This document shows, piece after piece, positions 1-64,000 of a DNA stretch of 64,000 nucleotides; position 1 is the stretch's first letter, and every line of letters begins with the position of its first letter. The DNA lies in contig NZ_CP025429.1 of the NCBI RefSeq assembly GCF_002848345.1, forward strand, positions 1 to 64,000, in the 5' to 3' direction. Below the pieces are notes generated by a model. That model was not told the origin of the DNA, did not search any database, and saw only the letters and a list, made by a program, of their open reading frames with translations. Both the position numbers and the translations under genes were made by a program. This DNA is from Chromobacterium sp. ATCC 53434 (GTDB lineage: Bacteria; Pseudomonadota; Gammaproteobacteria; Burkholderiales; Chromobacteriaceae).

Positions 1-749
1 CGCGCCTGCGCCTGATCGCGCGCGGCCGACACCTCGTGCCACAGCGGGCTGTCCGGCTTGCCGGTCACCGCCGCCAGCAAGGCCACGACATCGACGTGCG
101 GCAGCGACGGCAAGGCCCGGGCGGTGATTTCCACGCGCGCGTCTATGCCGCTGTGCAGGAAGGCCTCATTGGTCTGCGCCCTGGCCACCGCCATCGCCGC
201 GGTCACCGCCGCCTCGCCGCCGACGCCGCCTATGCGGATATCCGGCGGGTACAGCGCCAGCACGTGGATGACGGCGGTGCCCGGCGCCTCGTCGGCCTGC
301 TCGGTGTCGACATCGCCGGCGGGCGCCGTCGCCGTATCCGGGAACAGCGCGCCGCCGCAGAAACCCGGCGCGCGGCGGGCGCGCTCGACGCGGACCCTGC
401 CGCCAGTCTCCGGGCGGATCGCGTAATCGCGGCCGTTCAGCATCACGCAGCCGGAGACGACGGGCGCGGCGGTGTCCAGGCCCGCGGCCGCCAGGCAGGC
501 GCGCGCATCGGGCAGGCCGGGCAGCGTGCCGCGCCAGACCACGCAGCCGGGGCCGGCCGGCTCCACCGATACCGTCCTCAGCGTCAGCGCCAGATCGCCG
601 GCCAGGCTCAGCGTCAGCGGCGGCGCCTCTGCGCCGGGGGAGGGAAGCAAGGCCGCGCGCAAGGCCTCCACATCCAGATCGCAGATCCGGGGTTCGCCGC
701 TGGCGCCGCCGGCGTGCAAGAAAACCGGCCTGTCCATCGATGAAGCCAT
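1..749 (-). CDS. M72-like peptidyl-Asp metalloprotease, N-terminal part
   Basis: A minus-strand frame stays open from ATG 749 to the window edge (249 codons), so the C-terminus lies outside. Its codons are GC-rich at the third position, as in glmS. Residues about 160-210 contain VIHVLALYPPDIRIGG, then AQTNEAFLHSGID and VEIT. This resembles the segment that precedes the zinc site in M72 (peptidyl-Asp metallopeptidase) proteins. The HExxH zinc motif would lie beyond the window, so catalytic competence cannot be judged. No signal peptide is visible in the first 30 residues, which is odd for a family with secreted members. The gene is divergent from the DeoR-family gene across about 175 bp. Family assignment is from memory of motif style and is moderate. 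Confidence 0.6.
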   Translation of the reverse strand, partial: MASSMDRPVFLHAGGASGEPRICDLDVEALRAALLPSPGAEAPPLTLSLAGDLALTLRTVSVEPAGPGCVVWRGTLPGLPDARACLAAAGLDTAAPVVSGCVMLNGRDYAIRPETGGRVRVERARRAPGFCGGALFPDTATAPAGDVDTEQADEAPGTAVIHVLALYPPDIRIGGVGGEAAVTAAMAVARAQTNEAFLHSGIDARVEITARALPSLPHVDVVALLAAVTGKPDSPLWHEVSAARDQAQA

Positions 750-907
750 ATGTCGTCCTTTGTCGAAGTGTCGTGTGAGCGAGCACGATGCGTGCGGAGC
801 GATGGCGTAAGCCGTCCGGCCGCGCAAAATCAGACGGCTCTGTTTCGCTCGCTGACAAATCCGGGGCTTGTCTTTCGCTTGGCCGGCGATTATCATCACA
901 AAACTTT

Positions 908-938
908 CGAAACGAAACTTGTTATGACGAAACGAAAC
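908..938. promoter_or_regulatory. DeoR-type operator repeats
   Basis: The 11-bp sequence CGAAACGAAAC occurs at 908-918 and again at 928-938, a spacing of exactly 20 bp. The second copy lies just inside the start of the DeoR-family gene (ATG 924). GAAAC-rich direct repeats are known operators of DeoR-family sugar regulators such as AgaR. The likely role, inferred, is autorepression of the regulator-glmS operon. Confidence 0.55.
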
Positions 939-1714
939 ACTCAGCAGCGCCGCCATGCGATTGCCGCGCTGGTGCAGGAGAGGGGCGAGGTTAGCGTCGA
1001 CGAGCTGACCCAGCGTTTCGCCACCTCGGAAGTGACGATACGCAAGGACCTGGCGCTGCTGGAAACCGGCGGCCTGCTGCTGCGCCGTTACGGCGGCGCG
1101 GTGTCGCTGCCCAGCGAGATGGTGGCGGAGCCGGACCTTGCCCAGGTTTCGAAGCGGAAGCAGGCGATCGCCCGCGCGGCGGCCGAGCGCATCCGCGACC
1201 ACAACCGCGTGATCATAGACAGCGGCACCACCACCAGCGCGATGATCCCGCTGCTCGGCAACAAGCGCGGCCTGGTGGTGATGACCAACTCGCTGAATGT
1301 GGCCGGGCAGCTGCGCGAACTGGAGAACGAACCTATCCTGCTGATGACCGGCGGCACCTGGGACCCGCATTCGGAGTCCTTCCAGGGCCAGGTGGCCGAG
1401 CAGGTGCTGCGTTCCTACGATTTCGACCAGCTGTTCATCGGCGCCGACGGCATAGATCTGGCCCGCGGCACGACCACCTTCAACGAGCTGGTGGGCCTGT
1501 CCCGCGTGATGGCGGAGGTGGCGCGCGAGGTGATCGTGATGGTGGAGTCCGACAAGATAGGCCGCCGCATCCCCAATCTCGAGTTGCCGTGGGAGCGGGT
1601 GCATACGCTGGTGACCGACGAGGCCTTGAGCCCGGAGGCCGCCGACCAGATTCAACAGAAGGGCGTGACGCTGATTTGCGCGCCCCTGATTCAAGACAGT
1701 GCAAGGAGAAAGTA

Positions 1715-1715
<1 letters not shown>
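924..1715 (+). CDS. DeoR-family transcriptional regulator
   Basis: This 263-residue protein has a DeoR helix-turn-helix at about residues 18-58 (motif [10 protein letters not shown], then [12 protein letters not shown] and LLRRYGGAV). A DeoR C-terminal sugar-phosphate sensor domain follows, with D-S-G-T-T at about 95-99 and GADGID near 172. ATG 924 was chosen because the conserved N-terminus begins there; an upstream in-frame start at 750 would add unlike sequence. The stop overlaps the glmS start by one base (TAATG), so the two are translationally coupled. The context suggests control of amino-sugar synthesis or uptake in response to a hexosamine phosphate. The effector is not shown by the sequence. 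Confidence 0.85.
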
Positions 1716-3544
<1,829 letters not shown>

Positions 3545-3568
3545 GCCGGTTTCGCGCTCGTGATGATC
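3545..3568. other. attTn7 insertion spacer downstream of glmS
   Basis: The 24 bp between the glmS stop (3544) and the transposon terminus at 3569 correspond to the classical Tn7 insertion distance. The last five bases, TGATC (3564-3568), would be the target-site duplication if Tn7 rules hold. The partner copy at the far end is not in the window, so this is inferred. Confidence 0.7.
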
Positions 3569-3637
3569 TGTTGAGCAACAATAGAATTTGACACAAAACA
3601 ATACAATTTGACACAAGACAATAGAATTTGACACAAG
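3569..3637 (+). mobile_element. Tn7-like transposon end with three TnsB-type repeats
   Basis: The end starts with TGTTGA, a Tn7-like terminus. Three nearly identical 20-bp tandem units follow at 3578-3597, 3598-3617 and 3618-3637, each of the form ACAATAsAATTTGACACAAr. Tn7 family ends carry several copies of a ~20-22 bp TnsB-binding site. The end beside glmS with tnsA just inside corresponds to the right end of Tn7. Position, repeats and the adjacent tnsA fragment agree. Element identity beyond 'Tn7-like' cannot be told. Confidence 0.85.
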
Positions 3638-3686
3638 CAGCCCCCTTTCTATACTTCTGGTGAGTAGCTGATCACCGGAGAGTGTC

Positions 3687-3824
3687 GTGAGGGGGCGTCG
3701 CTTTAAGACTCAAGACGATATCGAGCGGTACATCGAACAGGGCTTCGGCCAAGGCGAGGGCCTGGGCTACAAGCCGTGGCTTCGCGTTCAGGACGTTCCT
3801 TCCTGCGGCCGTTCCCACAAGGGG
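3687..3824 (+). pseudogene. tnsA: tnsA fragment (Tn7-like transposase endonuclease subunit)
   Basis: A GTG start at 3687, with GGAG 7 bp upstream, opens a frame whose first ~46 residues match the N-terminus of Tn7 TnsA. The matching blocks are DIERYIEQGFGQGEGLGYKP, then WLRVQDVPSCGRSH, against the Tn7 pattern ARRIKEGRGQGHGKDYIPWL / VPSSGRSHR. TnsA cuts the 5' strands during cut-and-paste transposition with TnsB. Homology stops at an IS256 end at about 3825, so the nuclease domain is gone. No other tns gene was found nearby. The element therefore looks immobile by its own machinery. Confidence 0.9.
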
Positions 3825-4656
3825 GCGTGTACTGAATTTTGTGTAAACGGACATTTGGCAGGAAACTGCCACCTAGTCTGGAGACACAATGAGCTCGAAG
3901 AAACACGACGTACCTGACACACTACTGGACAGCTTGCTGGCCAATTACCAGAAGCCCGAAGACCTCATCGGCGAGAACGGCTTGCTCAAACAGCTCACCA
4001 AGCTGCTGGTCGAGAAAGCACTGGATGCCGAGATGGCCGCACACCTTGGCCATAGCAAACACGAGCCGGTGCTCAATCCCTCCGGTAACACCCGGAATGG
4101 CAAGAGCCGAAAGACCCTCAAGGGCGAGTTCGGTGAATTGCCTATCGAGGTACCACGCGACCGCCAGGGTACCTTTGAGCCGCAACTCATTCCCAAGCAC
4201 CAGACCCGCTGGACCGGATTCGACGACAAAGTCATCTCGCTTTACGCCCGGGGGATGACTGTTCGGGAAATTCAGGCCCATCTGGAAGAAATGTATGGCA
4301 CAGAGGTCTCACCCAGCCTGATCTCCTCCATCACGGATTCCGTCACCGAAGAGGTCAAAGCTTGGCAGGCTCGCCCTCTCGATTCGGTTTATCCAATCAT
4401 CTACCTCGACTGCATCCACGTGAAGGTACGTGAGGGGGCTGTACGCGTAAAAGCCGTCTATCTCGCCATCGGCGTTACCCTGGCTGGAGAGAAGGAGGTG
4501 CTGGGGATGTGGCTGGCGCAGACGGAGGGAGCCAAGTTCTGGCTTCAGGTCGTGACCGAACTGCGTAACCGGGGCGTACAGGACATCTTTATCGCCTGCG
4601 TCGATGGCCTGAAGGGCTTCCCGGAGGCTATCGAGGCGGTCTTCCCGAAAGCAGCC
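3825..4656 (+). mobile_element. IS256-family element, 3'-truncated copy
   Basis: The left end, beginning GCGTGTACTGAATTTTG, matches the ends of two full-length copies at 31669 and 35624. The sequence matches those copies up to 4656, where an IS3-family element begins with TGGTCTGTCCC. The IS256 3' part and right end are missing here and do not resume after the IS3. A deletion, or recombination between IS copies, must therefore have followed the insertions. The left end interrupts tnsA. Confidence 0.9.
3889..4656 (+). pseudogene. IS256-family transposase, N-terminal 256 residues
   Basis: The frame opens at ATG 3889 and matches the 408-residue transposase at 31733 over its first ~256 residues, including [11 protein letters not shown] and [11 protein letters not shown]. 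The homologous sequence ends at 4656. The remaining frame reads into the IS3 element and stops at 4725. The last catalytic acidic residue region is lost, so the product is not expected to be active. Confidence 0.9.
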
Positions 4657-4721
4657 TGGTCTGTCCCATTCCCCGTGGACACTAACTTAAGGTGGATAAT
4701 CCCCACCAAGGAGCAGTGTTC

Positions 4722-5015
4722 ATGACCAAGACCAGACGTACTTTCCCGGAGGCCCTCAAGCGCGAAGCGGTTGAGCAGGTACTTGCCGGCACCCCGTTAC
4801 GGCATGTTGCCCAAGCCTTCGACATTACCGAGTCGCTGCTGGGCAAGTGGAAGCGTCAGCTCCAAGACGCCGGACCAGATGCCTTCCCTGGCCGAGGCAA
4901 ACAGACCGGTGAAGCCGCCGAGCTCAAGCGACTGCGGGATGAGCTGGCCCGCGTTACCATGGAGCGCGATGTCCTAAAAAAGGCGCTTGCCATCTTCTCG
5001 CAACCCACGAAGTGA
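4722..5015 (+). CDS. IS3-family transposase OrfA (type A)
   Basis: This 97-residue protein starts at ATG 4722 with GGAG nearby. It has an N-terminal helix-turn-helix ([15 protein letters not shown], then [14 protein letters not shown]) and a C-terminal leucine-zipper-like heptad stretch ([20 protein letters not shown]). It binds IS ends and is normally fused to OrfB by -1 frameshifting. It overlaps the orfB start by four bases. Confidence 0.9.
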
Positions 5016-5881
5016 AATTCCGCGCGATTCACGCTCTGTCGGGCCGCTACCCGGTAGCCCCGATGTGCCAACTGTTTCGTGTGTCCCGCAGTGGCTACTA
5101 TGCGTGGCTACACCGCCCACCTTCGGCGCGAGAGATGGCGAACCGACAACTACTGCGCGAAATCCGGCTGGTGCATGCCGAGGTCAACGGTATTTATGGC
5201 CATCGGCGTATCCATGCCGAACTTCTTGCACAGGGCTTCGTCTGCGGGCGACATCGCATCGCGGACTTGATGCGGCGAAACGGTATCAGGGTTAGAGCGC
5301 GTAAACGTTGGAGACCCGCGAGCGGTGGTCAACACCTTCTACCCGTGGCGCCCAATTTGCTGCAGCGACACTTTGCTGCTGGCGGCGACATCAATCAGCG
5401 CTGGGTGTCGGACATGACCTATATCCGAACCGGTGAAGGGTGGCTGTACTTGGCGGTGGTACTCGACCTGTACTCCCGGGCGATAGTGGGCTGGGCCATG
5501 CATCATCGAATGCAGCAAGAACTGGTGCATGCTGCCCTGACGATGGCAGTGGCGCGTCGCCAGCCTTCAGGAGAGGTAATTCTGCATTCGGACCGCGGGA
5601 GTCAGTACTGTGCCTTTGACTACCAGGCGTTGCTGAAGCGGCATGGGATAGTACCGAGCCACTCCCGCGCCGGGAACTGCTGGGATAATGCAGCGATGGA
5701 GAGCTTCTTCCGTTCACTGAAATCGGAACGTGTTTATCTGACCCACTACCGGAGCTACGAGGAGGCGCGTACAGATGTGTTTGATTACATCCGTTTTTAC
5801 AATCACCAACGACGTCATTCGACCCTGGGGTATCTGACCCCGGTTGAGTTCGAACGCCGCCGCTCAGAGCTTAGCGCTTAA
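5012..5881 (+). CDS. IS3-family transposase OrfB (type A)
   Basis: This 289-residue DDE integrase-type catalytic protein carries HTH_21-like GIYGHRRIHAELL and then an rve core. The catalytic motifs are WVSDMTYI, LHSDRGSQY and NCWDNAAMESFFRSLKSE, with the usual D, D and E residues. It appears intact. It may be made as an OrfAB fusion with the 4722 gene; its own start at 5012 overlaps the orfA stop (ATGA). Confidence 0.92.
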   Translation: MKFRAIHALSGRYPVAPMCQLFRVSRSGYYAWLHRPPSAREMANRQLLREIRLVHAEVNGIYGHRRIHAELLAQGFVCGRHRIADLMRRNGIRVRARKRWRPASGGQHLLPVAPNLLQRHFAAGGDINQRWVSDMTYIRTGEGWLYLAVVLDLYSRAIVGWAMHHRMQQELVHAALTMAVARRQPSGEVILHSDRGSQYCAFDYQALLKRHGIVPSHSRAGNCWDNAAMESFFRSLKSERVYLTHYRSYEEARTDVFDYIRFYNHQRRHSTLGYLTPVEFERRRSELSA

Positions 5882-5927
5882 CCCTCTGTCCATGGGGAGT
5901 GGGACAGACCAAACCGAGCGGTCTAGT

Positions 5928-6765
5928 CTAGAGATTTCCGGCTTCAAGGTGAGCAAGTCTGAACTCGCTCGGGGTCTGGTCGCCCAGCGAGCTGTGCGGG
6001 CCTGAATTCGTTGTAATCCTGCCGCCAACCCTCTATCTTTTCACGTGCGTCATCCAGCGATAAAAACCAATGCACATTCAGGCACTCATCCCGCAGACTG
6101 CCGTTAAATGACTCGATAAAGGCATTATCCGTGGGTTTCCCTGGTCGTGAGAAGTCCAGCGTGACGCCTTGCTCATAGGCCCACTGGTCCAGCGCCAGGG
6201 AAATAAACTCGCTGCCGTTGTCGACTTGAATTCGTTGCGGCGTCCCGCGCAAGGCTTGCACATGCTGCATCGTAGCAACTACGTCCGCGGCTTTCAGCGC
6301 GAAATCCACCGTGATCGCCAGGCTCTCCCGGCTAAAATTATTCACTACAGTTAAGGCCCGGATTTTCTGGCCGTTGAACAGCTGATCGGCCACGAAATCC
6401 ATGCTCCAGCAGGCATTCAAACTGGAGACCGCCGGCCGGGCTTGCCGGTGCGCGGCCGCCACTCGCCGCTTGGGCCGTTTGCGCCGCAGGTTCAGGCCTT
6501 CTTCGCAGTAGATCCGGTAGGTCTTCTTGTGATTGATCTGCCAGCCCTCACGCCGAAGCAGGACGTGGATGCGGCGTGCGCCATAACGAATGCGGGTGGC
6601 GGTGATCTCGCGGATTCGCTGCCGCTCCGCACGATCGTCTCGAGGGTGAGGGCGATAAAAATAGGTAGCTTGCCGCAGTTGAATGACTGCGGTGGTGCGA
6701 CGGATGCTGACGCGGTACGCGTCGATCAGGAAGTTGGCCAACTCGCGTTTGCGGGCCGGCCTCAC
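5928..6765 (-). pseudogene. IS407-type OrfB, frameshifted near the C-terminus
   Basis: The DDE integrase domain is clear (SMDFVADQL, QVDNGSEF, DNAFIESFNGSLRDECLN). Near 5999-6003 the frame changes. As read it gives EFRPAQLAGRPDPERV. In the next frame the family-typical PHSSLGDQTPSEFRLAH appears and ends at a TAG at 5928. A single extra G in the GGG run is the simplest explanation. The loss is after the last catalytic Glu, so activity may be impaired rather than abolished. Confidence 0.8.
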
Positions 6766-7028
6766 AGCTTTTTTTGGATGACTTCCTGCAGCATCTGCTT
6801 GTCCAGGCTCAGATCGGCGACCATGCGCTTGAGGCGGGCGTTCTCTTCTTCCAGTTGCTTCAGGCGGCGCAGTTCGCTGACGCCGAGGCCGCCGTATTTC
6901 TTCTTCCAGTTGTAGAAGGTGGCTTCGGAGACACCCATCTTGCGGCAGACCTCGGCGACGGTGGTGCCGGACTCGGCCTGGCGTAACGCGAAGGCAATCT
7001 GTTCTTCGGTGAACTTCGATTTTTTCAT
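6762..7028 (-). CDS. IS407-type OrfA
   Basis: This 88-residue HTH protein begins MKKSKFTEEQIAFALRQAE and carries VAEVCRKMGVSEATFYNWK followed by a leucine-zipper-like LEEENARLKRMVADLSLDK. It overlaps the orfB start, as is usual for frameshift production of OrfAB. A deleted copy lies at 45951-46231. Confidence 0.9.
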   Translation of the reverse strand: MKKSKFTEEQIAFALRQAESGTTVAEVCRKMGVSEATFYNWKKKYGGLGVSELRRLKQLEEENARLKRMVADLSLDKQMLQEVIQKKL

Positions 7029-7384
7029 GACAAATCTCCTGCCCGGATGGGCTTAAATTTGCCAGAAATCTCTACTTTTCGCCGCTACATTTTTGCGGGA
7101 AAAGGTCACCCAGCAGCGTTAATTTTATATAACAGTGAGATTGGCTTCGATAATTGCTTTGACTACACAACAAATGGCAGAAACCGCTATGGCTGAACCA
7201 AGAGGAGAAACAAGAGAGTTTCTAGTAAAGGTAGCAAACAAAATGGACCGGGCATCCCAATGCAATTAAGAAAATATAGATTATGTGCGCTACCGCACAG
7301 ACATGGAAGAAACAAGCGGACATTATAGGCTTACCGACACCTGCAACCTTGCAAGTGAGGCGCATACCAATTGAGGTAATCTTT

Positions 7385-7570
7385 ATGAATAAGCCCTCTC
7401 AACAAACTACCGGTGATCACAGCAATCCCGCTGATGTCGTCAAGCCGTCACAGCCAGCAGATACCTCGGCCAAACCGGGCACCCCAGGAACCTCTCCGAA
7501 GGATCCCATCGCTCCAACCCCATCTAAAGAAGCATCGAGCTCGAACTCTATTTTTCGCAAAGTCAAATAA
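7385..7570 (+). CDS. Small Pro/Ser/Thr-rich protein, unknown function
   Basis: This is a 61-residue frame starting at ATG 7385 with GAGG about 9 bp upstream. The composition is dominated by Pro, Ser, Thr and Lys (for example KPGTPGTSPKDPIAPTPSKE), with no membrane segment or signal peptide and no recognised domain. It sits alone between an IS and a convergent Crp-type gene. It could be a disordered small protein, or chance coding in low-complexity DNA. Confidence 0.4.
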   Translation: MNKPSQQTTGDHSNPADVVKPSQPADTSAKPGTPGTSPKDPIAPTPSKEASSSNSIFRKVK

Positions 7571-7643
7571 TAGCCACCAGGCTTTGTAGAGCTTTGAGTT
7601 CAGACTTGTAACAAGAATTTGCAATTTGTGAAAAAGCAGGAAC

Positions 7644-7677
7644 CTTGCCGTTCCAGATCCCCAAGTGGAACGGCAAG
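7644..7677. terminator. Hairpin between convergent genes
   Basis: An 11-bp perfect inverted repeat, CTTGCCGTTCC and GGAACGGCAAG, encloses a 12-base loop. On the minus strand it sits 10 bp beyond the Crp-type stop, with a T-run GCTTTTTC shortly after. It probably ends transcription of that gene and possibly of the opposing small gene. Confidence 0.6.
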
Positions 7678-7686
7678 CATTCTGGA

Positions 7687-8406
7687 TTAGCTTTTACCCG
7701 GTGCTGGCAACAAGCGGTCCATTTCAGCTCTCACTACCGCATAACACTCGCAACTAAGTTTCTCCAGTTTTACTCTATCTAGTACGGTAATATGACCGCG
7801 CCGATATTCGATTATTTTCAGTTTTTGCAGTTTGCCTGCGGCATGGGTGACCCCAGCACGCCTCACTCCTAGCATATTAGCAATCAGTTCCTGAGTCATA
7901 CACAGTTGGTTGCCTGATAAACAATCTAAGGATAGCAGCAGCCAGCGGCAGAGTTGTTGGTCGATGGAGTGATGCCGGTTGCATGCGGCGGTCTGTACCA
8001 TTTGAGCCATTAAGGCTTGGGTGTAGCACAGCATCAACAGCAACATCTCGCCATGGCGACTGAACTCGTGCAAAAAATGTGTAGCGGGTAAAGCGTAAGC
8101 ATGACCAGCGCTTTGAACAATGGCTTGACCGGTGGAGGGCGCCCCACCCATGAAAGCTGACACGCCCACCAGCCCTTCATTGCCGATTACGGCGATTTCT
8201 GCAGACGCGCCATTCTCCATTACATACAAAATCGACACGATTGAATCAGCAGGGAAGTAAACACGGGACATGGGGCGGCTAGTATCACTTAGCATCTCCC
8301 CCAAGGCTAACGACACGTACTCCAAATGTGGCAGAAGACGTTGTTGTACTTCGGGAGGCAAAGCTGCAAGTAATCGATTTTGCAACGGAAGGCACGGCTT
8401 GGGCAT
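7687..8406 (-). CDS. Crp/Fnr-family transcriptional regulator
   Basis: This 239-residue protein starts at ATG 8406 with GGAG 7 bp upstream; an upstream start at 8457 lacks a site. An N-terminal beta-roll cyclic-nucleotide-binding-like domain (about 15-130; VYFPADSIVSILYVMENG, EIAVIGNEGLVGVSAFMGG) is followed by a winged HTH (LCMTQELIANMLGVRRAGV, then IIEYRRGHITVLD). It lacks an Fnr-type N-terminal Cys cluster. Its ligand is unknown. It diverges from the cold-shock-like gene 94 bp away, a possible target. Confidence 0.85.
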   Translation of the reverse strand: MPKPCLPLQNRLLAALPPEVQQRLLPHLEYVSLALGEMLSDTSRPMSRVYFPADSIVSILYVMENGASAEIAVIGNEGLVGVSAFMGGAPSTGQAIVQSAGHAYALPATHFLHEFSRHGEMLLLMLCYTQALMAQMVQTAACNRHHSIDQQLCRWLLLSLDCLSGNQLCMTQELIANMLGVRRAGVTHAAGKLQKLKIIEYRRGHITVLDRVKLEKLSCECYAVVRAEMDRLLPAPGKS

Positions 8407-8500
8407 ATATATCTCCATTAAATAAAAAAGCATCAAGGTCAGGTATATCCCGCACATCTTCTAGAATGTATTGATACTAATGAATAAGGAGATTGCCATT

Positions 8501-8728
8501 ATGGCAACAGGTATTATCAAATTTTTTGATCCGGCCAAAGGTGCCGGCATCATCCAGCCAGACTTTCCTGGAGATAATCTGTATCTGGAGGTGTCGCAAG
8601 TAATGATGGATATTCCGGAAAATTTACCTCCAGGGCAACGTGTCAGTTACATAAAGGCTATCAGCGTGAATGGTTTGCAAGCCCGGTGTATTCGTCTGCT
8701 CGTCCCTCTCAACAACACACAAGACTGA
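8501..8728 (+). CDS. Cold-shock-domain-like small protein
   Basis: This 75-residue protein starts at ATG 8501 after AAGGAG; longer starts exist but lack a site. MATGIIKFFDPAKGAGIIQP resembles the start of CspA proteins (GTVKWFN..KGFGFI), and LPPGQRVSYIKA resembles their C-terminal strand. The RNP1-like segment is KGAGII rather than KGFGFI, and the tryptophan and central aromatics are missing. RNA binding may therefore be weak or altered. The next gene follows after 23 bp. Confidence 0.6.
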   Translation: MATGIIKFFDPAKGAGIIQPDFPGDNLYLEVSQVMMDIPENLPPGQRVSYIKAISVNGLQARCIRLLVPLNNTQD

Positions 8729-8751
8729 AATAAATTATTTGGGGAAATTTT

Positions 8752-8973
8752 ATGCACAAAACAAATGCCGACGCACTAGCACTGGCGGCGCTACTCAAAG
8801 CTATTGTAGCCGACCCAAAGGCCTTGTTCGTCACCCCAGGCCCCTGCCATGATGCGGGAGCGGCCAGTGCTACTGCTGCGGCTGATTTCGTGCTGAACTT
8901 CTCCAGACGACTACAACAGGACATCAGTGACGAAGTCACCTTGTCTAATGTCGCAAACCTGTTGTTCCGTTAA
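8752..8973 (+). CDS. Small Ala-rich protein, unknown function
   Basis: This 73-residue protein has GGGG/GGGGAAA 8-10 bp before ATG 8752 and lies 23 bp downstream of the cold-shock-like gene, probably in one operon. It is alanine-rich and predicted helical by eye (ALALAALLKAIVADPKALFV, TAAADFVLNFSRRLQQDI). There is no signal peptide or recognisable domain. Function is not inferable. Confidence 0.5.
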   Translation: MHKTNADALALAALLKAIVADPKALFVTPGPCHDAGAASATAAADFVLNFSRRLQQDISDEVTLSNVANLLFR

Positions 8974-9134
8974 GTCGTTTCAATGATTAGCCCTGAATGG
9001 TGCCACTGGCAGACACAAACAGATGCAAAGAAGTAAACAAAAATAGAGCTATTGGCCGGCTTTTTGTTAGAACATGTGGAACTTCTGAAAGTTCGGTTGC
9101 AGACAACGGTAATACTTGGAATGAGAGGCACTCG

Positions 9135-9413
9135 ATGACTGAAAGTGAGATTTTGGAACGAATCGAAGCGATGAATGGAAGTCGCGATAGTGCGTTGCTA
9201 GCTAGCTTCTGGTTGTTGATGGGTGGGCGCTACGACATTCGACTGTTTACTGTAAATGATTTGAGGGACTTGGCAGGTGATAGTAGAGCAATATTCTATG
9301 CTATAAGTGAAGCCTACACCTCGAAGCAACTTACAATTTTAACCCCAGGTTTGGCTTCTGTGCTGATGGACATTCTGGTGAGTTATGAGCACGAACGAGT
9401 CCAGCATATCTAG
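9135..9413 (+). CDS. Hypothetical protein (92 aa)
   Basis: ATG 9135 opens a 92-residue frame (MTESEILERIEAMNGSRDSA, GGRYDIRLFTVNDLRDLAGD). It is soluble by appearance, with no recognised family. Base composition is lower in GC than the flanking IS, as in other cargo. The end overlaps a possible second frame at 9385. Expression is uncertain. Confidence 0.45.
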   Translation: MTESEILERIEAMNGSRDSALLASFWLLMGGRYDIRLFTVNDLRDLAGDSRAIFYAISEAYTSKQLTILTPGLASVLMDILVSYEHERVQHI

Positions 9414-9699
9414 GGCAGCTCTAAGACCCGCTTATATGGACGCCTCCCGTTTGCCAAGGGCAGTTTCACAAGATGACATGCGGCGGTTGGTTGCTCGCTT
9501 ATATCCGGCCTTGTTGCAGACCCATAGGGCTGCGGGCCTTGATGGAATTCGCCGGAAGACGGTCTCAGCTAACAAGCGGATTCTAGATCCTGCGGTCTTA
9601 TCAGACTTGGCCTCCCGCGGTCCAACCTGTATGCCATCACATGCAGCTGCTCCTTACGCAACCAGAGAAACAACGTTCTACACAATTCTCAAACCTTGA
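9385..9699 (+). CDS. Doubtful frame overlapping the preceding gene
   Basis: This 104-codon frame starts inside the last 29 bp of the 9135 gene and ends at the edge of an IS110 element. The sequence is Arg/Ala-rich without recognisable motifs. It crosses ATGGACGCCTCCC, a sequence that recurs beside IS5/MITE ends at 10810, 35546 and 61895, so part is probably mobile-element flank. It is kept only because no other gene fills the stretch. Confidence 0.2.
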   Translation: MSTNESSISRAALRPAYMDASRLPRAVSQDDMRRLVARLYPALLQTHRAAGLDGIRRKTVSANKRILDPAVLSDLASRGPTCMPSHAAAPYATRETTFYTILKP

Positions 9700-10703
9700 T
9701 GCTGTAGCCCGACTCATAACGACGCTGATGCGCCACCAGCGCCCAAATGGTGCGTGCCATCTTGTTGGCTAATGCCGCGACCACCACATTGAATGGTCTG
9801 CGTGCCAGCAAATCGTGTAACCAGGACGAGGCCTTAGCCTTACCCTGGTGCAAAATGACCGAACGGGCGCCATGCATCAGCAAGGTACGCAAATAGCGAT
9901 CCCCTCGTTTGCTGATACCACCCAGCTGGACACGTCCACCAAGTGCCTGAATGCCTTGGGACGAGCCCCAAACTGGCGGCAAAGGCTCGCCCGGAACGAT
10001 AATGGTGCGCCTCGCCCATTGCCGCAATCATGGCAGTTGCCGTCAGCAAACCCACGCCAGGGATCTCCGCCACCCGCTTGCAGGTTTCATCCGAGCGCAG
10101 CCATTGCGCAAGCTGGCGCTCAATTTGCGCCATCTGCTCATCCAGTTCCCGCAGCCGCTGCACCTGCATTTGCAAGGCTGCGTGCAGCAACGCAGGTACG
10201 TGTTCCCAATCGATGTCGCGCAACGCCGCCAGCCCAGCTTCGCGCCCGCCGGGGAGCTCGATGCCGAACTCACCCAGCAGACCGCGTAGCTGGTTCATCT
10301 GCATGGTACGAAACTTCACCAGTTGGCTGCGGATGCGATGCAGCGCCAGGACGGCTTGGGCGGCTTCGCTCTTGATCGGGACAAAACGCATGCCGGGTTG
10401 TTGGGCGGCGGTCCAAATCGCTTGCGCATCCGCAGTGTCGTTCTTGTTGGTCAGGACAAACGGACGCACAAACTTCGGATGGATCAGCTGGACGGTATGG
10501 CCCAGTGACTGCAACTGTCGCGCCCAGTATTGAGCCGCGCCGCAGGCTTCCATGACGACCCGTCCGGAGGCTTGCAGACGAAAGAACGTCATGACGTCAG
10601 CTCGTTTCAGCTTTTTGCGTTGTATCTCGCCGGTTTCGGGGGCGACCCAATGTATTTGGAACACGCGTTTGGCAATATCTACACCATATGTCGTAAGCTT
10701 CAT
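9689..10703 (-). pseudogene. IS110-family transposase, frameshifted
   Basis: The N-terminal DEDD domain begins MKLTTYGVDIAKRVFQIHWV at 10703; an earlier in-frame ATG at 10751 is less likely. The C-terminal transposase_20 part (AEIPGVGLLTATAMIAAMG, GRAFAASLGLVPRHSGT) then continues in another frame as GGRVQLGGISKRGDRYLR, ending at 9689. The break is near 9925-9940 and looks like a one-base change. The element runs from roughly 9680 to 10800. IS110 ends lack clear terminal repeats, so its limits are not set. Confidence 0.85.
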
Positions 10704-11561
10704 TTGGGGCCTCCGTCTATCCGTGGGGATCACACTTCCACTGTGGCACATTGATGCCGTTGGATCGTGAGGCCCTGCTTGCTTGTGCCTCCTCGATTGT
10801 CAGAAAGGGAGGCGTCCATACCATCTAACAAAACCTCTTGATGCCGTATAGATATGCCCACATCTAGCAAAAGATGAAACGGAAAGTCGTCAGCCAGAAG
10901 CTTTGGAAGTCATTGCAGCCGCTACTCTCCCCACCACCGTGCTCCCGCCGGGGTGGGCGGCCACGGTTGGATGATTTTGCTGCCCTCAACGGCATCTTGT
11001 TTGTTCTCACCACCGGCATTCCTTGGGAGGACCTCCCACAGGAACTCGGTTTTGGCAGCGGGATGACCTGCTGGCGAAGACTGCGCGATTGGCAAGCGCT
11101 AGGCATTTGGGACCGCCTACACCTATCCCTGCTGATACAACTGCGCCAACACGATCAAATTGATTGGAGCCGGGCCAGCATTGATGGGGCGAGCGTCGCT
11201 AGCCCCGGGGGGCCAAGAGACCGGTCCCAACCCCACCGATCAAGGTAAATGCGGCAGCAAACGGCACATCATCGTAGATCGCCGAGGTTTGCCACTGGCG
11301 CTGAGTATTACCGGCGCCAATCGGCACGACTCCATGGTCTTCGAAACTTTGGTCGATGCGATTCCTGCCGTTCCTGGTTTGCCAGGGCGGCCCAGACAAA
11401 AGCCTTACAAGCTGCATGCTGACAAAGGCTATGACTACCGCCGTTGCCGTGAACACCTGAGTCGACGTGGAATCTTGGTGCGCATTGCTCGTCGCGGGGT
11501 GGAAAGCAGCGAGAGACTGGGTCGCCACCGTTGGGTGGTAGAACGTACCCATTCTTGGCTA

Positions 11562-12683
11562 TTAATTCGGCAGTAATAATCCGTACAGATTGTATACTTC
11601 CGGCATGGAAAAAATCGATGTGCGCAAGCTTGAACTGGCCGCCCGTGAGCAGCTGAGGCGTACCGCTATCCGGATGTACAAGCGAGGCCGGTCTCAAGCC
11701 AGTATTGCCGAAGAACTCGGGCTGCGCCGCCCCACCATTTCCGCCTGGGTGGTGCGTGAGGCAGCACTAGGTGCGCAGGGATTCAAAGAACAGAAGCGCG
11801 GTCGCGCCGAAGGCACCGGCCGTCGGCTGACCGAGGCGCAGGAAGCCCGGATCAAGCAGGACATCGTGGATCGCACGCCAGACCAGATGAAGCTGAGGTT
11901 TGCCCTGTGGAGTGCTCAGGCGGTCAAGGCTGTAATCAAGCAGATGTTTCTGATCGATCTGCCGATCCGTACTGTCCGTCTGTACTTGGCCCGCTGGGGC
12001 TTTACGCCGCAGCGCCCGCTCAAACGCGCTTATGAGCAGCGACCGGCAGCAGTCGAGAAATGGCTCAAGGAGGAATACCCGGCTATCGTCGCGCGTGCCA
12101 AAGCGGAAATGGCTGAAATCAGCTGGGGCGACGAATCGGCGGTGTCGAGTGTTGAGCACTTTCCGCGTGGCTACGCCCCAAAAGGCCAAACCCCAGTTCT
12201 GGTGTTATCCCAATCGAAAAGAGCGCGCATCAACTTGATTTCGGCCATTACCAACCAAGGCAAGATGCGCTTCATGCTGTACCGGGAGACCTTGACGGCC
12301 CGGGTGCTGATCAAGTTTCTGATGCGGCTGATCCGTGATGCTGGCGGCAAGAAGGTGTTCTTGATCCTCGACAACTTGCGCGTGCATCACAGCAAGCTGG
12401 TGCAAGCATGGTTGGAGGAGGAAGAGAACAAGAAGGCGATTGAGTTGTTCTTCCTGCCCAGCTACTCACCGGAACTGAACCCGGATGAATACTTGAACGG
12501 CGACCTGAAGGCCAGAATGAGCGCAGGTGAGCCGGTTCGATCAGACGGTCAACTTCAAGGGAAAGTGCTGTCCCATTTACGCTCATTGCAGAAGCAGCCG
12601 GCCAGAATCCGGTCGTACTTCCGGCATGAAAAAATCCGCTACGCGGCATGAGCTTTCTGTACGGTATTTGACTGCCGGATTAA
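11562..12683 (+). mobile_element. IS630-family element, copy A
   Basis: The element is 1122 bp with ends TTAATTCGGCAGT and ACTGCCGGATTAA, flanked by TA on both sides (11560-11561 and 12684-12685). This is the target rule of the IS630-Tc1-mariner group. It is inserted in an IS5-family transposase. The left end has one difference (TTCGG instead of TCCGG) from the other four copies. Confidence 0.95.
11605..12651 (+). CDS. IS630-family transposase (copy A)
   Basis: This 348-residue protein starts at ATG 11605. An N-terminal HTH (RSQASIAEELGLRRPTISAW) is followed by the DDE domain with SWGDESAV, LILDNLRVHHSK and SPELNPDEYLNGDLK, giving the expected acidic triad. It cuts at terminal repeats and inserts at TA. 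The same protein sequence is encoded at 25588, 30478, 41835 and 59900. Confidence 0.95.
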   Translation: MEKIDVRKLELAAREQLRRTAIRMYKRGRSQASIAEELGLRRPTISAWVVREAALGAQGFKEQKRGRAEGTGRRLTEAQEARIKQDIVDRTPDQMKLRFALWSAQAVKAVIKQMFLIDLPIRTVRLYLARWGFTPQRPLKRAYEQRPAAVEKWLKEEYPAIVARAKAEMAEISWGDESAVSSVEHFPRGYAPKGQTPVLVLSQSKRARINLISAITNQGKMRFMLYRETLTARVLIKFLMRLIRDAGGKKVFLILDNLRVHHSKLVQAWLEEEENKKAIELFFLPSYSPELNPDEYLNGDLKARMSAGEPVRSDGQLQGKVLSHLRSLQKQPARIRSYFRHEKIRYAA

Positions 12684-12799
12684 TAGCTGGCTTCGGGAAA
12701 TTGCGCATCCGCTTTGAGCGGCGGCTGGATACGCATTACGCCTTGCTCAAGCTGGCTTTCTCCTTGATATGTCTGCGATTTATCGACAGGTTTTGTTAG

Positions 12800-13216
12800 C
12801 GGCTCTAAGTGGTGATGGAGCCTACGACACCAAAGGCTGCCATGAAGCGATTGCCAAGCGAAAAGCCGAGGCGGTAATTCCTACCCGAAAGAATGCCAAG
12901 CCGTGGAAGGAAAATCGGTTGGGCGCCCATGTCCGAAACGAGATACTGCGTGCTACCCGGCTCCTGGGGCGAGCGATCTGGAGGAAATGGAGCGGTTACC
13001 ATCGCCGCAGCCTGGTGGAAACCAAGATGCGCTGTTTCAAGCTGCTGGGCGAGCGGGTGATGGCAAGGGACTTCGACCGTCAAGTCGCAGAGCTCCAAGT
13101 GCGAGCGGCGATCTTGAACCGCTTCACGCGGCTCGGGACGCCGATGACGGTGCGCATGCCATAAATCCGTCCGGGGAAAGGGGCTTTGCATGCCGAAGCC
13201 TATTTATGCAACAAAG
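12800..13216 (+). mobile_element. 5'-truncated IS5-family (IS903-like) remnant
   Basis: The frame reads GDGAYDTKGCHEAIAKRKA, GRAIWRKWSGYHRRSLVETK and FKLLGERVMARDFDRQVAEL, ending with a stop at 13164. This is the C-terminal part of an IS5-family transposase. A terminus-like TTATGCAACAAAGCC follows at 13203-13217. The 5' half is missing: the remnant begins directly at the IS427-like right end. Decayed relatives lie at 15956 and 27547. Confidence 0.8.
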
Positions 13217-13236
13217 CCCTTTTGATTACTCCTTTA

Positions 13237-14184
13237 TTAAGGTTTTACATTCTGATCGGCAGGCTGATAAGTAAATGTCGCTACAGGGGGAGTAGGGGCT
13301 GATACATCTACACTCGGCACGTTCACATGGATTACGGGTACGAACGATTTTGTTTTTTTATAAAAAAGCTCTTGATCATGCATGGCATATGTTCTACCAT
13401 CTGCGCCCCAGTAGAAAAAAGCTTGAATAGGTAACCGGTCGGGAATGTTTTGCTCCCACGTCTTGATGATCATCTCATTATTTACACTAATAAAACTTTT
13501 AACAGCGGCATTGTTTCGGTGATTCCACATCAGTGATGATATTCTAATGCCCTGATAAAATACCGGCTGCGGGTTGCCTGGAGTATATTTTCGATAATCT
13601 GTTAAGTTAAATCCACACCAATAAGCTATAGATCCACTATTATCTTCGAACACATGTTTGTACCAGTCTTCGGCTGTATATATTCCTTGAAGCTGGCAAG
13701 GACTACTCTGCACATAATTCTTGTCATTAGAAAAGTCTCCTCCCCCACACCCACCCTCTCCCTCTCGTACGGAAGTAACAGCATTAATAGGGAAATAGCA
13801 AAGCACATTAGGATGTATTTTTCCATCCACCTCTGTTTTTCCCAGGGCATTAAAAATGTACCCATTTCCTTCAGTTCCATATTTTGCTGGAATGATATCA
13901 CTTCGCCAATATAAGAAAGAAACCCCACCTGACTCCTGTGAGTGTGGGCTCGGGTTCCAAGGATCATAATTTCCATGCCCCGTAATTCGCGCAATTATGC
14001 CACTGCATTCAAAGGCCGGTAGTTCTTTGTTTACACCACAGCCTTCCGCTTTGTTTTGATACCGATCTTGCAAATCTTTGACTACTTTACTACCAATTTC
14101 GTTAATGTCAATGGCGTAAACTCGCTCCCACGCGAGAGCAAGCATCAGGTATCCGGTCCATTTTGCGAGGGGAAGGCTTATCAT
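13237..14184 (-). CDS. Halovibrin (HvnA/HvnB)-like secreted NAD+-glycohydrolase
   Basis: This 315-residue protein has AGGTGAAAT just before ATG 14184 and a signal peptide of about 24 residues (TGYLMLALAWERVYA). The mature part carries motifs shared with the genes at 43345 and 46839: ECSGIIARITG, WNPSPHSQESGGVSFLYWRS, LCYFP, GEGGCG, CGFNL, QGIRISS and LPIQAFFYW. These match, from memory, the halovibrin family of Vibrio fischeri, which are secreted NAD+-glycohydrolases first described as ADP-ribosyltransferases. At least six Cys suggest disulfides and export. No immunity gene is evident. It lies isolated between IS remnants in AT-rich DNA. Confidence 0.65.
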   Translation of the reverse strand: MISLPLAKWTGYLMLALAWERVYAIDINEIGSKVVKDLQDRYQNKAEGCGVNKELPAFECSGIIARITGHGNYDPWNPSPHSQESGGVSFLYWRSDIIPAKYGTEGNGYIFNALGKTEVDGKIHPNVLCYFPINAVTSVREGEGGCGGGDFSNDKNYVQSSPCQLQGIYTAEDWYKHVFEDNSGSIAYWCGFNLTDYRKYTPGNPQPVFYQGIRISSLMWNHRNNAAVKSFISVNNEMIIKTWEQNIPDRLPIQAFFYWGADGRTYAMHDQELFYKKTKSFVPVIHVNVPSVDVSAPTPPVATFTYQPADQNVKP

Positions 14185-14555
14185 ATTTCACCTATCAGGT
14201 AATATAATAGGAATAAAATCTATTTATCCGAGAGCACCAGATAAATAAAAAGGCATCGCCAAAAAATTTAAATATATCATATATATTCCAAGAAGTGACA
14301 GTTAGCAAAACCACTGATTCTGCATTGGTCAATTAGATGTACAGTTTTTACTATCTGCATCAGCACGCCTTGCCTCAGATGTAAAACTGAATTTTATTAA
14401 CCACTCTAAACTATAGAGTGCTATGGAGAGAAGTCAAATGGTCAAGCCAGTATGGTCTTTACAAAAGTCATGGTCATAGCCTGCAATGTAGTCCAATGAC
14501 ATATCTAAATGCAAAAAGATGCACAACCGTGCGCTCAAGGCCGTGGATCACTAGG
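14185..14555. other. AT-rich non-coding stretch with decayed MITE half
   Basis: This is the upstream region of the halovibrin-like gene. At 14357-14400 the sequence GCCTTGCCTCAGATGTAAAA and its surroundings match half of the 63-bp MITE seen at 35478 and 61908, with substitutions. No credible open frame was seen on either strand. The low GC is compatible with an H-NS-bound promoter region, which is inference. Confidence 0.5.
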
Positions 14556-15714
14556 GAAGGTCTGAACAACCTGCCGAGCAAATAGAAATGCAATTTCTCG
14601 CAGGTGCTTTGGCTGCAATAAATCCACCGATTTCAGACCGGCAACCACCAGGATGACCAGACTCCCGGCCATCCGCCCTTTCAGCTCCCCGCCAGCAAGG
14701 CCTTTCGCGCCAGCCAGATGTTGGCCAGCCCGAACAACGTCATCAGTTGCGTGGTGTTCTTCTTCAAGCCGCGGTAGCGTGTTTTCAGGTAGCCAAACTG
14801 CTGCTTGATGACCCGGAAGGGATGCTCAACTTTGGCCCGAATCTTGGCTCTGACCCTTTCGACCAGGCTGATCTGCTGGTCATCTGCAGAATCGGTCAGC
14901 TCTTTGCGCTGACCGGGCCTCATGGCAATCCACCAGCGCACCGCCCGCGATTGGTGTTCGGCTCGCTTGTGCACGCCAGTAAAGTCAGCATCGCCAAACA
15001 CATCGACTTCCTCGCCGTGCAGCAACTGATCGACCATCGTGACATCTGCCACATTGGCAGCGGTGCCGGCCACGTGATGCACCAGGCCGGACTGGGCATC
15101 GACCCCGATATGGGCCTCCATGCCGAAGAACCACTGATTGCCCTTCTTGGTTTGATGCATGTCCGGATCGCGTTCGCCCTGGGCGTTTTTGGTGGAGCTG
15201 GGCGCGTGGATCAGGGTGGCATCGACGGTGGTGCCTTGCTTCAACATCAGCCCTTTGTCGAAGAGATGCTGGTGGATGGCGGCAAACAGGGCGTGGGTCA
15301 GCTGGTGATTCTCCAGCAGATGGCGGAAGTTCAGCAGGGTGGTTTCGTCCGGGATGGTGTCCAGAGAGAGGCCAGCGAACTGGCGCATGGAGGCGATCTC
15401 GTACAGGCTTTCTTCCATGGCTGGATCTGACAGGCTGTACCAGTGCTGCAGGCAGTAGACGCGCAGCATGGCGGACAACGGGTAGGGACGGCGACCGTTG
15501 CCAGGCTTGGGACAAACCCGGTCGATGACCGCCTCCAGCTGAGCCCAAGGCATGACCTGATCCATCTCGACCAGGAAGATTTCGCGGCGGGTGCGTTTCT
15601 TCTTGGAGGCAAGTTCGAGATCGGTGAAGGTCATCTGCTGTCGCATGCTAGTGTCCTGGATCTGGCTGAGGGTGAATCAGTTTACGGGAAGACCGGGGAC
15701 TTGTTCAGACCTTC
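14556..15714 (-). mobile_element. IS5-family element, GAAGGTCTGAACAA type
   Basis: The ends GAAGGTCTGAACAA (14556) and TTGTTCAGACCTTC (to 15714) are perfect inverted repeats. CTAG or TTAG lies outside each end; other copies end CCTTTCCTAG (43155, 45630), suggesting CTAG targets. Related pieces are at 42916-43151 and 44785-45626. The insertion truncates an IS3 orfA fragment on its right side. Confidence 0.9.
14681..15646 (-). CDS. IS5-family transposase
   Basis: This 321-residue intact transposase begins MRQQMTFTDLELASKKKRTR. It has the DUF772-like N-terminal region (YPLSAMLRVYCLQHWYSLSD, IPDETTLLNFRHLLE) and the DDE_Tnp_1 core (GTTVDATLIHAPSSTKNAQG, DVFGDADFTGVHKR, KVEHPFRVIKQQFGYLKTRY). The D, D and E positions typical of IS5 are present. 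No frameshift was seen. Confidence 0.92.
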   Translation of the reverse strand: MRQQMTFTDLELASKKKRTRREIFLVEMDQVMPWAQLEAVIDRVCPKPGNGRRPYPLSAMLRVYCLQHWYSLSDPAMEESLYEIASMRQFAGLSLDTIPDETTLLNFRHLLENHQLTHALFAAIHQHLFDKGLMLKQGTTVDATLIHAPSSTKNAQGERDPDMHQTKKGNQWFFGMEAHIGVDAQSGLVHHVAGTAANVADVTMVDQLLHGEEVDVFGDADFTGVHKRAEHQSRAVRWWIAMRPGQRKELTDSADDQQISLVERVRAKIRAKVEHPFRVIKQQFGYLKTRYRGLKKNTTQLMTLFGLANIWLARKALLAGS

Positions 15715-15908
15715 TTTAGCCCCCCGGCAGCGGCTGCACTGGGCGCAGTGCTTTTACGGGCCATGGTGACCCAGTAGCCCAAGGTCCCTTTCGATATCTT
15801 CAGCCGTTCGGCGGCCTCATGTAGCGATAGCCCCTGTACGACTACGAGCTTTACAGCCTCCGCCCGGAACTCTGGGGTGTATTGTGTTTGACGTTTTGTC
15901 ACTGCCAT
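15715..15908 (-). pseudogene. IS3-family OrfA fragment
   Basis: A frame starting at ATG 15908 encodes an HTH protein start (RQTQYTPEFRAEAVKLVVVQ, SLHEAAERLKISKGTLGYWV). It is cut after about 65 residues by the end of the IS5 element at 15714. No matching orfB is present nearby. It is a third IS3 lineage, distinct from types A and B. Confidence 0.75.
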
Positions 15909-15955
15909 CTCCTGTTGGCTCAATTTTACCAAACAGGCGTGTCTACGGAACTCAG

Positions 15956-16215
15956 GTTACGTCAGGCAGAGCGATCTGGAAGCGCTGGAGCAGCTACCAT
16001 CGCCGCAGCTTGGAGGAAACCAAGATGCATTGCTTCAAACGGCTGGGGGAAAGGGTGACGGCCCGGCGTTTCGATGGTCAAGTGGCAGATCTGCAAGTGC
16101 GTGCCGCATCTTGAACCGCTTCAGCATGCTGGGCCGTCCGTGCACGGTGGCTGTGGCGTAAATCCGTTTGGGGAAAGGGGAAACTCGCCCTATCTAGGAT
16201 TTATGCAACAGCGCC
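15956..16215 (+). mobile_element. IS903-like 3' remnant
   Basis: The sequence encodes GRAIWKRWSSYHRRSLEETK and RFDGQVADLQVRAAS, matching the C-terminal part of the remnant at 12800 with many substitutions. It ends in TTTATGCAACAG near 16210. A premature stop and the missing 5' half show it is inactive. Confidence 0.75.
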
Positions 16216-16319
16216 GGTCTATATCGAAAATATTTGCAAATACAGTTGAAAGAGCGTGTAAACTCAAATAGAGTCGGGTATAGTTCATTTTATTTAGTTT
16301 TCTCAGCACGGAGTCCCGC

Positions 16320-16637
16320 ATGTTGGATATCGAAACCCTGAAGTCCCAGTCATTAAACGAATTGTTGTCGTTGCAAAGCCAGATTGAATCGGTGATTGCC
16401 ACCAAGCAAAAAGAAGAGCGTTCGGAAGCCAAACGCCAGATCCTCGAGCTGGCCAAGCAATACGGTCTTGACCTGACCTCTGATTTTAGCCAGGTCAAAA
16501 TCGAGCGCGCGTCGGTGGCCGTCAAATACCGCAGCAAAATCGACCCGAATCTGACTTGGACCGGCCGCGGCCGCAAGCCGGTTTGGGTGCAAACTTTCCT
16601 GGACAATGGCGGCACACTGGAACAGCTGTCCGTCTGA
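16320..16637 (+). CDS. H-NS-family DNA-binding protein
   Basis: This 105-residue protein has GGAG 8-9 bp before ATG 16320. An N-terminal coiled-coil oligomerisation part (LDIETLKSQSLNELLSLQSQ, KQKEERSEAKRQIL) leads to a C-terminal AT-hook-like domain with YRSKIDPNLTWTGRGRKPVW and a final VQTFLDNGGTLEQL. The core GRGRKP matches the H-NS/Bv3F minor-groove binding loop. H-NS relatives silence AT-rich acquired genes by coating DNA. The surrounding low-GC cargo is the obvious possible target, and silencing of the toxin genes is inference. A terminator candidate follows at 16787. Confidence 0.92.
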   Translation: MLDIETLKSQSLNELLSLQSQIESVIATKQKEERSEAKRQILELAKQYGLDLTSDFSQVKIERASVAVKYRSKIDPNLTWTGRGRKPVWVQTFLDNGGTLEQLSV

Positions 16638-16786
16638 ATGACGCAGTTTGTAAAGTAATGTCATATGTGAAGCTTGGCGTTCTATCCATGGACAAAGTAA
16701 GGTAGCGCAATCCGTCATGATGGTGCTATCTGCCCTGCAAAAACAGGATGTCGCCCTGGTTATATCATGTGACAACTTGGATGTTC

Positions 16787-16809
16787 CCCGCGCTTCAGCG
16801 CGGTTTTTT
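16787..16809 (+). terminator. Rho-independent terminator
   Basis: A perfect 6-bp stem CCGCGC / GCGCGG with loop TTCA is followed by TTTTTT. It lies about 150 bp after the H-NS-like stop and ahead of the 16873 frame, so it probably ends the H-NS-like transcript. Confidence 0.85.
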
Positions 16810-16872
16810 ATTGACTCTCCATGCCGTAATCTTTACGTATCATGGCGGCGTGACATTCGATTCTTAGGCGTG

Positions 16873-17260
16873 ATGAGTCAACGATACTCTCGCAAACCCA
16901 TAGCGATGACGGCCGAGCTGGAGGGATTCTCCTTGCGCGCCCATCTGGCGCTGTCCTATTTGCAGACCTCGCCCCCAGACTTTCCGCGGGTGCTGGAGCT
17001 GGCCTGCTATGTCGAAAGCGCCCGGCTCGGCGCCAGTCGGCATTTCCAGTCGCCGCCCAAGGCCTTGGTGCCGGCGCGCGCCCTGTTGACCGATTGGCTC
17101 CAGGCGCTGGAGAGCAGCGCCGGAACAGGTGCTGGATCCAGCAGCCTGGCAGGCACTGTCGCAGGGCGTATTGTGCGCCGACAGTGTCTGGTCGCGTTTG
17201 CCGACGCTTGTGCTGGTGGAGGCGATGGCCAGCGTGCGCCAGCTATTGGCGGTGGAATAA
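16873..17260 (+). pseudogene. Broken unknown gene (about 129 codons)
   Basis: From ATG 16873 the frame encodes MTAELEGFSLRAHLALSYLQ, then FPRVLELACYVESARLG. It loses sensible coding near 17100. In the +1 frame the sequence continues as AAPEQVLDPAAWQALSQGVL and LVLVEAMASVRQLLAVE and stops at 17260. A one-base insertion near 17105 explains this. The combined protein is helical and soluble-looking. I do not recognise the family. GC content is high, unlike most cargo. Confidence 0.6.
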
Positions 17261-17351
17261 CGCCAAGTGCGCGTCCGAAGAGTGTGGCGCGGATTTGCAA
17301 TAAAAGTTCGTTAAAAGACATTTTTGCTTGAAACTAAAACCTTAGCTGATG

Positions 17352-18560
17352 TGTAGAAGTTCAGACTTGATCTGACAGTCAGGCCTTGCCGAGAGGTGGG
17401 GTTACCCGTTTTGATAGAGGTGCGAATCTTCATCAAGACAGCGCGCAAGTGCAGGAGTAACCCCATGGCAAGTCTCAACCAGAACATCATCAAGCACAAG
17501 ATCGGCCTATTGAATCTGGCCGCCGAGCTAGGCAGCGTGTCCAAGGCCTGCAAGATGATGGGCATGTCCCTCGACACCTTTTACCGCTACCAGAATGCGG
17601 TCGCAGAAGGTGGCGTCGACGCGCTTTTCGATGCCAATCGGCGCAAGCCCAACCACAAGAACCGCATAGACGAGACCATCGAAGCCGCCGTCGTCGCCTA
17701 TGCGACCGAGCAGCCCGCGCATGGACAGGTGCGTCAGCAACGAACTGCGGCAGCGCTGCGTGTTTGTTTCGCCATCCGGCGTCCGCTCCGTCTGGCTGCG
17801 GCACGACCTGGCGTCGTTCAAGCAACGGCTGCTGGCCTTGGAGCGGGTGATTGCCGAGCAGTCCATTACGTTGACCGACGCGCAGATCGCAGCGCTGGAA
17901 CGCAAGCAGGAAGACGATGTCGCGCACGGTGAGATCGAAACGGCCCATCCGGGCTATCTGGGATCGCAGGACACCTTTATGTCGGCACGATCAAAGGCGT
18001 CGGGCGAATCTACCAACAGACCTTCGTCGACACCTACAGCAAAATGGCCTTTGCCAAGCTATACACCACCAAGACGCCGATTACCGGAGCGGATCTGCTC
18101 AATGACCGAGTCCTGCCGTTCTTTGCTGAGCATGAGATGGGCGTACTGCGCATTCTGACCGATCGCGGCACGGAGTATTGCGGCAAGCCGGAAGGCCATG
18201 ATTATCAGCTTTACTTGGCGGTGAACGACATCGAACACACCAAGACCAAGGCCCGGCATCCGCAAACGAACGGCATCTGCGAGTGCTTCCACAAAACGAT
18301 CCTGCAGGAGTTTTACCAGGTGGCGTTTCGCAGGAAGCTGTACCTGTCACTCGACGAGCTGCAGGCGGACCTGGATGCCTGGCTTATCCACTACAATCAA
18401 GAGCGAACCCATCAAGGCAAGATGTGCTGCGGCCGAACACCGCTGCAGACCTTTATCGGTGGCAAACCGGAATGGAGGGAAAAGGTCGATAAGCTGAATT
18501 GATCTGACAATCGGGCGCCGTCAAAACGGGAGACTGTCAGATCAAGTCTGAACTTCTACA
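17352..18560 (+). mobile_element. IS481-family element, copy 1
   Basis: The element is 1209 bp with long perfect terminal repeats: TGTAGAAGTTCAGACTTGAT and nine more matching bases at 17352, complementary to the end at 18560. A second copy, truncated at one end, lies at 32994-34168. Decayed ends are at 26785, 29483 and 57840. Confidence 0.92.
17465..18502 (+). pseudogene. IS481-family transposase with two frameshifts
   Basis: The HTH part begins MASLNQNIIKHKIGLLNLAA, with SKACKMMGMSLDTFYRYQNA. Relative to copy 2 the frame breaks near 17730 (after PAHGQV). It breaks again near 17977, where ACCTTTATG would need one extra T to continue as YVGTIKGVGRIYQQTF. The rve domain then follows (LTDRGTEYCG, HPQTNGICECFHKTILQEFY) to the stop at 18502. 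The second break is shared with copy 2. Confidence 0.85.
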
Positions 18561-18887
18561 ATTTATGTAACAGAACCCTTTCTGTTTGACAATTGAGAAT
18601 TATCTATTTCGAGCGAAATGCTTTGCACTATCCAATATACCAAGAATGCTTTTCGCTAAGAGTCGATCAAGAACTTTTAATGTAAAAGATAAAGTGCGAT
18701 TGTAAACCGATTATAGAAAACCAATCGCAAAATGTGCTCTGACACAAGGTTACATAAAATGGCTAGCAGAATCCTTACTAACAGCAATGAACCACCATTT
18801 TGGTAATAGTGAAGATTTTAAATTAATCTCTTCTGAATAATAAGATAATTAACCTATTAAGTTTTAATGATTTCAGTGAGCTTAGGT
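18561..18887. other. AT-rich upstream region of the sensor kinase gene
   Basis: No credible coding frame was found. The stretch is very AT-rich and lies directly upstream of the 18888 gene. It probably carries that gene's promoter, but no -35/-10 pair stands out. Confidence 0.4.
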
Positions 18888-21800
18888 ATGAAATTAATAA
18901 AAGAGATTATATTAATTTTCTATATTTTCACGGTGGTAAATTTCTCTTATGCCGCACGTATCGAATCGGCTGCATGTCATAAAGCTATGGTCGGTGTTTT
19001 AAGAAATTGCAATCGCCCATTTTGTGTTATGGAGAATGATGGAATTCCTGCCGGATTAGATGTGGACATGTTAAATGAAGTATTAATTGGAAGTGATTTG
19101 CCAATTCTATTTCGAACCTACCCAACATTAAAGCTCATGCGGCATGCTTTTGCATCAGGTGATATCAACATTATCCCTCACGTAGCCTTCCATATCGAAA
19201 AATTCAATGCATGGTTCTCATCTCCTTATACATATCAACGAGTTGTATTGGTTTCAAAAGAGAAAAAAAAGGAACTTATCGAACAAATTCAGGATGGACA
19301 TGAAATAGGCGTATCGGGATCTCCATTTTTATTAGATTATTTTTCCAAGACTTTTCCAAAAGCCAAAATAAGGTATTATGGTAGTGTCTTGCAGGGTGCT
19401 CAGGCCGTTGTGTCTGGAAAGTTAGCAATATTAGTATCTCTTGAAAGCATGATCCAAAGTACTGGTGCTGAATTGCCATCAGTGAGTGGTGAGCTTTATA
19501 TCCGCCCTATGCTTATTTCTGGCTTTTCAGCTGAGAGATATTCTATACCAATTCGTTTCGCAGTTTCATCAAATTGTAAATTACTGCAGAATACAATACA
19601 GCATGGACTAGATGTAATCTCTACTGATAGGCTGGCCCAAATACAATCAAGGTGGTTAATTCAGAGAAAAGGGCCGCCTGAGAAATTCCTATCTAGCATT
19701 GATAAGCGTTGGTTTGAAAAACATGGCTTCATTCGTGTAGGCTTGATGAACGAGTCATTTCCCTATGATAGAGTTGATACACAAGGACGCTGGGTTGGTG
19801 TGGCGGCCACTTTGTTAATTCCATTTTTTAGAAATTTTAATATCCCATACAAAATTATTTTGCTACCAAAAAATATAGACGTAGTTCAAGCTATGAACGC
19901 TTCAAATTTGGATATCGTTGTAGCAACTCCCTATTCTCCAAAGCTGTTTGATAAGGCAATTATAAGCATTCCCTATGATACGGTTGCTTGGGGTTTGGTT
20001 CGGTCTACAAAGAGAAATAAGTCAGGAGTAATTTCGGGCCAACTGATGCACTTTCCAGCCGTTGACTATCATGGATTTCATCTGCCGAAAATAATATTAA
20101 AAACAGAAACGACAGAACAAAGTCTTCAGGCTTTGTCAACTGGGAAAGCAGATATGGCAGCAGTTAGCATTGAGGCCGCATCAAAATTCTTGCTATCCAA
20201 TCATGCTGGAAATTTATATCTAGATGAGAGTGTGGTTTGGAATGAAAAACTGGTTCTAGCTATTCCATTTCGTGCAAAAATTTTGGCAAAAAATTTAAAT
20301 TACTACATGTCTGCCCAATCGACAGATTTTTTGGATTACTTACATAAATATCAACACGTAATAAATATCAAAAATGGGTATGATATTAAAGATGTCGCAT
20401 TATATATTTCCGTACCTAGTGTTATTTTTGTTGTTATCATTCTGGCATTAATATGGGTTAATTACAGAGTGACAGGATTTCGTAATGAAGCTAAAAAAGA
20501 AGCGGTGCAGGCAATGCATCATTTTACACTGGCAGATTTAGAAAGCAAAAATAAGACCGATTTTCTTGCAGCTATTGGCCATGAGGTTAGAACTCCCATG
20601 ACCGGGGTGTTGGGGACGTTGAGTTTGCTAAGGCATTCTACATTGACCTCTGAACAAAAGCGGCAGTTGGATATTGCTACGCATTCCACTGAATTATTGC
20701 AAGGAAAGTTAAATGAGTTGCTAGATTTTTCAAAATTGGAATCAAATTCGGTTGTTCTGAAGTCAGAGTTAATCAATCTTGCCGCTGTCGTTGATAATTC
20801 GGTGGCGCTATTTCAAGCTGAAGCCAAGAAAAAGCAATTGGCACTGTTTTCGTTATGGGATCCTGGGGTTAGTTATTATTGTTATGGCGATGAAGCGTGC
20901 ATTATGCAAATAACTTCTAACTTAGTTAGTAATGCTATAAAATTTACTATGACTGGTGAGATTGTGGTTAGAACAATAGTTGCTTCCAAAAATAATTTCA
21001 GGATAGTAGTTACTGATACAGGAGCGGGGATGACGGAGGCTTTTCAGAGTAAGTTATTTACTTTTTATAGCCGAGAAAATCCAGAGAAAGGGGGCGTTGG
21101 ATTGGGACTTGCCATTACAAGAAAGTTAGCAAGAAAGATGGGGGGGGATATTGAGGTTTACAGTAAGCTAAACAAGGGATCAATGTTTGATGTGGCGCTA
21201 CCGCTCGGCCCTTTGAAAGGGCATGAAAAATTCACAGAGCAAGCATCGATATTGTTACATGATTTTCGGGTTTTTGTCCATATTCGTCATGAAATTTTAA
21301 GGGAATACGTTGAAAAATGGCTTTTCCATTGCAATGCTAAAATTGTCACGGTGCCACCGGCTGACATCTCTATCAGTGATGTGTCGGATATTGTGATATT
21401 GGGCATAAAAACATCACTAATTCCTCGGTCTGATTTTAGTTGCGCCCGATTAATGGAGGCATTGGCAATCAGTATAGGTAAGCTAGAAAATTCAATAATA
21501 CCTCCTCATTTGACTAAGTTTCTGAACATTGGGAGAGGGAGAAAAGTATTACTTGTTGATGATGATGCTATTTGTAGAAAAATAATTCAGGAGCAAGTAA
21601 TGTTGTTAGGATTTGTTGTGCGCGCCGAAGAAAGTGGCTATGCGGCACTTACCGCATGGAGAGAAGAGATCTTTGATCTAACTTTAATGGATTTGAAACT
21701 TGGAGACATACATGGCTATCAGTTGGCACGTAAAATAAGAGCTACCGATAACTGGATTAATTACCCATGCTGTTTCTGCATATTATCTGCCTACTCAGAG

Positions 21801-21917
21801 AATAAAGAACGTGAACGTTATATTGAAGAGGGGTTTGCAGGGTTCATACAAAAGCCCTGCACCGTGGAGCAGTTGGCTGATTTATTACCATCCTACATGT
21901 TGCATGCTGGACGATAA
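18888..21917 (+). CDS. BvgS/EvgS-like hybrid sensor histidine kinase
   Basis: This is a 1009-residue inner-membrane protein. A signal/anchor segment (LIKEIILIFYIFTVVNFSYA) is followed by two periplasmic SBP_bac_3-type Venus-flytrap domains (about 25-250 and 255-490) and a membrane helix (SVIFVVIILALIWVN). Then come HisKA with AAIGHEVRTPMTGVLG (His565), HATPase with SNAIKFTMTGEIVVRT and GVGLGLAITRKLARKMGG, and a receiver with LLVDDDA and LMDLKLGD (Asp935) and IQKPC. No PAS and no Hpt domain is seen, unlike BvgS. No partner response regulator is nearby. ATG 18888 is preferred because it starts the signal peptide; 18867 is also possible. GC is clearly lower than the core. Confidence 0.92.
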   Translation: MKLIKEIILIFYIFTVVNFSYAARIESAACHKAMVGVLRNCNRPFCVMENDGIPAGLDVDMLNEVLIGSDLPILFRTYPTLKLMRHAFASGDINIIPHVAFHIEKFNAWFSSPYTYQRVVLVSKEKKKELIEQIQDGHEIGVSGSPFLLDYFSKTFPKAKIRYYGSVLQGAQAVVSGKLAILVSLESMIQSTGAELPSVSGELYIRPMLISGFSAERYSIPIRFAVSSNCKLLQNTIQHGLDVISTDRLAQIQSRWLIQRKGPPEKFLSSIDKRWFEKHGFIRVGLMNESFPYDRVDTQGRWVGVAATLLIPFFRNFNIPYKIILLPKNIDVVQAMNASNLDIVVATPYSPKLFDKAIISIPYDTVAWGLVRSTKRNKSGVISGQLMHFPAVDYHGFHLPKIILKTETTEQSLQALSTGKADMAAVSIEAASKFLLSNHAGNLYLDESVVWNEKLVLAIPFRAKILAKNLNYYMSAQSTDFLDYLHKYQHVINIKNGYDIKDVALYISVPSVIFVVIILALIWVNYRVTGFRNEAKKEAVQAMHHFTLADLESKNKTDFLAAIGHEVRTPMTGVLGTLSLLRHSTLTSEQKRQLDIATHSTELLQGKLNELLDFSKLESNSVVLKSELINLAAVVDNSVALFQAEAKKKQLALFSLWDPGVSYYCYGDEACIMQITSNLVSNAIKFTMTGEIVVRTIVASKNNFRIVVTDTGAGMTEAFQSKLFTFYSRENPEKGGVGLGLAITRKLARKMGGDIEVYSKLNKGSMFDVALPLGPLKGHEKFTEQASILLHDFRVFVHIRHEILREYVEKWLFHCNAKIVTVPPADISISDVSDIVILGIKTSLIPRSDFSCARLMEALAISIGKLENSIIPPHLTKFLNIGRGRKVLLVDDDAICRKIIQEQVMLLGFVVRAEESGYAALTAWREEIFDLTLMDLKLGDIHGYQLARKIRATDNWINYPCCFCILSAYSENKERERYIEEGFAGFIQKPCTVEQLADLLPSYMLHAGR

Positions 21918-22306
21918 TCTGAGTAAATGCGCTGGAAATTTATCCTGGTTTCGCGGAGGCTCCCTCACTTGAGAGAATGGAGCTATGAGCTGATGCGTAT
22001 AACGGGCGTACCCCCTTGGCTGGCGTAACGCCTGAAGCCATAGCCGAGTCGTTTGCGTCCCAATGGCAGCGTATCGAGGGGCTGGAGCAACGTGGGGCTG
22101 CCAATTTTTGGAAGGCCGCACTTTGAGATGCGCTGCCCAAGATGGCTTGCCGTTCGACGCGTCGGGTGTGGTTGGCGTGGATGAGGCCACCGCTAGGCGT
22201 GGTGAATTCTTGTCAATCTATCGGTAATATCGATGGATATTAATTTATAACTGGGTTAAATTCCGATCATAATGTGCGTGTTTGAATATCACTGTGTAGG
22301 ATGATC
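21918..22306. other. Stretch with decayed coding sequence
   Basis: Between the kinase and the PACE pseudogene, one plus-strand frame shows protein-like text (EAIAESFASQWQRIEGLEQ near 22030-22090) interrupted by stops. It looks like the tail of a lost gene. I cannot name it. The final ~100 bp are AT-rich and could hold the PACE promoter. Confidence 0.35.
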
Positions 22307-22742
22307 ATGAACGAAGCACATCATAAAAGCATATGGGAACGAATCGGCCACGCCGTATTGTTCGAATCGTGTGCACTGCTGCTATTGGTAGGCTTGGGCA
22401 CGTGGGTGACCGATTTGGGGGTCGAGCACATGGGTGCGCTGGCGCTGATGATGGCGACAGTGGCCATGCTGTGGAATATGGTTTTCAACGCTCTGTTTGA
22501 ACGTGCGGAGCGGGCGTTCGGCTGGCGGCGCGGCAGCGGGCTGCGTTGTCTGCATGCTCGAGGGCGGCCTGATCATTGCGCTGGTGCCGCTGGCCGCGTG
22601 GTGGCTGGAGATCGGCTATTTGCAGGCATTCTGGGTGGATTTGGCTTTCTTCGCCTTCTTCCTGCCGTATACCTATGCATTCAACTGGCTCTACGACCAT
22701 ATGAGGGCCTGCTATGGGCGCAAGTGGGTGGCTTGGGCGTAA
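22307..22742 (+). pseudogene. PACE-family (AceI-like) efflux transporter, frameshifted
   Basis: Two bacterial transmembrane-pair repeats typical of PACE proton-coupled biocide exporters are present. The first frame has ERIGHAVLFESCALLLLVGL, MGALALMMATVAMLWNMVFN and FERAERAFGWRR. The second half is in another frame (LEGGLIIALVPLAAWWLEIG, LAFFAFFLPYTYAFNWLYDH) and stops at 22742. The break is near 22545-22560, where a few bases between LRCLHA and LEGGLI seem deleted. The start at 22307 has AGGA six bases upstream. As it stands a full four-helix protein cannot be made. Confidence 0.8.
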
Positions 22743-22928
22743 AAGCAGGTGGCCTGGGGCGAGCCGACTGTTGAAGTCGAATGCGTCTCTCCACAACACT
22801 GGGGCGTGGCTGGGTGGCTAGCGAGATTTTTCGACCAGTTTGCGCGCCAGAGTCCGTAGCTGGTCCAGTGGACTGCCCCGGCTCCTGTAGGCAATTCTGC
22901 CCTATGATTTGGAACGTCCCGGATTATA

Positions 22929-24165
22929 GGGCATCTCGAATAACCCAAGCTTTTCAGCAAGCCTAACAACAGCATGACGCTTGCGGCCATATTCGGATCG
23001 TTTTCTGCAACGGATCACCGCTCAACGCAGCGATTCAGCCCATTTCGGGCGTCAGAAGGCCACGATTCCGGCTTTCCGGAGGAACACCAAGCGCTTTAGG
23101 TTGTAACAGGTCGCCATCATCGTCAGCGCAAAGTTCGCGCGCGGTTGGCCAATTGTGCGGACCAACTTGCCTCCCATCTGATCAATCATGGCGAACACGT
23201 GTTCGACACGGGCACGAACCTTGGCGATGCGGTGGTTGCGCTGCTGCTGGCACTCGGACAGCGGCTTGTTGGCGTGCCCCTTTCGCTGAATCCGATTCCG
23301 AAATCTGTCTTGGGCAAGCTGCGCTCCACGGGCCTCGGACGGATAGCCTCGGTCGGCGTAAACATCCCGGCTTGTATTGCTGGTATCGAAGACGTTGTCG
23401 AAATGCTGGCTGTCATGCGTACTGGCCGTATCAGTTTTGAACTTGCGGATCAGCTTGTATTTGTTGTCGACGTTCACCGACAGTTTGTAGCCAAAGTAGG
23501 ATTTGCCGTGCTTTTTGGTCCAGCTGGCATCCTGGTCCTTCTGGCGCCGCTTCGCGGGTTTCCAATCGGCCGGCGTTGCGCCCTGATCGAGCAGCATCTT
23601 CTCGTCGCTGCTGTTGTGCTGCTTCGGCGCTGGCACCAACGTCGCGTCGATGATTTGGCCGCCGCGCGCGATATAGCCTTGCTTGAGCAATTGTGCTGAC
23701 ACGCCATCGAACAGTGCACGGGCCCCGGTTTCGCCGATCCGATTCTCGAAGGTCCAAATCGTGGTGCGGTCAGGGATGTTGACCGCCTGGCCCAGCCCAC
23801 AGAAACGCTGATAACTCATCCGGTCGAGCAGTTGATACTCCATTTGTTCATCGGACAGGTTGTACAGCCGCTTGAGGACCAGAATCCGCACCATCGTTTC
23901 GGTCGGAAACGGCGGGCGGCCGCCCTGCTGGCTGACTGGCCGAGGCGCGACCCGATCGACCTCGGCCGCCAAGGCGGCAAAGTTGATGTGCTTCTCGATC
24001 TCGACCAGAGGGTCGCCCAGGTGGTCGATCTTCTGCCGGTGGTGGTCGGCGGCGAACAGGTCTTTCTTGATGGCGTTGCGTGGTTTCATCGGGCTCAAGC
24101 TCGGCAAGAGTCTGGACGGTATAATTTTACCAGCTGAGGGCACCCCGGGGTTTTTCGAGGTGCCC
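22929..24165 (-). mobile_element. IS5-family element, GGGCACCTCGAAAAACCC type
   Basis: The left end GGGCATCTCGAATAACCC (22929) and the right end, reading inward GGGCACCTCGAAAAACCCC, form an imperfect inverted repeat. A second copy starts at 63719 on the other strand and runs off the window. A hybrid 5' end is at 44785 and a decayed 3' part at about 57980-58490. The insertion truncates the DUF2235 gene. Confidence 0.9.
23052..24089 (-). CDS. IS5-family transposase
   Basis: This 345-residue intact transposase starts at MKPRNAIKKDLFAADHHRQK (24089); upstream in-frame codons belong to the IS end. Motifs include GGRPPFPTETMVRILVLKRL, IPDRTTIWTFENRIGE, GGQIIDATLVPAPKQHN, DVYADRGYPSEARGAQL and KVRARVEHVFAMIDQMGG, giving the IS5-type DDE set. 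It ends FLRKAGIVAF. Confidence 0.92.
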   Translation of the reverse strand: MKPRNAIKKDLFAADHHRQKIDHLGDPLVEIEKHINFAALAAEVDRVAPRPVSQQGGRPPFPTETMVRILVLKRLYNLSDEQMEYQLLDRMSYQRFCGLGQAVNIPDRTTIWTFENRIGETGARALFDGVSAQLLKQGYIARGGQIIDATLVPAPKQHNSSDEKMLLDQGATPADWKPAKRRQKDQDASWTKKHGKSYFGYKLSVNVDNKYKLIRKFKTDTASTHDSQHFDNVFDTSNTSRDVYADRGYPSEARGAQLAQDRFRNRIQRKGHANKPLSECQQQRNHRIAKVRARVEHVFAMIDQMGGKLVRTIGQPRANFALTMMATCYNLKRLVFLRKAGIVAF

Positions 24166-25167
24166 ATAAGAGTGGAAAATATTGAGAAGCTTATCTTTAT
24201 TTTCAGGCGTAAACTCCTGCAGGATATTCCTATCCATTTCTTTAAGTGATTTCAATCCAACACCGGCTTTTATCGCTTCTAAGTACATTTTTCGCAATGG
24301 TATCTTAGTTAATTTCAGATTCCTACCTTGTTCATTTGGATAATATCCACCACCTACGTCAGAATGCACGCCAGGGTAAACGACTTCTTCACTATTTTCC
24401 GGGTATCGATTTTTATACTCAATTGAATCTAATGGAAACGCACGTCTAACTTCATGCGCTGATACAATGTGAACACACCGTTTCACTTCAGATGGGACTC
24501 TGATTTCACTTGCCCAATTCTTATGCAATGCTGGCCCACCGACTGATGCAACCGTATCAAAAATACCAAGGAATCCAATCTCAAGCGGAACCGGCACTCC
24601 GTAAAAGTCTAATTTATAGACTAGCTGCCCTTTTTTATTTATATCAGATTTTTCTTTTATAATTCTATTGACAAAAGCTCTTGACAAGGTCGCTCCTCGT
24701 GAAAATCCAATAACATTCACCCTTACAATTTCAATGTTCAACATGGTATTGGAGTATTTTTCCCCAAGTGTCTTTTCTATGTAGAGCATCGCATCTTTTA
24801 AGCGCATTTCGCCGCCTTTTCCAAAACCTGCTCCCATTGTCCCTCCCTTGTCTGCGCCAACTTCTGGGTTGTCTTTTGGTATATATTCAGTTCCCAATCC
24901 TGCTATATACCTGGGGAAAAATTCTTTTTCATGATCATTGTATGCCGCCAAAAATAATCTAGCCACATTGGATTTGTTATTTGGCGACACATCGTTATTG
25001 TTCATAGTGCCATCAAAGAATAAGGTAAATTTAGGGAAGAATTTTGGTGGCGTTATCTCTTGCAGAGCATTACCAAATTCACCCGATACTCTTGCCATTT
25101 TTGCAGTGGCATGGGCTTTGTCTAGCTCTGCATCACCAGTGTATTCTCCTGCTTGCCTTAACGTCAT
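24166..25167 (-). pseudogene. DUF2235 alpha/beta-hydrolase (T6SS phospholipase-like), 3'-truncated
   Basis: From ATG 25167 about 334 residues of a DUF2235 protein remain. LFFDGTMNN (50-57) is followed by the nucleophile elbow VIGFSRGATLSRAFVN (Ser156), GIFDTVASVGGPA (Asp204), VHIVSAHEVRRAFPLD and GVHSDVGGGY (His268). The Ser-Asp-His arrangement is that of Tle1-type lipases, which are often type VI secretion effectors. The frame runs into the IS5 end at 24165 and stops at 24127 with foreign residues. Core residues survive, so a shortened enzyme might still be made. No VgrG, PAAR or immunity gene is visible beside it. Confidence 0.82.
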
Positions 25168-25544
25168 CTGTCACCCTTTTAAGAAATCGTAATCGCTAGA
25201 ATACTTCAGTGCTACATAATCTATTCTGAACCACCTTTATTTTGTGGAAGCTATTTTTCTTGAGTCTGGCCGCTATCGCAGCTTGGTTGAGCTTTGTTGC
25301 ATAAGCCAGTTAAGCCCGCTTCCACTAACCCGAGTAGAGGCTTATCCCATTCGTATCATCTGCGGTACGCCCAACTCAATAAAACGATTCAGGATCGATG
25401 TGCTAAATTCAAGTTCTGCCACTTGCCGGTAAAGTTCCGAGACATGACGAACTTTTGAATTGATCCAATTCTATGAACGGCTGGTAGTTTGATTTTCAAA
25501 TCATCTCGGGTGTTATCTATGCATGCACGTTGGTCTCCTCAATA
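25168..25544. other. Intergenic stretch with IS end fragment
   Basis: No gene was recognised. GAGCTTTGTTGCATAAGCC near 25290 resembles the terminal sequence of the IS903-like remnants (TTATGCAACAAAGC), so part is IS debris. The region follows the start of the DUF2235 gene (its promoter side) and ends at IS630 copy B. Confidence 0.4.
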
Positions 25545-26666
25545 TTAATCCGGCAGTAATAATCCGTACAGATTGTATACTTCCGGCATGGAAAAAATCG
25601 ATGTGCGCAAGCTTGAACTGGCCGCCCGTGAGCAGCTGAGGCGTACCGCTATCCGGATGTACAAGCGAGGCCGGTCTCAAGCCAGTATTGCCGAAGAACT
25701 CGGGCTGCGCCGCCCCACCATTTCCGCCTGGGTGGTGCGTGAGGCAGCACTAGGTGCGCAGGGATTCAAAGAACAGAAGCGCGGTCGCGCCGAAGGCACC
25801 GGCCGTCGGCTGACCGAGGCGCAGGAAGCCCGGATCAAGCAGGACATCGTGGATCGCACGCCAGACCAGATGAAGCTGAGGTTTGCCCTGTGGAGTGCTC
25901 AGGCGGTCAAGGCTGTAATCAAGCAGATGTTTCTGATCGATCTGCCGATCCGTACTGTCCGTCTGTACTTGGCCCGCTGGGGCTTTACGCCGCAGCGCCC
26001 GCTCAAACGCGCTTATGAGCAGCGACCGGCAGCAGTCGAGAAATGGCTCAAGGAGGAATACCCGGCTATCGTCGCGCGTGCCAAAGCGGAAATGGCTGAA
26101 ATCAGCTGGGGCGACGAATCGGCGGTGTCGAGTGTTGAGCACTTTCCGCGTGGCTACGCCCCAAAAGGCCAAACCCCAGTTCTGGTGTTATCCCAATCGA
26201 AAAGAGCGCGCATCAACTTGATTTCGGCCATTACCAACCAAGGCAAGATGCGCTTCATGCTGTACCGGGAGACCTTGACGGCCCGGGTGCTGATCAAGTT
26301 TCTGATGCGGCTGATCCGTGATGCTGGCGGCAAGAAGGTGTTCTTGATCCTCGACAACTTGCGCGTGCATCACAGCAAGCTGGTGCAAGCATGGTTGGAG
26401 GAGGAAGAGAACAAGAAGGCGATTGAGTTGTTCTTCCTGCCCAGCTACTCACCGGAACTGAACCCGGATGAATACTTGAACGGCGACCTGAAGGCCAGAA
26501 TGAGCGCAGGTGAGCCGGTTCGATCAGACGGTCAACTTCAAGGGAAAGTGCTGTCCCATTTACGCTCATTGCAGAAGCAGCCGGCCAGAATCCGGTCGTA
26601 CTTCCGGCATGAAAAAATCCGCTACGCGGCATGAGCTTTCTGTACGGTATTTGACTGCCGGATTAA
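25545..26666 (+). mobile_element. IS630-family element, copy B
   Basis: The element is 1122 bp, beginning TTAATCCGGCAGT and ending ACTGCCGGATTAA, with TA on both sides (25543-25544 and 26667-26668). By eye it is identical to copies C, D and E. Confidence 0.95.
25588..26634 (+). CDS. IS630-family transposase (copy B)
   Basis: This 348-residue protein is identical to the copy A product at 11605, with all three DDE motif blocks intact. It appears functional. Confidence 0.95.
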   Translation: MEKIDVRKLELAAREQLRRTAIRMYKRGRSQASIAEELGLRRPTISAWVVREAALGAQGFKEQKRGRAEGTGRRLTEAQEARIKQDIVDRTPDQMKLRFALWSAQAVKAVIKQMFLIDLPIRTVRLYLARWGFTPQRPLKRAYEQRPAAVEKWLKEEYPAIVARAKAEMAEISWGDESAVSSVEHFPRGYAPKGQTPVLVLSQSKRARINLISAITNQGKMRFMLYRETLTARVLIKFLMRLIRDAGGKKVFLILDNLRVHHSKLVQAWLEEEENKKAIELFFLPSYSPELNPDEYLNGDLKARMSAGEPVRSDGQLQGKVLSHLRSLQKQPARIRSYFRHEKIRYAA

Positions 26667-27123
26667 TAGTATCAAACAGAGCTGCGTAGCTCCTTCCAAG
26701 GTTCATTAGAGATGGAAAGATGCTCAGACTGTGACCGACATATCCCAGGATTGTCAACATGCGTAAAGCCTCGTGATCTGACAGCGGCCATCAAAGTGGA
26801 GGGCTGTCAAATCGGGGCTTCCACACATTATTAATCCGGCAACAATTTACCGTACAGAAACACTATTGTAGATCAATAAGTTAGGCAAAGATTCGGTACG
26901 AAATTTAGCTGCCGGAGTCATAGCAAGGGCGATTTCATCGGGCGCTTTTTAAGAATTATCTGATAATCTTAAAATATTGTTTGCTCGACGACAGTTATTA
27001 TTAGCATTCACATCTCTGTATGCGTTGCGGAAGCTTCAGGCAATAAAAATTTAGAAGTGAAAATTCGCGCCACTATATGTGCATATACCGTAATTATTGC
27101 TGTTCGAGGTCAATGGAGGATTA
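26667..27123. other. Non-coding stretch with decayed IS481 end
   Basis: At about 26775-26815 GTGATCTGACAGCGGCC and GAGGGCTGTCAAATC resemble the right end of the IS481 copies. An ATTAATCCGGCAAC block near 26830 resembles an IS630 end with changes. The rest is AT-rich, lies upstream of the holin-like gene and shows no coding frame. Confidence 0.45.
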
Positions 27124-27429
27124 ATGCTTGTTTTAAAACCTAGCGGTACGCAAATTCTTACTTGGGTGTTAATCGGTGGTTTTTCAGCATGGGGCGGTAT
27201 TGTCCGATATATCATAGATGTTCAAGAAAAACAGCGAAGCTGGAATCTGTTCGATATTTTGAGTCAGGTAATTATATCTGGATTTACTGGCCTTCTCGGT
27301 GGATTACTTGGCTTTGAGAATGCTAAAAGCTATTACTTCACGCTGGCCATCGCAGGTTTATGCGGCACTATGGGTAATACGGCGCTAAATTACATTCGCA
27401 AAAGATTTTTATCTAACCCTATTAGGTGA
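27124..27429 (+). CDS. Holin-like small membrane protein
   Basis: This 101-residue protein starts at ATG 27124 with a strong GGAGGA six bases upstream. Three hydrophobic stretches are seen: ILTWVLIGGFSAWGGIVRYI, SQVIISGFTGLLGGLLGF and YFTLAIAGLCGTMGNTALNY. The pattern and length resemble superfamily III/LydA-type phage holins. No endolysin, spanin or other phage gene is nearby, so it may be an orphan export pore or phage debris. Family assignment is moderate. Confidence 0.5.
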   Translation: MLVLKPSGTQILTWVLIGGFSAWGGIVRYIIDVQEKQRSWNLFDILSQVIISGFTGLLGGLLGFENAKSYYFTLAIAGLCGTMGNTALNYIRKRFLSNPIR

Positions 27430-27445
27430 ATTAGGTTAAGAACCG

Positions 27446-27546
27446 CTAACAAAACCTCAGGCTATAGTTTTTAATTTTCTGAATTTATCACGTACGCCAT
27501 TGTGCTAGATCAGTGACTTACTGATGATAGTCGGAGGTTTTGTTAG
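27446..27546. mobile_element. 101-bp MITE with IS427-like ends
   Basis: CTAACAAAACCTC at 27446 and the complementary GAGGTTTTGTTAG (one base offset) ending at 27546 match the ends of the IS5 element at 10825-12799. The ~75-bp interior has no coding capacity and differs from that IS. A transposase supplied in trans could mobilise it. Confidence 0.75.
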
Positions 27547-27960
27547 CTACCCTAGGTAAAGATGGTGCTGACGACACCAAAGGCTACCATGAAGCGATTA
27601 TCAAGTGACAAGCATTCCTACTCAGAAAAATGCCAGGTGGTGTAAGGAAAATCGGCTGAATGTTGGAGTCCGTAACGAGGTTATACATACCAGGCACTAT
27701 CTGGGTTACGCGATTTGAAGGCAATGCAGTGGTTACTATCGCCGCAGTCGAATAGAAATCAAGATATACGGCTTTAAGTTGCTTGGTGAGCGAGTGATGG
27801 TAAAAACTTCGTCCGTCAAGCCTCAGAATCCTAAGTACGGGCAGTAATCTTGAACTGCTTCACGCATCTCGGGGCGCTGAAGATGGTACGTCTGCCATAA
27901 ATTCATCTGGAAAAAGAGGTTTTGTATTCTAAAACCAACTTATGCAACAAAGCCATCTGG
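27547..27960 (+). mobile_element. Heavily decayed IS903-like 3' remnant
   Basis: The sequence parallels 12800-13216: GACGACACCAAAGGCTACCA, GAAGCGATTATCAAG and, at the end, TTATGCAACAAAGCC. There are many substitutions and small deletions and no open frame. It begins at the same point of the transposase as the 12800 remnant, directly after a GTTAG terminus. The following ~400 bp (27961-28359) hold no recognisable gene. Confidence 0.7.
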
Positions 27961-28359
27961 CAGCAAAAAAATAGATGAATGATATGAAGATCTACATAAA
28001 TGATGCACCCCGCCAGCTTTTGAATACCCAGTGCGCGGAACACGATACGCTGGTTGCTAAGGGAGGAATTTCTGAGCCAGTCTGCTGCTTGGCTGATGGC
28101 CTCATCATATGAGGTGGTCTAGTTATATGCTATATGAATATGAGCAACGAAATTATGAAAACTATCATGACAAATACTAACCGGTGATCAGTTAATTTGT
28201 CATTAGCCGACTTGGCAGTCAGCAACAATTTGGCAAATCGTGCTGAATTGACTGTCTAATTCATTCAGACTAGCTTGGAAGCGGCTATTTTGTCACAAAT
28301 CCCTGCTAATCCTTAAATTCAGGCACATTAAATTTTGAAAATTATCCGATAGGCAAGAC

Positions 28360-28938
28360 ATGGAAACAACCAGCAACATGAACGACCAAACGTATCGCAT
28401 TTCAGCTACTCAATTGCCGAGAAAAATACGGATTTACCTGCTAGTACTTGTGTCGACGGCAGCATTGAATGGATGTAGTTCCGTTTATTCAGAAAGTGCC
28501 ACAACCGGCGCTGGCATTGTAGGTGCAGCGCTCGCAGCCAAGGTTACCCGTAATGCTGCCGTTGCAACCGGTATCGGCCTGGGCGTAGTCGCAGCGACGA
28601 AGGCAGGAGTGCAATATTCTGAGCGCGTTGCCCATACCTATGCCCAAGATAGCATCGCTAATGTTGCTGGACCACTTAGAGTGGGGACCATTGCACATTG
28701 GAGCGTCGTGCATTCCGTACCCATCGAAGATGATGAACATGGTCGTGTCACCGTCAGTCGTTTGATCAGTGACGGGGCATTGGATTGCAAAGAAATTGTC
28801 TTCTCGATCGATCAAGATGCGAAAAGGGATGCCGCTACCAGCAGTGCCTTCTATGTCGCCGCGATTTGCCACGATGGCACTACCTGGAAATGGGCCTCCG
28901 CAGAACCGGCTACCGAACGGTGGGGGGCACTGCAATGA
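28360..28938 (+). CDS. Lipoprotein with glycine-zipper-like segment, member 1 of a pair
   Basis: This 192-residue protein has a lipobox LVSTAALNGC at about 31-40 after a basic and hydrophobic N-terminus, so export and lipidation are likely. An Ala/Gly-rich stretch follows (TTGAGIVGAALAAKV, GIGLGVVAATKAGV). A C-terminal domain has VGTIAHWSVVHSVPIEDDEH, CKEIVFSI and WKWASAEPATERWGALQ. The next gene, its paralogue, starts within its stop codon (ATGA). ATG 28378 is an alternative start. I do not know the family's function. Confidence 0.7.
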   Translation: METTSNMNDQTYRISATQLPRKIRIYLLVLVSTAALNGCSSVYSESATTGAGIVGAALAAKVTRNAAVATGIGLGVVAATKAGVQYSERVAHTYAQDSIANVAGPLRVGTIAHWSVVHSVPIEDDEHGRVTVSRLISDGALDCKEIVFSIDQDAKRDAATSSAFYVAAICHDGTTWKWASAEPATERWGALQ

Positions 28939-29447
28939 AAGAAAGGTGGCAGCGGATACTGATCTGCAGCGCATTGTATCTCAGCATGGCGGCCGTGTTA
29001 GGAGGGTGTTCATCTATGGGGGCTGTCGGTGGTGCAACAGCGGGTCTTGCTACCGGCCTGATAACCAGCAATCCGGCGATCGGTATTGGTGTGGGAATTG
29101 CCGTGCAGGCTACAACGGATGAAGCGATCAACCGATACATGCGTAGTATGCACAATGACCAGCAGAATCTGATTGCTACGGTGGCTGGTGGGTTGCCAGT
29201 AGGTGAAATACGGCCATGGCGCATCAAGCATACTTTTCCCATTGAAAACAATCATGGTCGGGTGAGGGTCACGCGTACCTTCACTACTGCGTTGGTCACC
29301 TGCAAAGACTTGTTGTTCTCGGTCGCCGTGGACGACACACCAAATGCATATGAAGACTGGTATGCCACCAGTGCTTGTCGTCAGGGTTCAATTTGGAAAT
29401 GGGCATCGGCCGAACCAGCGGTGGCACGGTGGGGTAATTTGCACTAA
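28935..29447 (+). CDS. Lipoprotein with glycine-zipper-like segment, member 2 of a pair
   Basis: This 170-residue paralogue of the preceding protein shares the plan: lipobox AAVLGGC, Gly/Ala-rich segment (GGATAGLATGLITSNPAIGI), VGEIRPWRIKHTFPIENN, TCKDLLFSV and WKWASAEPAVARWGNLH. It overlaps the upstream gene by four bases, so synthesis is coupled and a heteromeric envelope complex is possible (inference). Both have two conserved Cys in the C-terminal domain. Confidence 0.72.
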   Translation: MKERWQRILICSALYLSMAAVLGGCSSMGAVGGATAGLATGLITSNPAIGIGVGIAVQATTDEAINRYMRSMHNDQQNLIATVAGGLPVGEIRPWRIKHTFPIENNHGRVRVTRTFTTALVTCKDLLFSVAVDDTPNAYEDWYATSACRQGSIWKWASAEPAVARWGNLH

Positions 29448-29482
29448 GTTCCTGTTCAAAGTGGCGCTGTTGCATGCCGTAG

Positions 29483-29576
29483 AAGTTTCAATTTGGTCTG
29501 ACAGTCTTCCATTTTGACGGAGGGTGTGCGATTTTTTGTGTAACCGGAGTTGGGTTTACGCCTGGAAAATGCGTCC
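29483..29576. repeat. Decayed IS481 end joined to decayed IS256 end
   Basis: GTAGAAGTTTCAATTTGGTC and TCTGACAGTCTTCCATTTTG match the right terminus of IS481 read inward. From 29531, TTTTTTGTGTAACCGGAGTT and GGGTTTACGCC match the IS256 right end with substitutions. The junction is at TTTTGACGG, the same IS481 site at which IS256 copy 2 abuts IS481 copy 2 (32993/32994). Confidence 0.6.
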
Positions 29577-29584
29577 AGCAAATA

Positions 29585-30367
29585 TCATTGCTCAACCAAT
29601 GGCGTATTTGCACTGCCCTCTTGAATGTGATAAATTTTTTTGTATTTGGTTACAATTTGATTATAAGTTCCATTTTTTATTATTTCCCCCAGCCCAGAGT
29701 TGAATTTATCCAACAATTCCTTTGAATTTGGGTATTGTTTCGAAACCATTAAGAACATTTCTCCGTTAATAAGGGGCTTCTCCAATGTGGCAAAGTCGTC
29801 TTGCATGATTTTTGGAAACTCATGTTTAATTATCCACCAGCCCCTTTCAGTGCTTGCAGGAACCAAATCTGCTCTATCCACGGATAACATTCTAAAGGCA
29901 TTCACATCACTATTGCCAAGTTCAATATTTAGGCCTTTCTTTTTAAAAATAGGCACATACCAATAACCGATCGTTCCCATCATGCTATAGGGTTTTAAGC
30001 TTTCCCAGTTATAATTTAAAGGTGGAGATTTGATATGGGATTTTTTGTAAAAAAACCTCCCGGTCCAAGGTGCAATAGAATCAGAGAAGTAAAATAACTC
30101 CCTTCGCTCTGCATTTTTTTGATATGGATAAACGGCAAAAGCTTTTCCAGTCTGGACGAGAAGTTCCGCTCTCGGAAATGGAAGGTATTTTATATTAATT
30201 GATATATTTTGCACATCGCAAACAGCCTTGACAATTTCTGTTGCAACGCCGCCACTTTGCATTGCTTCAGACGAGAAGGGGGGGAATTCTCCCGTCACAA
30301 TTGAAACTTCCTCTGCATACGAGAGTGTTGGAAGAAATAAATATACAATAAATTTAATTAAGTCCAT
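29585..30367 (-). CDS. Periplasmic solute-binding protein, SBP_bac_3 family
   Basis: This 260-residue protein has a signal peptide ending near TLSYA. The mature start EEVSIVTGEFPPFSSEA, then GGVATEIVKAVC, SINIKYLPFPRAELLVQTGK and FSDSIAPWTGRFFYKK, are typical of polar amino-acid-type binding proteins. No ABC permease or ATPase is adjacent. The same fold forms the sensor domains of the kinase at 18888. It could be an orphan binding protein or a co-sensor, which is inference. AT-rich. Confidence 0.8.
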   Translation of the reverse strand: MDLIKFIVYLFLPTLSYAEEVSIVTGEFPPFSSEAMQSGGVATEIVKAVCDVQNISINIKYLPFPRAELLVQTGKAFAVYPYQKNAERRELFYFSDSIAPWTGRFFYKKSHIKSPPLNYNWESLKPYSMMGTIGYWYVPIFKKKGLNIELGNSDVNAFRMLSVDRADLVPASTERGWWIIKHEFPKIMQDDFATLEKPLINGEMFLMVSKQYPNSKELLDKFNSGLGEIIKNGTYNQIVTKYKKIYHIQEGSANTPLVEQ

Positions 30368-30434
30368 GATTCAAAACCTTACCAAAACACAATCATATAA
30401 AAATAGCGGCTTTAATATTAAAATGTTATAGATA

Positions 30435-31556
30435 TTAATCCGGCAGTAATAATCCGTACAGATTGTATACTTCCGGCATGGAAAAAATCGATGTGCGCAA
30501 GCTTGAACTGGCCGCCCGTGAGCAGCTGAGGCGTACCGCTATCCGGATGTACAAGCGAGGCCGGTCTCAAGCCAGTATTGCCGAAGAACTCGGGCTGCGC
30601 CGCCCCACCATTTCCGCCTGGGTGGTGCGTGAGGCAGCACTAGGTGCGCAGGGATTCAAAGAACAGAAGCGCGGTCGCGCCGAAGGCACCGGCCGTCGGC
30701 TGACCGAGGCGCAGGAAGCCCGGATCAAGCAGGACATCGTGGATCGCACGCCAGACCAGATGAAGCTGAGGTTTGCCCTGTGGAGTGCTCAGGCGGTCAA
30801 GGCTGTAATCAAGCAGATGTTTCTGATCGATCTGCCGATCCGTACTGTCCGTCTGTACTTGGCCCGCTGGGGCTTTACGCCGCAGCGCCCGCTCAAACGC
30901 GCTTATGAGCAGCGACCGGCAGCAGTCGAGAAATGGCTCAAGGAGGAATACCCGGCTATCGTCGCGCGTGCCAAAGCGGAAATGGCTGAAATCAGCTGGG
31001 GCGACGAATCGGCGGTGTCGAGTGTTGAGCACTTTCCGCGTGGCTACGCCCCAAAAGGCCAAACCCCAGTTCTGGTGTTATCCCAATCGAAAAGAGCGCG
31101 CATCAACTTGATTTCGGCCATTACCAACCAAGGCAAGATGCGCTTCATGCTGTACCGGGAGACCTTGACGGCCCGGGTGCTGATCAAGTTTCTGATGCGG
31201 CTGATCCGTGATGCTGGCGGCAAGAAGGTGTTCTTGATCCTCGACAACTTGCGCGTGCATCACAGCAAGCTGGTGCAAGCATGGTTGGAGGAGGAAGAGA
31301 ACAAGAAGGCGATTGAGTTGTTCTTCCTGCCCAGCTACTCACCGGAACTGAACCCGGATGAATACTTGAACGGCGACCTGAAGGCCAGAATGAGCGCAGG
31401 TGAGCCGGTTCGATCAGACGGTCAACTTCAAGGGAAAGTGCTGTCCCATTTACGCTCATTGCAGAAGCAGCCGGCCAGAATCCGGTCGTACTTCCGGCAT
31501 GAAAAAATCCGCTACGCGGCATGAGCTTTCTGTACGGTATTTGACTGCCGGATTAA
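30435..31556 (+). mobile_element. IS630-family element, copy C
   Basis: The element is 1122 bp with TTAATCCGG/CCGGATTAA ends and flanking TA at 30433-30434 and 31557-31558. It lies upstream of the solute-binding gene start. Confidence 0.95.
30478..31524 (+). CDS. IS630-family transposase (copy C)
   Basis: This 348-residue product is identical to the other IS630 copies, with an intact DDE motif set. Confidence 0.95.
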   Translation: MEKIDVRKLELAAREQLRRTAIRMYKRGRSQASIAEELGLRRPTISAWVVREAALGAQGFKEQKRGRAEGTGRRLTEAQEARIKQDIVDRTPDQMKLRFALWSAQAVKAVIKQMFLIDLPIRTVRLYLARWGFTPQRPLKRAYEQRPAAVEKWLKEEYPAIVARAKAEMAEISWGDESAVSSVEHFPRGYAPKGQTPVLVLSQSKRARINLISAITNQGKMRFMLYRETLTARVLIKFLMRLIRDAGGKKVFLILDNLRVHHSKLVQAWLEEEENKKAIELFFLPSYSPELNPDEYLNGDLKARMSAGEPVRSDGQLQGKVLSHLRSLQKQPARIRSYFRHEKIRYAA

Positions 31557-31668
31557 TAAGAAAAATACGCTTGTCAAGCGATCATAAAATCACTTCCATG
31601 CAATCTATTCCCGACTGGATTGTATTGGGCTGGATCAAATCTGCCTGCGGCATAAACTAGTGATGGGG

Positions 31669-32993
31669 GCGTGTACTGAATTTTGTGTAAACGGACATTT
31701 GGCAGGAAACTGCCACCTAGTCTGGAGACACAATGAGCTCGAAGAAACACGACGTACCTGACACACTACTGGACAGCTTGCTGGCCAATTACCAGAAGCC
31801 CGAAGACCTCATCGGCGAGAACGGCTTGCTCAAACAGCTCACCAAGCTGCTGGTCGAGAAAGCACTGGATGCCGAGATGGCCGCACACCTTGGCCATAGC
31901 AAACACGAGCCGGTGCTCAATCCCTCCGGTAACACCCGGAATGGCAAGAGCCGAAAGACCCTCAAGGGCGAGTTCGGTGAATTGCCTATCGAGGTACCAC
32001 GCGACCGCCAGGGTACCTTTGAGCCGCAACTCATTCCCAAGCACCAGACCCGCTGGACCGGATTCGACGACAAAGTCATCTCGCTTTACGCCCGGGGGAT
32101 GACTGTTCGGGAAATTCAGGCCCATCTGGAAGAAATGTATGGCACAGAGGTCTCACCCAGCCTGATCTCCTCCATCACGGATTCCGTCACCGAAGAGGTC
32201 AAAGCTTGGCAGGCTCGCCCTCTCGATTCGGTTTATCCAATCATCTACCTCGACTGCATCCACGTGAAGGTACGTGAGGGGGCTGTACGCGTAAAAGCCG
32301 TCTATCTCGCCATCGGCGTTACCCTGGCTGGAGAGAAGGAGGTGCTGGGGATGTGGCTGGCGCAGACGGAGGGAGCCAAGTTCTGGCTTCAGGTCGTGAC
32401 CGAACTGCGTAACCGGGGCGTACAGGACATCTTTATCGCCTGCGTCGATGGCCTGAAGGGCTTCCCGGAGGCTATCGAGGCGGTCTTCCCGAAAGCAGCC
32501 GTGCAGTTGTGCATCGTACACATGGTGCGACACAGCCTGAACTACGTGTCGTGGAAGCGGCGTGCTGAAGTAGCCGCCGACCTGAAACGAATCTACCAAT
32601 CGGCCACCCTCGACGAAGCTGAGCAGCGGCTAGGTGAGTTTGAGGCCAAGTGGGATGATGAGTATTTGCCGATTGGTCAGTCCTGGCGGCGCAACTGGGC
32701 TCGGTTAACGCCATTCTTCGACTACCCGCCGGAGATCAGGAAAGTGATCTACACCACCAATGCCATCGAGTCGGTGAATATGAGTCTGCGAAAGCTGACC
32801 AAGAATCGGGGCTCGTTCCCGAGTGATGAGGCGTTGCTGAAACTGTTCTATCTGGCGCTGAGGAACATCAGTCAGAAGTGGACCATGCCGATTCGGGATT
32901 GGAAGGCAGCGCTGACTCGCTTTACCATTCAGTTCGAGGAACGCATTCCACAGGCGTAACCCAAACCCCGTTTACACAAAAATTCGGACAGGC
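31669..32993 (+). mobile_element. IS256-family element, copy 2 (complete)
   Basis: The element is 1325 bp from GCGTGTACTGAATTTTGTG to the partly complementary end GTGTAAAAA-type sequence finishing GGACAGGC at 32993. No 8-9 bp target duplication is seen. The right side abuts IS481 sequence but the left side does not. An adjacent deletion or recombination is therefore implied. Confidence 0.9.
31733..32959 (+). CDS. IS256-family transposase (copy 2)
   Basis: This 408-residue Mutator-type transposase is complete: [84 protein letters not shown]-type IYTTNAIESVNMSLRKLTKN and an intact C-terminus EERIPQA. The expected DDE residues are in place. The copy 3 product is the same by eye. Confidence 0.95.
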   Translation: MSSKKHDVPDTLLDSLLANYQKPEDLIGENGLLKQLTKLLVEKALDAEMAAHLGHSKHEPVLNPSGNTRNGKSRKTLKGEFGELPIEVPRDRQGTFEPQLIPKHQTRWTGFDDKVISLYARGMTVREIQAHLEEMYGTEVSPSLISSITDSVTEEVKAWQARPLDSVYPIIYLDCIHVKVREGAVRVKAVYLAIGVTLAGEKEVLGMWLAQTEGAKFWLQVVTELRNRGVQDIFIACVDGLKGFPEAIEAVFPKAAVQLCIVHMVRHSLNYVSWKRRAEVAADLKRIYQSATLDEAEQRLGEFEAKWDDEYLPIGQSWRRNWARLTPFFDYPPEIRKVIYTTNAIESVNMSLRKLTKNRGSFPSDEALLKLFYLALRNISQKWTMPIRDWKAALTRFTIQFEERIPQA

Positions 32994-34168
32994 TTGACGG
33001 CGCCCGATTGTCAGATCAATTCAGCTTGTCGACCTTTTCCCTCCATTCCGATTTGCCTTCGATAAAGGTCTGCAACGGCGTACGGCCGCAGCACATCTTT
33101 CCCTGGTGGGTTCGTTCTTGATTGTAGTGGATCAGCCAGGCATCCAGATCCGCCTGTAACTCGTCGAGCGTCAGGTAAAGCTTCTTGCGGAACGCCACCT
33201 GGTAAAACTCCTGCAGGATCGTTTTGTGGAAGCGCTCGCAGATGCCGTTCGTTTGCGGATGCCGGGCCTTGGTCTTGGTGTGTTCGATGTCGTTCACCGC
33301 CAAGTAAAGCTGATAATCATGGCCTTCCGGCTTGCCGCAATACTCCGTGCCGCGATCGGTCAGAATGCGCAGTACGCCCATCTCATGCTCAGCAAAGAAC
33401 GGCAGGACTCGGTCATTGAGCAGATCCGCTCCGGTAATCGGCGTCTTGGTGGTGTATAGCTTGGCAAAGGCCATTTTGCTGTAGGTGTCGACGAAGGTCT
33501 GTTGGTAGATTCGCCCGACGCCTTTGATCGTGCCGACATAAAGGTGTCCTGCGATCCCAGATAGCCCGGATGGGCCGTTTCGATCTCACCGTGCGCGACA
33601 TCGTCTTCCTGCTTGCGTTCCAGCGCTGCGATCTGCGCGTCGGTCAACGTAATGGACTGCTCGGCAATCACCCGCTCCAAGGCCAGCAGCCGTTGCTTGA
33701 ACGACGCCAGGTCGTGCCGCAGCCAGACGGAGCGGACGCCGGATGGCGAGACAAACACGCCGCGCTGGCGCAGTTCGTTGCTGACGCGAACCTGACCATG
33801 CGCGGGCTGCTCGGTCGCATAGGCGACAACGGCGGCTTCGATGGTTTCGTCTATGCGGTTCTTGTGGTTGGGCTTGCGCCGATTGGCATCGAAAAGCGCA
33901 TCGATACCTCCTTCTGCGACGGCATTCTGGTAGCGGTAAAAGGTGTCGCGGGACATGCCCATCATCTTGCAGGCCTTGGACACGTTGCCCAGCTCGGCGG
34001 CCAGATTCAGTAGGCCGATCTTGTGCTTGATGATGTTCTGGTTGAGACTAGCCATGGGGTTACTCCTGCGCTTGCGCGCTGTCTTGATGAAGATTCGCAC
34101 CTCTATCAAAACGGGTAACCCCACCTCTCGGCAAGGCCTGACTGTCAGATCAAGTCTGAACTTTTACA
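32994..34168 (-). mobile_element. IS481-family element, copy 2, one end lost
   Basis: The outer end at 34168 (CAGATCAAGTCTGAACTTTT and ACA) is present with one change. The other end stops at TTGACGGCGCCCG against the IS256 end at 32993, so the last ~40 bp are missing. IS256 therefore inserted into, or recombined at, this IS481. Confidence 0.88.
33016..34055 (-). pseudogene. IS481-family transposase, one frameshift
   Basis: From ATG 34055 the frame encodes the HTH part and linker (SKACKMMGMSRDTFYRYQNA, QVRVSNELRQRGVFVSPSGV). It reaches GYLGSQDTF, where the YVGTIKGVGRIY continuation lies in the -1 frame. The integrase core continues to 33016. The break at ACCTTTATG is identical to that in copy 1. 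It is either an ancestral mutation spread by transposition or a recoding site; the heptamer is not a classical slippery site. Confidence 0.85.
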
Positions 34169-34382
34169 TCTCATATCATGTCGACTGCGCCACCCTGCGG
34201 TATCGACAATATAATCTCAGCTCGCCAGCGTCGTCTTGTCGAACATCTTGCATCTGCCGGACTTGATAGGCTAGGGTCAATATGGGGTTGTAAGCGGGAA
34301 GTCGCCAAAATTTTGTCTCTGAGGGCCCTGGGAATGGGGTCACTGCTTGAATGTTCAGTTTATTCATGAGATGAGGTGATAA

Positions 34383-35468
34383 ATGAAAAGTAAGTGTATA
34401 AAAATGCTCTGTGGCTTCGCATTGTGTTTTGTCGCTGGCGGAACAGTAGCGGAAGACAGCCTTAAGCCTGAACAGTATCCGGTGGAGTGTCAGCCATCCA
34501 GAGGCACTGTGCCGTCCTGGCTAAACAGGCTGATACAACAGGGACATGTTTCCGCCAGCAGTTATGTCAATCAGTTCTGGTACAAAGACTGGCTAAGCAC
34601 AACGCTCAGCACCTGCACGGATCTGAGCGAGATAGACGGGCGACGCTTTAACGACGGAAAACTGAATACAACCAATATTTACTGGCGAACCGACAGCAGG
34701 CCACAGTTCCGTGGCGGCAGTGCCGGTAAGGGCAGAGACGTTAGCGATATCTTTGTTGAGGGAATTTATCCCTGGAAGTATGATGGGGAGCTACTGGCAT
34801 TCAGTGGCATCAGCAATCATAATTCTGGACTCGTTAATACAGGATATAATGCATATTATATTTTTGGTAAAGGTTATGGTGTTGCCGGAGGAGGCGTTGG
34901 TTTTATCATTGATGCTCCAGGTGGTATCAATCAGGGTCTGATAATTTTTGACCCTGCAAATAAAACCGTAAACAACGGAAGCCTCCATCACCTACCAGAT
35001 ACCACGGCTCCACAAGATATTCAAAAAAAGGGCCACGACACGATTGTCTTCCCTGGAGGGGTTCGGGCAGAATATATAAAAGGGGCCTTTAAACAGAATG
35101 CTACGACCCACAATCTTGAGTATTTTTCTAACCCGCATTACCGTTATCCTGCTCCTCTGTCGAATGAATTTGATCTGGTCATGTCTGACCCAATGAGCGG
35201 CGATGAAAAATACGATAAAGGGAGCATTGAAATATCGAGTCGCAATATAACCACGTCTGCTGCCCCTCAGGGGAAGGCTGCTGGGGGGGTAGCCTATCGT
35301 TACATGAAAGGGGAGTCTGTAACGGTCAGTATCAAAGAAGGTCGCCCTGACTATTGCTGGTATGTCAACATGAAAAAGAGAAGCACGCCAACGACAGCCC
35401 CTCTGGTCCTGACCATGGAGGACCAGACTCTGCCGGTAGCCGTTGTATACAGGGATAAATGCCAGTAA
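34383..35468 (+). CDS. Secreted ADP-ribosyltransferase-like toxin, degenerate catalytic motif (copy 1)
   Basis: This 361-residue protein starts at ATG 34383 with GAGGTG upstream and a signal peptide of ~23 residues ending GGTVA. The NAD-binding Arg motif IYWRTDSRPQF (Arg102) and DIFVEGIYPW resemble the pertussis/cholera-toxin class, and FPGGVRAEYIKGAF resembles their GGI..IxG segment. Where the related protein at 40237 has E-F-E before IAFPGGI, this one has H218-D219-T220 before IVFPGGV. The STS block is SGISNHNS. The catalytic Glu therefore appears absent. It may be a non-enzymatic homologue, use another residue, or bind a partner. Identical to the product at 61980. Confidence 0.7.
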   Translation: MKSKCIKMLCGFALCFVAGGTVAEDSLKPEQYPVECQPSRGTVPSWLNRLIQQGHVSASSYVNQFWYKDWLSTTLSTCTDLSEIDGRRFNDGKLNTTNIYWRTDSRPQFRGGSAGKGRDVSDIFVEGIYPWKYDGELLAFSGISNHNSGLVNTGYNAYYIFGKGYGVAGGGVGFIIDAPGGINQGLIIFDPANKTVNNGSLHHLPDTTAPQDIQKKGHDTIVFPGGVRAEYIKGAFKQNATTHNLEYFSNPHYRYPAPLSNEFDLVMSDPMSGDEKYDKGSIEISSRNITTSAAPQGKAAGGVAYRYMKGESVTVSIKEGRPDYCWYVNMKKRSTPTTAPLVLTMEDQTLPVAVVYRDKCQ

Positions 35469-35477
35469 TTAGAGTGG

Positions 35478-35540
35478 CTAACAAAAATCTTGATGCTGCG
35501 CTGGCCGACTTGCCTCAGACGTAAAACTGAATTTTGTTAG
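35478..35540. mobile_element. 63-bp MITE, copy 1
   Basis: The element is bounded by CTAACAAAAATC and its near-complement ending AATTTTGTTAG. The first 22 bp (CTAACAAAAATCTTGATGC) resemble the left end of the IS427-like element at 10825. It lies 9 bp after the toxin stop codon and could contribute to a 3' hairpin in the transcript. Confidence 0.7.
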
Positions 35541-35557
35541 ATGGTATGGACGCCTCC

Positions 35558-35621
35558 TGTAGTGGTCAACCATTCCCGGACAGTTTGTTAAGTTGCGCTT
35601 CCCGGACTGCCGGCGGCAAAC
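35558..35621 (-). mobile_element. IS3-family type B end fragment
   Basis: TGTAGTGGTCAACCATTCCC and the following ~45 bp equal the right end of the IS3 type B element at 61827-61890. It is cut by the IS256 end at 35624. The sequence ATGGTATGGACGCCTCC lies between it and the MITE. Confidence 0.85.
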
Positions 35622-35623
35622 AA

Positions 35624-36948
35624 GCCTGTCCGAATTTTTGTGTAAACGGGGTTTGGGTTACGCCTGTGGAATGCGTTCCTCGAACTGAATGGTAAAGCGA
35701 GTCAGCGCTGCCTTCCAATCCCGAATCGGCATGGTCCACTTCTGACTGATGTTCCTCAGCGCCAGATAGAACAGTTTCAGCAACGCCTCATCACTCGGGA
35801 ACGAGCCCCGATTCTTGGTCAGCTTTCGCAGACTCATATTCACCGACTCGATGGCATTGGTGGTGTAGATCACTTTCCTGATCTCCGGCGGGTAGTCGAA
35901 GAATGGCGTTAACCGAGCCCAGTTGCGCCGCCAGGACTGACCAATCGGCAAATACTCATCATCCCACTTGGCCTCAAACTCACCTAGCCGCTGCTCAGCT
36001 TCGTCGAGGGTGGCCGATTGGTAGATTCGTTTCAGGTCGGCGGCTACTTCAGCACGCCGCTTCCACGACACGTAGTTCAGGCTGTGTCGCACCATGTGTA
36101 CGATGCACAACTGCACGGCTGCTTTCGGGAAGACCGCCTCGATAGCCTCCGGGAAGCCCTTCAGGCCATCGACGCAGGCGATAAAGATGTCCTGTACGCC
36201 CCGGTTACGCAGTTCGGTCACGACCTGAAGCCAGAACTTGGCTCCCTCCGTCTGCGCCAGCCACATCCCCAGCACCTCCTTCTCTCCAGCCAGGGTAACG
36301 CCGATGGCGAGATAGACGGCTTTTACGCGTACAGCCCCCTCACGTACCTTCACGTGGATGCAGTCGAGGTAGATGATTGGATAAACCGAATCGAGAGGGC
36401 GAGCCTGCCAAGCTTTGACCTCTTCGGTGACGGAATCCGTGATGGAGGAGATCAGGCTGGGTGAGACCTCTGTGCCATACATTTCTTCCAGATGGGCCTG
36501 AATTTCCCGAACAGTCATCCCCCGGGCGTAAAGCGAGATGACTTTGTCGTCGAATCCGGTCCAGCGGGTCTGGTGCTTGGGAATGAGTTGCGGCTCAAAG
36601 GTACCCTGGCGGTCGCGTGGTACCTCGATAGGCAATTCACCGAACTCGCCCTTGAGGGTCTTTCGGCTCTTGCCATTCCGGGTGTTACCGGAGGGATTGA
36701 GCACCGGCTCGTGTTTGCTATGGCCAAGGTGTGCGGCCATCTCGGCATCCAGTGCTTTCTCGACCAGCAGCTTGGTGAGCTGTTTGAGCAAGCCGTTCTC
36801 GCCGATGAGGTCTTCGGGCTTCTGGTAATTGGCCAGCAAGCTGTCCAGTAGTGTGTCAGGTACGTCGTGTTTCTTCGAGCTCATTGTGTCTCCAGACTAG
36901 GTGGCAGTTTCCTGCCAAATGTCCGTTTACACAAAATTCAGTACACGC
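35624..36948 (-). mobile_element. IS256-family element, copy 3 (complete)
   Basis: The element is 1325 bp, the same length and ends as copy 2 but in opposite orientation. Flanks AAACAA and CCGTCTC show no target duplication. It separates the toxin arm from the 37125 gene. Confidence 0.9.
35658..36884 (-). CDS. IS256-family transposase (copy 3)
   Basis: This 408-residue product is identical to copy 2 by eye and complete. Confidence 0.95.
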   Translation of the reverse strand: MSSKKHDVPDTLLDSLLANYQKPEDLIGENGLLKQLTKLLVEKALDAEMAAHLGHSKHEPVLNPSGNTRNGKSRKTLKGEFGELPIEVPRDRQGTFEPQLIPKHQTRWTGFDDKVISLYARGMTVREIQAHLEEMYGTEVSPSLISSITDSVTEEVKAWQARPLDSVYPIIYLDCIHVKVREGAVRVKAVYLAIGVTLAGEKEVLGMWLAQTEGAKFWLQVVTELRNRGVQDIFIACVDGLKGFPEAIEAVFPKAAVQLCIVHMVRHSLNYVSWKRRAEVAADLKRIYQSATLDEAEQRLGEFEAKWDDEYLPIGQSWRRNWARLTPFFDYPPEIRKVIYTTNAIESVNMSLRKLTKNRGSFPSDEALLKLFYLALRNISQKWTMPIRDWKAALTRFTIQFEERIPQA

Positions 36949-37124
36949 CCGTCTCAAGGTGAAATGGACGGCCCGGGCGCATTACTTTGTATTTTACCAT
37001 CATCACATAAATTCAAGCGGCATAATCCCCACTAAGTTTCGGAATTTTCTGAAAAAAAATGCACGCCAATTTGTTCTTATGAACACATGTAAGATGTCGA
37101 CTTTATCAACAAGAATTTATTTTA

Positions 37125-37532
37125 ATGACTGAGCAAGAATTTGAGAAATCTCTTCGCCTGACTGCAGATAGAATATATGCATCCATTCAGATCGGAAGAA
37201 TGAAAAATTACTTATCTGAAATCAGTAATTTAATAACAAAATACGCTGTAAAATTTGATGTGTACACTGTTGGAATTTCTCAATTAGAGCATGAGGTTTC
37301 ACTATATCCGATAAAAGAGGAAATGTTAGAAACCCAATGTCGGGCCGAAGAAATATCGATCCTGACAACACTTGTTAGATCTTTGAGGGAAATAGATATA
37401 CTATCGGCATTGATTGGAAGAAGTGAATTAGCATACGCAGCTGAATTAATAAAATTTGCCTGCCAAGATAAAGATCTTATTATAATTAGAGAGGGGATAA
37501 AAAATTTAATTCTCTTGATGGAAAAATTGTGA
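37125..37532 (+). CDS. Hypothetical helical protein (135 aa)
   Basis: From ATG 37125 an AT-rich frame encodes a mostly helical soluble protein (MTEQEFEKSLRLTADRIYAS, LVRSLREIDILSALIGRSEL, ELIKFACQDKDLIIIREGIK). There is no signal peptide, membrane segment or recognised domain. Its size and isolated position beside toxin genes would fit an immunity protein or chaperone, but nothing in the sequence proves that. Confidence 0.6.
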   Translation: MTEQEFEKSLRLTADRIYASIQIGRMKNYLSEISNLITKYAVKFDVYTVGISQLEHEVSLYPIKEEMLETQCRAEEISILTTLVRSLREIDILSALIGRSELAYAAELIKFACQDKDLIIIREGIKNLILLMEKL

Positions 37533-38524
37533 AATAGAAATACCTCATGGATTATCGCCATCTCTTGATAGCAGCATGTTCAGGCATTCAGCGTCAAGAA
37601 TACAAATAGGCTGAAGTCCACCGGATCAACATATAACATATCGCCAGAACCGAGGCGGCTTTTATGATATGAAGCCGAACAGACAAGCGTTACGCGTATG
37701 TGGTACTTGGTCGGATCTTCTATCCGATCACGTTCCTAACAGGCTGTTGAAATACTGGTGTCTCGAGCACTGATCAGCGACGATGCTGACAAACACCGGG
37801 ATGGAAGTCCAGTAGCCGAAATACGCGGTTGACTGTGTCATGGAAGGGGATGCCATGCTTAAGCGGCAGAAAGCGCCGTAACCAAGCGTCCTTGACATCA
37901 GCCCACTCGGCAACCTCCACGAAGCTCTCCGCGGCGCATACGGCAATGACCAGAATCTCGGGTCATGGATGGGCAATGTAGCACCCGGTTCGAGGTTCTG
38001 GCATGTCGGCCAAGTGTTCCCATCCTATCCCGGAAAAGCTTGAGCGTTCAACTCAAATCGGGACAATTGGCAAGCTTGTCTGGCTATGACATAAAGGTGC
38101 GATTACCCTGGCTTCAAAGGCCATGCACACAGCACGCTCGCGTACTCCAGGAGAATAACTTGATGGCTTTGCTTCATGATTTCGTCCTCTCAAGAGTTGG
38201 CGCCTCCATCAAACCCGGGGCAGTTGACTCCAATATTTATGCCAATGAGCTGCAATGTTTGTTGAATAAATTCACTTAGGGAGATGGTAACCTCATCTTG
38301 TTATGGGGGTATGCAACAACGATCTTGGATATTTATCGATCGAATACTATTCTGTGTAGTGCAGCACGTTTTGCCTGAAAATTTAGACAAGCTTGTATGC
38401 ATATTTAAACGCTGGCGACGAAATATAGAAGCTATCCCTACACAGTCCGTAATTAAAGTCTGAGTAGTAGCCCATATTTTGATCGAATATTTATAGGCGT
38501 ACCAATTTTGATTGGAAAATCATC
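37533..38524. other. Gene-poor stretch with ISAs1-family remnant
   Basis: Minus-strand text at about 37745-37980 reads AVCAAESFVEVAEWADVKDA, WLRRFLPLKHGIPFHDTVNR and VFRLLD, the N-terminal signature of ISAs1-family transposases, without the rest. The following ~540 bp contain only short frames. The last ~150 bp before 38525 are AT-rich and may carry the promoter of the ART gene. Confidence 0.65.
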
Positions 38525-39751
38525 ATGCCTGTAGAAAAACTCGCTCAAGCATCAATTGATCATGCTGGCACAGACTATCGCCTTGTTGAATTATTCCAAG
38601 GAGATGTAACCATGCTCCCTGCGACGGATGCAGTGGAATTTCTAGCCGTGTTTATCGAGCCAGGAAAATATGAGTCATCAGCCAACGAGGTAGTAGGCCG
38701 TTTGGCAGAGAAAGGGGTTAATCTGCAAGCCCTTTCACAAAAACACGCAATTGATCTTAGACCAACTTACCCATGTTGGATCTCCGAGGAAGTAGACTCG
38801 GTCGATTCCATCCATTTTCGCCGCCTACTTGTTTTCGAGATTGAAGCTCCTGCACTACATATTGCTTCCGAATGCTGGAAAGTGTTCCGTGCGCTTCAGG
38901 CGGTAACTAAAGGGAAGAAAACTTCAATCGCAATCCAGGCAGGTGGAGCTGGCCAGGCTGTGGCAGAACAGTCTCGGTTACTACGGATGCTATTCTTCGC
39001 CGCTACGCGCTATGGCAGCGTGGTGACCTGGCCATTGGAGTCCGTCAAACTCTTTGTGCATCCATCTGAGGCCTGGCCGCAAACTAGTATCGTCACGGAA
39101 TTTAAAAACCTGACGGCTGCCTACAATAAACCACCGATCACACTTCCTATTGAAAAGTCTCCTACCAATTGGAAGGAGGATGAGGGGGAACGTACGCGCG
39201 CACGTGATTTTTTGGCAAAGGGAGGAAATAACGGATCCACTGAAAACCACACGCCTCGGCAAATTGAACTGTTAAAAGCATGGACAGCCAATACTATCTT
39301 TAAAGCTATTAGTCAGACATTGTATGCTAACAATATCGATGACCCTGGATTTATCTATCTTCAAGCAACAATAGAAGGCATCAGTTCCGCTTTAGCTAAT
39401 TTACCTAATTATACGAATGATGATCCAACTTTGCGCGGTGCTAATCTGCGTGATTCTGATTTTATACAATATAAATTAGGTGCAAATTTGTCACACCTGG
39501 CCTTTACAAGTGCCTCAATTGACCATCCTTTTCCAGCACAGGCACTTTTAAAAATCACTAGTGAATCTGGCAAAAGGATCGAGGATTTTTCCATGTATCC
39601 CGACGAAGGTGAGGTATTGTTTGATCGAGGCATGACCGATATTGTCACATGTGTAGATGGGTGCTCTCCCAGTACTGGTAATGCCACGATTCCGCCTGGT
39701 CAATACAAGTATGTTTTCGAAACGAAACAGTATGAAAAATTTCCTATCTGA
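38525..39751 (+). CDS. Putative R-S-E class mono-ADP-ribosyltransferase effector
   Basis: This 408-residue protein has no signal peptide. The C-terminal ~120 residues look like an arginine-type ART fold: LRGANL (Arg304), then LAFTSASIDHPF as the STS-like strand (329-331), LLKITSESGKRIEDFSMYP and DEGEVLF with Glu361-Gly-Glu363 as the ExE motif. The order and spacing agree with ExoS- and vertebrate ART-type enzymes. The N-terminal ~240 residues are an unrecognised domain (VEFLAVFIEPGKYESSANEV, RRLLVFEIEAPALHIASECW). Without an export signal it is more likely injected or released than Sec-secreted. The next gene, 24 bp on, may be its partner. Not tested here: target and activity. Confidence 0.72.
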   Translation: MPVEKLAQASIDHAGTDYRLVELFQGDVTMLPATDAVEFLAVFIEPGKYESSANEVVGRLAEKGVNLQALSQKHAIDLRPTYPCWISEEVDSVDSIHFRRLLVFEIEAPALHIASECWKVFRALQAVTKGKKTSIAIQAGGAGQAVAEQSRLLRMLFFAATRYGSVVTWPLESVKLFVHPSEAWPQTSIVTEFKNLTAAYNKPPITLPIEKSPTNWKEDEGERTRARDFLAKGGNNGSTENHTPRQIELLKAWTANTIFKAISQTLYANNIDDPGFIYLQATIEGISSALANLPNYTNDDPTLRGANLRDSDFIQYKLGANLSHLAFTSASIDHPFPAQALLKITSESGKRIEDFSMYPDEGEVLFDRGMTDIVTCVDGCSPSTGNATIPPGQYKYVFETKQYEKFPI

Positions 39752-39775
39752 ATCATTAAATTGAGGATTTCAGCC

Positions 39776-40156
39776 ATGGTAAATTTGAACGAAATAAACA
39801 AGGAAGATCTGGGTTACATTTTGGGATGGGCCTCCCCCAAACCCAGTTTAGCCCCTCGTCTTGGTACGACTACGGCGACAACCGATATATCCGATATGCA
39901 ACTGCTTCAGGCAATGGATACGAGACAGTTCTTCATCCAATTTGACTGGAGGACTGAATTTTCCGATGGAGCAGATCCGCGATTAAGCGATATCAACCTT
40001 ATAGACAACGCCGATCTGATTTTGTTGCGAAAAATCATGACGGCCCATGTCCGCATGGATCGTTTCATCGGAAATCATCTGGAGCATCTGATGCTTTCGG
40101 GGTATTGGGCACGCTGCATGGGAAGACTACAACAGCTTCATGATGCTATGTCATAG
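39776..40156 (+). CDS. Small protein downstream of the ART gene, possible partner
   Basis: This 126-residue protein starts at ATG 39776 with GAGG about 10 bp upstream; the first in-frame codon at 39761 is less likely. It lies 24 bp after the ART stop, so co-transcription is probable. Text: VNLNEINKEDLGYILGWASP, SDINLIDNADLILLRKIMTA, RFIGNHLEHLMLSGYWARCM. Soluble, helical C-terminal half, no recognised family. An immunity protein or chaperone role is a guess from position and size. Confidence 0.6.
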   Translation: MVNLNEINKEDLGYILGWASPKPSLAPRLGTTTATTDISDMQLLQAMDTRQFFIQFDWRTEFSDGADPRLSDINLIDNADLILLRKIMTAHVRMDRFIGNHLEHLMLSGYWARCMGRLQQLHDAMS

Positions 40157-40236
40157 GGCTGTTTGGATTTGTAGCTTTTTACTATTACGTACTAATCTCG
40201 CCAACTTTTTCACTGCATCGCGGGAGATTGTTTATC

Positions 40237-41658
40237 ATGGCGCCTTTACATTTTTACCGGACATTACAAGGACTCCTGGTTACTGCTGCGCTGTCTGCCA
40301 GCATGCCGTTGTTTGCCGCAGATACCCTGCCGGAGTCCTGCCAACCAGGGCCAGATAAGGTTCCCCCTTGGATTGCGAGCCTGCCAGAAGCGATGGCTAA
40401 ACCGGTTTATCTTGACCAGCCTTGGTATCAGGACTGGCTCACGACCACACTTAGCCTGTGTACGAACCTGACCCAACTTCCGCTGGACAACCGTCCCCAA
40501 ATGCAGATTATCTGGCGTGGTCATTCGGAAGATGAGCAGGGGCCGCTGTTCAATGGTGCCGGGAACCATCACTATGAAATCCAAGATGTCTTTCAACACG
40601 GAATTTCCGTTATCGATCCGGTCGGATCGCTGAAATTACGGCCTGGGGTCGGCAGCGACACCAATAGTGCTCTTAAGAGTACTTCGTATTCTCGAGATGT
40701 GGCTGCCAGCTTCGCGATAAGTAGCAACAATCTGAAACATTACATCTACGTTTTGAATCCTCCCGGAGGTATCGCTGTCGACCAATCACTGGGGTGGCCG
40801 GAATCTCAGAGTGAATTCGAAATTGCCTTTCCCGGCGGCATCCAGTCCCGCTGGATCAAGGGTGTTTTTGAAGTTGCTAGGCAAGAACAGGGGAATCCAC
40901 ATGAAGAGGGAGGTTATTATCGCCTGTTTGCAAAACCCATACATTACACGCCCAACCCGCACTATGAACATGCGGGGGTAGCGCCTGGTACGGACGAAGT
41001 GGATGTGATCGTGTCTCGCAGCAACCCGCATCTCCGGATTCAAATGGCACCAGCCGGGATGCTGGTAGATACTCACACTTGGCGACTGCCGGTCAAGGAC
41101 ACGCTCAATACGGCATCGTATTCTGTGCAGACCTTGGACCATTCCCCAATATACTGGACCGGTTTTCAAGCAGGGGGAGCGTCAGGGCAAATGTATGATA
41201 ATTTCCCCGCCCGAGCGAGCTGCGCGGTATTTGGTCCGCAACTGCAGGTGGACCGAACTTTGGCTATCAATGCAGATGCCGCTAAATCGAACATGGTTTC
41301 ACGCCTGGACGGGTTATGTTCCTATATTAATGATCCACTTGCGATTCAGGTTCAGCATGTCGAGGCACATGTGATTTACGATCTGGCTCACCCCGGCCAG
41401 GTGATTTCAGGTATCCAGATGAAATGGCAGTTACCCCCAGCGGGTCTAGCTCCACACATCAAGGGATACCGGATTTATGGTGTAAAATCGGACCGTACTC
41501 TGGACTTGCTGCACACGGTCAACAATCCCGAGGTAACCAGCGCTACCTTCCTACCAGCTGACGTATCCCAGTATTTTGGGCAGTACCTGTTGGTGGCCAG
41601 TGAACTCGATACTCAGCCGGCATCGGAAAGTGATCTGGTAGTCGCTGTATTGAAATAA
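40237..41658 (+). CDS. Secreted ADP-ribosyltransferase toxin with C-terminal beta domain
   Basis: This 473-residue protein starts at ATG 40237 (GGAG upstream) and has a signal peptide ending MPLFA. The ART domain spans residues ~70-260: IIWRGHS with Arg94, LKSTSYSRDVAASFA with Ser148-Thr-Ser150, and SEFEIAFPGGI with Glu193-Phe-Glu195, the full R-S-E set of the cholera/pertussis toxin class. The C-terminal ~100 residues (AHVIYDLAHPGQVISGIQMK, IKGYRIYGVKSDRTLDLL) look like a fibronectin-type beta-sandwich that could bind a receptor. It is a homologue of 34383, which has lost the Glu pair. No B-subunit-like gene is adjacent. Substrate unknown. Confidence 0.75.
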   Translation: MAPLHFYRTLQGLLVTAALSASMPLFAADTLPESCQPGPDKVPPWIASLPEAMAKPVYLDQPWYQDWLTTTLSLCTNLTQLPLDNRPQMQIIWRGHSEDEQGPLFNGAGNHHYEIQDVFQHGISVIDPVGSLKLRPGVGSDTNSALKSTSYSRDVAASFAISSNNLKHYIYVLNPPGGIAVDQSLGWPESQSEFEIAFPGGIQSRWIKGVFEVARQEQGNPHEEGGYYRLFAKPIHYTPNPHYEHAGVAPGTDEVDVIVSRSNPHLRIQMAPAGMLVDTHTWRLPVKDTLNTASYSVQTLDHSPIYWTGFQAGGASGQMYDNFPARASCAVFGPQLQVDRTLAINADAAKSNMVSRLDGLCSYINDPLAIQVQHVEAHVIYDLAHPGQVISGIQMKWQLPPAGLAPHIKGYRIYGVKSDRTLDLLHTVNNPEVTSATFLPADVSQYFGQYLLVASELDTQPASESDLVVAVLK

Positions 41659-41791
41659 AAAATGGTCATGTCTAGCTTCGAAATAAATTCGAATATGTCA
41701 AGTCTGAATAAGCCATCTACCGGGGGTGAATGCTGCTTTTCATGGATGCGAGTGACTCAATAGCCCAACGCATCGTACCGTATCTCCACTA

Positions 41792-42913
41792 TTAATCCGG
41801 CAGTAATAATCCGTACAGATTGTATACTTCCGGCATGGAAAAAATCGATGTGCGCAAGCTTGAACTGGCCGCCCGTGAGCAGCTGAGGCGTACCGCTATC
41901 CGGATGTACAAGCGAGGCCGGTCTCAAGCCAGTATTGCCGAAGAACTCGGGCTGCGCCGCCCCACCATTTCCGCCTGGGTGGTGCGTGAGGCAGCACTAG
42001 GTGCGCAGGGATTCAAAGAACAGAAGCGCGGTCGCGCCGAAGGCACCGGCCGTCGGCTGACCGAGGCGCAGGAAGCCCGGATCAAGCAGGACATCGTGGA
42101 TCGCACGCCAGACCAGATGAAGCTGAGGTTTGCCCTGTGGAGTGCTCAGGCGGTCAAGGCTGTAATCAAGCAGATGTTTCTGATCGATCTGCCGATCCGT
42201 ACTGTCCGTCTGTACTTGGCCCGCTGGGGCTTTACGCCGCAGCGCCCGCTCAAACGCGCTTATGAGCAGCGACCGGCAGCAGTCGAGAAATGGCTCAAGG
42301 AGGAATACCCGGCTATCGTCGCGCGTGCCAAAGCGGAAATGGCTGAAATCAGCTGGGGCGACGAATCGGCGGTGTCGAGTGTTGAGCACTTTCCGCGTGG
42401 CTACGCCCCAAAAGGCCAAACCCCAGTTCTGGTGTTATCCCAATCGAAAAGAGCGCGCATCAACTTGATTTCGGCCATTACCAACCAAGGCAAGATGCGC
42501 TTCATGCTGTACCGGGAGACCTTGACGGCCCGGGTGCTGATCAAGTTTCTGATGCGGCTGATCCGTGATGCTGGCGGCAAGAAGGTGTTCTTGATCCTCG
42601 ACAACTTGCGCGTGCATCACAGCAAGCTGGTGCAAGCATGGTTGGAGGAGGAAGAGAACAAGAAGGCGATTGAGTTGTTCTTCCTGCCCAGCTACTCACC
42701 GGAACTGAACCCGGATGAATACTTGAACGGCGACCTGAAGGCCAGAATGAGCGCAGGTGAGCCGGTTCGATCAGACGGTCAACTTCAAGGGAAAGTGCTG
42801 TCCCATTTACGCTCATTGCAGAAGCAGCCGGCCAGAATCCGGTCGTACTTCCGGCATGAAAAAATCCGCTACGCGGCATGAGCTTTCTGTACGGTATTTG
42901 ACTGCCGGATTAA
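41792..42913 (+). mobile_element. IS630-family element, copy D
   Basis: The element is 1122 bp with standard ends and TA at 41790-41791 and 42914-42915. It is inserted next to an IS5 remnant. Confidence 0.95.
41835..42881 (+). CDS. IS630-family transposase (copy D)
   Basis: This 348-residue product is identical to the other copies, with intact catalytic motifs. Confidence 0.95.
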   Translation: MEKIDVRKLELAAREQLRRTAIRMYKRGRSQASIAEELGLRRPTISAWVVREAALGAQGFKEQKRGRAEGTGRRLTEAQEARIKQDIVDRTPDQMKLRFALWSAQAVKAVIKQMFLIDLPIRTVRLYLARWGFTPQRPLKRAYEQRPAAVEKWLKEEYPAIVARAKAEMAEISWGDESAVSSVEHFPRGYAPKGQTPVLVLSQSKRARINLISAITNQGKMRFMLYRETLTARVLIKFLMRLIRDAGGKKVFLILDNLRVHHSKLVQAWLEEEENKKAIELFFLPSYSPELNPDEYLNGDLKARMSAGEPVRSDGQLQGKVLSHLRSLQKQPARIRSYFRHEKIRYAA

Positions 42914-42915
42914 TA

Positions 42916-43151
42916 GGATGACCGGACTCTCCGGTCATCCATCGCTTCAATCATAAGGCAGGAATGCCTACAGGAGCCGGGTCAGTCCAACCTGATCCAT
43001 CTCGGCCAGGAAGATTTCGCGGCGGGTGCGTTTCTTCTTGGCGGCGAGTTCGAGATCGGAGAAGGTCATTTGCTGTCACATGATGGCGTCCTGGGTCAGG
43101 CTAACATGGGATTATGTTTACGGGAGGGCCGGGGACTTGTTCAGATCTTTC
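42916..43151 (-). mobile_element. IS5-family remnant (both ends, interior deleted)
   Basis: GATGACCGGACTCTCCGGTC resembles the 3' end region of the 14556 element. CTGATCCATCTCGGCCAGGA through TTGTTCAGATCTTTCC is its 5' region encoding the transposase start. The ~900-bp middle is missing, giving an internally deleted derivative that ends CTAG at 43152-43155. Confidence 0.75.
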
Positions 43152-43344
43152 CTAGCTCATCATCAATGAGCTTCCAATCGAAGGTATGTGTCCGTTGACG
43201 GATTGTGGCCTGCGTAAAATATTATGGAAGGGAAGATGCGCGCGCTGGTTTTCCAAAGAGTGGGAAAAGCCACCCTTGCTATTTGGGTATGGTTTGCTAT
43301 GCTCAACAATTAAGATTATGCATTTCAGATTTCGGAGGCTAATT

Positions 43345-44250
43345 ATGACCACTTTGATACAGGCACTTTTGCTCGCGGGAATATTTTCAACAGCTATTGT
43401 CAGTGCTTACGCACAAACAGTCAATGAGATTGGCAATTCTGTCGTAATGGATCTGTATGCTCGTTACAATTGGATCACTGAGCATTGCGGCACGGATAAA
43501 TTGCAACCTGCCTTTTATTGCAGTGGAATCATTATTCGAACGACAGGAACAGGTGATTATGATCACTGGGACCCCAGTCCTCATTCTATAACGAGTGGTG
43601 GCGTATCATTTTCCTATATTCGGGCAGATGTGTTAGGCGGCGTATATGGTGTATCAGATGTACATGGATTCCTGCTGGATGCGCCAGAAAAAATGGCAGC
43701 TGGTAAATTAAAACCAACTGTACTGTGTTACTTTCCACGAGATGCGTCAAGCAGTCATAGGTCTGGGGAAGGTGGGTGTGGTGAGGAGAATGGTGATCTC
43801 TACAGCCGACCATGCGACACACTTGGCATTCACTCCGCAGCGGAATGGTATCAAAATATGGTAGACCACAAAACCATGTGTGGATTCAATCTGAAAGATC
43901 CCAAAATAGCTACTGAGGTATTTCACCAAGGCATACTGACTTCTAAATATATTGAAGCCAGCGTTATAAAAAATTCGAAAGGATTTACAGGGTGGAATGA
44001 ATTAATTTTGAAAGCATGGACACCGGGCGCTCCGGGGAAATTGCCGATTCAGGCCTTCTTCTACGCGCCGTGGAAAGGAGATGAGCGACTTGCTTACGCA
44101 GGGAGAAAAACCGCCATGCTGGACCAAAAGAAATATTTCGAAAAAACAGGAGTGTTTGTCCCCGTCATTGAGATTACGGTTCCCCGTTCGGTCAATGAGG
44201 GCTCGTTCAAATTTTCTTATCACCTAGACGATCAGACCATTCAACCATGA
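43345..44250 (+). CDS. Halovibrin-like secreted NAD+-glycohydrolase
   Basis: This 301-residue protein starts at ATG 43345 with GGAGG upstream; an upstream start at 43186 would spoil the signal peptide. The signal peptide is LLLAGIFSTAIVSAYA. The mature protein shares with the 13237 product NEIGNSVVMDLYARYN, FYCSGIIIRTTG, WDPSPHSITSGGVSFSYIRA, LCYFPRDASSSHRSGEGGCG, CGFNL, NELILKAW and KLPIQAFFY, and ends FVPVIEITVP. The paired Cys residues suggest a disulfide-stabilised exported enzyme. Family assignment to HvnA/HvnB is by remembered motif; activity is inferred. Confidence 0.66.
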   Translation: MTTLIQALLLAGIFSTAIVSAYAQTVNEIGNSVVMDLYARYNWITEHCGTDKLQPAFYCSGIIIRTTGTGDYDHWDPSPHSITSGGVSFSYIRADVLGGVYGVSDVHGFLLDAPEKMAAGKLKPTVLCYFPRDASSSHRSGEGGCGEENGDLYSRPCDTLGIHSAAEWYQNMVDHKTMCGFNLKDPKIATEVFHQGILTSKYIEASVIKNSKGFTGWNELILKAWTPGAPGKLPIQAFFYAPWKGDERLAYAGRKTAMLDQKKYFEKTGVFVPVIEITVPRSVNEGSFKFSYHLDDQTIQP

Positions 44251-44784
44251 CTTTATGATAATCTATATCTGTCCAGTCCTGGACGATTGCTGACGCGCGT
44301 TTTGAATAATCCAGGTCTTTGTTTTTACCAGCTCTTCATCGCCTGAATTGACGTTTGGTGCTGTAACGGATTTGTGCAACGAAGCCGATCATTGCAGTAA
44401 GATCAATTTGCTAATAATTGAGCAGTGAACGCCACCTGGGTTTAAAAGGATTTATTTAGTTGTAACCAGATTAACTCTTTTTTGGGTTGCTGACGATAGA
44501 TATCAGAGGAGGGTTGCCAATTTTCTTCGCCAGTACCGCTGATATGTTCCAACCCTGGCCTCCACTCCAGTTCAGACCGATACCCGAGCCGGATAAGGTG
44601 GCGAAATTATCGTCGGTAACGAAACTTGGGACGCGGTCAAGGCCGGCCTGATCAACGAAGAGACCGACACGCTGAAGGTCAACGAGATCAAGGGCATCTT
44701 CAAGGGTCTGGAAGCCGAGATCGTTCGTGGGGTCAGCTCACGAAACGGAAAAAATAGCATTATAATCCATTGCCATAAATTAGA
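44251..44784. other. Stretch with gene debris
   Basis: GTGCAACGAAGCC near 44375 is like an IS903-type end. At about 44600-44740 a plus-strand frame reads [20 protein letters not shown] and [17 protein letters not shown], fragments of an unknown protein with no start. The 44250-44600 part shows no coding. Confidence 0.4.
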
Positions 44785-45626
44785 GGGCACCTCGAAAACC
44801 CCCGGAGTACCTGCCCGCTGGTAAAATTACTTTGTCCTGACTCTTGCCGAGCTTGAGCCCGATGAAACCGCGCAACGCCATCAAGAAAGACCTGTTCACC
44901 GCCGACCACCAGCATCTCTGCGACAAAGGGCTGATGTTGAAGCAAGGCACCATCGTCGATGCCACCCTGAACCACGCGCCCAGCTCCACCAAGAACGCCC
45001 AGGGCGAGCGCGATCCGGACATGCATCAAACCAGGAAGGGCAATCAGTGGTACTTCGGCATGAAGGCCCATATCGGGGTCGATGCCCAGTCCGGGCTGGT
45101 GCATCACGTGGCCGGCACCGTCGCCAATGTGGCGGATGTCACGATGGTCGATCAGTTGCTGCACGGCGAGGAAGTCGATGTGTTTGGCGACGCCGGCTTT
45201 ACTGGCGTACACAAGCGAGCCGAACACCAATCGCGAGCGGTGCGCTGGTGGATTGCCATGAGGCCCGGTCAGCGCAAAGTGCTGACCGATTTTGCAGATG
45301 ACCAGCAGATCAGCCTGGTCGAAACGGTCAAAGCCAAGGTTCGGGCCAAAGTTGAGCATCCCTTCCGGGTTATCAAGCAGCAGTTTGGCTACCTGAAAAC
45401 ACGCTACCGCGGCTTGAAGAAGAACACCACGCAACTGATGACGTTGTTCGGGCTGGCCAACATCTGGCTGGCGCGAAAGGCCTTGCTGGCGGGGAGCTGA
45501 AAGGGCGGATGGCCGGGAATCCGGTCATCCTGGTGGTTGCCGGTCTGAAATCGGTGGATTTATTGCAACCGAAGCCCCCGCGAGAAATTGCATTTCTGTT
45601 TGCGCGGCAGGTTGTTCAGACCTTTC
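44785..45626 (+). mobile_element. Hybrid IS5-family remnant
   Basis: The first ~120 bp match the 5' end of the GGGCACCTCG-type IS5 (MKPRNAIKKDLFTADHQ). From HLCDKGLMLKQGTIVDATLN on, the sequence matches the other IS5 type (14556) to its right end CCTTTCC at 45627. The fused frame is open over 44844-45500 (218 aa) but joins two different transposases and lacks the N-terminal half. It must have arisen by recombination or deletion between neighbouring elements. Confidence 0.82.
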
Positions 45627-45950
45627 CTAGGGTTTTCTTCGATGATTTCTTTTATCGATTCTGGTAAATCACAGAAAGACATAAAATTATAAAAGGTACT
45701 TTTACTGACACCATACTCAAGTCGGATAGCTTCGGCATTGGGGTAGTATCCTTCGGCAAGCGCAGCTTTAAGCGCCATTGCCTTGTCATAGTCCGTAAGT
45801 TGATTCCTTTCGATATTTGCTACCATCGCCCAGGCGAAACGCATCGCGCGGAGAGAGTTTGTCTCGAATAATAGCTTTGATAGAAACCATGCCAAGGCGA
45901 TTTTTTATCGCCTTCAGCCGAGTTAATCCCTCGATCATCAGAACAGCTTT
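45627..45950 (-). pseudogene. ParB/KorB-like partition protein fragment, frameshifted
   Basis: On the minus strand, GLTRLKAIKNRLGMVSIKAI and IRDKLSPRDAFRL in one frame are followed, after a one-base shift near 45840, by MVANIERNQLTDYDKAMALK, AALAEGYYPNAEAIRLEYGV and SKSTFYNFMSFCDLPESIKE. The order (end of the ParB nuclease-like domain, EN-I-R-N-L-T-Y-KA block, HTH) is that of ParB-family proteins. Both ends are cut by IS sequences. It suggests the island once included plasmid- or ICE-derived DNA. Confidence 0.65.
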
Positions 45951-46231
45951 TTTGGATGACTTCCTGCAGCATCTGTTTGTCCAGGCACAGGTCGGCGACC
46001 ATGCGCTTGAGACGGGCGTTCTCTTCTTCCAGTTGTAGAAGGTGGCTTCGGAGACACCCATCTTGCGGCAGACCTCGGCGACGGTGGTGTCGGACTCCGC
46101 CTGGCGCAACGCGAAGGCAATCTGCTCTTCGGTAAACTTCGATTTTTTCATGACAAACCTCCTGCCCAGATGGGCTTAAATTTGCCAGGAATTTCTACTT
46201 TTCGCCGCTACGTTTTTGCGGGAGAAGGTCA
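45951..46231 (-). mobile_element. IS407-type remnant with deleted orfA
   Basis: The orfA start MKKSKFTEEQIAFALRQAES (46151) matches 7028 but loses ~50 bp after ATFYNWK, which shifts the frame. No orfB follows. The outer end TTTTTGCGGGAGAAGGTCA is shared with the complete copy. Confidence 0.8.
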
Positions 46232-46838
46232 TGTGCAACAAAGTCCGATAGAAGCGGTGGCGGCAATATTTTTAAGATTAAGCTTAAATTTCATTTAATT
46301 TTTGCATAATTACGAGTTTATATACTAAATTCGAAGTTTGAATTGGCTTTGTTGTACCAAGGAGTCAAATCAAGAATGTCCACATGGTTAGATGTTCAGT
46401 TTGGCAGGTGATTTTTATCTGTGGAAATATTTTTATGAGAAATATGGTTGGTATGTTGTCGTTAAATACCATCCCCAAAATCAATATTTTACTCATGTGA
46501 CGAAATTAAATAGTTCAATTAAATTGACTGAAAAAGTACGTATAAACACGTAAAAAAACATCGAATTTGATATGCCATATGATTTAATGCCGCTTTAAAA
46601 CATAGTCGATATGAATTTCTTTGCTCTGAGAGATTTAACATTTTGACAAGCCCAACGCTCTGCCGGTTGATTTTGATTTTCCATGATCTAGACTTCTAAC
46701 GGTCTTGGTTTTTGATTTAGATGGGTGGATTAACCTTACATGTAAAGCAATATGACTTTTTAGGCTTAAGTTTTGCTTTAAATGTCTGAGTATAGAATTT
46801 AAAAGTTAACTTTACATTATTATGATGGAGCAAAGATA
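46232..46838. other. Long AT-rich region upstream of the tandem halovibrin-like gene
   Basis: About 600 bp with very low GC and no coding frame. AT-rich tracts such as these are preferred by H-NS proteins. It probably holds the promoter of the 46839 gene, but no specific promoter could be chosen with confidence. Confidence 0.4.
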
Positions 46839-48842
46839 ATGTCTTCCTCCCGACGAAATAATATTTCGCAACAGTTCTGGTTCATCCAGATAGTTGCGAT
46901 ATTGATTGGTTGCCTGGTCTGCAAGCCTGTTCGCGCAGATGACGCCACCACAGGGGCTACGCTGGCCAATCGGCTGACTAGCTTGTATCGGCAGGGTGCC
47001 GCTACTTGTGAGGACACCTTACCGCTGTGCGCTGGTCTTTTGATCCGTGAAGTGAGCGCGCTTCCCACCAATGGTAAGACTTGGTATCTGCACGCAGACG
47101 CGGCCAGCTCGACCAACCCGTTTACCGCTAAGCCGGATCTGACCGGGCTGGTCTTCCCGGCAGACGCAGGCCAACAAACGACGCGGCCATACTGTGCGTT
47201 GCCAGGCGCACCTACAGACGAAAACCGCACCGCCTATGGATGCTGGCCCGCCACGGAAGCAGACCATACCGGGGATTCCGATCGCTCTTCCTGCAGCGAT
47301 TTGCTGGTGAAGTATGGGGGCGATGTCACCATGAGTAACTGGTTGAAGCGGAACGCTGACAAGCAGCCGGCATGCTCGTTCAGCGTCCAGCACAAAACTG
47401 AGTTCCAGCAGGCTTTACTAACCAGTGCTCATCAGTCTGCCCCGCTGTTGTTACCGATGCCTGAATGGCCAGCCTCGGCCCTTGATCCCGCCAACCTGCC
47501 CACGCGGGCAGTGGTTTATGCCGCGGGCTCCAATCAAGGCAAAGCCAATGCCGAAACGCTGCAGCAAACCCTAGAGAACGAAGGGGTGCACGTCTTGCGA
47601 GTCGCGTTGGATACGGCTAAAGGTGAGTTCCGCTATGAGCCTACCGTGGTGATACCGAGCTTTGATATGTCTGCCTTGCGTAAGTTGATACTAGATGGCA
47701 CTGACACCAAACTAGATTTTTACCTTTCTGGCACTTCAAACCACCAGTCGCCTACAATCTTTACAAATAACGGTTATCTGCAACTACACCCAGCAACTTC
47801 TTTTGGTGTAAGTGGATCTAGAATGCCGGCTTATGGTCTGATAAAGGATGGGAGCCGTACGAAGGGAATATTCTATGTACCAACCCATAACATTACTGAC
47901 GATGCCAACCTTATATATGCCTTGAAATATCAAGCTACAAAAATGGACACCGATCATCAAGTATATCCCATTTTCAAAATTGATACAGGTGGACAAGACG
48001 CCATTTCTCCTACTGGCAGTATAAGCATCATTTCACAAATAAATGTATCTGGGCCTAATCCGTATGCCACCATGGTGGCAAAAATTAAGGAATTGAACAT
48101 ACGCTTCAACAGTAAGATTTCAGGCTGTGGCCTTGATGAGCATGGTGGCAAGAAGCCGGCGTTTTTCTGTTCTGGATTGATCATGCGGTCGACGAATCAT
48201 ATCAGCCCCTTGCCGAATGCGATGGTGGCGTCCCATTATTTTATCCGAGCCGACACGCATACCATAAATCAGTGGGCCGCTTATGTTGGTATCATTTTAA
48301 AGCCAACGACGGAACTAGCGAAAAACTGGTTGAAATGCATCTATCCACGTGATGCGGCTACGTGGTTCCCGGGGGCACGTACCAAAGAGAATTACCTGTG
48401 TAGCGGCGGCGGCAGCGCCATACCGGCAAATGTGAATGACCCCAGTTCTTGCTCGCATGCTCTTCTGGGCTTGGGCTCCGGCGCAACTGCGGCGGAGTGG
48501 GCTGCTGCCTTTCAGAATAAATACCCCTCCACTATGGGAGAGAGTCAATGCAGTTTCAGTGTGCAAGACGCGAATCAATTCGCAGCAGCTATTCAGGTGT
48601 CAGGTACCAATGTTGCGAAAAACTTCGGCTACTCTTGGAATGAGTTGATTGTGAAGCCATGGACAGATGCGAGTATCCCAGAAATAGAAGCCATTTTTTG
48701 GACTCCGCGGCCTGACAAAAAATTTTATGACGAAGATTTTGATAAGGCCAATGCATTGGCTAATCAATATAAATTGAAAACAAATAAGTTGGTGCCAGTG
48801 GTGAAAGTCGATTTATTTAATAACGTTGTGAGTATGCCATAA
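46839..48842 (+). CDS. Tandem two-domain halovibrin-like secreted protein
   Basis: This 667-residue protein has GGAG upstream and a signal peptide (QIVAILIGCLVCKPVRA). The C-terminal half (about 410-667) has the family pattern: FFCSGLIMRST, SHYFIRADT, KCIYPRDAATWFPGA, SGGG, CSFSVQDA, NELIVKPW, EIEAIFW and LVPVVKVDL. The N-terminal half repeats it with changes: LCAGLLIREVSA, WYLHADA, YGCWPATEADHTGDSDRSSC, KQPACSFSVQHKTEFQQALL, PTRAVVYAAGSNQGKA, VVIPSFDM. It is about twice the length of the relatives at 13237 and 43345. One half may be non-catalytic. No obvious immunity gene. Confidence 0.65.
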   Translation: MSSSRRNNISQQFWFIQIVAILIGCLVCKPVRADDATTGATLANRLTSLYRQGAATCEDTLPLCAGLLIREVSALPTNGKTWYLHADAASSTNPFTAKPDLTGLVFPADAGQQTTRPYCALPGAPTDENRTAYGCWPATEADHTGDSDRSSCSDLLVKYGGDVTMSNWLKRNADKQPACSFSVQHKTEFQQALLTSAHQSAPLLLPMPEWPASALDPANLPTRAVVYAAGSNQGKANAETLQQTLENEGVHVLRVALDTAKGEFRYEPTVVIPSFDMSALRKLILDGTDTKLDFYLSGTSNHQSPTIFTNNGYLQLHPATSFGVSGSRMPAYGLIKDGSRTKGIFYVPTHNITDDANLIYALKYQATKMDTDHQVYPIFKIDTGGQDAISPTGSISIISQINVSGPNPYATMVAKIKELNIRFNSKISGCGLDEHGGKKPAFFCSGLIMRSTNHISPLPNAMVASHYFIRADTHTINQWAAYVGIILKPTTELAKNWLKCIYPRDAATWFPGARTKENYLCSGGGSAIPANVNDPSSCSHALLGLGSGATAAEWAAAFQNKYPSTMGESQCSFSVQDANQFAAAIQVSGTNVAKNFGYSWNELIVKPWTDASIPEIEAIFWTPRPDKKFYDEDFDKANALANQYKLKTNKLVPVVKVDLFNNVVSMP

Positions 48843-49006
48843 GGTAGATTGTCAGGTGCTGATCATCGGTGCTGGTGAAATAATTTTTCTTAGTAATATG
48901 ATGGCATTATGAAGAGGGTCACAGTAAACCGAGAGTGCATCGACGCTGTAGCGCGAAAAGCACATGTAGATATCATTTTCGAATTAGATTGTTTGGAGTG
49001 AATGAA

Positions 49007-51562
49007 ATGGGAAAAATTAAATTCAATGACCTCAGTAAATTAACGGTCAAGGACAATGATATTGAAACTTGGATTAGCGAAACACATTATGCAGACGACT
49101 GGTTCGTAGGAAAAGACAGTCCTGTTCAGGCGCTTGGATCCCATAATGATGGCGCAGTGTGGAAAAGCGATATTTCCTCTGGTGTTAAATTGTGTCTGAA
49201 GGGGATTCCCGGCGAGATTTATGTCACCATCAAACTCGAAAAAGATAATAAGTACACATTTAGGTGGGCTGATTCGAGGGATCACCATGGCAGTGCGTCG
49301 GTGCCGGCTGACCAATACACAGTGTACATCAGCCAGACATCTGGGGTATTGCCCAGTAATGCAACGGCGAATTATAAGGCAACTTATACGAGTGCCAAGG
49401 AGGGCTGGGGTTCCCCGTCTTTTCCATTTACACCGACAGCTACAGGAACCTATTACCTTTCTTTCAGAGGTGTCAGACAACCAGGTGGCCAAGCCCGTGG
49501 TGCGATTATTAGTCAAGTGACTTGCGAAGCAGAAAATACGATATCGGAAAAACTGAACGTCAAGCTGGATACAGGAGCTGAGATCACGCTGAAACAGGGG
49601 CAAGCAAATGATCAGCCAATATTGATGCATCTAGTGAACGAGCATGGGGGGGGCGTCGGGGATGCCCATCTTGTGCTGACGTTAGAGAATGGGGATGCCC
49701 AGGTGATGTTTAACGTCGAGGGCAATCCGCAGCAGCAAAAATTTACGACGGATAGCGACGGAGGGCTGGTGGGTAATTTCACGCTGCGTAAGGAGCAGCT
49801 GAAGGCGGGCACCAAAATTGGTGGTGCCAAATTGCATGTGTCAATGAATAGCGAACTGATTGGCACGGTGAATATTCGCGTGGTAGCAAGCACGGCATGG
49901 GCGCTGGTAGCCGACCCGACGACAGTGACGGTTGACGTAAGCGGCAGCAAGGACGTGAAGCTAATCCTGAAAGAAGATGGGATAGGCAAGATAGGCGAGG
50001 TGCTGGAGGTCGATATCGATAAAGAAAATATCTCCGGTGAGAAAACGCTGAAAACAGACACCGATGGAGTGGCGACGCTTAAGCTGGGAGGAAAAATCCC
50101 GGGTACAGCCACTGTCACGGTCACCCACACGCGTTCGAAGGCCCAGGCTATCGTGAAGGTGGAAGTCACTGCGGTGACCGGCAAACATTATACCCTCAAA
50201 CCAGAGCCGGCCACGCTGAAGGTGGAACTCAGCACCCAGAAGGATTTTAAGGTCGTGGTCTGGGACAACAGCAAGAACCAGGCGGCGGGCCGGGGGATAG
50301 CCGTGACAGTGACGGTCGATTCCAAAGATCTTAAAGATCTTAAAGTGGGGCCGAATACGGATCAGACCACCGATACGAAAACGACCGATGACCAAGGCGA
50401 GGTTACTTTTACTTTTGCGGGCACTAAACCGGAAACCACCACCCTGACCCTGAGCGCCAGCGACGCTGAAGAAGTTAAGATTCCACTCTCAGTGGGCGTC
50501 AGTTCGACTTTGTACCTGATCCAATCCGATAAACCAGCGGTTTCCATCTTGGCTGGGCAAACCATTGCCAATGCCCCCATCCACATTAGTGTGGTGCCGC
50601 ATGACGGGGATGCGCCGAAAATAGTGCACTTCAACATCATTAAAACCGGCCTGTTCGTCATGGTAAAGGCGAAGGACGCGATTTGGCGGACTCACGGTGA
50701 CATCGTGCTCGATAAAAATGGCAATGGCATTATTGACGAGATTCGAGCAGCAAATATCACAGAAAAGACATATCAAATCGACTTGACCGCTACTGACGCA
50801 AAGCCGATCTCAATACCCGTGACCGTGCAGTCGCTAATGCTGAACGTACAGCCCGCAAGCACAGATGCAAATCCGTTAAGCCTGCCGGGAGCTGGTCAGG
50901 ATCCGATGCCAATCACCTCCGGCATGACTGGATGCGTTGTCATGGTTTCGCTAGCAGAGACTCATCCTCTAAAACCCGCACCGGTAGGGACCGAGGTCGA
51001 TTTCGTGATAGTCAATCCTTCCAGCGCATCGAATTTAGCACAATTCGTACTTGCTGGGGGAGCATTAGACTTGAAGGCGTCTGGGCAGGTTAAGAGTGAA
51101 ACTGGGCTGATTGCCTTGCCAACTTTCAAGCTTACCAACAGCCAGCTTGGGCATTTCCATATCGATGTGTATGCGAAAGGCCAGACAATACCGGCCGGAC
51201 ACTTCTATTTTTTGGTTAGAGAAGCACAGCCTATCGTAAAGATTGAATTTGATGCGGAGAAGCATACTGGCACAGGCGGCTATCCTTTTTCCCCCGGATA
51301 TGTGGTGGCATATGTCAACGATCACGAGAGAGTTCCGGCTATGCCAGGGGAGGGGAGGGTGAACTTCACCATTGAAGGGCCTAATACGTATTATTTCACC
51401 GGCAGTGAGCCCCATTCTCAAACGGCATCGGTGTTGATCGGCCGTGGTGGGCGAGCAGTTATTCCTCAAATCACGCTTGAGACGGCTGCCGGAAGCTTTA
51501 CGATTCTTGCGTCTTCTGGGAATGCCAAGGCCACTAAGTCCAATCCGTACGAGGTGGATTAA
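49007..51562 (+). CDS. Large Ig-like (Big_1/invasin-type) repeat protein
   Basis: This 851-residue protein starts at ATG 49007 after TTGGAG; 48935 is an alternative without a site. Residues 1-180 form a separate beta-rich domain (YADDWFVGKDSPVQALGSHN, YYLSFRGVRQPGGQARGAII). At least five Ig-like units follow, with the D-x-x-G-x-A/V hallmark (TTDSDGGLVGNFTLRKEQLK, KTDTDGVATLKLGGKIPGTA, TTDDQGEVTFTFAGTKPETT). No signal peptide, membrane anchor or sorting signal is seen, unlike invasins. It overlaps the next gene by one base. Role as a tail-, needle- or surface-associated protein is speculative. Confidence 0.75.
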   Translation: MGKIKFNDLSKLTVKDNDIETWISETHYADDWFVGKDSPVQALGSHNDGAVWKSDISSGVKLCLKGIPGEIYVTIKLEKDNKYTFRWADSRDHHGSASVPADQYTVYISQTSGVLPSNATANYKATYTSAKEGWGSPSFPFTPTATGTYYLSFRGVRQPGGQARGAIISQVTCEAENTISEKLNVKLDTGAEITLKQGQANDQPILMHLVNEHGGGVGDAHLVLTLENGDAQVMFNVEGNPQQQKFTTDSDGGLVGNFTLRKEQLKAGTKIGGAKLHVSMNSELIGTVNIRVVASTAWALVADPTTVTVDVSGSKDVKLILKEDGIGKIGEVLEVDIDKENISGEKTLKTDTDGVATLKLGGKIPGTATVTVTHTRSKAQAIVKVEVTAVTGKHYTLKPEPATLKVELSTQKDFKVVVWDNSKNQAAGRGIAVTVTVDSKDLKDLKVGPNTDQTTDTKTTDDQGEVTFTFAGTKPETTTLTLSASDAEEVKIPLSVGVSSTLYLIQSDKPAVSILAGQTIANAPIHISVVPHDGDAPKIVHFNIIKTGLFVMVKAKDAIWRTHGDIVLDKNGNGIIDEIRAANITEKTYQIDLTATDAKPISIPVTVQSLMLNVQPASTDANPLSLPGAGQDPMPITSGMTGCVVMVSLAETHPLKPAPVGTEVDFVIVNPSSASNLAQFVLAGGALDLKASGQVKSETGLIALPTFKLTNSQLGHFHIDVYAKGQTIPAGHFYFLVREAQPIVKIEFDAEKHTGTGGYPFSPGYVVAYVNDHERVPAMPGEGRVNFTIEGPNTYYFTGSEPHSQTASVLIGRGGRAVIPQITLETAAGSFTILASSGNAKATKSNPYEVD

Positions 51563-52608
51563 TGATGGCAGACGATCTCAATGTGCGTTACCACCTGTCT
51601 ATAGTAAATGAGTACCCGCCAACACTGCCTGAACCTGAGGAAACGACCAAGTTGATGTTTAAGGTTCTGGATATGAGCGATGGGGCCAGTGCACCCGGTG
51701 TTGGGGTCTCAGTGGCATTCACCCTTCATTTTCTGGATAAACTGACTTTCCAGGAAGGAAAAACACCGGCAGTGGCATTGCTTGAAACTGGCTCATGGGC
51801 ACAAGGTGTGGTTACCGAGTCTGATCGAAATGGTCTGGCTACAGCCTATCTGAAGCAGGGGGCGTTAAATGTTGATGTTAATCTGGAGGTGAACATCCCT
51901 CCATTCACTGATACTTTGCGTGATCAGAAATTTCACCTCAAGTCAAAAACGGTTGTGCCAAAGGTAGATGTTAAAAAACTGGTTCTAGTCAGTGGGGACC
52001 GGCAATTTACGACACTGGATGGAGAGCCGTTTCATATCCTTGAGGTTCAGGCGTTGGGCGAAAAAAACGTGCCGCTTGAGAAGGCAAATATTCAGTTTCA
52101 AGTGCAGGGAAGTACGGGGAGCCAGACGGCGACTGCAGAGCCCACCAAATCAGATGGTAAAACACATGTTCTGCTGACAAAAGGGACGGTCCCTGGCGTT
52201 TTTACCGTTACGGCTAACAGTGGCAGCGCTGAGCCCGTGGTTTTTCATCTTGCATTGGGTCCAAACTATACAGATCTGGAAATATGGGTAAGTTCCCCCA
52301 TTAGTATTTCATCCCATTTTATGGTGGTAGATTGTCCGGCGAAGATTCGGACGAAGGGACAAGCAGACGGATGGCCTTATGCCCATGGGCAAGTGTCTCT
52401 CATCAGTCCTGAGATCAGATTGGTACCAAATAGTTTACCTCCAGACAGGGAGTTAATCTCTGGCGACAAGGGTGAGCTGTTGGTCATCAATACCACGCAT
52501 GCGCCACAGTTTACTGCTGTCGCTAAATCTGGTAGTGCTCGTGCCCAATTCATTATGATGGCGGGTGGCAAGCCACTACTAGGCACTGCAACATTTAAGA
52601 TTACTTAA
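51562..52608 (+). CDS. Ig-like repeat protein, second gene of the operon
   Basis: This 348-residue protein starts in the TAATG overlap with the previous gene. About three Ig-like units are seen (KLMFKVLDMSDGASAPGVGV, VTESDRNGLATAYLKQGALN, TKSDGKTHVLLTKGTVPGVF, GDKGELLVINTTHAPQFTAV). There is no signal peptide and no Cys-rich or catalytic motif. Translational coupling suggests a fixed stoichiometry with the 851-residue protein. Confidence 0.72.
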   Translation: MMADDLNVRYHLSIVNEYPPTLPEPEETTKLMFKVLDMSDGASAPGVGVSVAFTLHFLDKLTFQEGKTPAVALLETGSWAQGVVTESDRNGLATAYLKQGALNVDVNLEVNIPPFTDTLRDQKFHLKSKTVVPKVDVKKLVLVSGDRQFTTLDGEPFHILEVQALGEKNVPLEKANIQFQVQGSTGSQTATAEPTKSDGKTHVLLTKGTVPGVFTVTANSGSAEPVVFHLALGPNYTDLEIWVSSPISISSHFMVVDCPAKIRTKGQADGWPYAHGQVSLISPEIRLVPNSLPPDRELISGDKGELLVINTTHAPQFTAVAKSGSARAQFIMMAGGKPLLGTATFKIT

Positions 52609-52704
52609 CAAGATGAATGTGCTGTCATGATTTGAGTTGGTCTGCTGGACGAATAAAGGAAAGCAGGCCGGTTTGTGGTTGTTTCAACTTTTGGAGTCAA
52701 TGAT

Positions 52705-54810
52705 ATGTCTGTAATTGCTACGAGTCCCGACCAAGATCACTTGGCGCTGGATGGAACTAAAAAATTTGGGGCCGTCTGGATCAGCCATACGGCTTCTCCT
52801 TCTACGGTGTGGGCTGGCGAGCTTGCAGCAGAAAAAGGAACCGACGTATCGGTGTTTCGGCTGACCGGTGGTGCTCCCTCTTGGACGAAGCATGAGAAGG
52901 TGGCACTGCCGTACCCATCATATGCGAAGAAGGCGAGTGATCAGACAGCCCCTTGGGTCTCAGGTATTGTGGTGGACCAAAAAAATCAGGTCTGGATAAG
53001 TGATTACCAGAATGGTGTACTGTACCGTATTGATGGAAGTCAGACGACTCTGCCGCCGGAAGCGACGATTATTTATAGCGAGCTTAATGCTCAATTTGTT
53101 GATATTGCGCTACAGGCGGACAGTAAGGGCCAACGAGTGTGGGTGCTCGATTCAGATAAGGCCACACTTTACGCGTTTGAATTGGAGGCAAAGGCCACTA
53201 GCAATCCTGCAAAAAAGATTATATTGCGTTCGAATTCTACTGCTGATCACGTTGCCTATGATGTGGATACCAACACACTCTGGGTGACGGTCAGGGACAA
53301 TCAGGATGACAAGTATTCGTTATGCTCTATAAATGTGGCTGAGGACATGCCGACTCCCCATTTTTATGATGTGGAGGCTGGAATTGTGGCTCCTAAGATG
53401 ATCAAGTCCGGGGGCAAGGGGGGGCGCCTTTATCTGGGTACCGGGACAGGCAAGGTAGTTTGCTACGATATCAGCGGTGGCGCAGCTAAGCAGCCGAGTA
53501 AGGTGTGGGAAACGCCAGTCCTGAAAAATGGCTCTGACGCGATCTCTGTCGAGTATTTGGAGGTGGATGCCGCCGGATATATTTGGTTTGGGGACAGCAG
53601 CAATGAAACCCACCCAGGCGTGATCTATGGGTTGGAGCCTGAGCGCGGTGAGCTGCAGGCCCAATTCAACTTGAAAAATGTGACTAGCACCGTCCAGCCG
53701 ATGGGGCTTGCCTGGGACCCGGCATCGGACTATCTGTTAGTTAGCGATGACAATCCAAATGGTGGCCTTGTTTGGGTGAGCTTGAAGGATGCCGGTCCAA
53801 TTGACAAGGATGGCAAGGCAAAGTACACACTGGCCTTCGAGCCGCTAGAAGGCAGCGCTGTGGCAAAGGCTGTTTTTGGCCCCATTACGCTGAAGGCTAC
53901 TTTCGAAGCGAAACCCTTGGCCGTTCCTGTCATGCTGAGCATTGACGATAAGAGCCTTGCTAAGCTCACGTCTACCCCAGCGTCGACATCGGTGCCGACC
54001 GGAGGACTGGTCATTAAGGATCTGACCGCAGAGGATCAAGCAGGCAAAACGTTTGTATTGACAGCGTCGGGTCGCGGGAATCTCCAGGGTAAATTTAAGG
54101 GGATGATTGATTTTAATATTAAACAACTGGATTTTAGTCCTAACAAAAAGCGTTATGCACAACAAGGAGATGACTTCCCTATTGATGCTGATACGCCAGT
54201 ACTGAAGTCAGATCCTGCTGACCTTAAGGCACAGGTCAAACTTAAAGTAACCGGTGGGATATTCCCTACGGTGAGCAAGGATGAATCGGATATGAAAATC
54301 GGGGAAAAAATTCCTGCCGTTAAGGCAGGGAAAAAGGCCGGGGATCTTGTGATTACCGCGACCGCTCAGAATGGTAAACAGGCAGTTCTTACCTGGAAGG
54401 TATTGGCTACGCCGACAGAGACACAGGGTCGGGCGGCGATTACATTTAACCGTCACAGTATTCCAACGCAGGCGAAGGATTACCCGTATCACCTGATGGG
54501 ACACGAGGACTCCACCAACCCAAGTAGCAAATTGATAGGGGTTGGACCATGGAGCGTGCGAGTCACCATTGATCCAGCGGTGAGCGGTGTCAAATTCAAA
54601 GCCGGCGCATCGGTAAAGATGGATTCTGCTGGACAATGGATTGAATTAATGTCTGCGGAAGATACTGGATTGGTAAATATCCCGTATGAAAAACTTGAAA
54701 TAAGTACTGCAGTCTCTCACCTAAGGCTCACTATCCGTGCTAATACCAAGCGAGAAGGTGGGGGGGTGGATAGCTTGGCGCCATTAGACGTGCCCATTAA
54801 GATACAGTAA
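52705..54810 (+). CDS. Beta-propeller plus Ig-like protein, third gene of the operon
   Basis: This 701-residue protein starts at ATG 52705 after TTTTGGAGTCAATGAT, nearly the same leader as the 49007 gene. Residues ~1-370 have NHL/SMP-30-like propeller blades (VSGIVVDQKNQVWISDYQNG, VDIALQADSKGQRVWVLDSD, VAYDVDTNTLWVTVRD, LEVDAAGYIWFGDSSN, LAWDPASDYLLVSDDNP). The rest is Ig-like beta domains. No signal peptide. A strong terminator follows at 54857, so the three genes 49007-54810 are probably one unit. Confidence 0.72.
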   Translation: MSVIATSPDQDHLALDGTKKFGAVWISHTASPSTVWAGELAAEKGTDVSVFRLTGGAPSWTKHEKVALPYPSYAKKASDQTAPWVSGIVVDQKNQVWISDYQNGVLYRIDGSQTTLPPEATIIYSELNAQFVDIALQADSKGQRVWVLDSDKATLYAFELEAKATSNPAKKIILRSNSTADHVAYDVDTNTLWVTVRDNQDDKYSLCSINVAEDMPTPHFYDVEAGIVAPKMIKSGGKGGRLYLGTGTGKVVCYDISGGAAKQPSKVWETPVLKNGSDAISVEYLEVDAAGYIWFGDSSNETHPGVIYGLEPERGELQAQFNLKNVTSTVQPMGLAWDPASDYLLVSDDNPNGGLVWVSLKDAGPIDKDGKAKYTLAFEPLEGSAVAKAVFGPITLKATFEAKPLAVPVMLSIDDKSLAKLTSTPASTSVPTGGLVIKDLTAEDQAGKTFVLTASGRGNLQGKFKGMIDFNIKQLDFSPNKKRYAQQGDDFPIDADTPVLKSDPADLKAQVKLKVTGGIFPTVSKDESDMKIGEKIPAVKAGKKAGDLVITATAQNGKQAVLTWKVLATPTETQGRAAITFNRHSIPTQAKDYPYHLMGHEDSTNPSSKLIGVGPWSVRVTIDPAVSGVKFKAGASVKMDSAGQWIELMSAEDTGLVNIPYEKLEISTAVSHLRLTIRANTKREGGGVDSLAPLDVPIKIQ

Positions 54811-54856
54811 CCCTGGTAGAGAAGCGATCAGACTTCGGTATATGACAGTGTTCAAG

Positions 54857-54887
54857 AAAGGCTTCATTGACGTAATGGGGCCTTTTT
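54857..54887 (+). terminator. Rho-independent terminator of the Ig/propeller operon
   Basis: AAAGGCTTCATT and AATGGGGCCTTTTT form a hairpin with a short GACGT loop and a T-run, 46 bp after the 52705 gene stop. The remaining ~320 bp to the autotransporter are AT-rich. They contain one 68-codon frame at 54892 that I do not believe, and probably the autotransporter promoter. Confidence 0.8.
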
Positions 54888-55213
54888 ATCTATGCAATTT
54901 TGTGCATCTTACAGTGAGAATTTTGCCGTTATGATTTTGGCAGAGCGGTACAGATGCCATGCCATTGGCATTAATATGCAAATAATATATAATTTAAATT
55001 ATCAATATGCCATACAAAATAAGACAAATCTGAAAATAGCGCTTTTAAACCTTGTTCTTCCTAAGACAGTTAGACTTCGGAGCTTCTTTGATAAATAGTG
55101 CTTTGATTATGATAGACAAAGGCTTTGAAAAAGAAGCGCATTTGATTGTGCGTCGATCCCATACGGCTTTCCAAGTGAATGGAAGAAAAATTTCTTTTTA
55201 GGAGGATGTGCTT

Positions 55214-57790
55214 ATGCAATTGGTTCCCTATCGTTTAACCGTGCTTGCCTCTCTGGTTCTGGCATTGGGTAGTGCCGGGTTGCCTGTCCCCGCGGCAGCA
55301 GGGCCAATTACCGTGTCGTCAGGGACAACAACGCTAGATGGATCTGTCGATCATTCAAATGACTATGTTCGCATGACTGGCGGCACCCTACAGATTCAGT
55401 CCGGCACCAACCTTGGGATGTCGGCGCTTAATTCGACGGGCGGCCTGAATACCTCGGTTGAATCCTCAGGAGGCCAGGTCAATATTCAGGGCGGTGCTCA
55501 GTTTGCAGGTGGGCTGACTTTCACCAATAGCTCAACTGCAAATGTAGGCGTTGGGGGAAGCGGGCAAGCGACTATTACCGGCCTTGCCGGGTATGGTAAC
55601 GCTGCCGTGTCTTTGGATCAGGTAACGGTAACGGGGACGACCGCGGATAGCACAGCCCCGGTCACTTTGCAGGGCTCAAGTTTTGTGTCGACGACTGCCA
55701 ACACCACCATTACGTCGGTAGGCCCTCATGACGCGGTAGATCTGGGAGATACGTCAAGTATGGAACTCAATGGTTCGCACTTGAATAGTGATCTCAGTGG
55801 GATACTTATTTCGGATCAAGCGTCCGCCACCTTAAACAATGTCACTATCAATGCGAAAGGTGACGGAGTATGGACGGAAGGTGGTGTCACTAAAATTTCT
55901 AACAGTATAGTAAACGTTTCCAATACGTTACCAAGTTCTAACTCCCCGATTACTGGGATTAATGGGGTTGGGTTGGTTACACAGGGGCGTTTTAACAATC
56001 AAAATCCAACCGTCACGGTGAACAACTCTCAGATCACGGTAAGCCAAGGTAATGGGAGCGCTACCGCTGGTCTCGCTCTGGTGGCCGATGATTACACAGC
56101 CCCAGTAACAACGGTCAATAATTCGATAGTCCGTGCAGATGGATATGGGGCTGTTTTTGGTGTGGATCCTCTCTATAATAATCCGGGGACCGGGGTCAGC
56201 ACGCTAAATCTCAGTAATTCTGTTCTGCAGGCTAACAAGAATGCAGCCATCTGGGTGCAGTCTAATAGTCAGGCCAATGTCAATATTCAGAATAGTCAGT
56301 TGCTGCCTGGTAATGGGGTGGTGCTGCAGACGGATGCAGGTAGTACAACAAATTTGGCTGTGACGAATTCGATGGTGAGTGGCAATGTGGTAAACAATGG
56401 TGGTAATACGAACCTAACATTGAACGCTAATGGGGTCTGGAAGGGGACGATGCAGAATGTTTCCAGTCTGACACTCAACCCCTCTAGCAATTGGGTGCTG
56501 ACGAATTCCTCCACACTCAATCAACTGAATAACAATGGTCGAATTGACCTATCTGGAACTCAAGGCAATCAACAGACGTTGACGGTGACGGCGCTGAATG
56601 GCAAAGGAACGTTTGGTCTGAATACAGATATTGCTGGTCAGCAATCTGATAAGTTGGCGGTTTCTGGTCAAGGTCAAGCTAATGGTCTGTTTTCTTTGGA
56701 CGTCAAGGCCCAGGGTGCCAGCCCAGCTACCAAGGGGCCGATCACCGTGGTGAAAACCAATGGTGGCCCTGCACAGTTTCAGCTAACTAATGGCATGGTT
56801 GACCTGGGGGCATATCGCTACGGTTTGCAGCAAAATGGCATGAATTGGAATTTGGTACCACTGAAGAATGGGAACTATTACAGTTCGTCGGCAACATCGG
56901 TTTTGAATCTGGTATCAACGTCTCCGACCATTTGGTATGGGCAAGTTCGCACGTTGCAGTCCAGGTTTGGGGAGCTGCGCTTTGAAGAGGACCATGGTGG
57001 TGTGTGGGCCAGACCGTATGCTAGTGATTATAGAGTAGATGGGGCGGCTAACAGTACTTTTGAGCAGAAACAAGCAGGTATTGCGATGGGCGCCGATAAG
57101 GGCTTCACACTGGGAAGTGGCAAAGCCTATCTGGGGGGGGTCTTTAATTATAGTGCATCCTCCTTGGACAACAATGCTGGAGCCACCGGTGATGTCGATG
57201 CCTACTCTTTGGGTGCGTATGGTGTATGGTTGGCACCAAATGGCTTTTACCTGCATGGCTTGGTCACTCTGAACCAGTATCACAACAGGGGTGAAGCTAC
57301 GATGAGTAATGGTGTGAATACGGCTGGCACTTATCATCAGAACGGTGTGGGCGCATCCGTTGAAGCTGGCAAACGTTTTCAGTTGCAAAAGGACTGGTTT
57401 GTTCAGCCCTATGTGCAGGTCGCTGGGGTACGCATGAATGGTGCGACCGTAGCGTTGGATAATGGTATGCAAGCCCAATCAAACCACGTTGAATCGCTGC
57501 AGGGAAGTGTTGGTACTAGCTTTGGAAAATTATTGCATACTGCTAGTGGAGGCACGGTCGAGCCTTATGTTCGCTTGGCTGTAACGCATGAGTTTGTGGA
57601 AAATAATACAGTGATAATTAATGGCTCGGCGTTTGATGCTAACTTGAATGGATCGCGTGTGGAATTAGGGCTTGGCGCATCGGGACAAATCAATAAACAC
57701 CTAAGTGCCCATATTGATTATTCTTATGCGAAAGGACCTGTCATAGAGAAGCCATACATGATCGATGCAGGGCTTCGTTATCAATGGTGA
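55214..57790 (+). CDS. Type V autotransporter (pertactin-like beta-helix passenger)
   Basis: This 858-residue protein starts at ATG 55214 with GGAGG nearby. The signal peptide is LASLVLALGSAGLPVPAAA. The passenger, about 35-560, is Asn/Thr/Ser-rich with beta-helix turns (LNNVTINAKGDGVWTEGGV, VNNSQITVSQGN, VNIQNSQLLPGNGVVLQTDA) as in pertactin-type folds. The last ~270 residues form the outer-membrane barrel (RFGELRFEEDHGGVWARPYA, YGVWLAPNGFYLHGLVTLNQ, EAGKRFQLQKDWFVQPYVQV) ending AGLRYQW. No RGD or protease motif noted. Likely an adhesin on the cell surface. Confidence 0.92.
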   Translation: MQLVPYRLTVLASLVLALGSAGLPVPAAAGPITVSSGTTTLDGSVDHSNDYVRMTGGTLQIQSGTNLGMSALNSTGGLNTSVESSGGQVNIQGGAQFAGGLTFTNSSTANVGVGGSGQATITGLAGYGNAAVSLDQVTVTGTTADSTAPVTLQGSSFVSTTANTTITSVGPHDAVDLGDTSSMELNGSHLNSDLSGILISDQASATLNNVTINAKGDGVWTEGGVTKISNSIVNVSNTLPSSNSPITGINGVGLVTQGRFNNQNPTVTVNNSQITVSQGNGSATAGLALVADDYTAPVTTVNNSIVRADGYGAVFGVDPLYNNPGTGVSTLNLSNSVLQANKNAAIWVQSNSQANVNIQNSQLLPGNGVVLQTDAGSTTNLAVTNSMVSGNVVNNGGNTNLTLNANGVWKGTMQNVSSLTLNPSSNWVLTNSSTLNQLNNNGRIDLSGTQGNQQTLTVTALNGKGTFGLNTDIAGQQSDKLAVSGQGQANGLFSLDVKAQGASPATKGPITVVKTNGGPAQFQLTNGMVDLGAYRYGLQQNGMNWNLVPLKNGNYYSSSATSVLNLVSTSPTIWYGQVRTLQSRFGELRFEEDHGGVWARPYASDYRVDGAANSTFEQKQAGIAMGADKGFTLGSGKAYLGGVFNYSASSLDNNAGATGDVDAYSLGAYGVWLAPNGFYLHGLVTLNQYHNRGEATMSNGVNTAGTYHQNGVGASVEAGKRFQLQKDWFVQPYVQVAGVRMNGATVALDNGMQAQSNHVESLQGSVGTSFGKLLHTASGGTVEPYVRLAVTHEFVENNTVIINGSAFDANLNGSRVELGLGASGQINKHLSAHIDYSYAKGPVIEKPYMIDAGLRYQW

Positions 57791-57839
57791 TATATTTTTG
57801 ATTGAAATATTTGAAAATATTACTAGCTGTTTTATACGT

Positions 57840-58490
57840 AAAGACTTGGATTTTATCTGAAAGTTAGAACTTGCCGAGAGATGGGGTTGCCCGTTCGTAG
57901 AGATGAGAATATTTCTTGGACCGCGTACAAGCGCAGGAGTAACCCCATGGTAAGTTTGGACCAGAGGGTGTCAGAAACCTCGACATGCCTGGGCTCTGCC
58001 ACCTTGGCGGCCTAAAGTCGATCAGCCGGTACTTCGACTGGCTGGTCGGCCACCGTTTTTAATCAAAGCGAGAGTAAGAATTCTTGTCCTGAAGCGGCTG
58101 TATAACCTATTCAACGAAAAAAAAGAATATCAACGGCTCGACCGGATGAGCTACCAGCGTTTCTACCGGCCAAGCCAGACAGTCAATATCCCCAACCATA
58201 CCACAATCTGGACCTTAGAAAACCAGATTGGCGAAGTCGGTGCTGAGTCGTTGACAGTTTCTCATTGAGGGGCTATATCGCACGCTGCGGTCGGAATCAT
58301 CGACGCTAGTGCCTATGCCAAAGCAGCTCAGAAACAGAGATAAGAAGGATGTGTTCGATCAGGGCACAAGTCCCACCGATTAGAAACCCGCCAAGCGGCG
58401 TCTGAAGGGCCTGGTTACAACCTGAAGCGATTGGAATTTTTCCGAAAAACCAGAATCGTGGCCTTCTGAGCCCGAAAATGGGTAGGGACC
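57840..58490. mobile_element. Decayed IS481 and IS5 debris
   Basis: From 57846 to about 57965 the sequence matches the IS481 left end and leader (TGCCGAGAGATGGGGTTGCC, CAGGAGTAACCCCATGG). From about 57985 to 58490 fragments of the GGGCACC-type IS5 transposase appear (YQRFYRPSQTVNIPNHTTIW, ending ...CGTGGCCTTCTGA). Many stops and deletions are present; neither is functional. Confidence 0.75.
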
Positions 58491-58525
58491 ACGGCTTTAA
58501 GCGGCGGCCCGTCGCAAAATACGAA

Positions 58526-59299
58526 GTGAACGCGATCTACGCGCGTGCTCGATCAAAACCGGAGAACCTCGTGCAGCAGCTCCCTGCCCACCGCAAAGTT
58601 AGCGCCACCCAAGGCTGGCGCTGGTTCATCAACGCCTTGCAAATCGTGCGTCAGCAACCGTTGGCCTGGGGAGCAATGACTCTGTTCTATCTGTTGATCC
58701 TGGGTGCACTCAGCGTGATACCAGTGTTCGGTGATCTGGTCAGCGCACTGATCACCCCGCTGTTCGCCGCCGGCTTTGTGTTGGCCGCTGACAAATCCGA
58801 GCGTGGCAATAAGCTGGAGTTGTCTGATCTGTTCACCGCCTTCGGGCAGATACCGGGGCCGCTATTGTTACTGGGTGCGATGATCTCCGGCCTGATGCTG
58901 ATTTTGATCGTGTTTGCCGTGGCGATGGGTGTATCCGGCGCCCTGATAGGCGGCCTGTTTGGCAAGGCGCTCGGGACGACCGCATCGGTCACCGCAAGTG
59001 GTGGAGGCGTCGTTAGTCTGGGCGTACTGGCTCTTATCGGGGGAGTATTGGTGGGCATGGCCTACTGGTTTGCGCCGACGTTGATTACGTTGAATTGCAT
59101 CACTCCCTGGCAGGGGCTGTGCCTCAGTTTGAAGGCTTGCCTAAGCAACTGGCTGCCGCTCTTGGTAGTTAGCTTAGTGTTGGGCGTTAGCTGCCTGGTA
59201 GCGTTGCTACCGCTAGGTTTGGGGCTGCTGCTATGGATTCCGGTGGCCTTTGTTACCGTTTATACCGGCTGGCGAGACGTGTTCGCTGAGCGGCAGTAA
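58526..59299 (+). CDS. BPSS1780-family multi-pass membrane protein
   Basis: This 257-residue protein starts at GTG 58526 (MNAIYARARSKPENL); the longer frame from 58478 begins in IS debris. After VSATQGWRWFINALQIVRQQ come five or so membrane segments (MTLFYLLILGALSVIPVFGD, LLLLGAMISGLMLILIVFAV, VVSLGVLALIGGVLVGMAYW, LPLLVVSLVLGVSCLVALLP, LGLLLWIPVAFVTVYTGWRD). The arrangement matches BPSS1780-type proteins of betaproteobacteria, which have no assigned function. GC is higher than the toxin genes, so it may be older chromosomal DNA. Confidence 0.75.
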   Translation: MNAIYARARSKPENLVQQLPAHRKVSATQGWRWFINALQIVRQQPLAWGAMTLFYLLILGALSVIPVFGDLVSALITPLFAAGFVLAADKSERGNKLELSDLFTAFGQIPGPLLLLGAMISGLMLILIVFAVAMGVSGALIGGLFGKALGTTASVTASGGGVVSLGVLALIGGVLVGMAYWFAPTLITLNCITPWQGLCLSLKACLSNWLPLLVVSLVLGVSCLVALLPLGLGLLLWIPVAFVTVYTGWRDVFAERQ

Positions 59300-59531
59300 G
59301 TCGCTTATATGGTTCACAAGTAAGCGTCCGCCCGCCTTCTCAAACAGCTTAATTGTAACGACTTGCATACCTGCTTTCCAGGCGATTTCCGGCCAGGAAT
59401 CATTGCAAGCAACCTGCCAGGCCAGCATTAGCTGCAACTGAGACTGCATTTCACCGCACAGGACTGCATTCCATTGCGGCTGGCCAGGATTATCTGAAAC
59501 TATCCCGGCTGGCTTCGATTAAGTGTGAATG
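59300..59531. other. Possible minus-strand gene tail
   Basis: A minus-strand frame (MQSQLQLMLAWQVACNDSWP, EIAWKAGMQVVTIKLFEKAG) runs from about 59449 into the BPSS1780 gene. It looks like the end of a small helical, perhaps phasin-like protein, but has no full-length form. Weakly supported. Confidence 0.25.
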
Positions 59532-59856
59532 TGTAGTGGTCTAATAAATCCGGACACCAACTTAGGTGGTACAGTCACCACCTCAACCAAGGTGATCCAT
59601 GAGCAGAGCACGTCGTACTTTCAGCCCCGAATTCAAACTTGAAGCCGCCCGCCTCGTTCTCGAGCAAGGCCACTCCGTTCGCCAGGCCTGCCAGGCCATT
59701 GGCGTTGGCGAAACGGTTCTGCGTCGCTGGATTGCGCAACTGCAGCAGGAGACGCAAGGCATCACGCCACGCAGCAAAGCCTTGACGCCCGATCAACAGC
59801 GCATTCAGGAGTCGGAGGCCCGCGTCCGGCGGCTGGAGCTGGAGAAGTCGCTGTTA

Positions 59857-61882
<2,026 letters not shown>

Positions 61883-61907
61883 CCACTACAGGAGGCGTCC
61901 ATACCAT

Positions 61908-61970
61908 CTAACAAAATTCAGTTTTACGTCTGAGGCAAGTCGGCCAGCGCAGCATCAAGATTTTTGTTAG
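61908..61970. mobile_element. 63-bp MITE, copy 2
   Basis: Same sequence as 35478-35540 in inverted orientation, with CTAACAAAAT and ATTTTTGTTAG ends. It lies 9 bp after the toxin stop codon. Confidence 0.7.
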
Positions 61971-61979
61971 CCACTCTAA

Positions 61980-63065
61980 TTACTGGCATTTATCCCTGTA
62001 TACAACGGCTACCGGCAGAGTCTGGTCCTCCATGGTCAGGACCAGAGGGGCTGTCGTTGGCGTGCTTCTCTTTTTCATGTTGACATACCAGCAATAGTCA
62101 GGGCGACCTTCTTTGATACTGACCGTTACAGACTCCCCTTTCATGTAACGATAGGCTACCCCCCCAGCAGCCTTCCCCTGAGGGGCAGCAGACGTGGTTA
62201 TATTGCGACTCGATATTTCAATGCTCCCTTTATCGTATTTTTCATCGCCGCTCATTGGGTCAGACATGACCAGATCAAATTCATTCGACAGAGGAGCAGG
62301 ATAACGGTAATGCGGGTTAGAAAAATACTCAAGATTGTGGGTCGTAGCATTCTGTTTAAAGGCCCCTTTTATATATTCTGCCCGAACCCCTCCAGGGAAG
62401 ACAATCGTGTCGTGGCCCTTTTTTTGAATATCTTGTGGAGCCGTGGTATCTGGTAGGTGATGGAGGCTTCCGTTGTTTACGGTTTTATTTGCAGGGTCAA
62501 AAATTATCAGACCCTGATTGATACCACCTGGAGCATCAATGATAAAACCAACGCCTCCTCCGGCAACACCATAACCTTTACCAAAAATATAATATGCATT
62601 ATATCCTGTATTAACGAGTCCAGAATTATGATTGCTGATGCCACTGAATGCCAGTAGCTCCCCATCATACTTCCAGGGATAAATTCCCTCAACAAAGATA
62701 TCGCTAACGTCTCTGCCCTTACCGGCACTGCCGCCACGGAACTGTGGCCTGCTGTCGGTTCGCCAGTAAATATTGGTTGTATTCAGTTTTCCGTCGTTAA
62801 AGCGTCGCCCGTCTATCTCGCTCAGATCCGTGCAGGTGCTGAGCGTTGTGCTTAGCCAGTCTTTGTACCAGAACTGATTGACATAACTGCTGGCGGAAAC
62901 ATGTCCCTGTTGTATCAGCCTGTTTAGCCAGGACGGCACAGTGCCTCTGGATGGCTGACACTCCACCGGATACTGTTCAGGCTTAAGGCTGTCTTCCGCT
63001 ACTGTTCCGCCAGCGACAAAACACAATGCGAAGCCACAGAGCATTTTTATACACTTACTTTTCAT
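61980..63065 (-). CDS. Secreted ADP-ribosyltransferase-like toxin, degenerate motif (copy 2)
   Basis: This 361-residue protein is identical to the product at 34383, on the opposite strand. It has the same signal peptide, the Arg102 motif and H-D-T in place of ExE. The shared 160 bp upstream, with the GAGGTG ribosome site, mean that both copies can be expressed alike. Dosage or sequence-backup effects are possible. The identity indicates a very recent duplication. Confidence 0.7.
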   Translation of the reverse strand: MKSKCIKMLCGFALCFVAGGTVAEDSLKPEQYPVECQPSRGTVPSWLNRLIQQGHVSASSYVNQFWYKDWLSTTLSTCTDLSEIDGRRFNDGKLNTTNIYWRTDSRPQFRGGSAGKGRDVSDIFVEGIYPWKYDGELLAFSGISNHNSGLVNTGYNAYYIFGKGYGVAGGGVGFIIDAPGGINQGLIIFDPANKTVNNGSLHHLPDTTAPQDIQKKGHDTIVFPGGVRAEYIKGAFKQNATTHNLEYFSNPHYRYPAPLSNEFDLVMSDPMSGDEKYDKGSIEISSRNITTSAAPQGKAAGGVAYRYMKGESVTVSIKEGRPDYCWYVNMKKRSTPTTAPLVLTMEDQTLPVAVVYRDKCQ

Positions 63066-63229
63066 TTATCACCTCATCTCATGAATAAACTGAACATTCA
63101 AGCAGTGACCCCATTCCCAGGGCCCTCAGAGACAAAATTTTGGCGACTTCCCGCTTACAACCCCATATTGACCCTAGCCTATCAAGTCCGGCAGATGCAA
63201 GATGTTCGACAAGACGACGCTGGCGAGCT

Positions 63230-63718
63230 TGGTCTGTCCCACTCCCCATGGACAGAGGGTTAAGCGCTAAGCTCTGAGCGGCGGCGTTCGAACTCAACCG
63301 GGGTCAGATACCCCAGGGTCGAATGACGTCGTTGGTGATTGTAAAAACGGATGTAATCAAACACATCTGTACGCGCCTCCTCGTAGCTCCGGTAGTGGGT
63401 CAGATAAACACGTTCCGATTTCAGTGAACGGAAGAAGCTCTCCATCGCTGCATTATCCCAGCAGTTCCCGGCGCGGGAGTGGCTCGGTACTATCCCATGC
63501 CGTTTCAGCAACGCCTGGTAGTCAAAGGCACAGTACTGACTCCCGCGGTCCGAATGCAGAATTACCTCTCCTGAAGGCTGGCGACGCGCCACTGCCATCG
63601 TCAGGGCAGCATGCACCAGTTCTTGCTGCATTCGATGATGCATGGCCCAGCCCACTATCGCCCGGGAGTACAGGTCGAGTACCACCGCCAAGTACAGCCA
63701 CCCTTCACCGGTTCGGAT
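63230..63718 (-). pseudogene. IS3 type A remnant, orfB C-terminal part
   Basis: From the right end TGGTCTGTCCCACTCCCC (63230) the sequence matches 5911 back to about 5427, encoding [20 protein letters not shown] to RRRSELSA (stop at 63260). An IS5 end interrupts it at 63719. It lacks the first two thirds of the element. Confidence 0.88.
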
Positions 63719-64000
63719 GGGCACCTCGAAAAACCCCGGGGTGCCCTCAGCTGGTAAAATTATACCGTCCAGACTCTTGCCGAGCTTGAGCCCGATGAAA
63801 CCACGCAACGCCATCAAGAAAGACCTGTTCGCCGCCGACCACCACCGGCAGAAGATCGACCACCTGGGCGACCCTCTGGTCGAGATCGAGAAGCACATCA
63901 ACTTTGCCGCCTTGGCGGCCGAGGTCGATCGGGTCGCGCCTCGGCCAGTCAGCCAGCAGGGCGGCCGCCCGCCGTTTCCGACCGAAACGATGGTGCGGAT
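63719..64000 (+). mobile_element. IS5-family element (GGGCACC type), cut by window end
   Basis: GGGCACCTCGAAAAACCCCG at 63719 is the outer end of the same IS5 type as 22929-24165, inserted into the IS3 remnant. The rest lies beyond the window. Confidence 0.92.
63795..64000 (+). CDS. IS5-family transposase, N-terminal part
   Basis: From ATG 63795 the product reads MKPRNAIKKDLFAADHHRQK onwards, equal to the start of the 23052-24089 transposase for ~68 residues, and runs off the window. No defect is visible in this part. Confidence 0.9.
   Translation, partial: MKPRNAIKKDLFAADHHRQKIDHLGDPLVEIEKHINFAALAAEVDRVAPRPVSQQGGRPPFPTETMVR

Follow-up and report, generated by a model that had tools for sequence, protein, structure and literature searches.

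Tn7 inserts about 25 bp past the stop codon of glmS. Tn7-like islands at glmS are already known, as stated in the accessible part of PMC3384475, and nested insertion sequences are common in Tn7-like elements according to the available sections of PMC8649781, so that the finding of a broken Tn7-like element at this site is ordinary in itself. A complete element of ~33.6 kb, similar in its right end to the locus described here, is present on a Burkholderia contaminans plasmid (NZ_CP102465.1). It contains tnsA, tnsB (with a Mu-type transposase C domain), tnsC (AAA/TniB), and a TniQ gene with a TnsD-like part, and it has three contiguous sites at its right end, three spaced sites in the opposite orientation at its left end, and CTACC directly outside both ends. 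This anatomy fits that given for Tn7 in the accessible text of PMC11406308. Judged from its size, its tnsA-B-C-tniQ gene order, and its metal cargo, the element appears to be BGImetal, as far as that island is described in the available part of PMC10702557. In this study, we analysed the first 64 kb (hereafter, the window) of the single 5.14-Mb contig of Chromobacterium sp. ATCC 53434, where a stub of such an element was noticed downstream of glmS. No published description of this Chromobacterium stub was found among titles and the starts of abstracts, in a collection that mostly lies outside the subscription literature.

A Tn7-like right end and a tnsA fragment downstream of glmS

The attTn7 target gene glmS occupies 1715..3544 on the plus strand (609 codons, stop TAA), and its 3' end aligns at 82-95% to the glmS locus of all 18 same-genus relatives. 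A spacer of 24 bp, read from the sequence (3545..3568, plus strand), separates the stop codon from the right-end terminus TGTTGAGC (3569..3576, plus strand), which was defined by an alignment of five ends and starts at base 25 past the glmS stop. The last five bases of the spacer, TGATC (3564-3568), are a presumed target duplication for which no second copy was found, and the bases preceding the end, TGATGATC, are unlike the TGACTA(G) seen in most relatives. Directly after the terminus lie three contiguous 20-bp direct repeats, RACAATANAATTTGACACAA (3577..3636, plus strand; starting at 3577, 3597, and 3617), which are 95-100% alike and are presumed to be TnsB-binding sites. With up to three mismatches allowed, the 17-base core of the repeat occurs four times in the window against 0.42 expected, a number reached in 0 of 100 shuffles; the fourth match, at 29626, has three mismatches and is at chance level. 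The exact core is found genome-wide only in the three right-end copies, which score 29-31 with a weight matrix. Thus a first-pass annotation of the window, which had proposed a TGTTGA terminus 25 bp past the glmS stop with repeats behind it, was right on both points, with 24 bases between stop and terminus and three copies of the repeat. A TGT terminus with an array of apparent TnsB-type sites is the arrangement of a Tn7-like right end, and its location 24 bp past the glmS stop, with the right end proximal, is that of an attTn7 insertion.

A short leader separates the repeats, ending at 3636, from the GTG start of a frame at 3687, which was identified by homology searches as an N-terminal tnsA fragment of 45 codons (3687..3821, plus strand). 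As in Tn7-like elements, tnsA adjoins the right end, here with its N-terminal 45 codons only. The fragment matches the solved Tn7 TnsA in PDB (E 5.2e-8) and 75 plasmid records at E <=1e-5, the plasmid-borne TnsA relatives showing up to 79% identity to it; among the 30 plasmid matches listed, 25 have a TnsA-type name and five have another name or are unannotated there. The phage records searched with the fragment gave no TnsA match. A profile search against TnsA had been suggested as a check, its failure counting as contrary evidence, and the Pfam scan of the 45 codons found nothing, because the Pfam TnsA models begin beyond the point where the fragment stops, aligning to residues 91-273 of the intact TnsA from B. 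contaminans.

The same right end in other genomes

Five right ends align from an identical TGT: those of the window, C. vaccinii MWU205, one further genome from the order-wide search (G358), the B. contaminans plasmid, and a Paraburkholderia phymatum plasmid. The flanks are unrelated to glmS in three of the five (G358 and the two plasmids). A Polaromonas plasmid with a TnsA of 79% identity, in which two weaker sites were found by score, was excluded from this alignment. The tnsA fragment matched 15 of 399 genomes in the order-wide search, and TnsA identity above 70% was seen, beside the genome itself, only in G358 (87%) and G074 (73%); no such repeats were found, by eye, upstream of the TnsA-like gene of G074. 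On these sequence grounds, the window contains the right end of the Tn7-like lineage to which the B. contaminans element belongs.

Like the window, C. vaccinii MWU205 (G017, NZ_JZJL01000058.1) has this right end and the start of tnsA at glmS, with 85% identity over 380 query bases, glmS tail included. Unlike in the window, its end lies 26 bp rather than 24 bp from the glmS stop, the preceding pentamer differs, and tnsA is cut earlier, by an insertion sequence like the IS3-type element of the window (94.6-94.8%). No distal end was found in the 20 kb of contig scanned in MWU205, 4.4 kb of which is downstream of glmS. The two insertions could share one old event. No uninterrupted relative with the same sequence and no distal element, which the first-pass annotation had named as contrary evidence, was found.

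Nested insertion sequences and the missing left end

The tnsA frame is cut by the left part of an IS256-type element (3821..4656, plus strand), which starts at ~3821-3823 and shows no difference over its 836 bp from a full copy at 31.7 kb. Its ORF matches Pfam Transposase_mut (E 2e-82), in agreement with the proposed interruption of a tnsA N-terminus by IS256. Inside this copy is an IS3-type insertion (4657..5911, plus strand). The deletion junction is presumed to be the right border of this insertion, and ORFs of its other copy have rve and HTH_21 domains. The right part of IS256 is absent after IS3 and, within the 124 kb searched, was found only inside two full copies. Because a simple insertion would leave both halves, the missing right half indicates that sequence was deleted or rearranged at the border of IS3. 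The same IS3 recurs as a split inverted copy at 65732-63229, which ends at ~65.73 kb, where GC-rich sequence resumes; given the position of this copy, recombination between the IS3 copies may have shaped the island.

The matching distal end, with inverted repeats and a second TGATC, that the first-pass annotation had anticipated did not turn up. Neither pattern nor weight matrix searches found a left end with spaced inverted sites in 3.8-73.5 kb, there was no second cluster of sites genome-wide, and a junction search for a TCAACA terminus beside a second TGATC found none. The best minus-strand score in 3.8-73.5 kb was 12.9, compared with a mean maximum of 13.0 (sd 2.4) in 60 dinucleotide-based shuffles; by the same scoring, the left-end sites of the B. 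contaminans element reach 28.8, 15.2, and 26.9. Weak sites (score >=9) number nine on the minus strand of the island versus a simulated mean of 4.15, and are scattered and unclustered; the closest two are 379 bases apart and were therefore not read as an end. With up to three mismatches, the pattern gave 21 sites genome-wide versus 5 for a reversed control. The 18 of these beyond the right end were considered as ends and rejected, being scattered with the nearest two ~17.6 kb apart.

The transposition genes are likewise missing beyond the fragment. The Tns proteins of the intact relative, compared with 104 kb plus 20 kb upstream (which is also the scope of the tnsC search), matched the tnsA fragment and otherwise gave three matches at E 0.78-0.99. 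No tnsB or tniQ of the B. contaminans family was found genome-wide, with distant matches only, at 2.38 and 4.04 Mb. Pfam TnsD had no match in this genome; in the genus, it was found in 3 of 19 genomes at E <=0.001, two of these over the curated cut-off. As a separate observation, two other gene sets of the contig (C1:2384334-2388332 and 4041321-4043376) contain distant TnsA/TnsB-like matches, and no relation of either to the stub was seen.

The island and its borders

Past glmS, the GC content falls from 0.69 to 0.39-0.59, as measured in 2-kb windows, and recovers after ~65 kb; synteny with relatives resumes at 73542. When 15 relatives were compared over 4-58 kb downstream of glmS each, the block conserved at 73542 was found 3.5-14 kb from glmS in five of them (G018, G016, G007, G003, and G010), whereas it lies 70 kb from glmS in the genome of the window; in the other ten, this block was not seen within the stretch compared. 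A later piece (76695 in the coordinates used here) lies 31.6 kb on in G001, so that long insertions are not unique to the genome of the window.

A sequence that follows glmS directly in six relatives (type (i), described below) provides a candidate far border of the island, outside the window. It has one genome-wide match at E <=0.001, at 69905-69958 (E 5.9e-5), ~66.4 kb downstream of glmS; the stem of this match on the other strand gives E 0.0013, and the other five matches listed have E 0.11-4.8. The match is 78% over 54 bases, about half of which is terminator stem. In all, the type (i) sequence is present in 9 of 19 genus genomes, namely the six with it at glmS, G008 (~3 kb on), G011 (on another contig), and the genome of the window (66.4 kb on). 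The distant downstream position, in this genome, of a motif that relatives have after glmS argues for one or more insertions between glmS and 69905, and we regard these as no more than probable, the match being short and partly terminator stem. A degenerate 15-base pattern, built post hoc from the 69905 site and thus not evidence, gave one exact match and nine at <=1 mismatch, compared with one in the control. Segments of the GC-rich sequence at 65.7-69.9 kb have matches elsewhere on the chromosomes of relatives, and these together with the broken IS256 at the IS3 border point to a composite. Separately, a dispersed repeat of ~140 bp at C1 ~66716-66858 has many copies in this and related genomes.

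The interval does look as if it was gained at attTn7 as a layered, IS-rich island, although its being the cargo of a single transposon is not demonstrated. The first-pass annotation had placed an island at attTn7, which agrees with the GC fall, the synteny, and the 69905 motif; its further claim, that the whole stretch is Tn7-like cargo, cannot be shown because no distal end was found.

Several genes within the island can be described. A Pfam Scabin-like domain, presumably of the ADP-ribosyltransferase family, is present in three ORFs (34383-35468, 61980-63065 on the minus strand, and 40228-41658), and the first two have equal length and identical Pfam scores, which suggests that they probably arose by duplication. 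An ORF at 24127-25167 (minus strand) has a T6SS Tle1-like phospholipase domain. A cluster of large ORFs at 46839-57790 includes ORFs of 667, 875, and 711 aa with no Pfam or NCBIfam match, a 348-aa ORF with a Big_1 match below cut-off, and an 860-aa autotransporter/pertactin protein. An insertion sequence of ~1.13 kb with a DDE_3 transposase occurs in five copies (11590, 25573, 30463, 41820, and 59885) that are 99.9% alike, suggesting recent spread.

Origin of the stub

We interpret the locus, with a probability of about 0.87, as the right-end remnant of a Tn7-like transposon. After insertion at attTn7, the element would have been broken, and its inactive stub now borders a variable island. The element is a Tn7-like remnant, not a working transposon, and the decayed Tn7-like end at attTn7 that the first-pass annotation had recognised is upheld by the right end, its position, and the TnsA homology. 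The transposon would have entered attTn7 in the orientation that places its right end and tnsA beside glmS, presumably by means of tnsA, tnsB, tnsC, and a glmS-recognising TniQ/TnsD protein, a machinery since lost with its genes. IS256 landed in tnsA after codon 45, and IS3 then in that IS256. A deletion or rearrangement at the right border of IS3 would have taken the right part of IS256 together with the remainder of tnsA and, presumably, the tns operon, perhaps as a single deletion, and the left end would have been lost likewise. The remaining stub would then be the left border of a ~66 kb variable island (3569 to ~69905), remodelled by insertion sequences, the whole of which presumably descends from one or more insertions at attTn7.

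Alternatively, 3569 to ~69.9 kb may be one Tn7-like transposon, with the toxin-like and adhesin-like genes included as cargo. The lower-GC, IS-rich stretch does start at the right end, the post-glmS motif of relatives lies just beyond, at 69905, and insertion sequences, above all IS3, are often nested within Tn7-like cargo according to the available sections of PMC8649781. However, no left end was found, the minus-strand maximum of 12.9 being at the simulated level, and some of the GC-rich sequence at 65.7-69.9 kb has counterparts at other chromosomal positions in relatives; we consider a single transposon unlikely. It is far less probable that the stub arrived already dead, through an IS-mediated rearrangement or some other event, rather than by transposition into attTn7. 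Although the island is rich in insertion sequences and only one end remains, no base is missing from the outer edge of the terminus, which lies 24 bases off the glmS stop and in the orientation of Tn7, and MWU205 has the same end 26 bases from the stop. Finally, 20-bp-spaced AATAAAG-type repeats follow glmS in most relatives too, but we give almost no credence to the repeats being a native glmS 3' feature of the genus with a TnsA-like frame by chance, since repeats and TnsA frame co-occur in other genera and flanks, once with a complete tns operon, and the fragment matches solved TnsA at E 5e-8.

Sequences downstream of glmS in the genus Chromobacterium

The sequence at the glmS stop was read in each of the 18 same-genus relatives, which were then grouped by eye. 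Type (i) arrays (6/18) consist of TGACTAGAGC and GAATAAAGTCCGTCGG-like repeats with a GGGGCC terminator, type (ii) arrays (5/18, degenerate in G010) of TGATCRGAAAGAATAAAGTCTGTCACG with an AGGCCC terminator, and type (iii) ends (3/18) of TGT followed by ACAATAAA-type repeats. In G014, which has a type (iii) end, a Pfam TnsA match begins ~455 bases past glmS; the left ends of the type (iii) elements in G014, G002, and G005 were not found in the 18-38 kb searched. The remaining relatives, one each, have the window-type end (G017), another end with tns-like genes (G012), an IS21-like element (G008), and a degenerate array (G013). TGTCCGC after glmS in G008 was considered as a Tn7-like end and rejected, the ORFs being read by eye as istB/istA of an IS21-type element. 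That attTn7 is in use in the genus is exemplified by G012, in which a bounded 36.5-kb attTn7 island has inverted ends, TGTARGCGGTAAATAGAARCGTTGG, alike in 23 of 25 bases, CTAGTG on both sides, and TnsA-, TnsB-, and TniQ/TnsD-like genes.

The type (ii) right end at glmS in G011 and an inverted left end on another contig are alike in 24 of 25 bases, and this left end is followed by ACTAG and then by a type (i) array. The type (ii) right ends of G018, G001, and G003 have ACTAG in front of them; the right end of G011 reads GACT there, and the target-duplication pair was thus not seen in one genome for type (ii) ends. In G008 and G006, inverted sites lie directly left of an array. These arrangements suggest that type (ii), and perhaps type (i), arrays may be transposon ends with a built-in terminator; four G011 ORFs scanned contained no tns genes, and for this reason we offer it as a hypothesis. 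With some doubt, Chromobacterium attTn7 might be a stack of old transposon ends, some of which left a built-in terminator for glmS. Each insertion would move earlier ends farther from glmS, and a terminator directly behind the site array, present in the right ends of some families, would stay for glmS once the rest of the element is gone. In the genome of the window, the layer at 69905 would then be an end that predates the stub at 3569.

Comparison with known systems

In this Chromobacterium genome, the stub defines one edge of a large IS-rich island that includes toxin-like genes, gives the exact right-end sequence for a Tn7-like lineage common to Chromobacterium, Burkholderia, and Paraburkholderia, and indicates that attTn7 is a much-used site in Chromobacterium. 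As described in the available part of PMC3384475, CMGI-E of Cupriavidus metallidurans CH34 is, like the island of the window, a Tn7-like island broken by insertion-sequence recombination; unlike it, CMGI-E is not at attTn7, and its separated tns genes are still in the CH34 genome. The B. contaminans element, taken to be BGImetal, shares with the window an 8-bp right end and three contiguous 20-bp sites of the same sequence class followed by tnsA, and the N-terminus of its TnsA is 75.6% identical to the window fragment over 45 residues. Unlike the stub, which is without everything past tnsA codon 45, this element is complete, lies on a plasmid, and carries metal-resistance cargo. Compared with prototype Tn7 as given in the accessible text of PMC11406308, the right end here has three contiguous 20-bp sites instead of four partly overlapping 22-bp sites. 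The window resembles prototype Tn7 in the TnsA homology of its fragment, seen in the PDB match, in the targeting of glmS, and in having the att sequence outside the right end.
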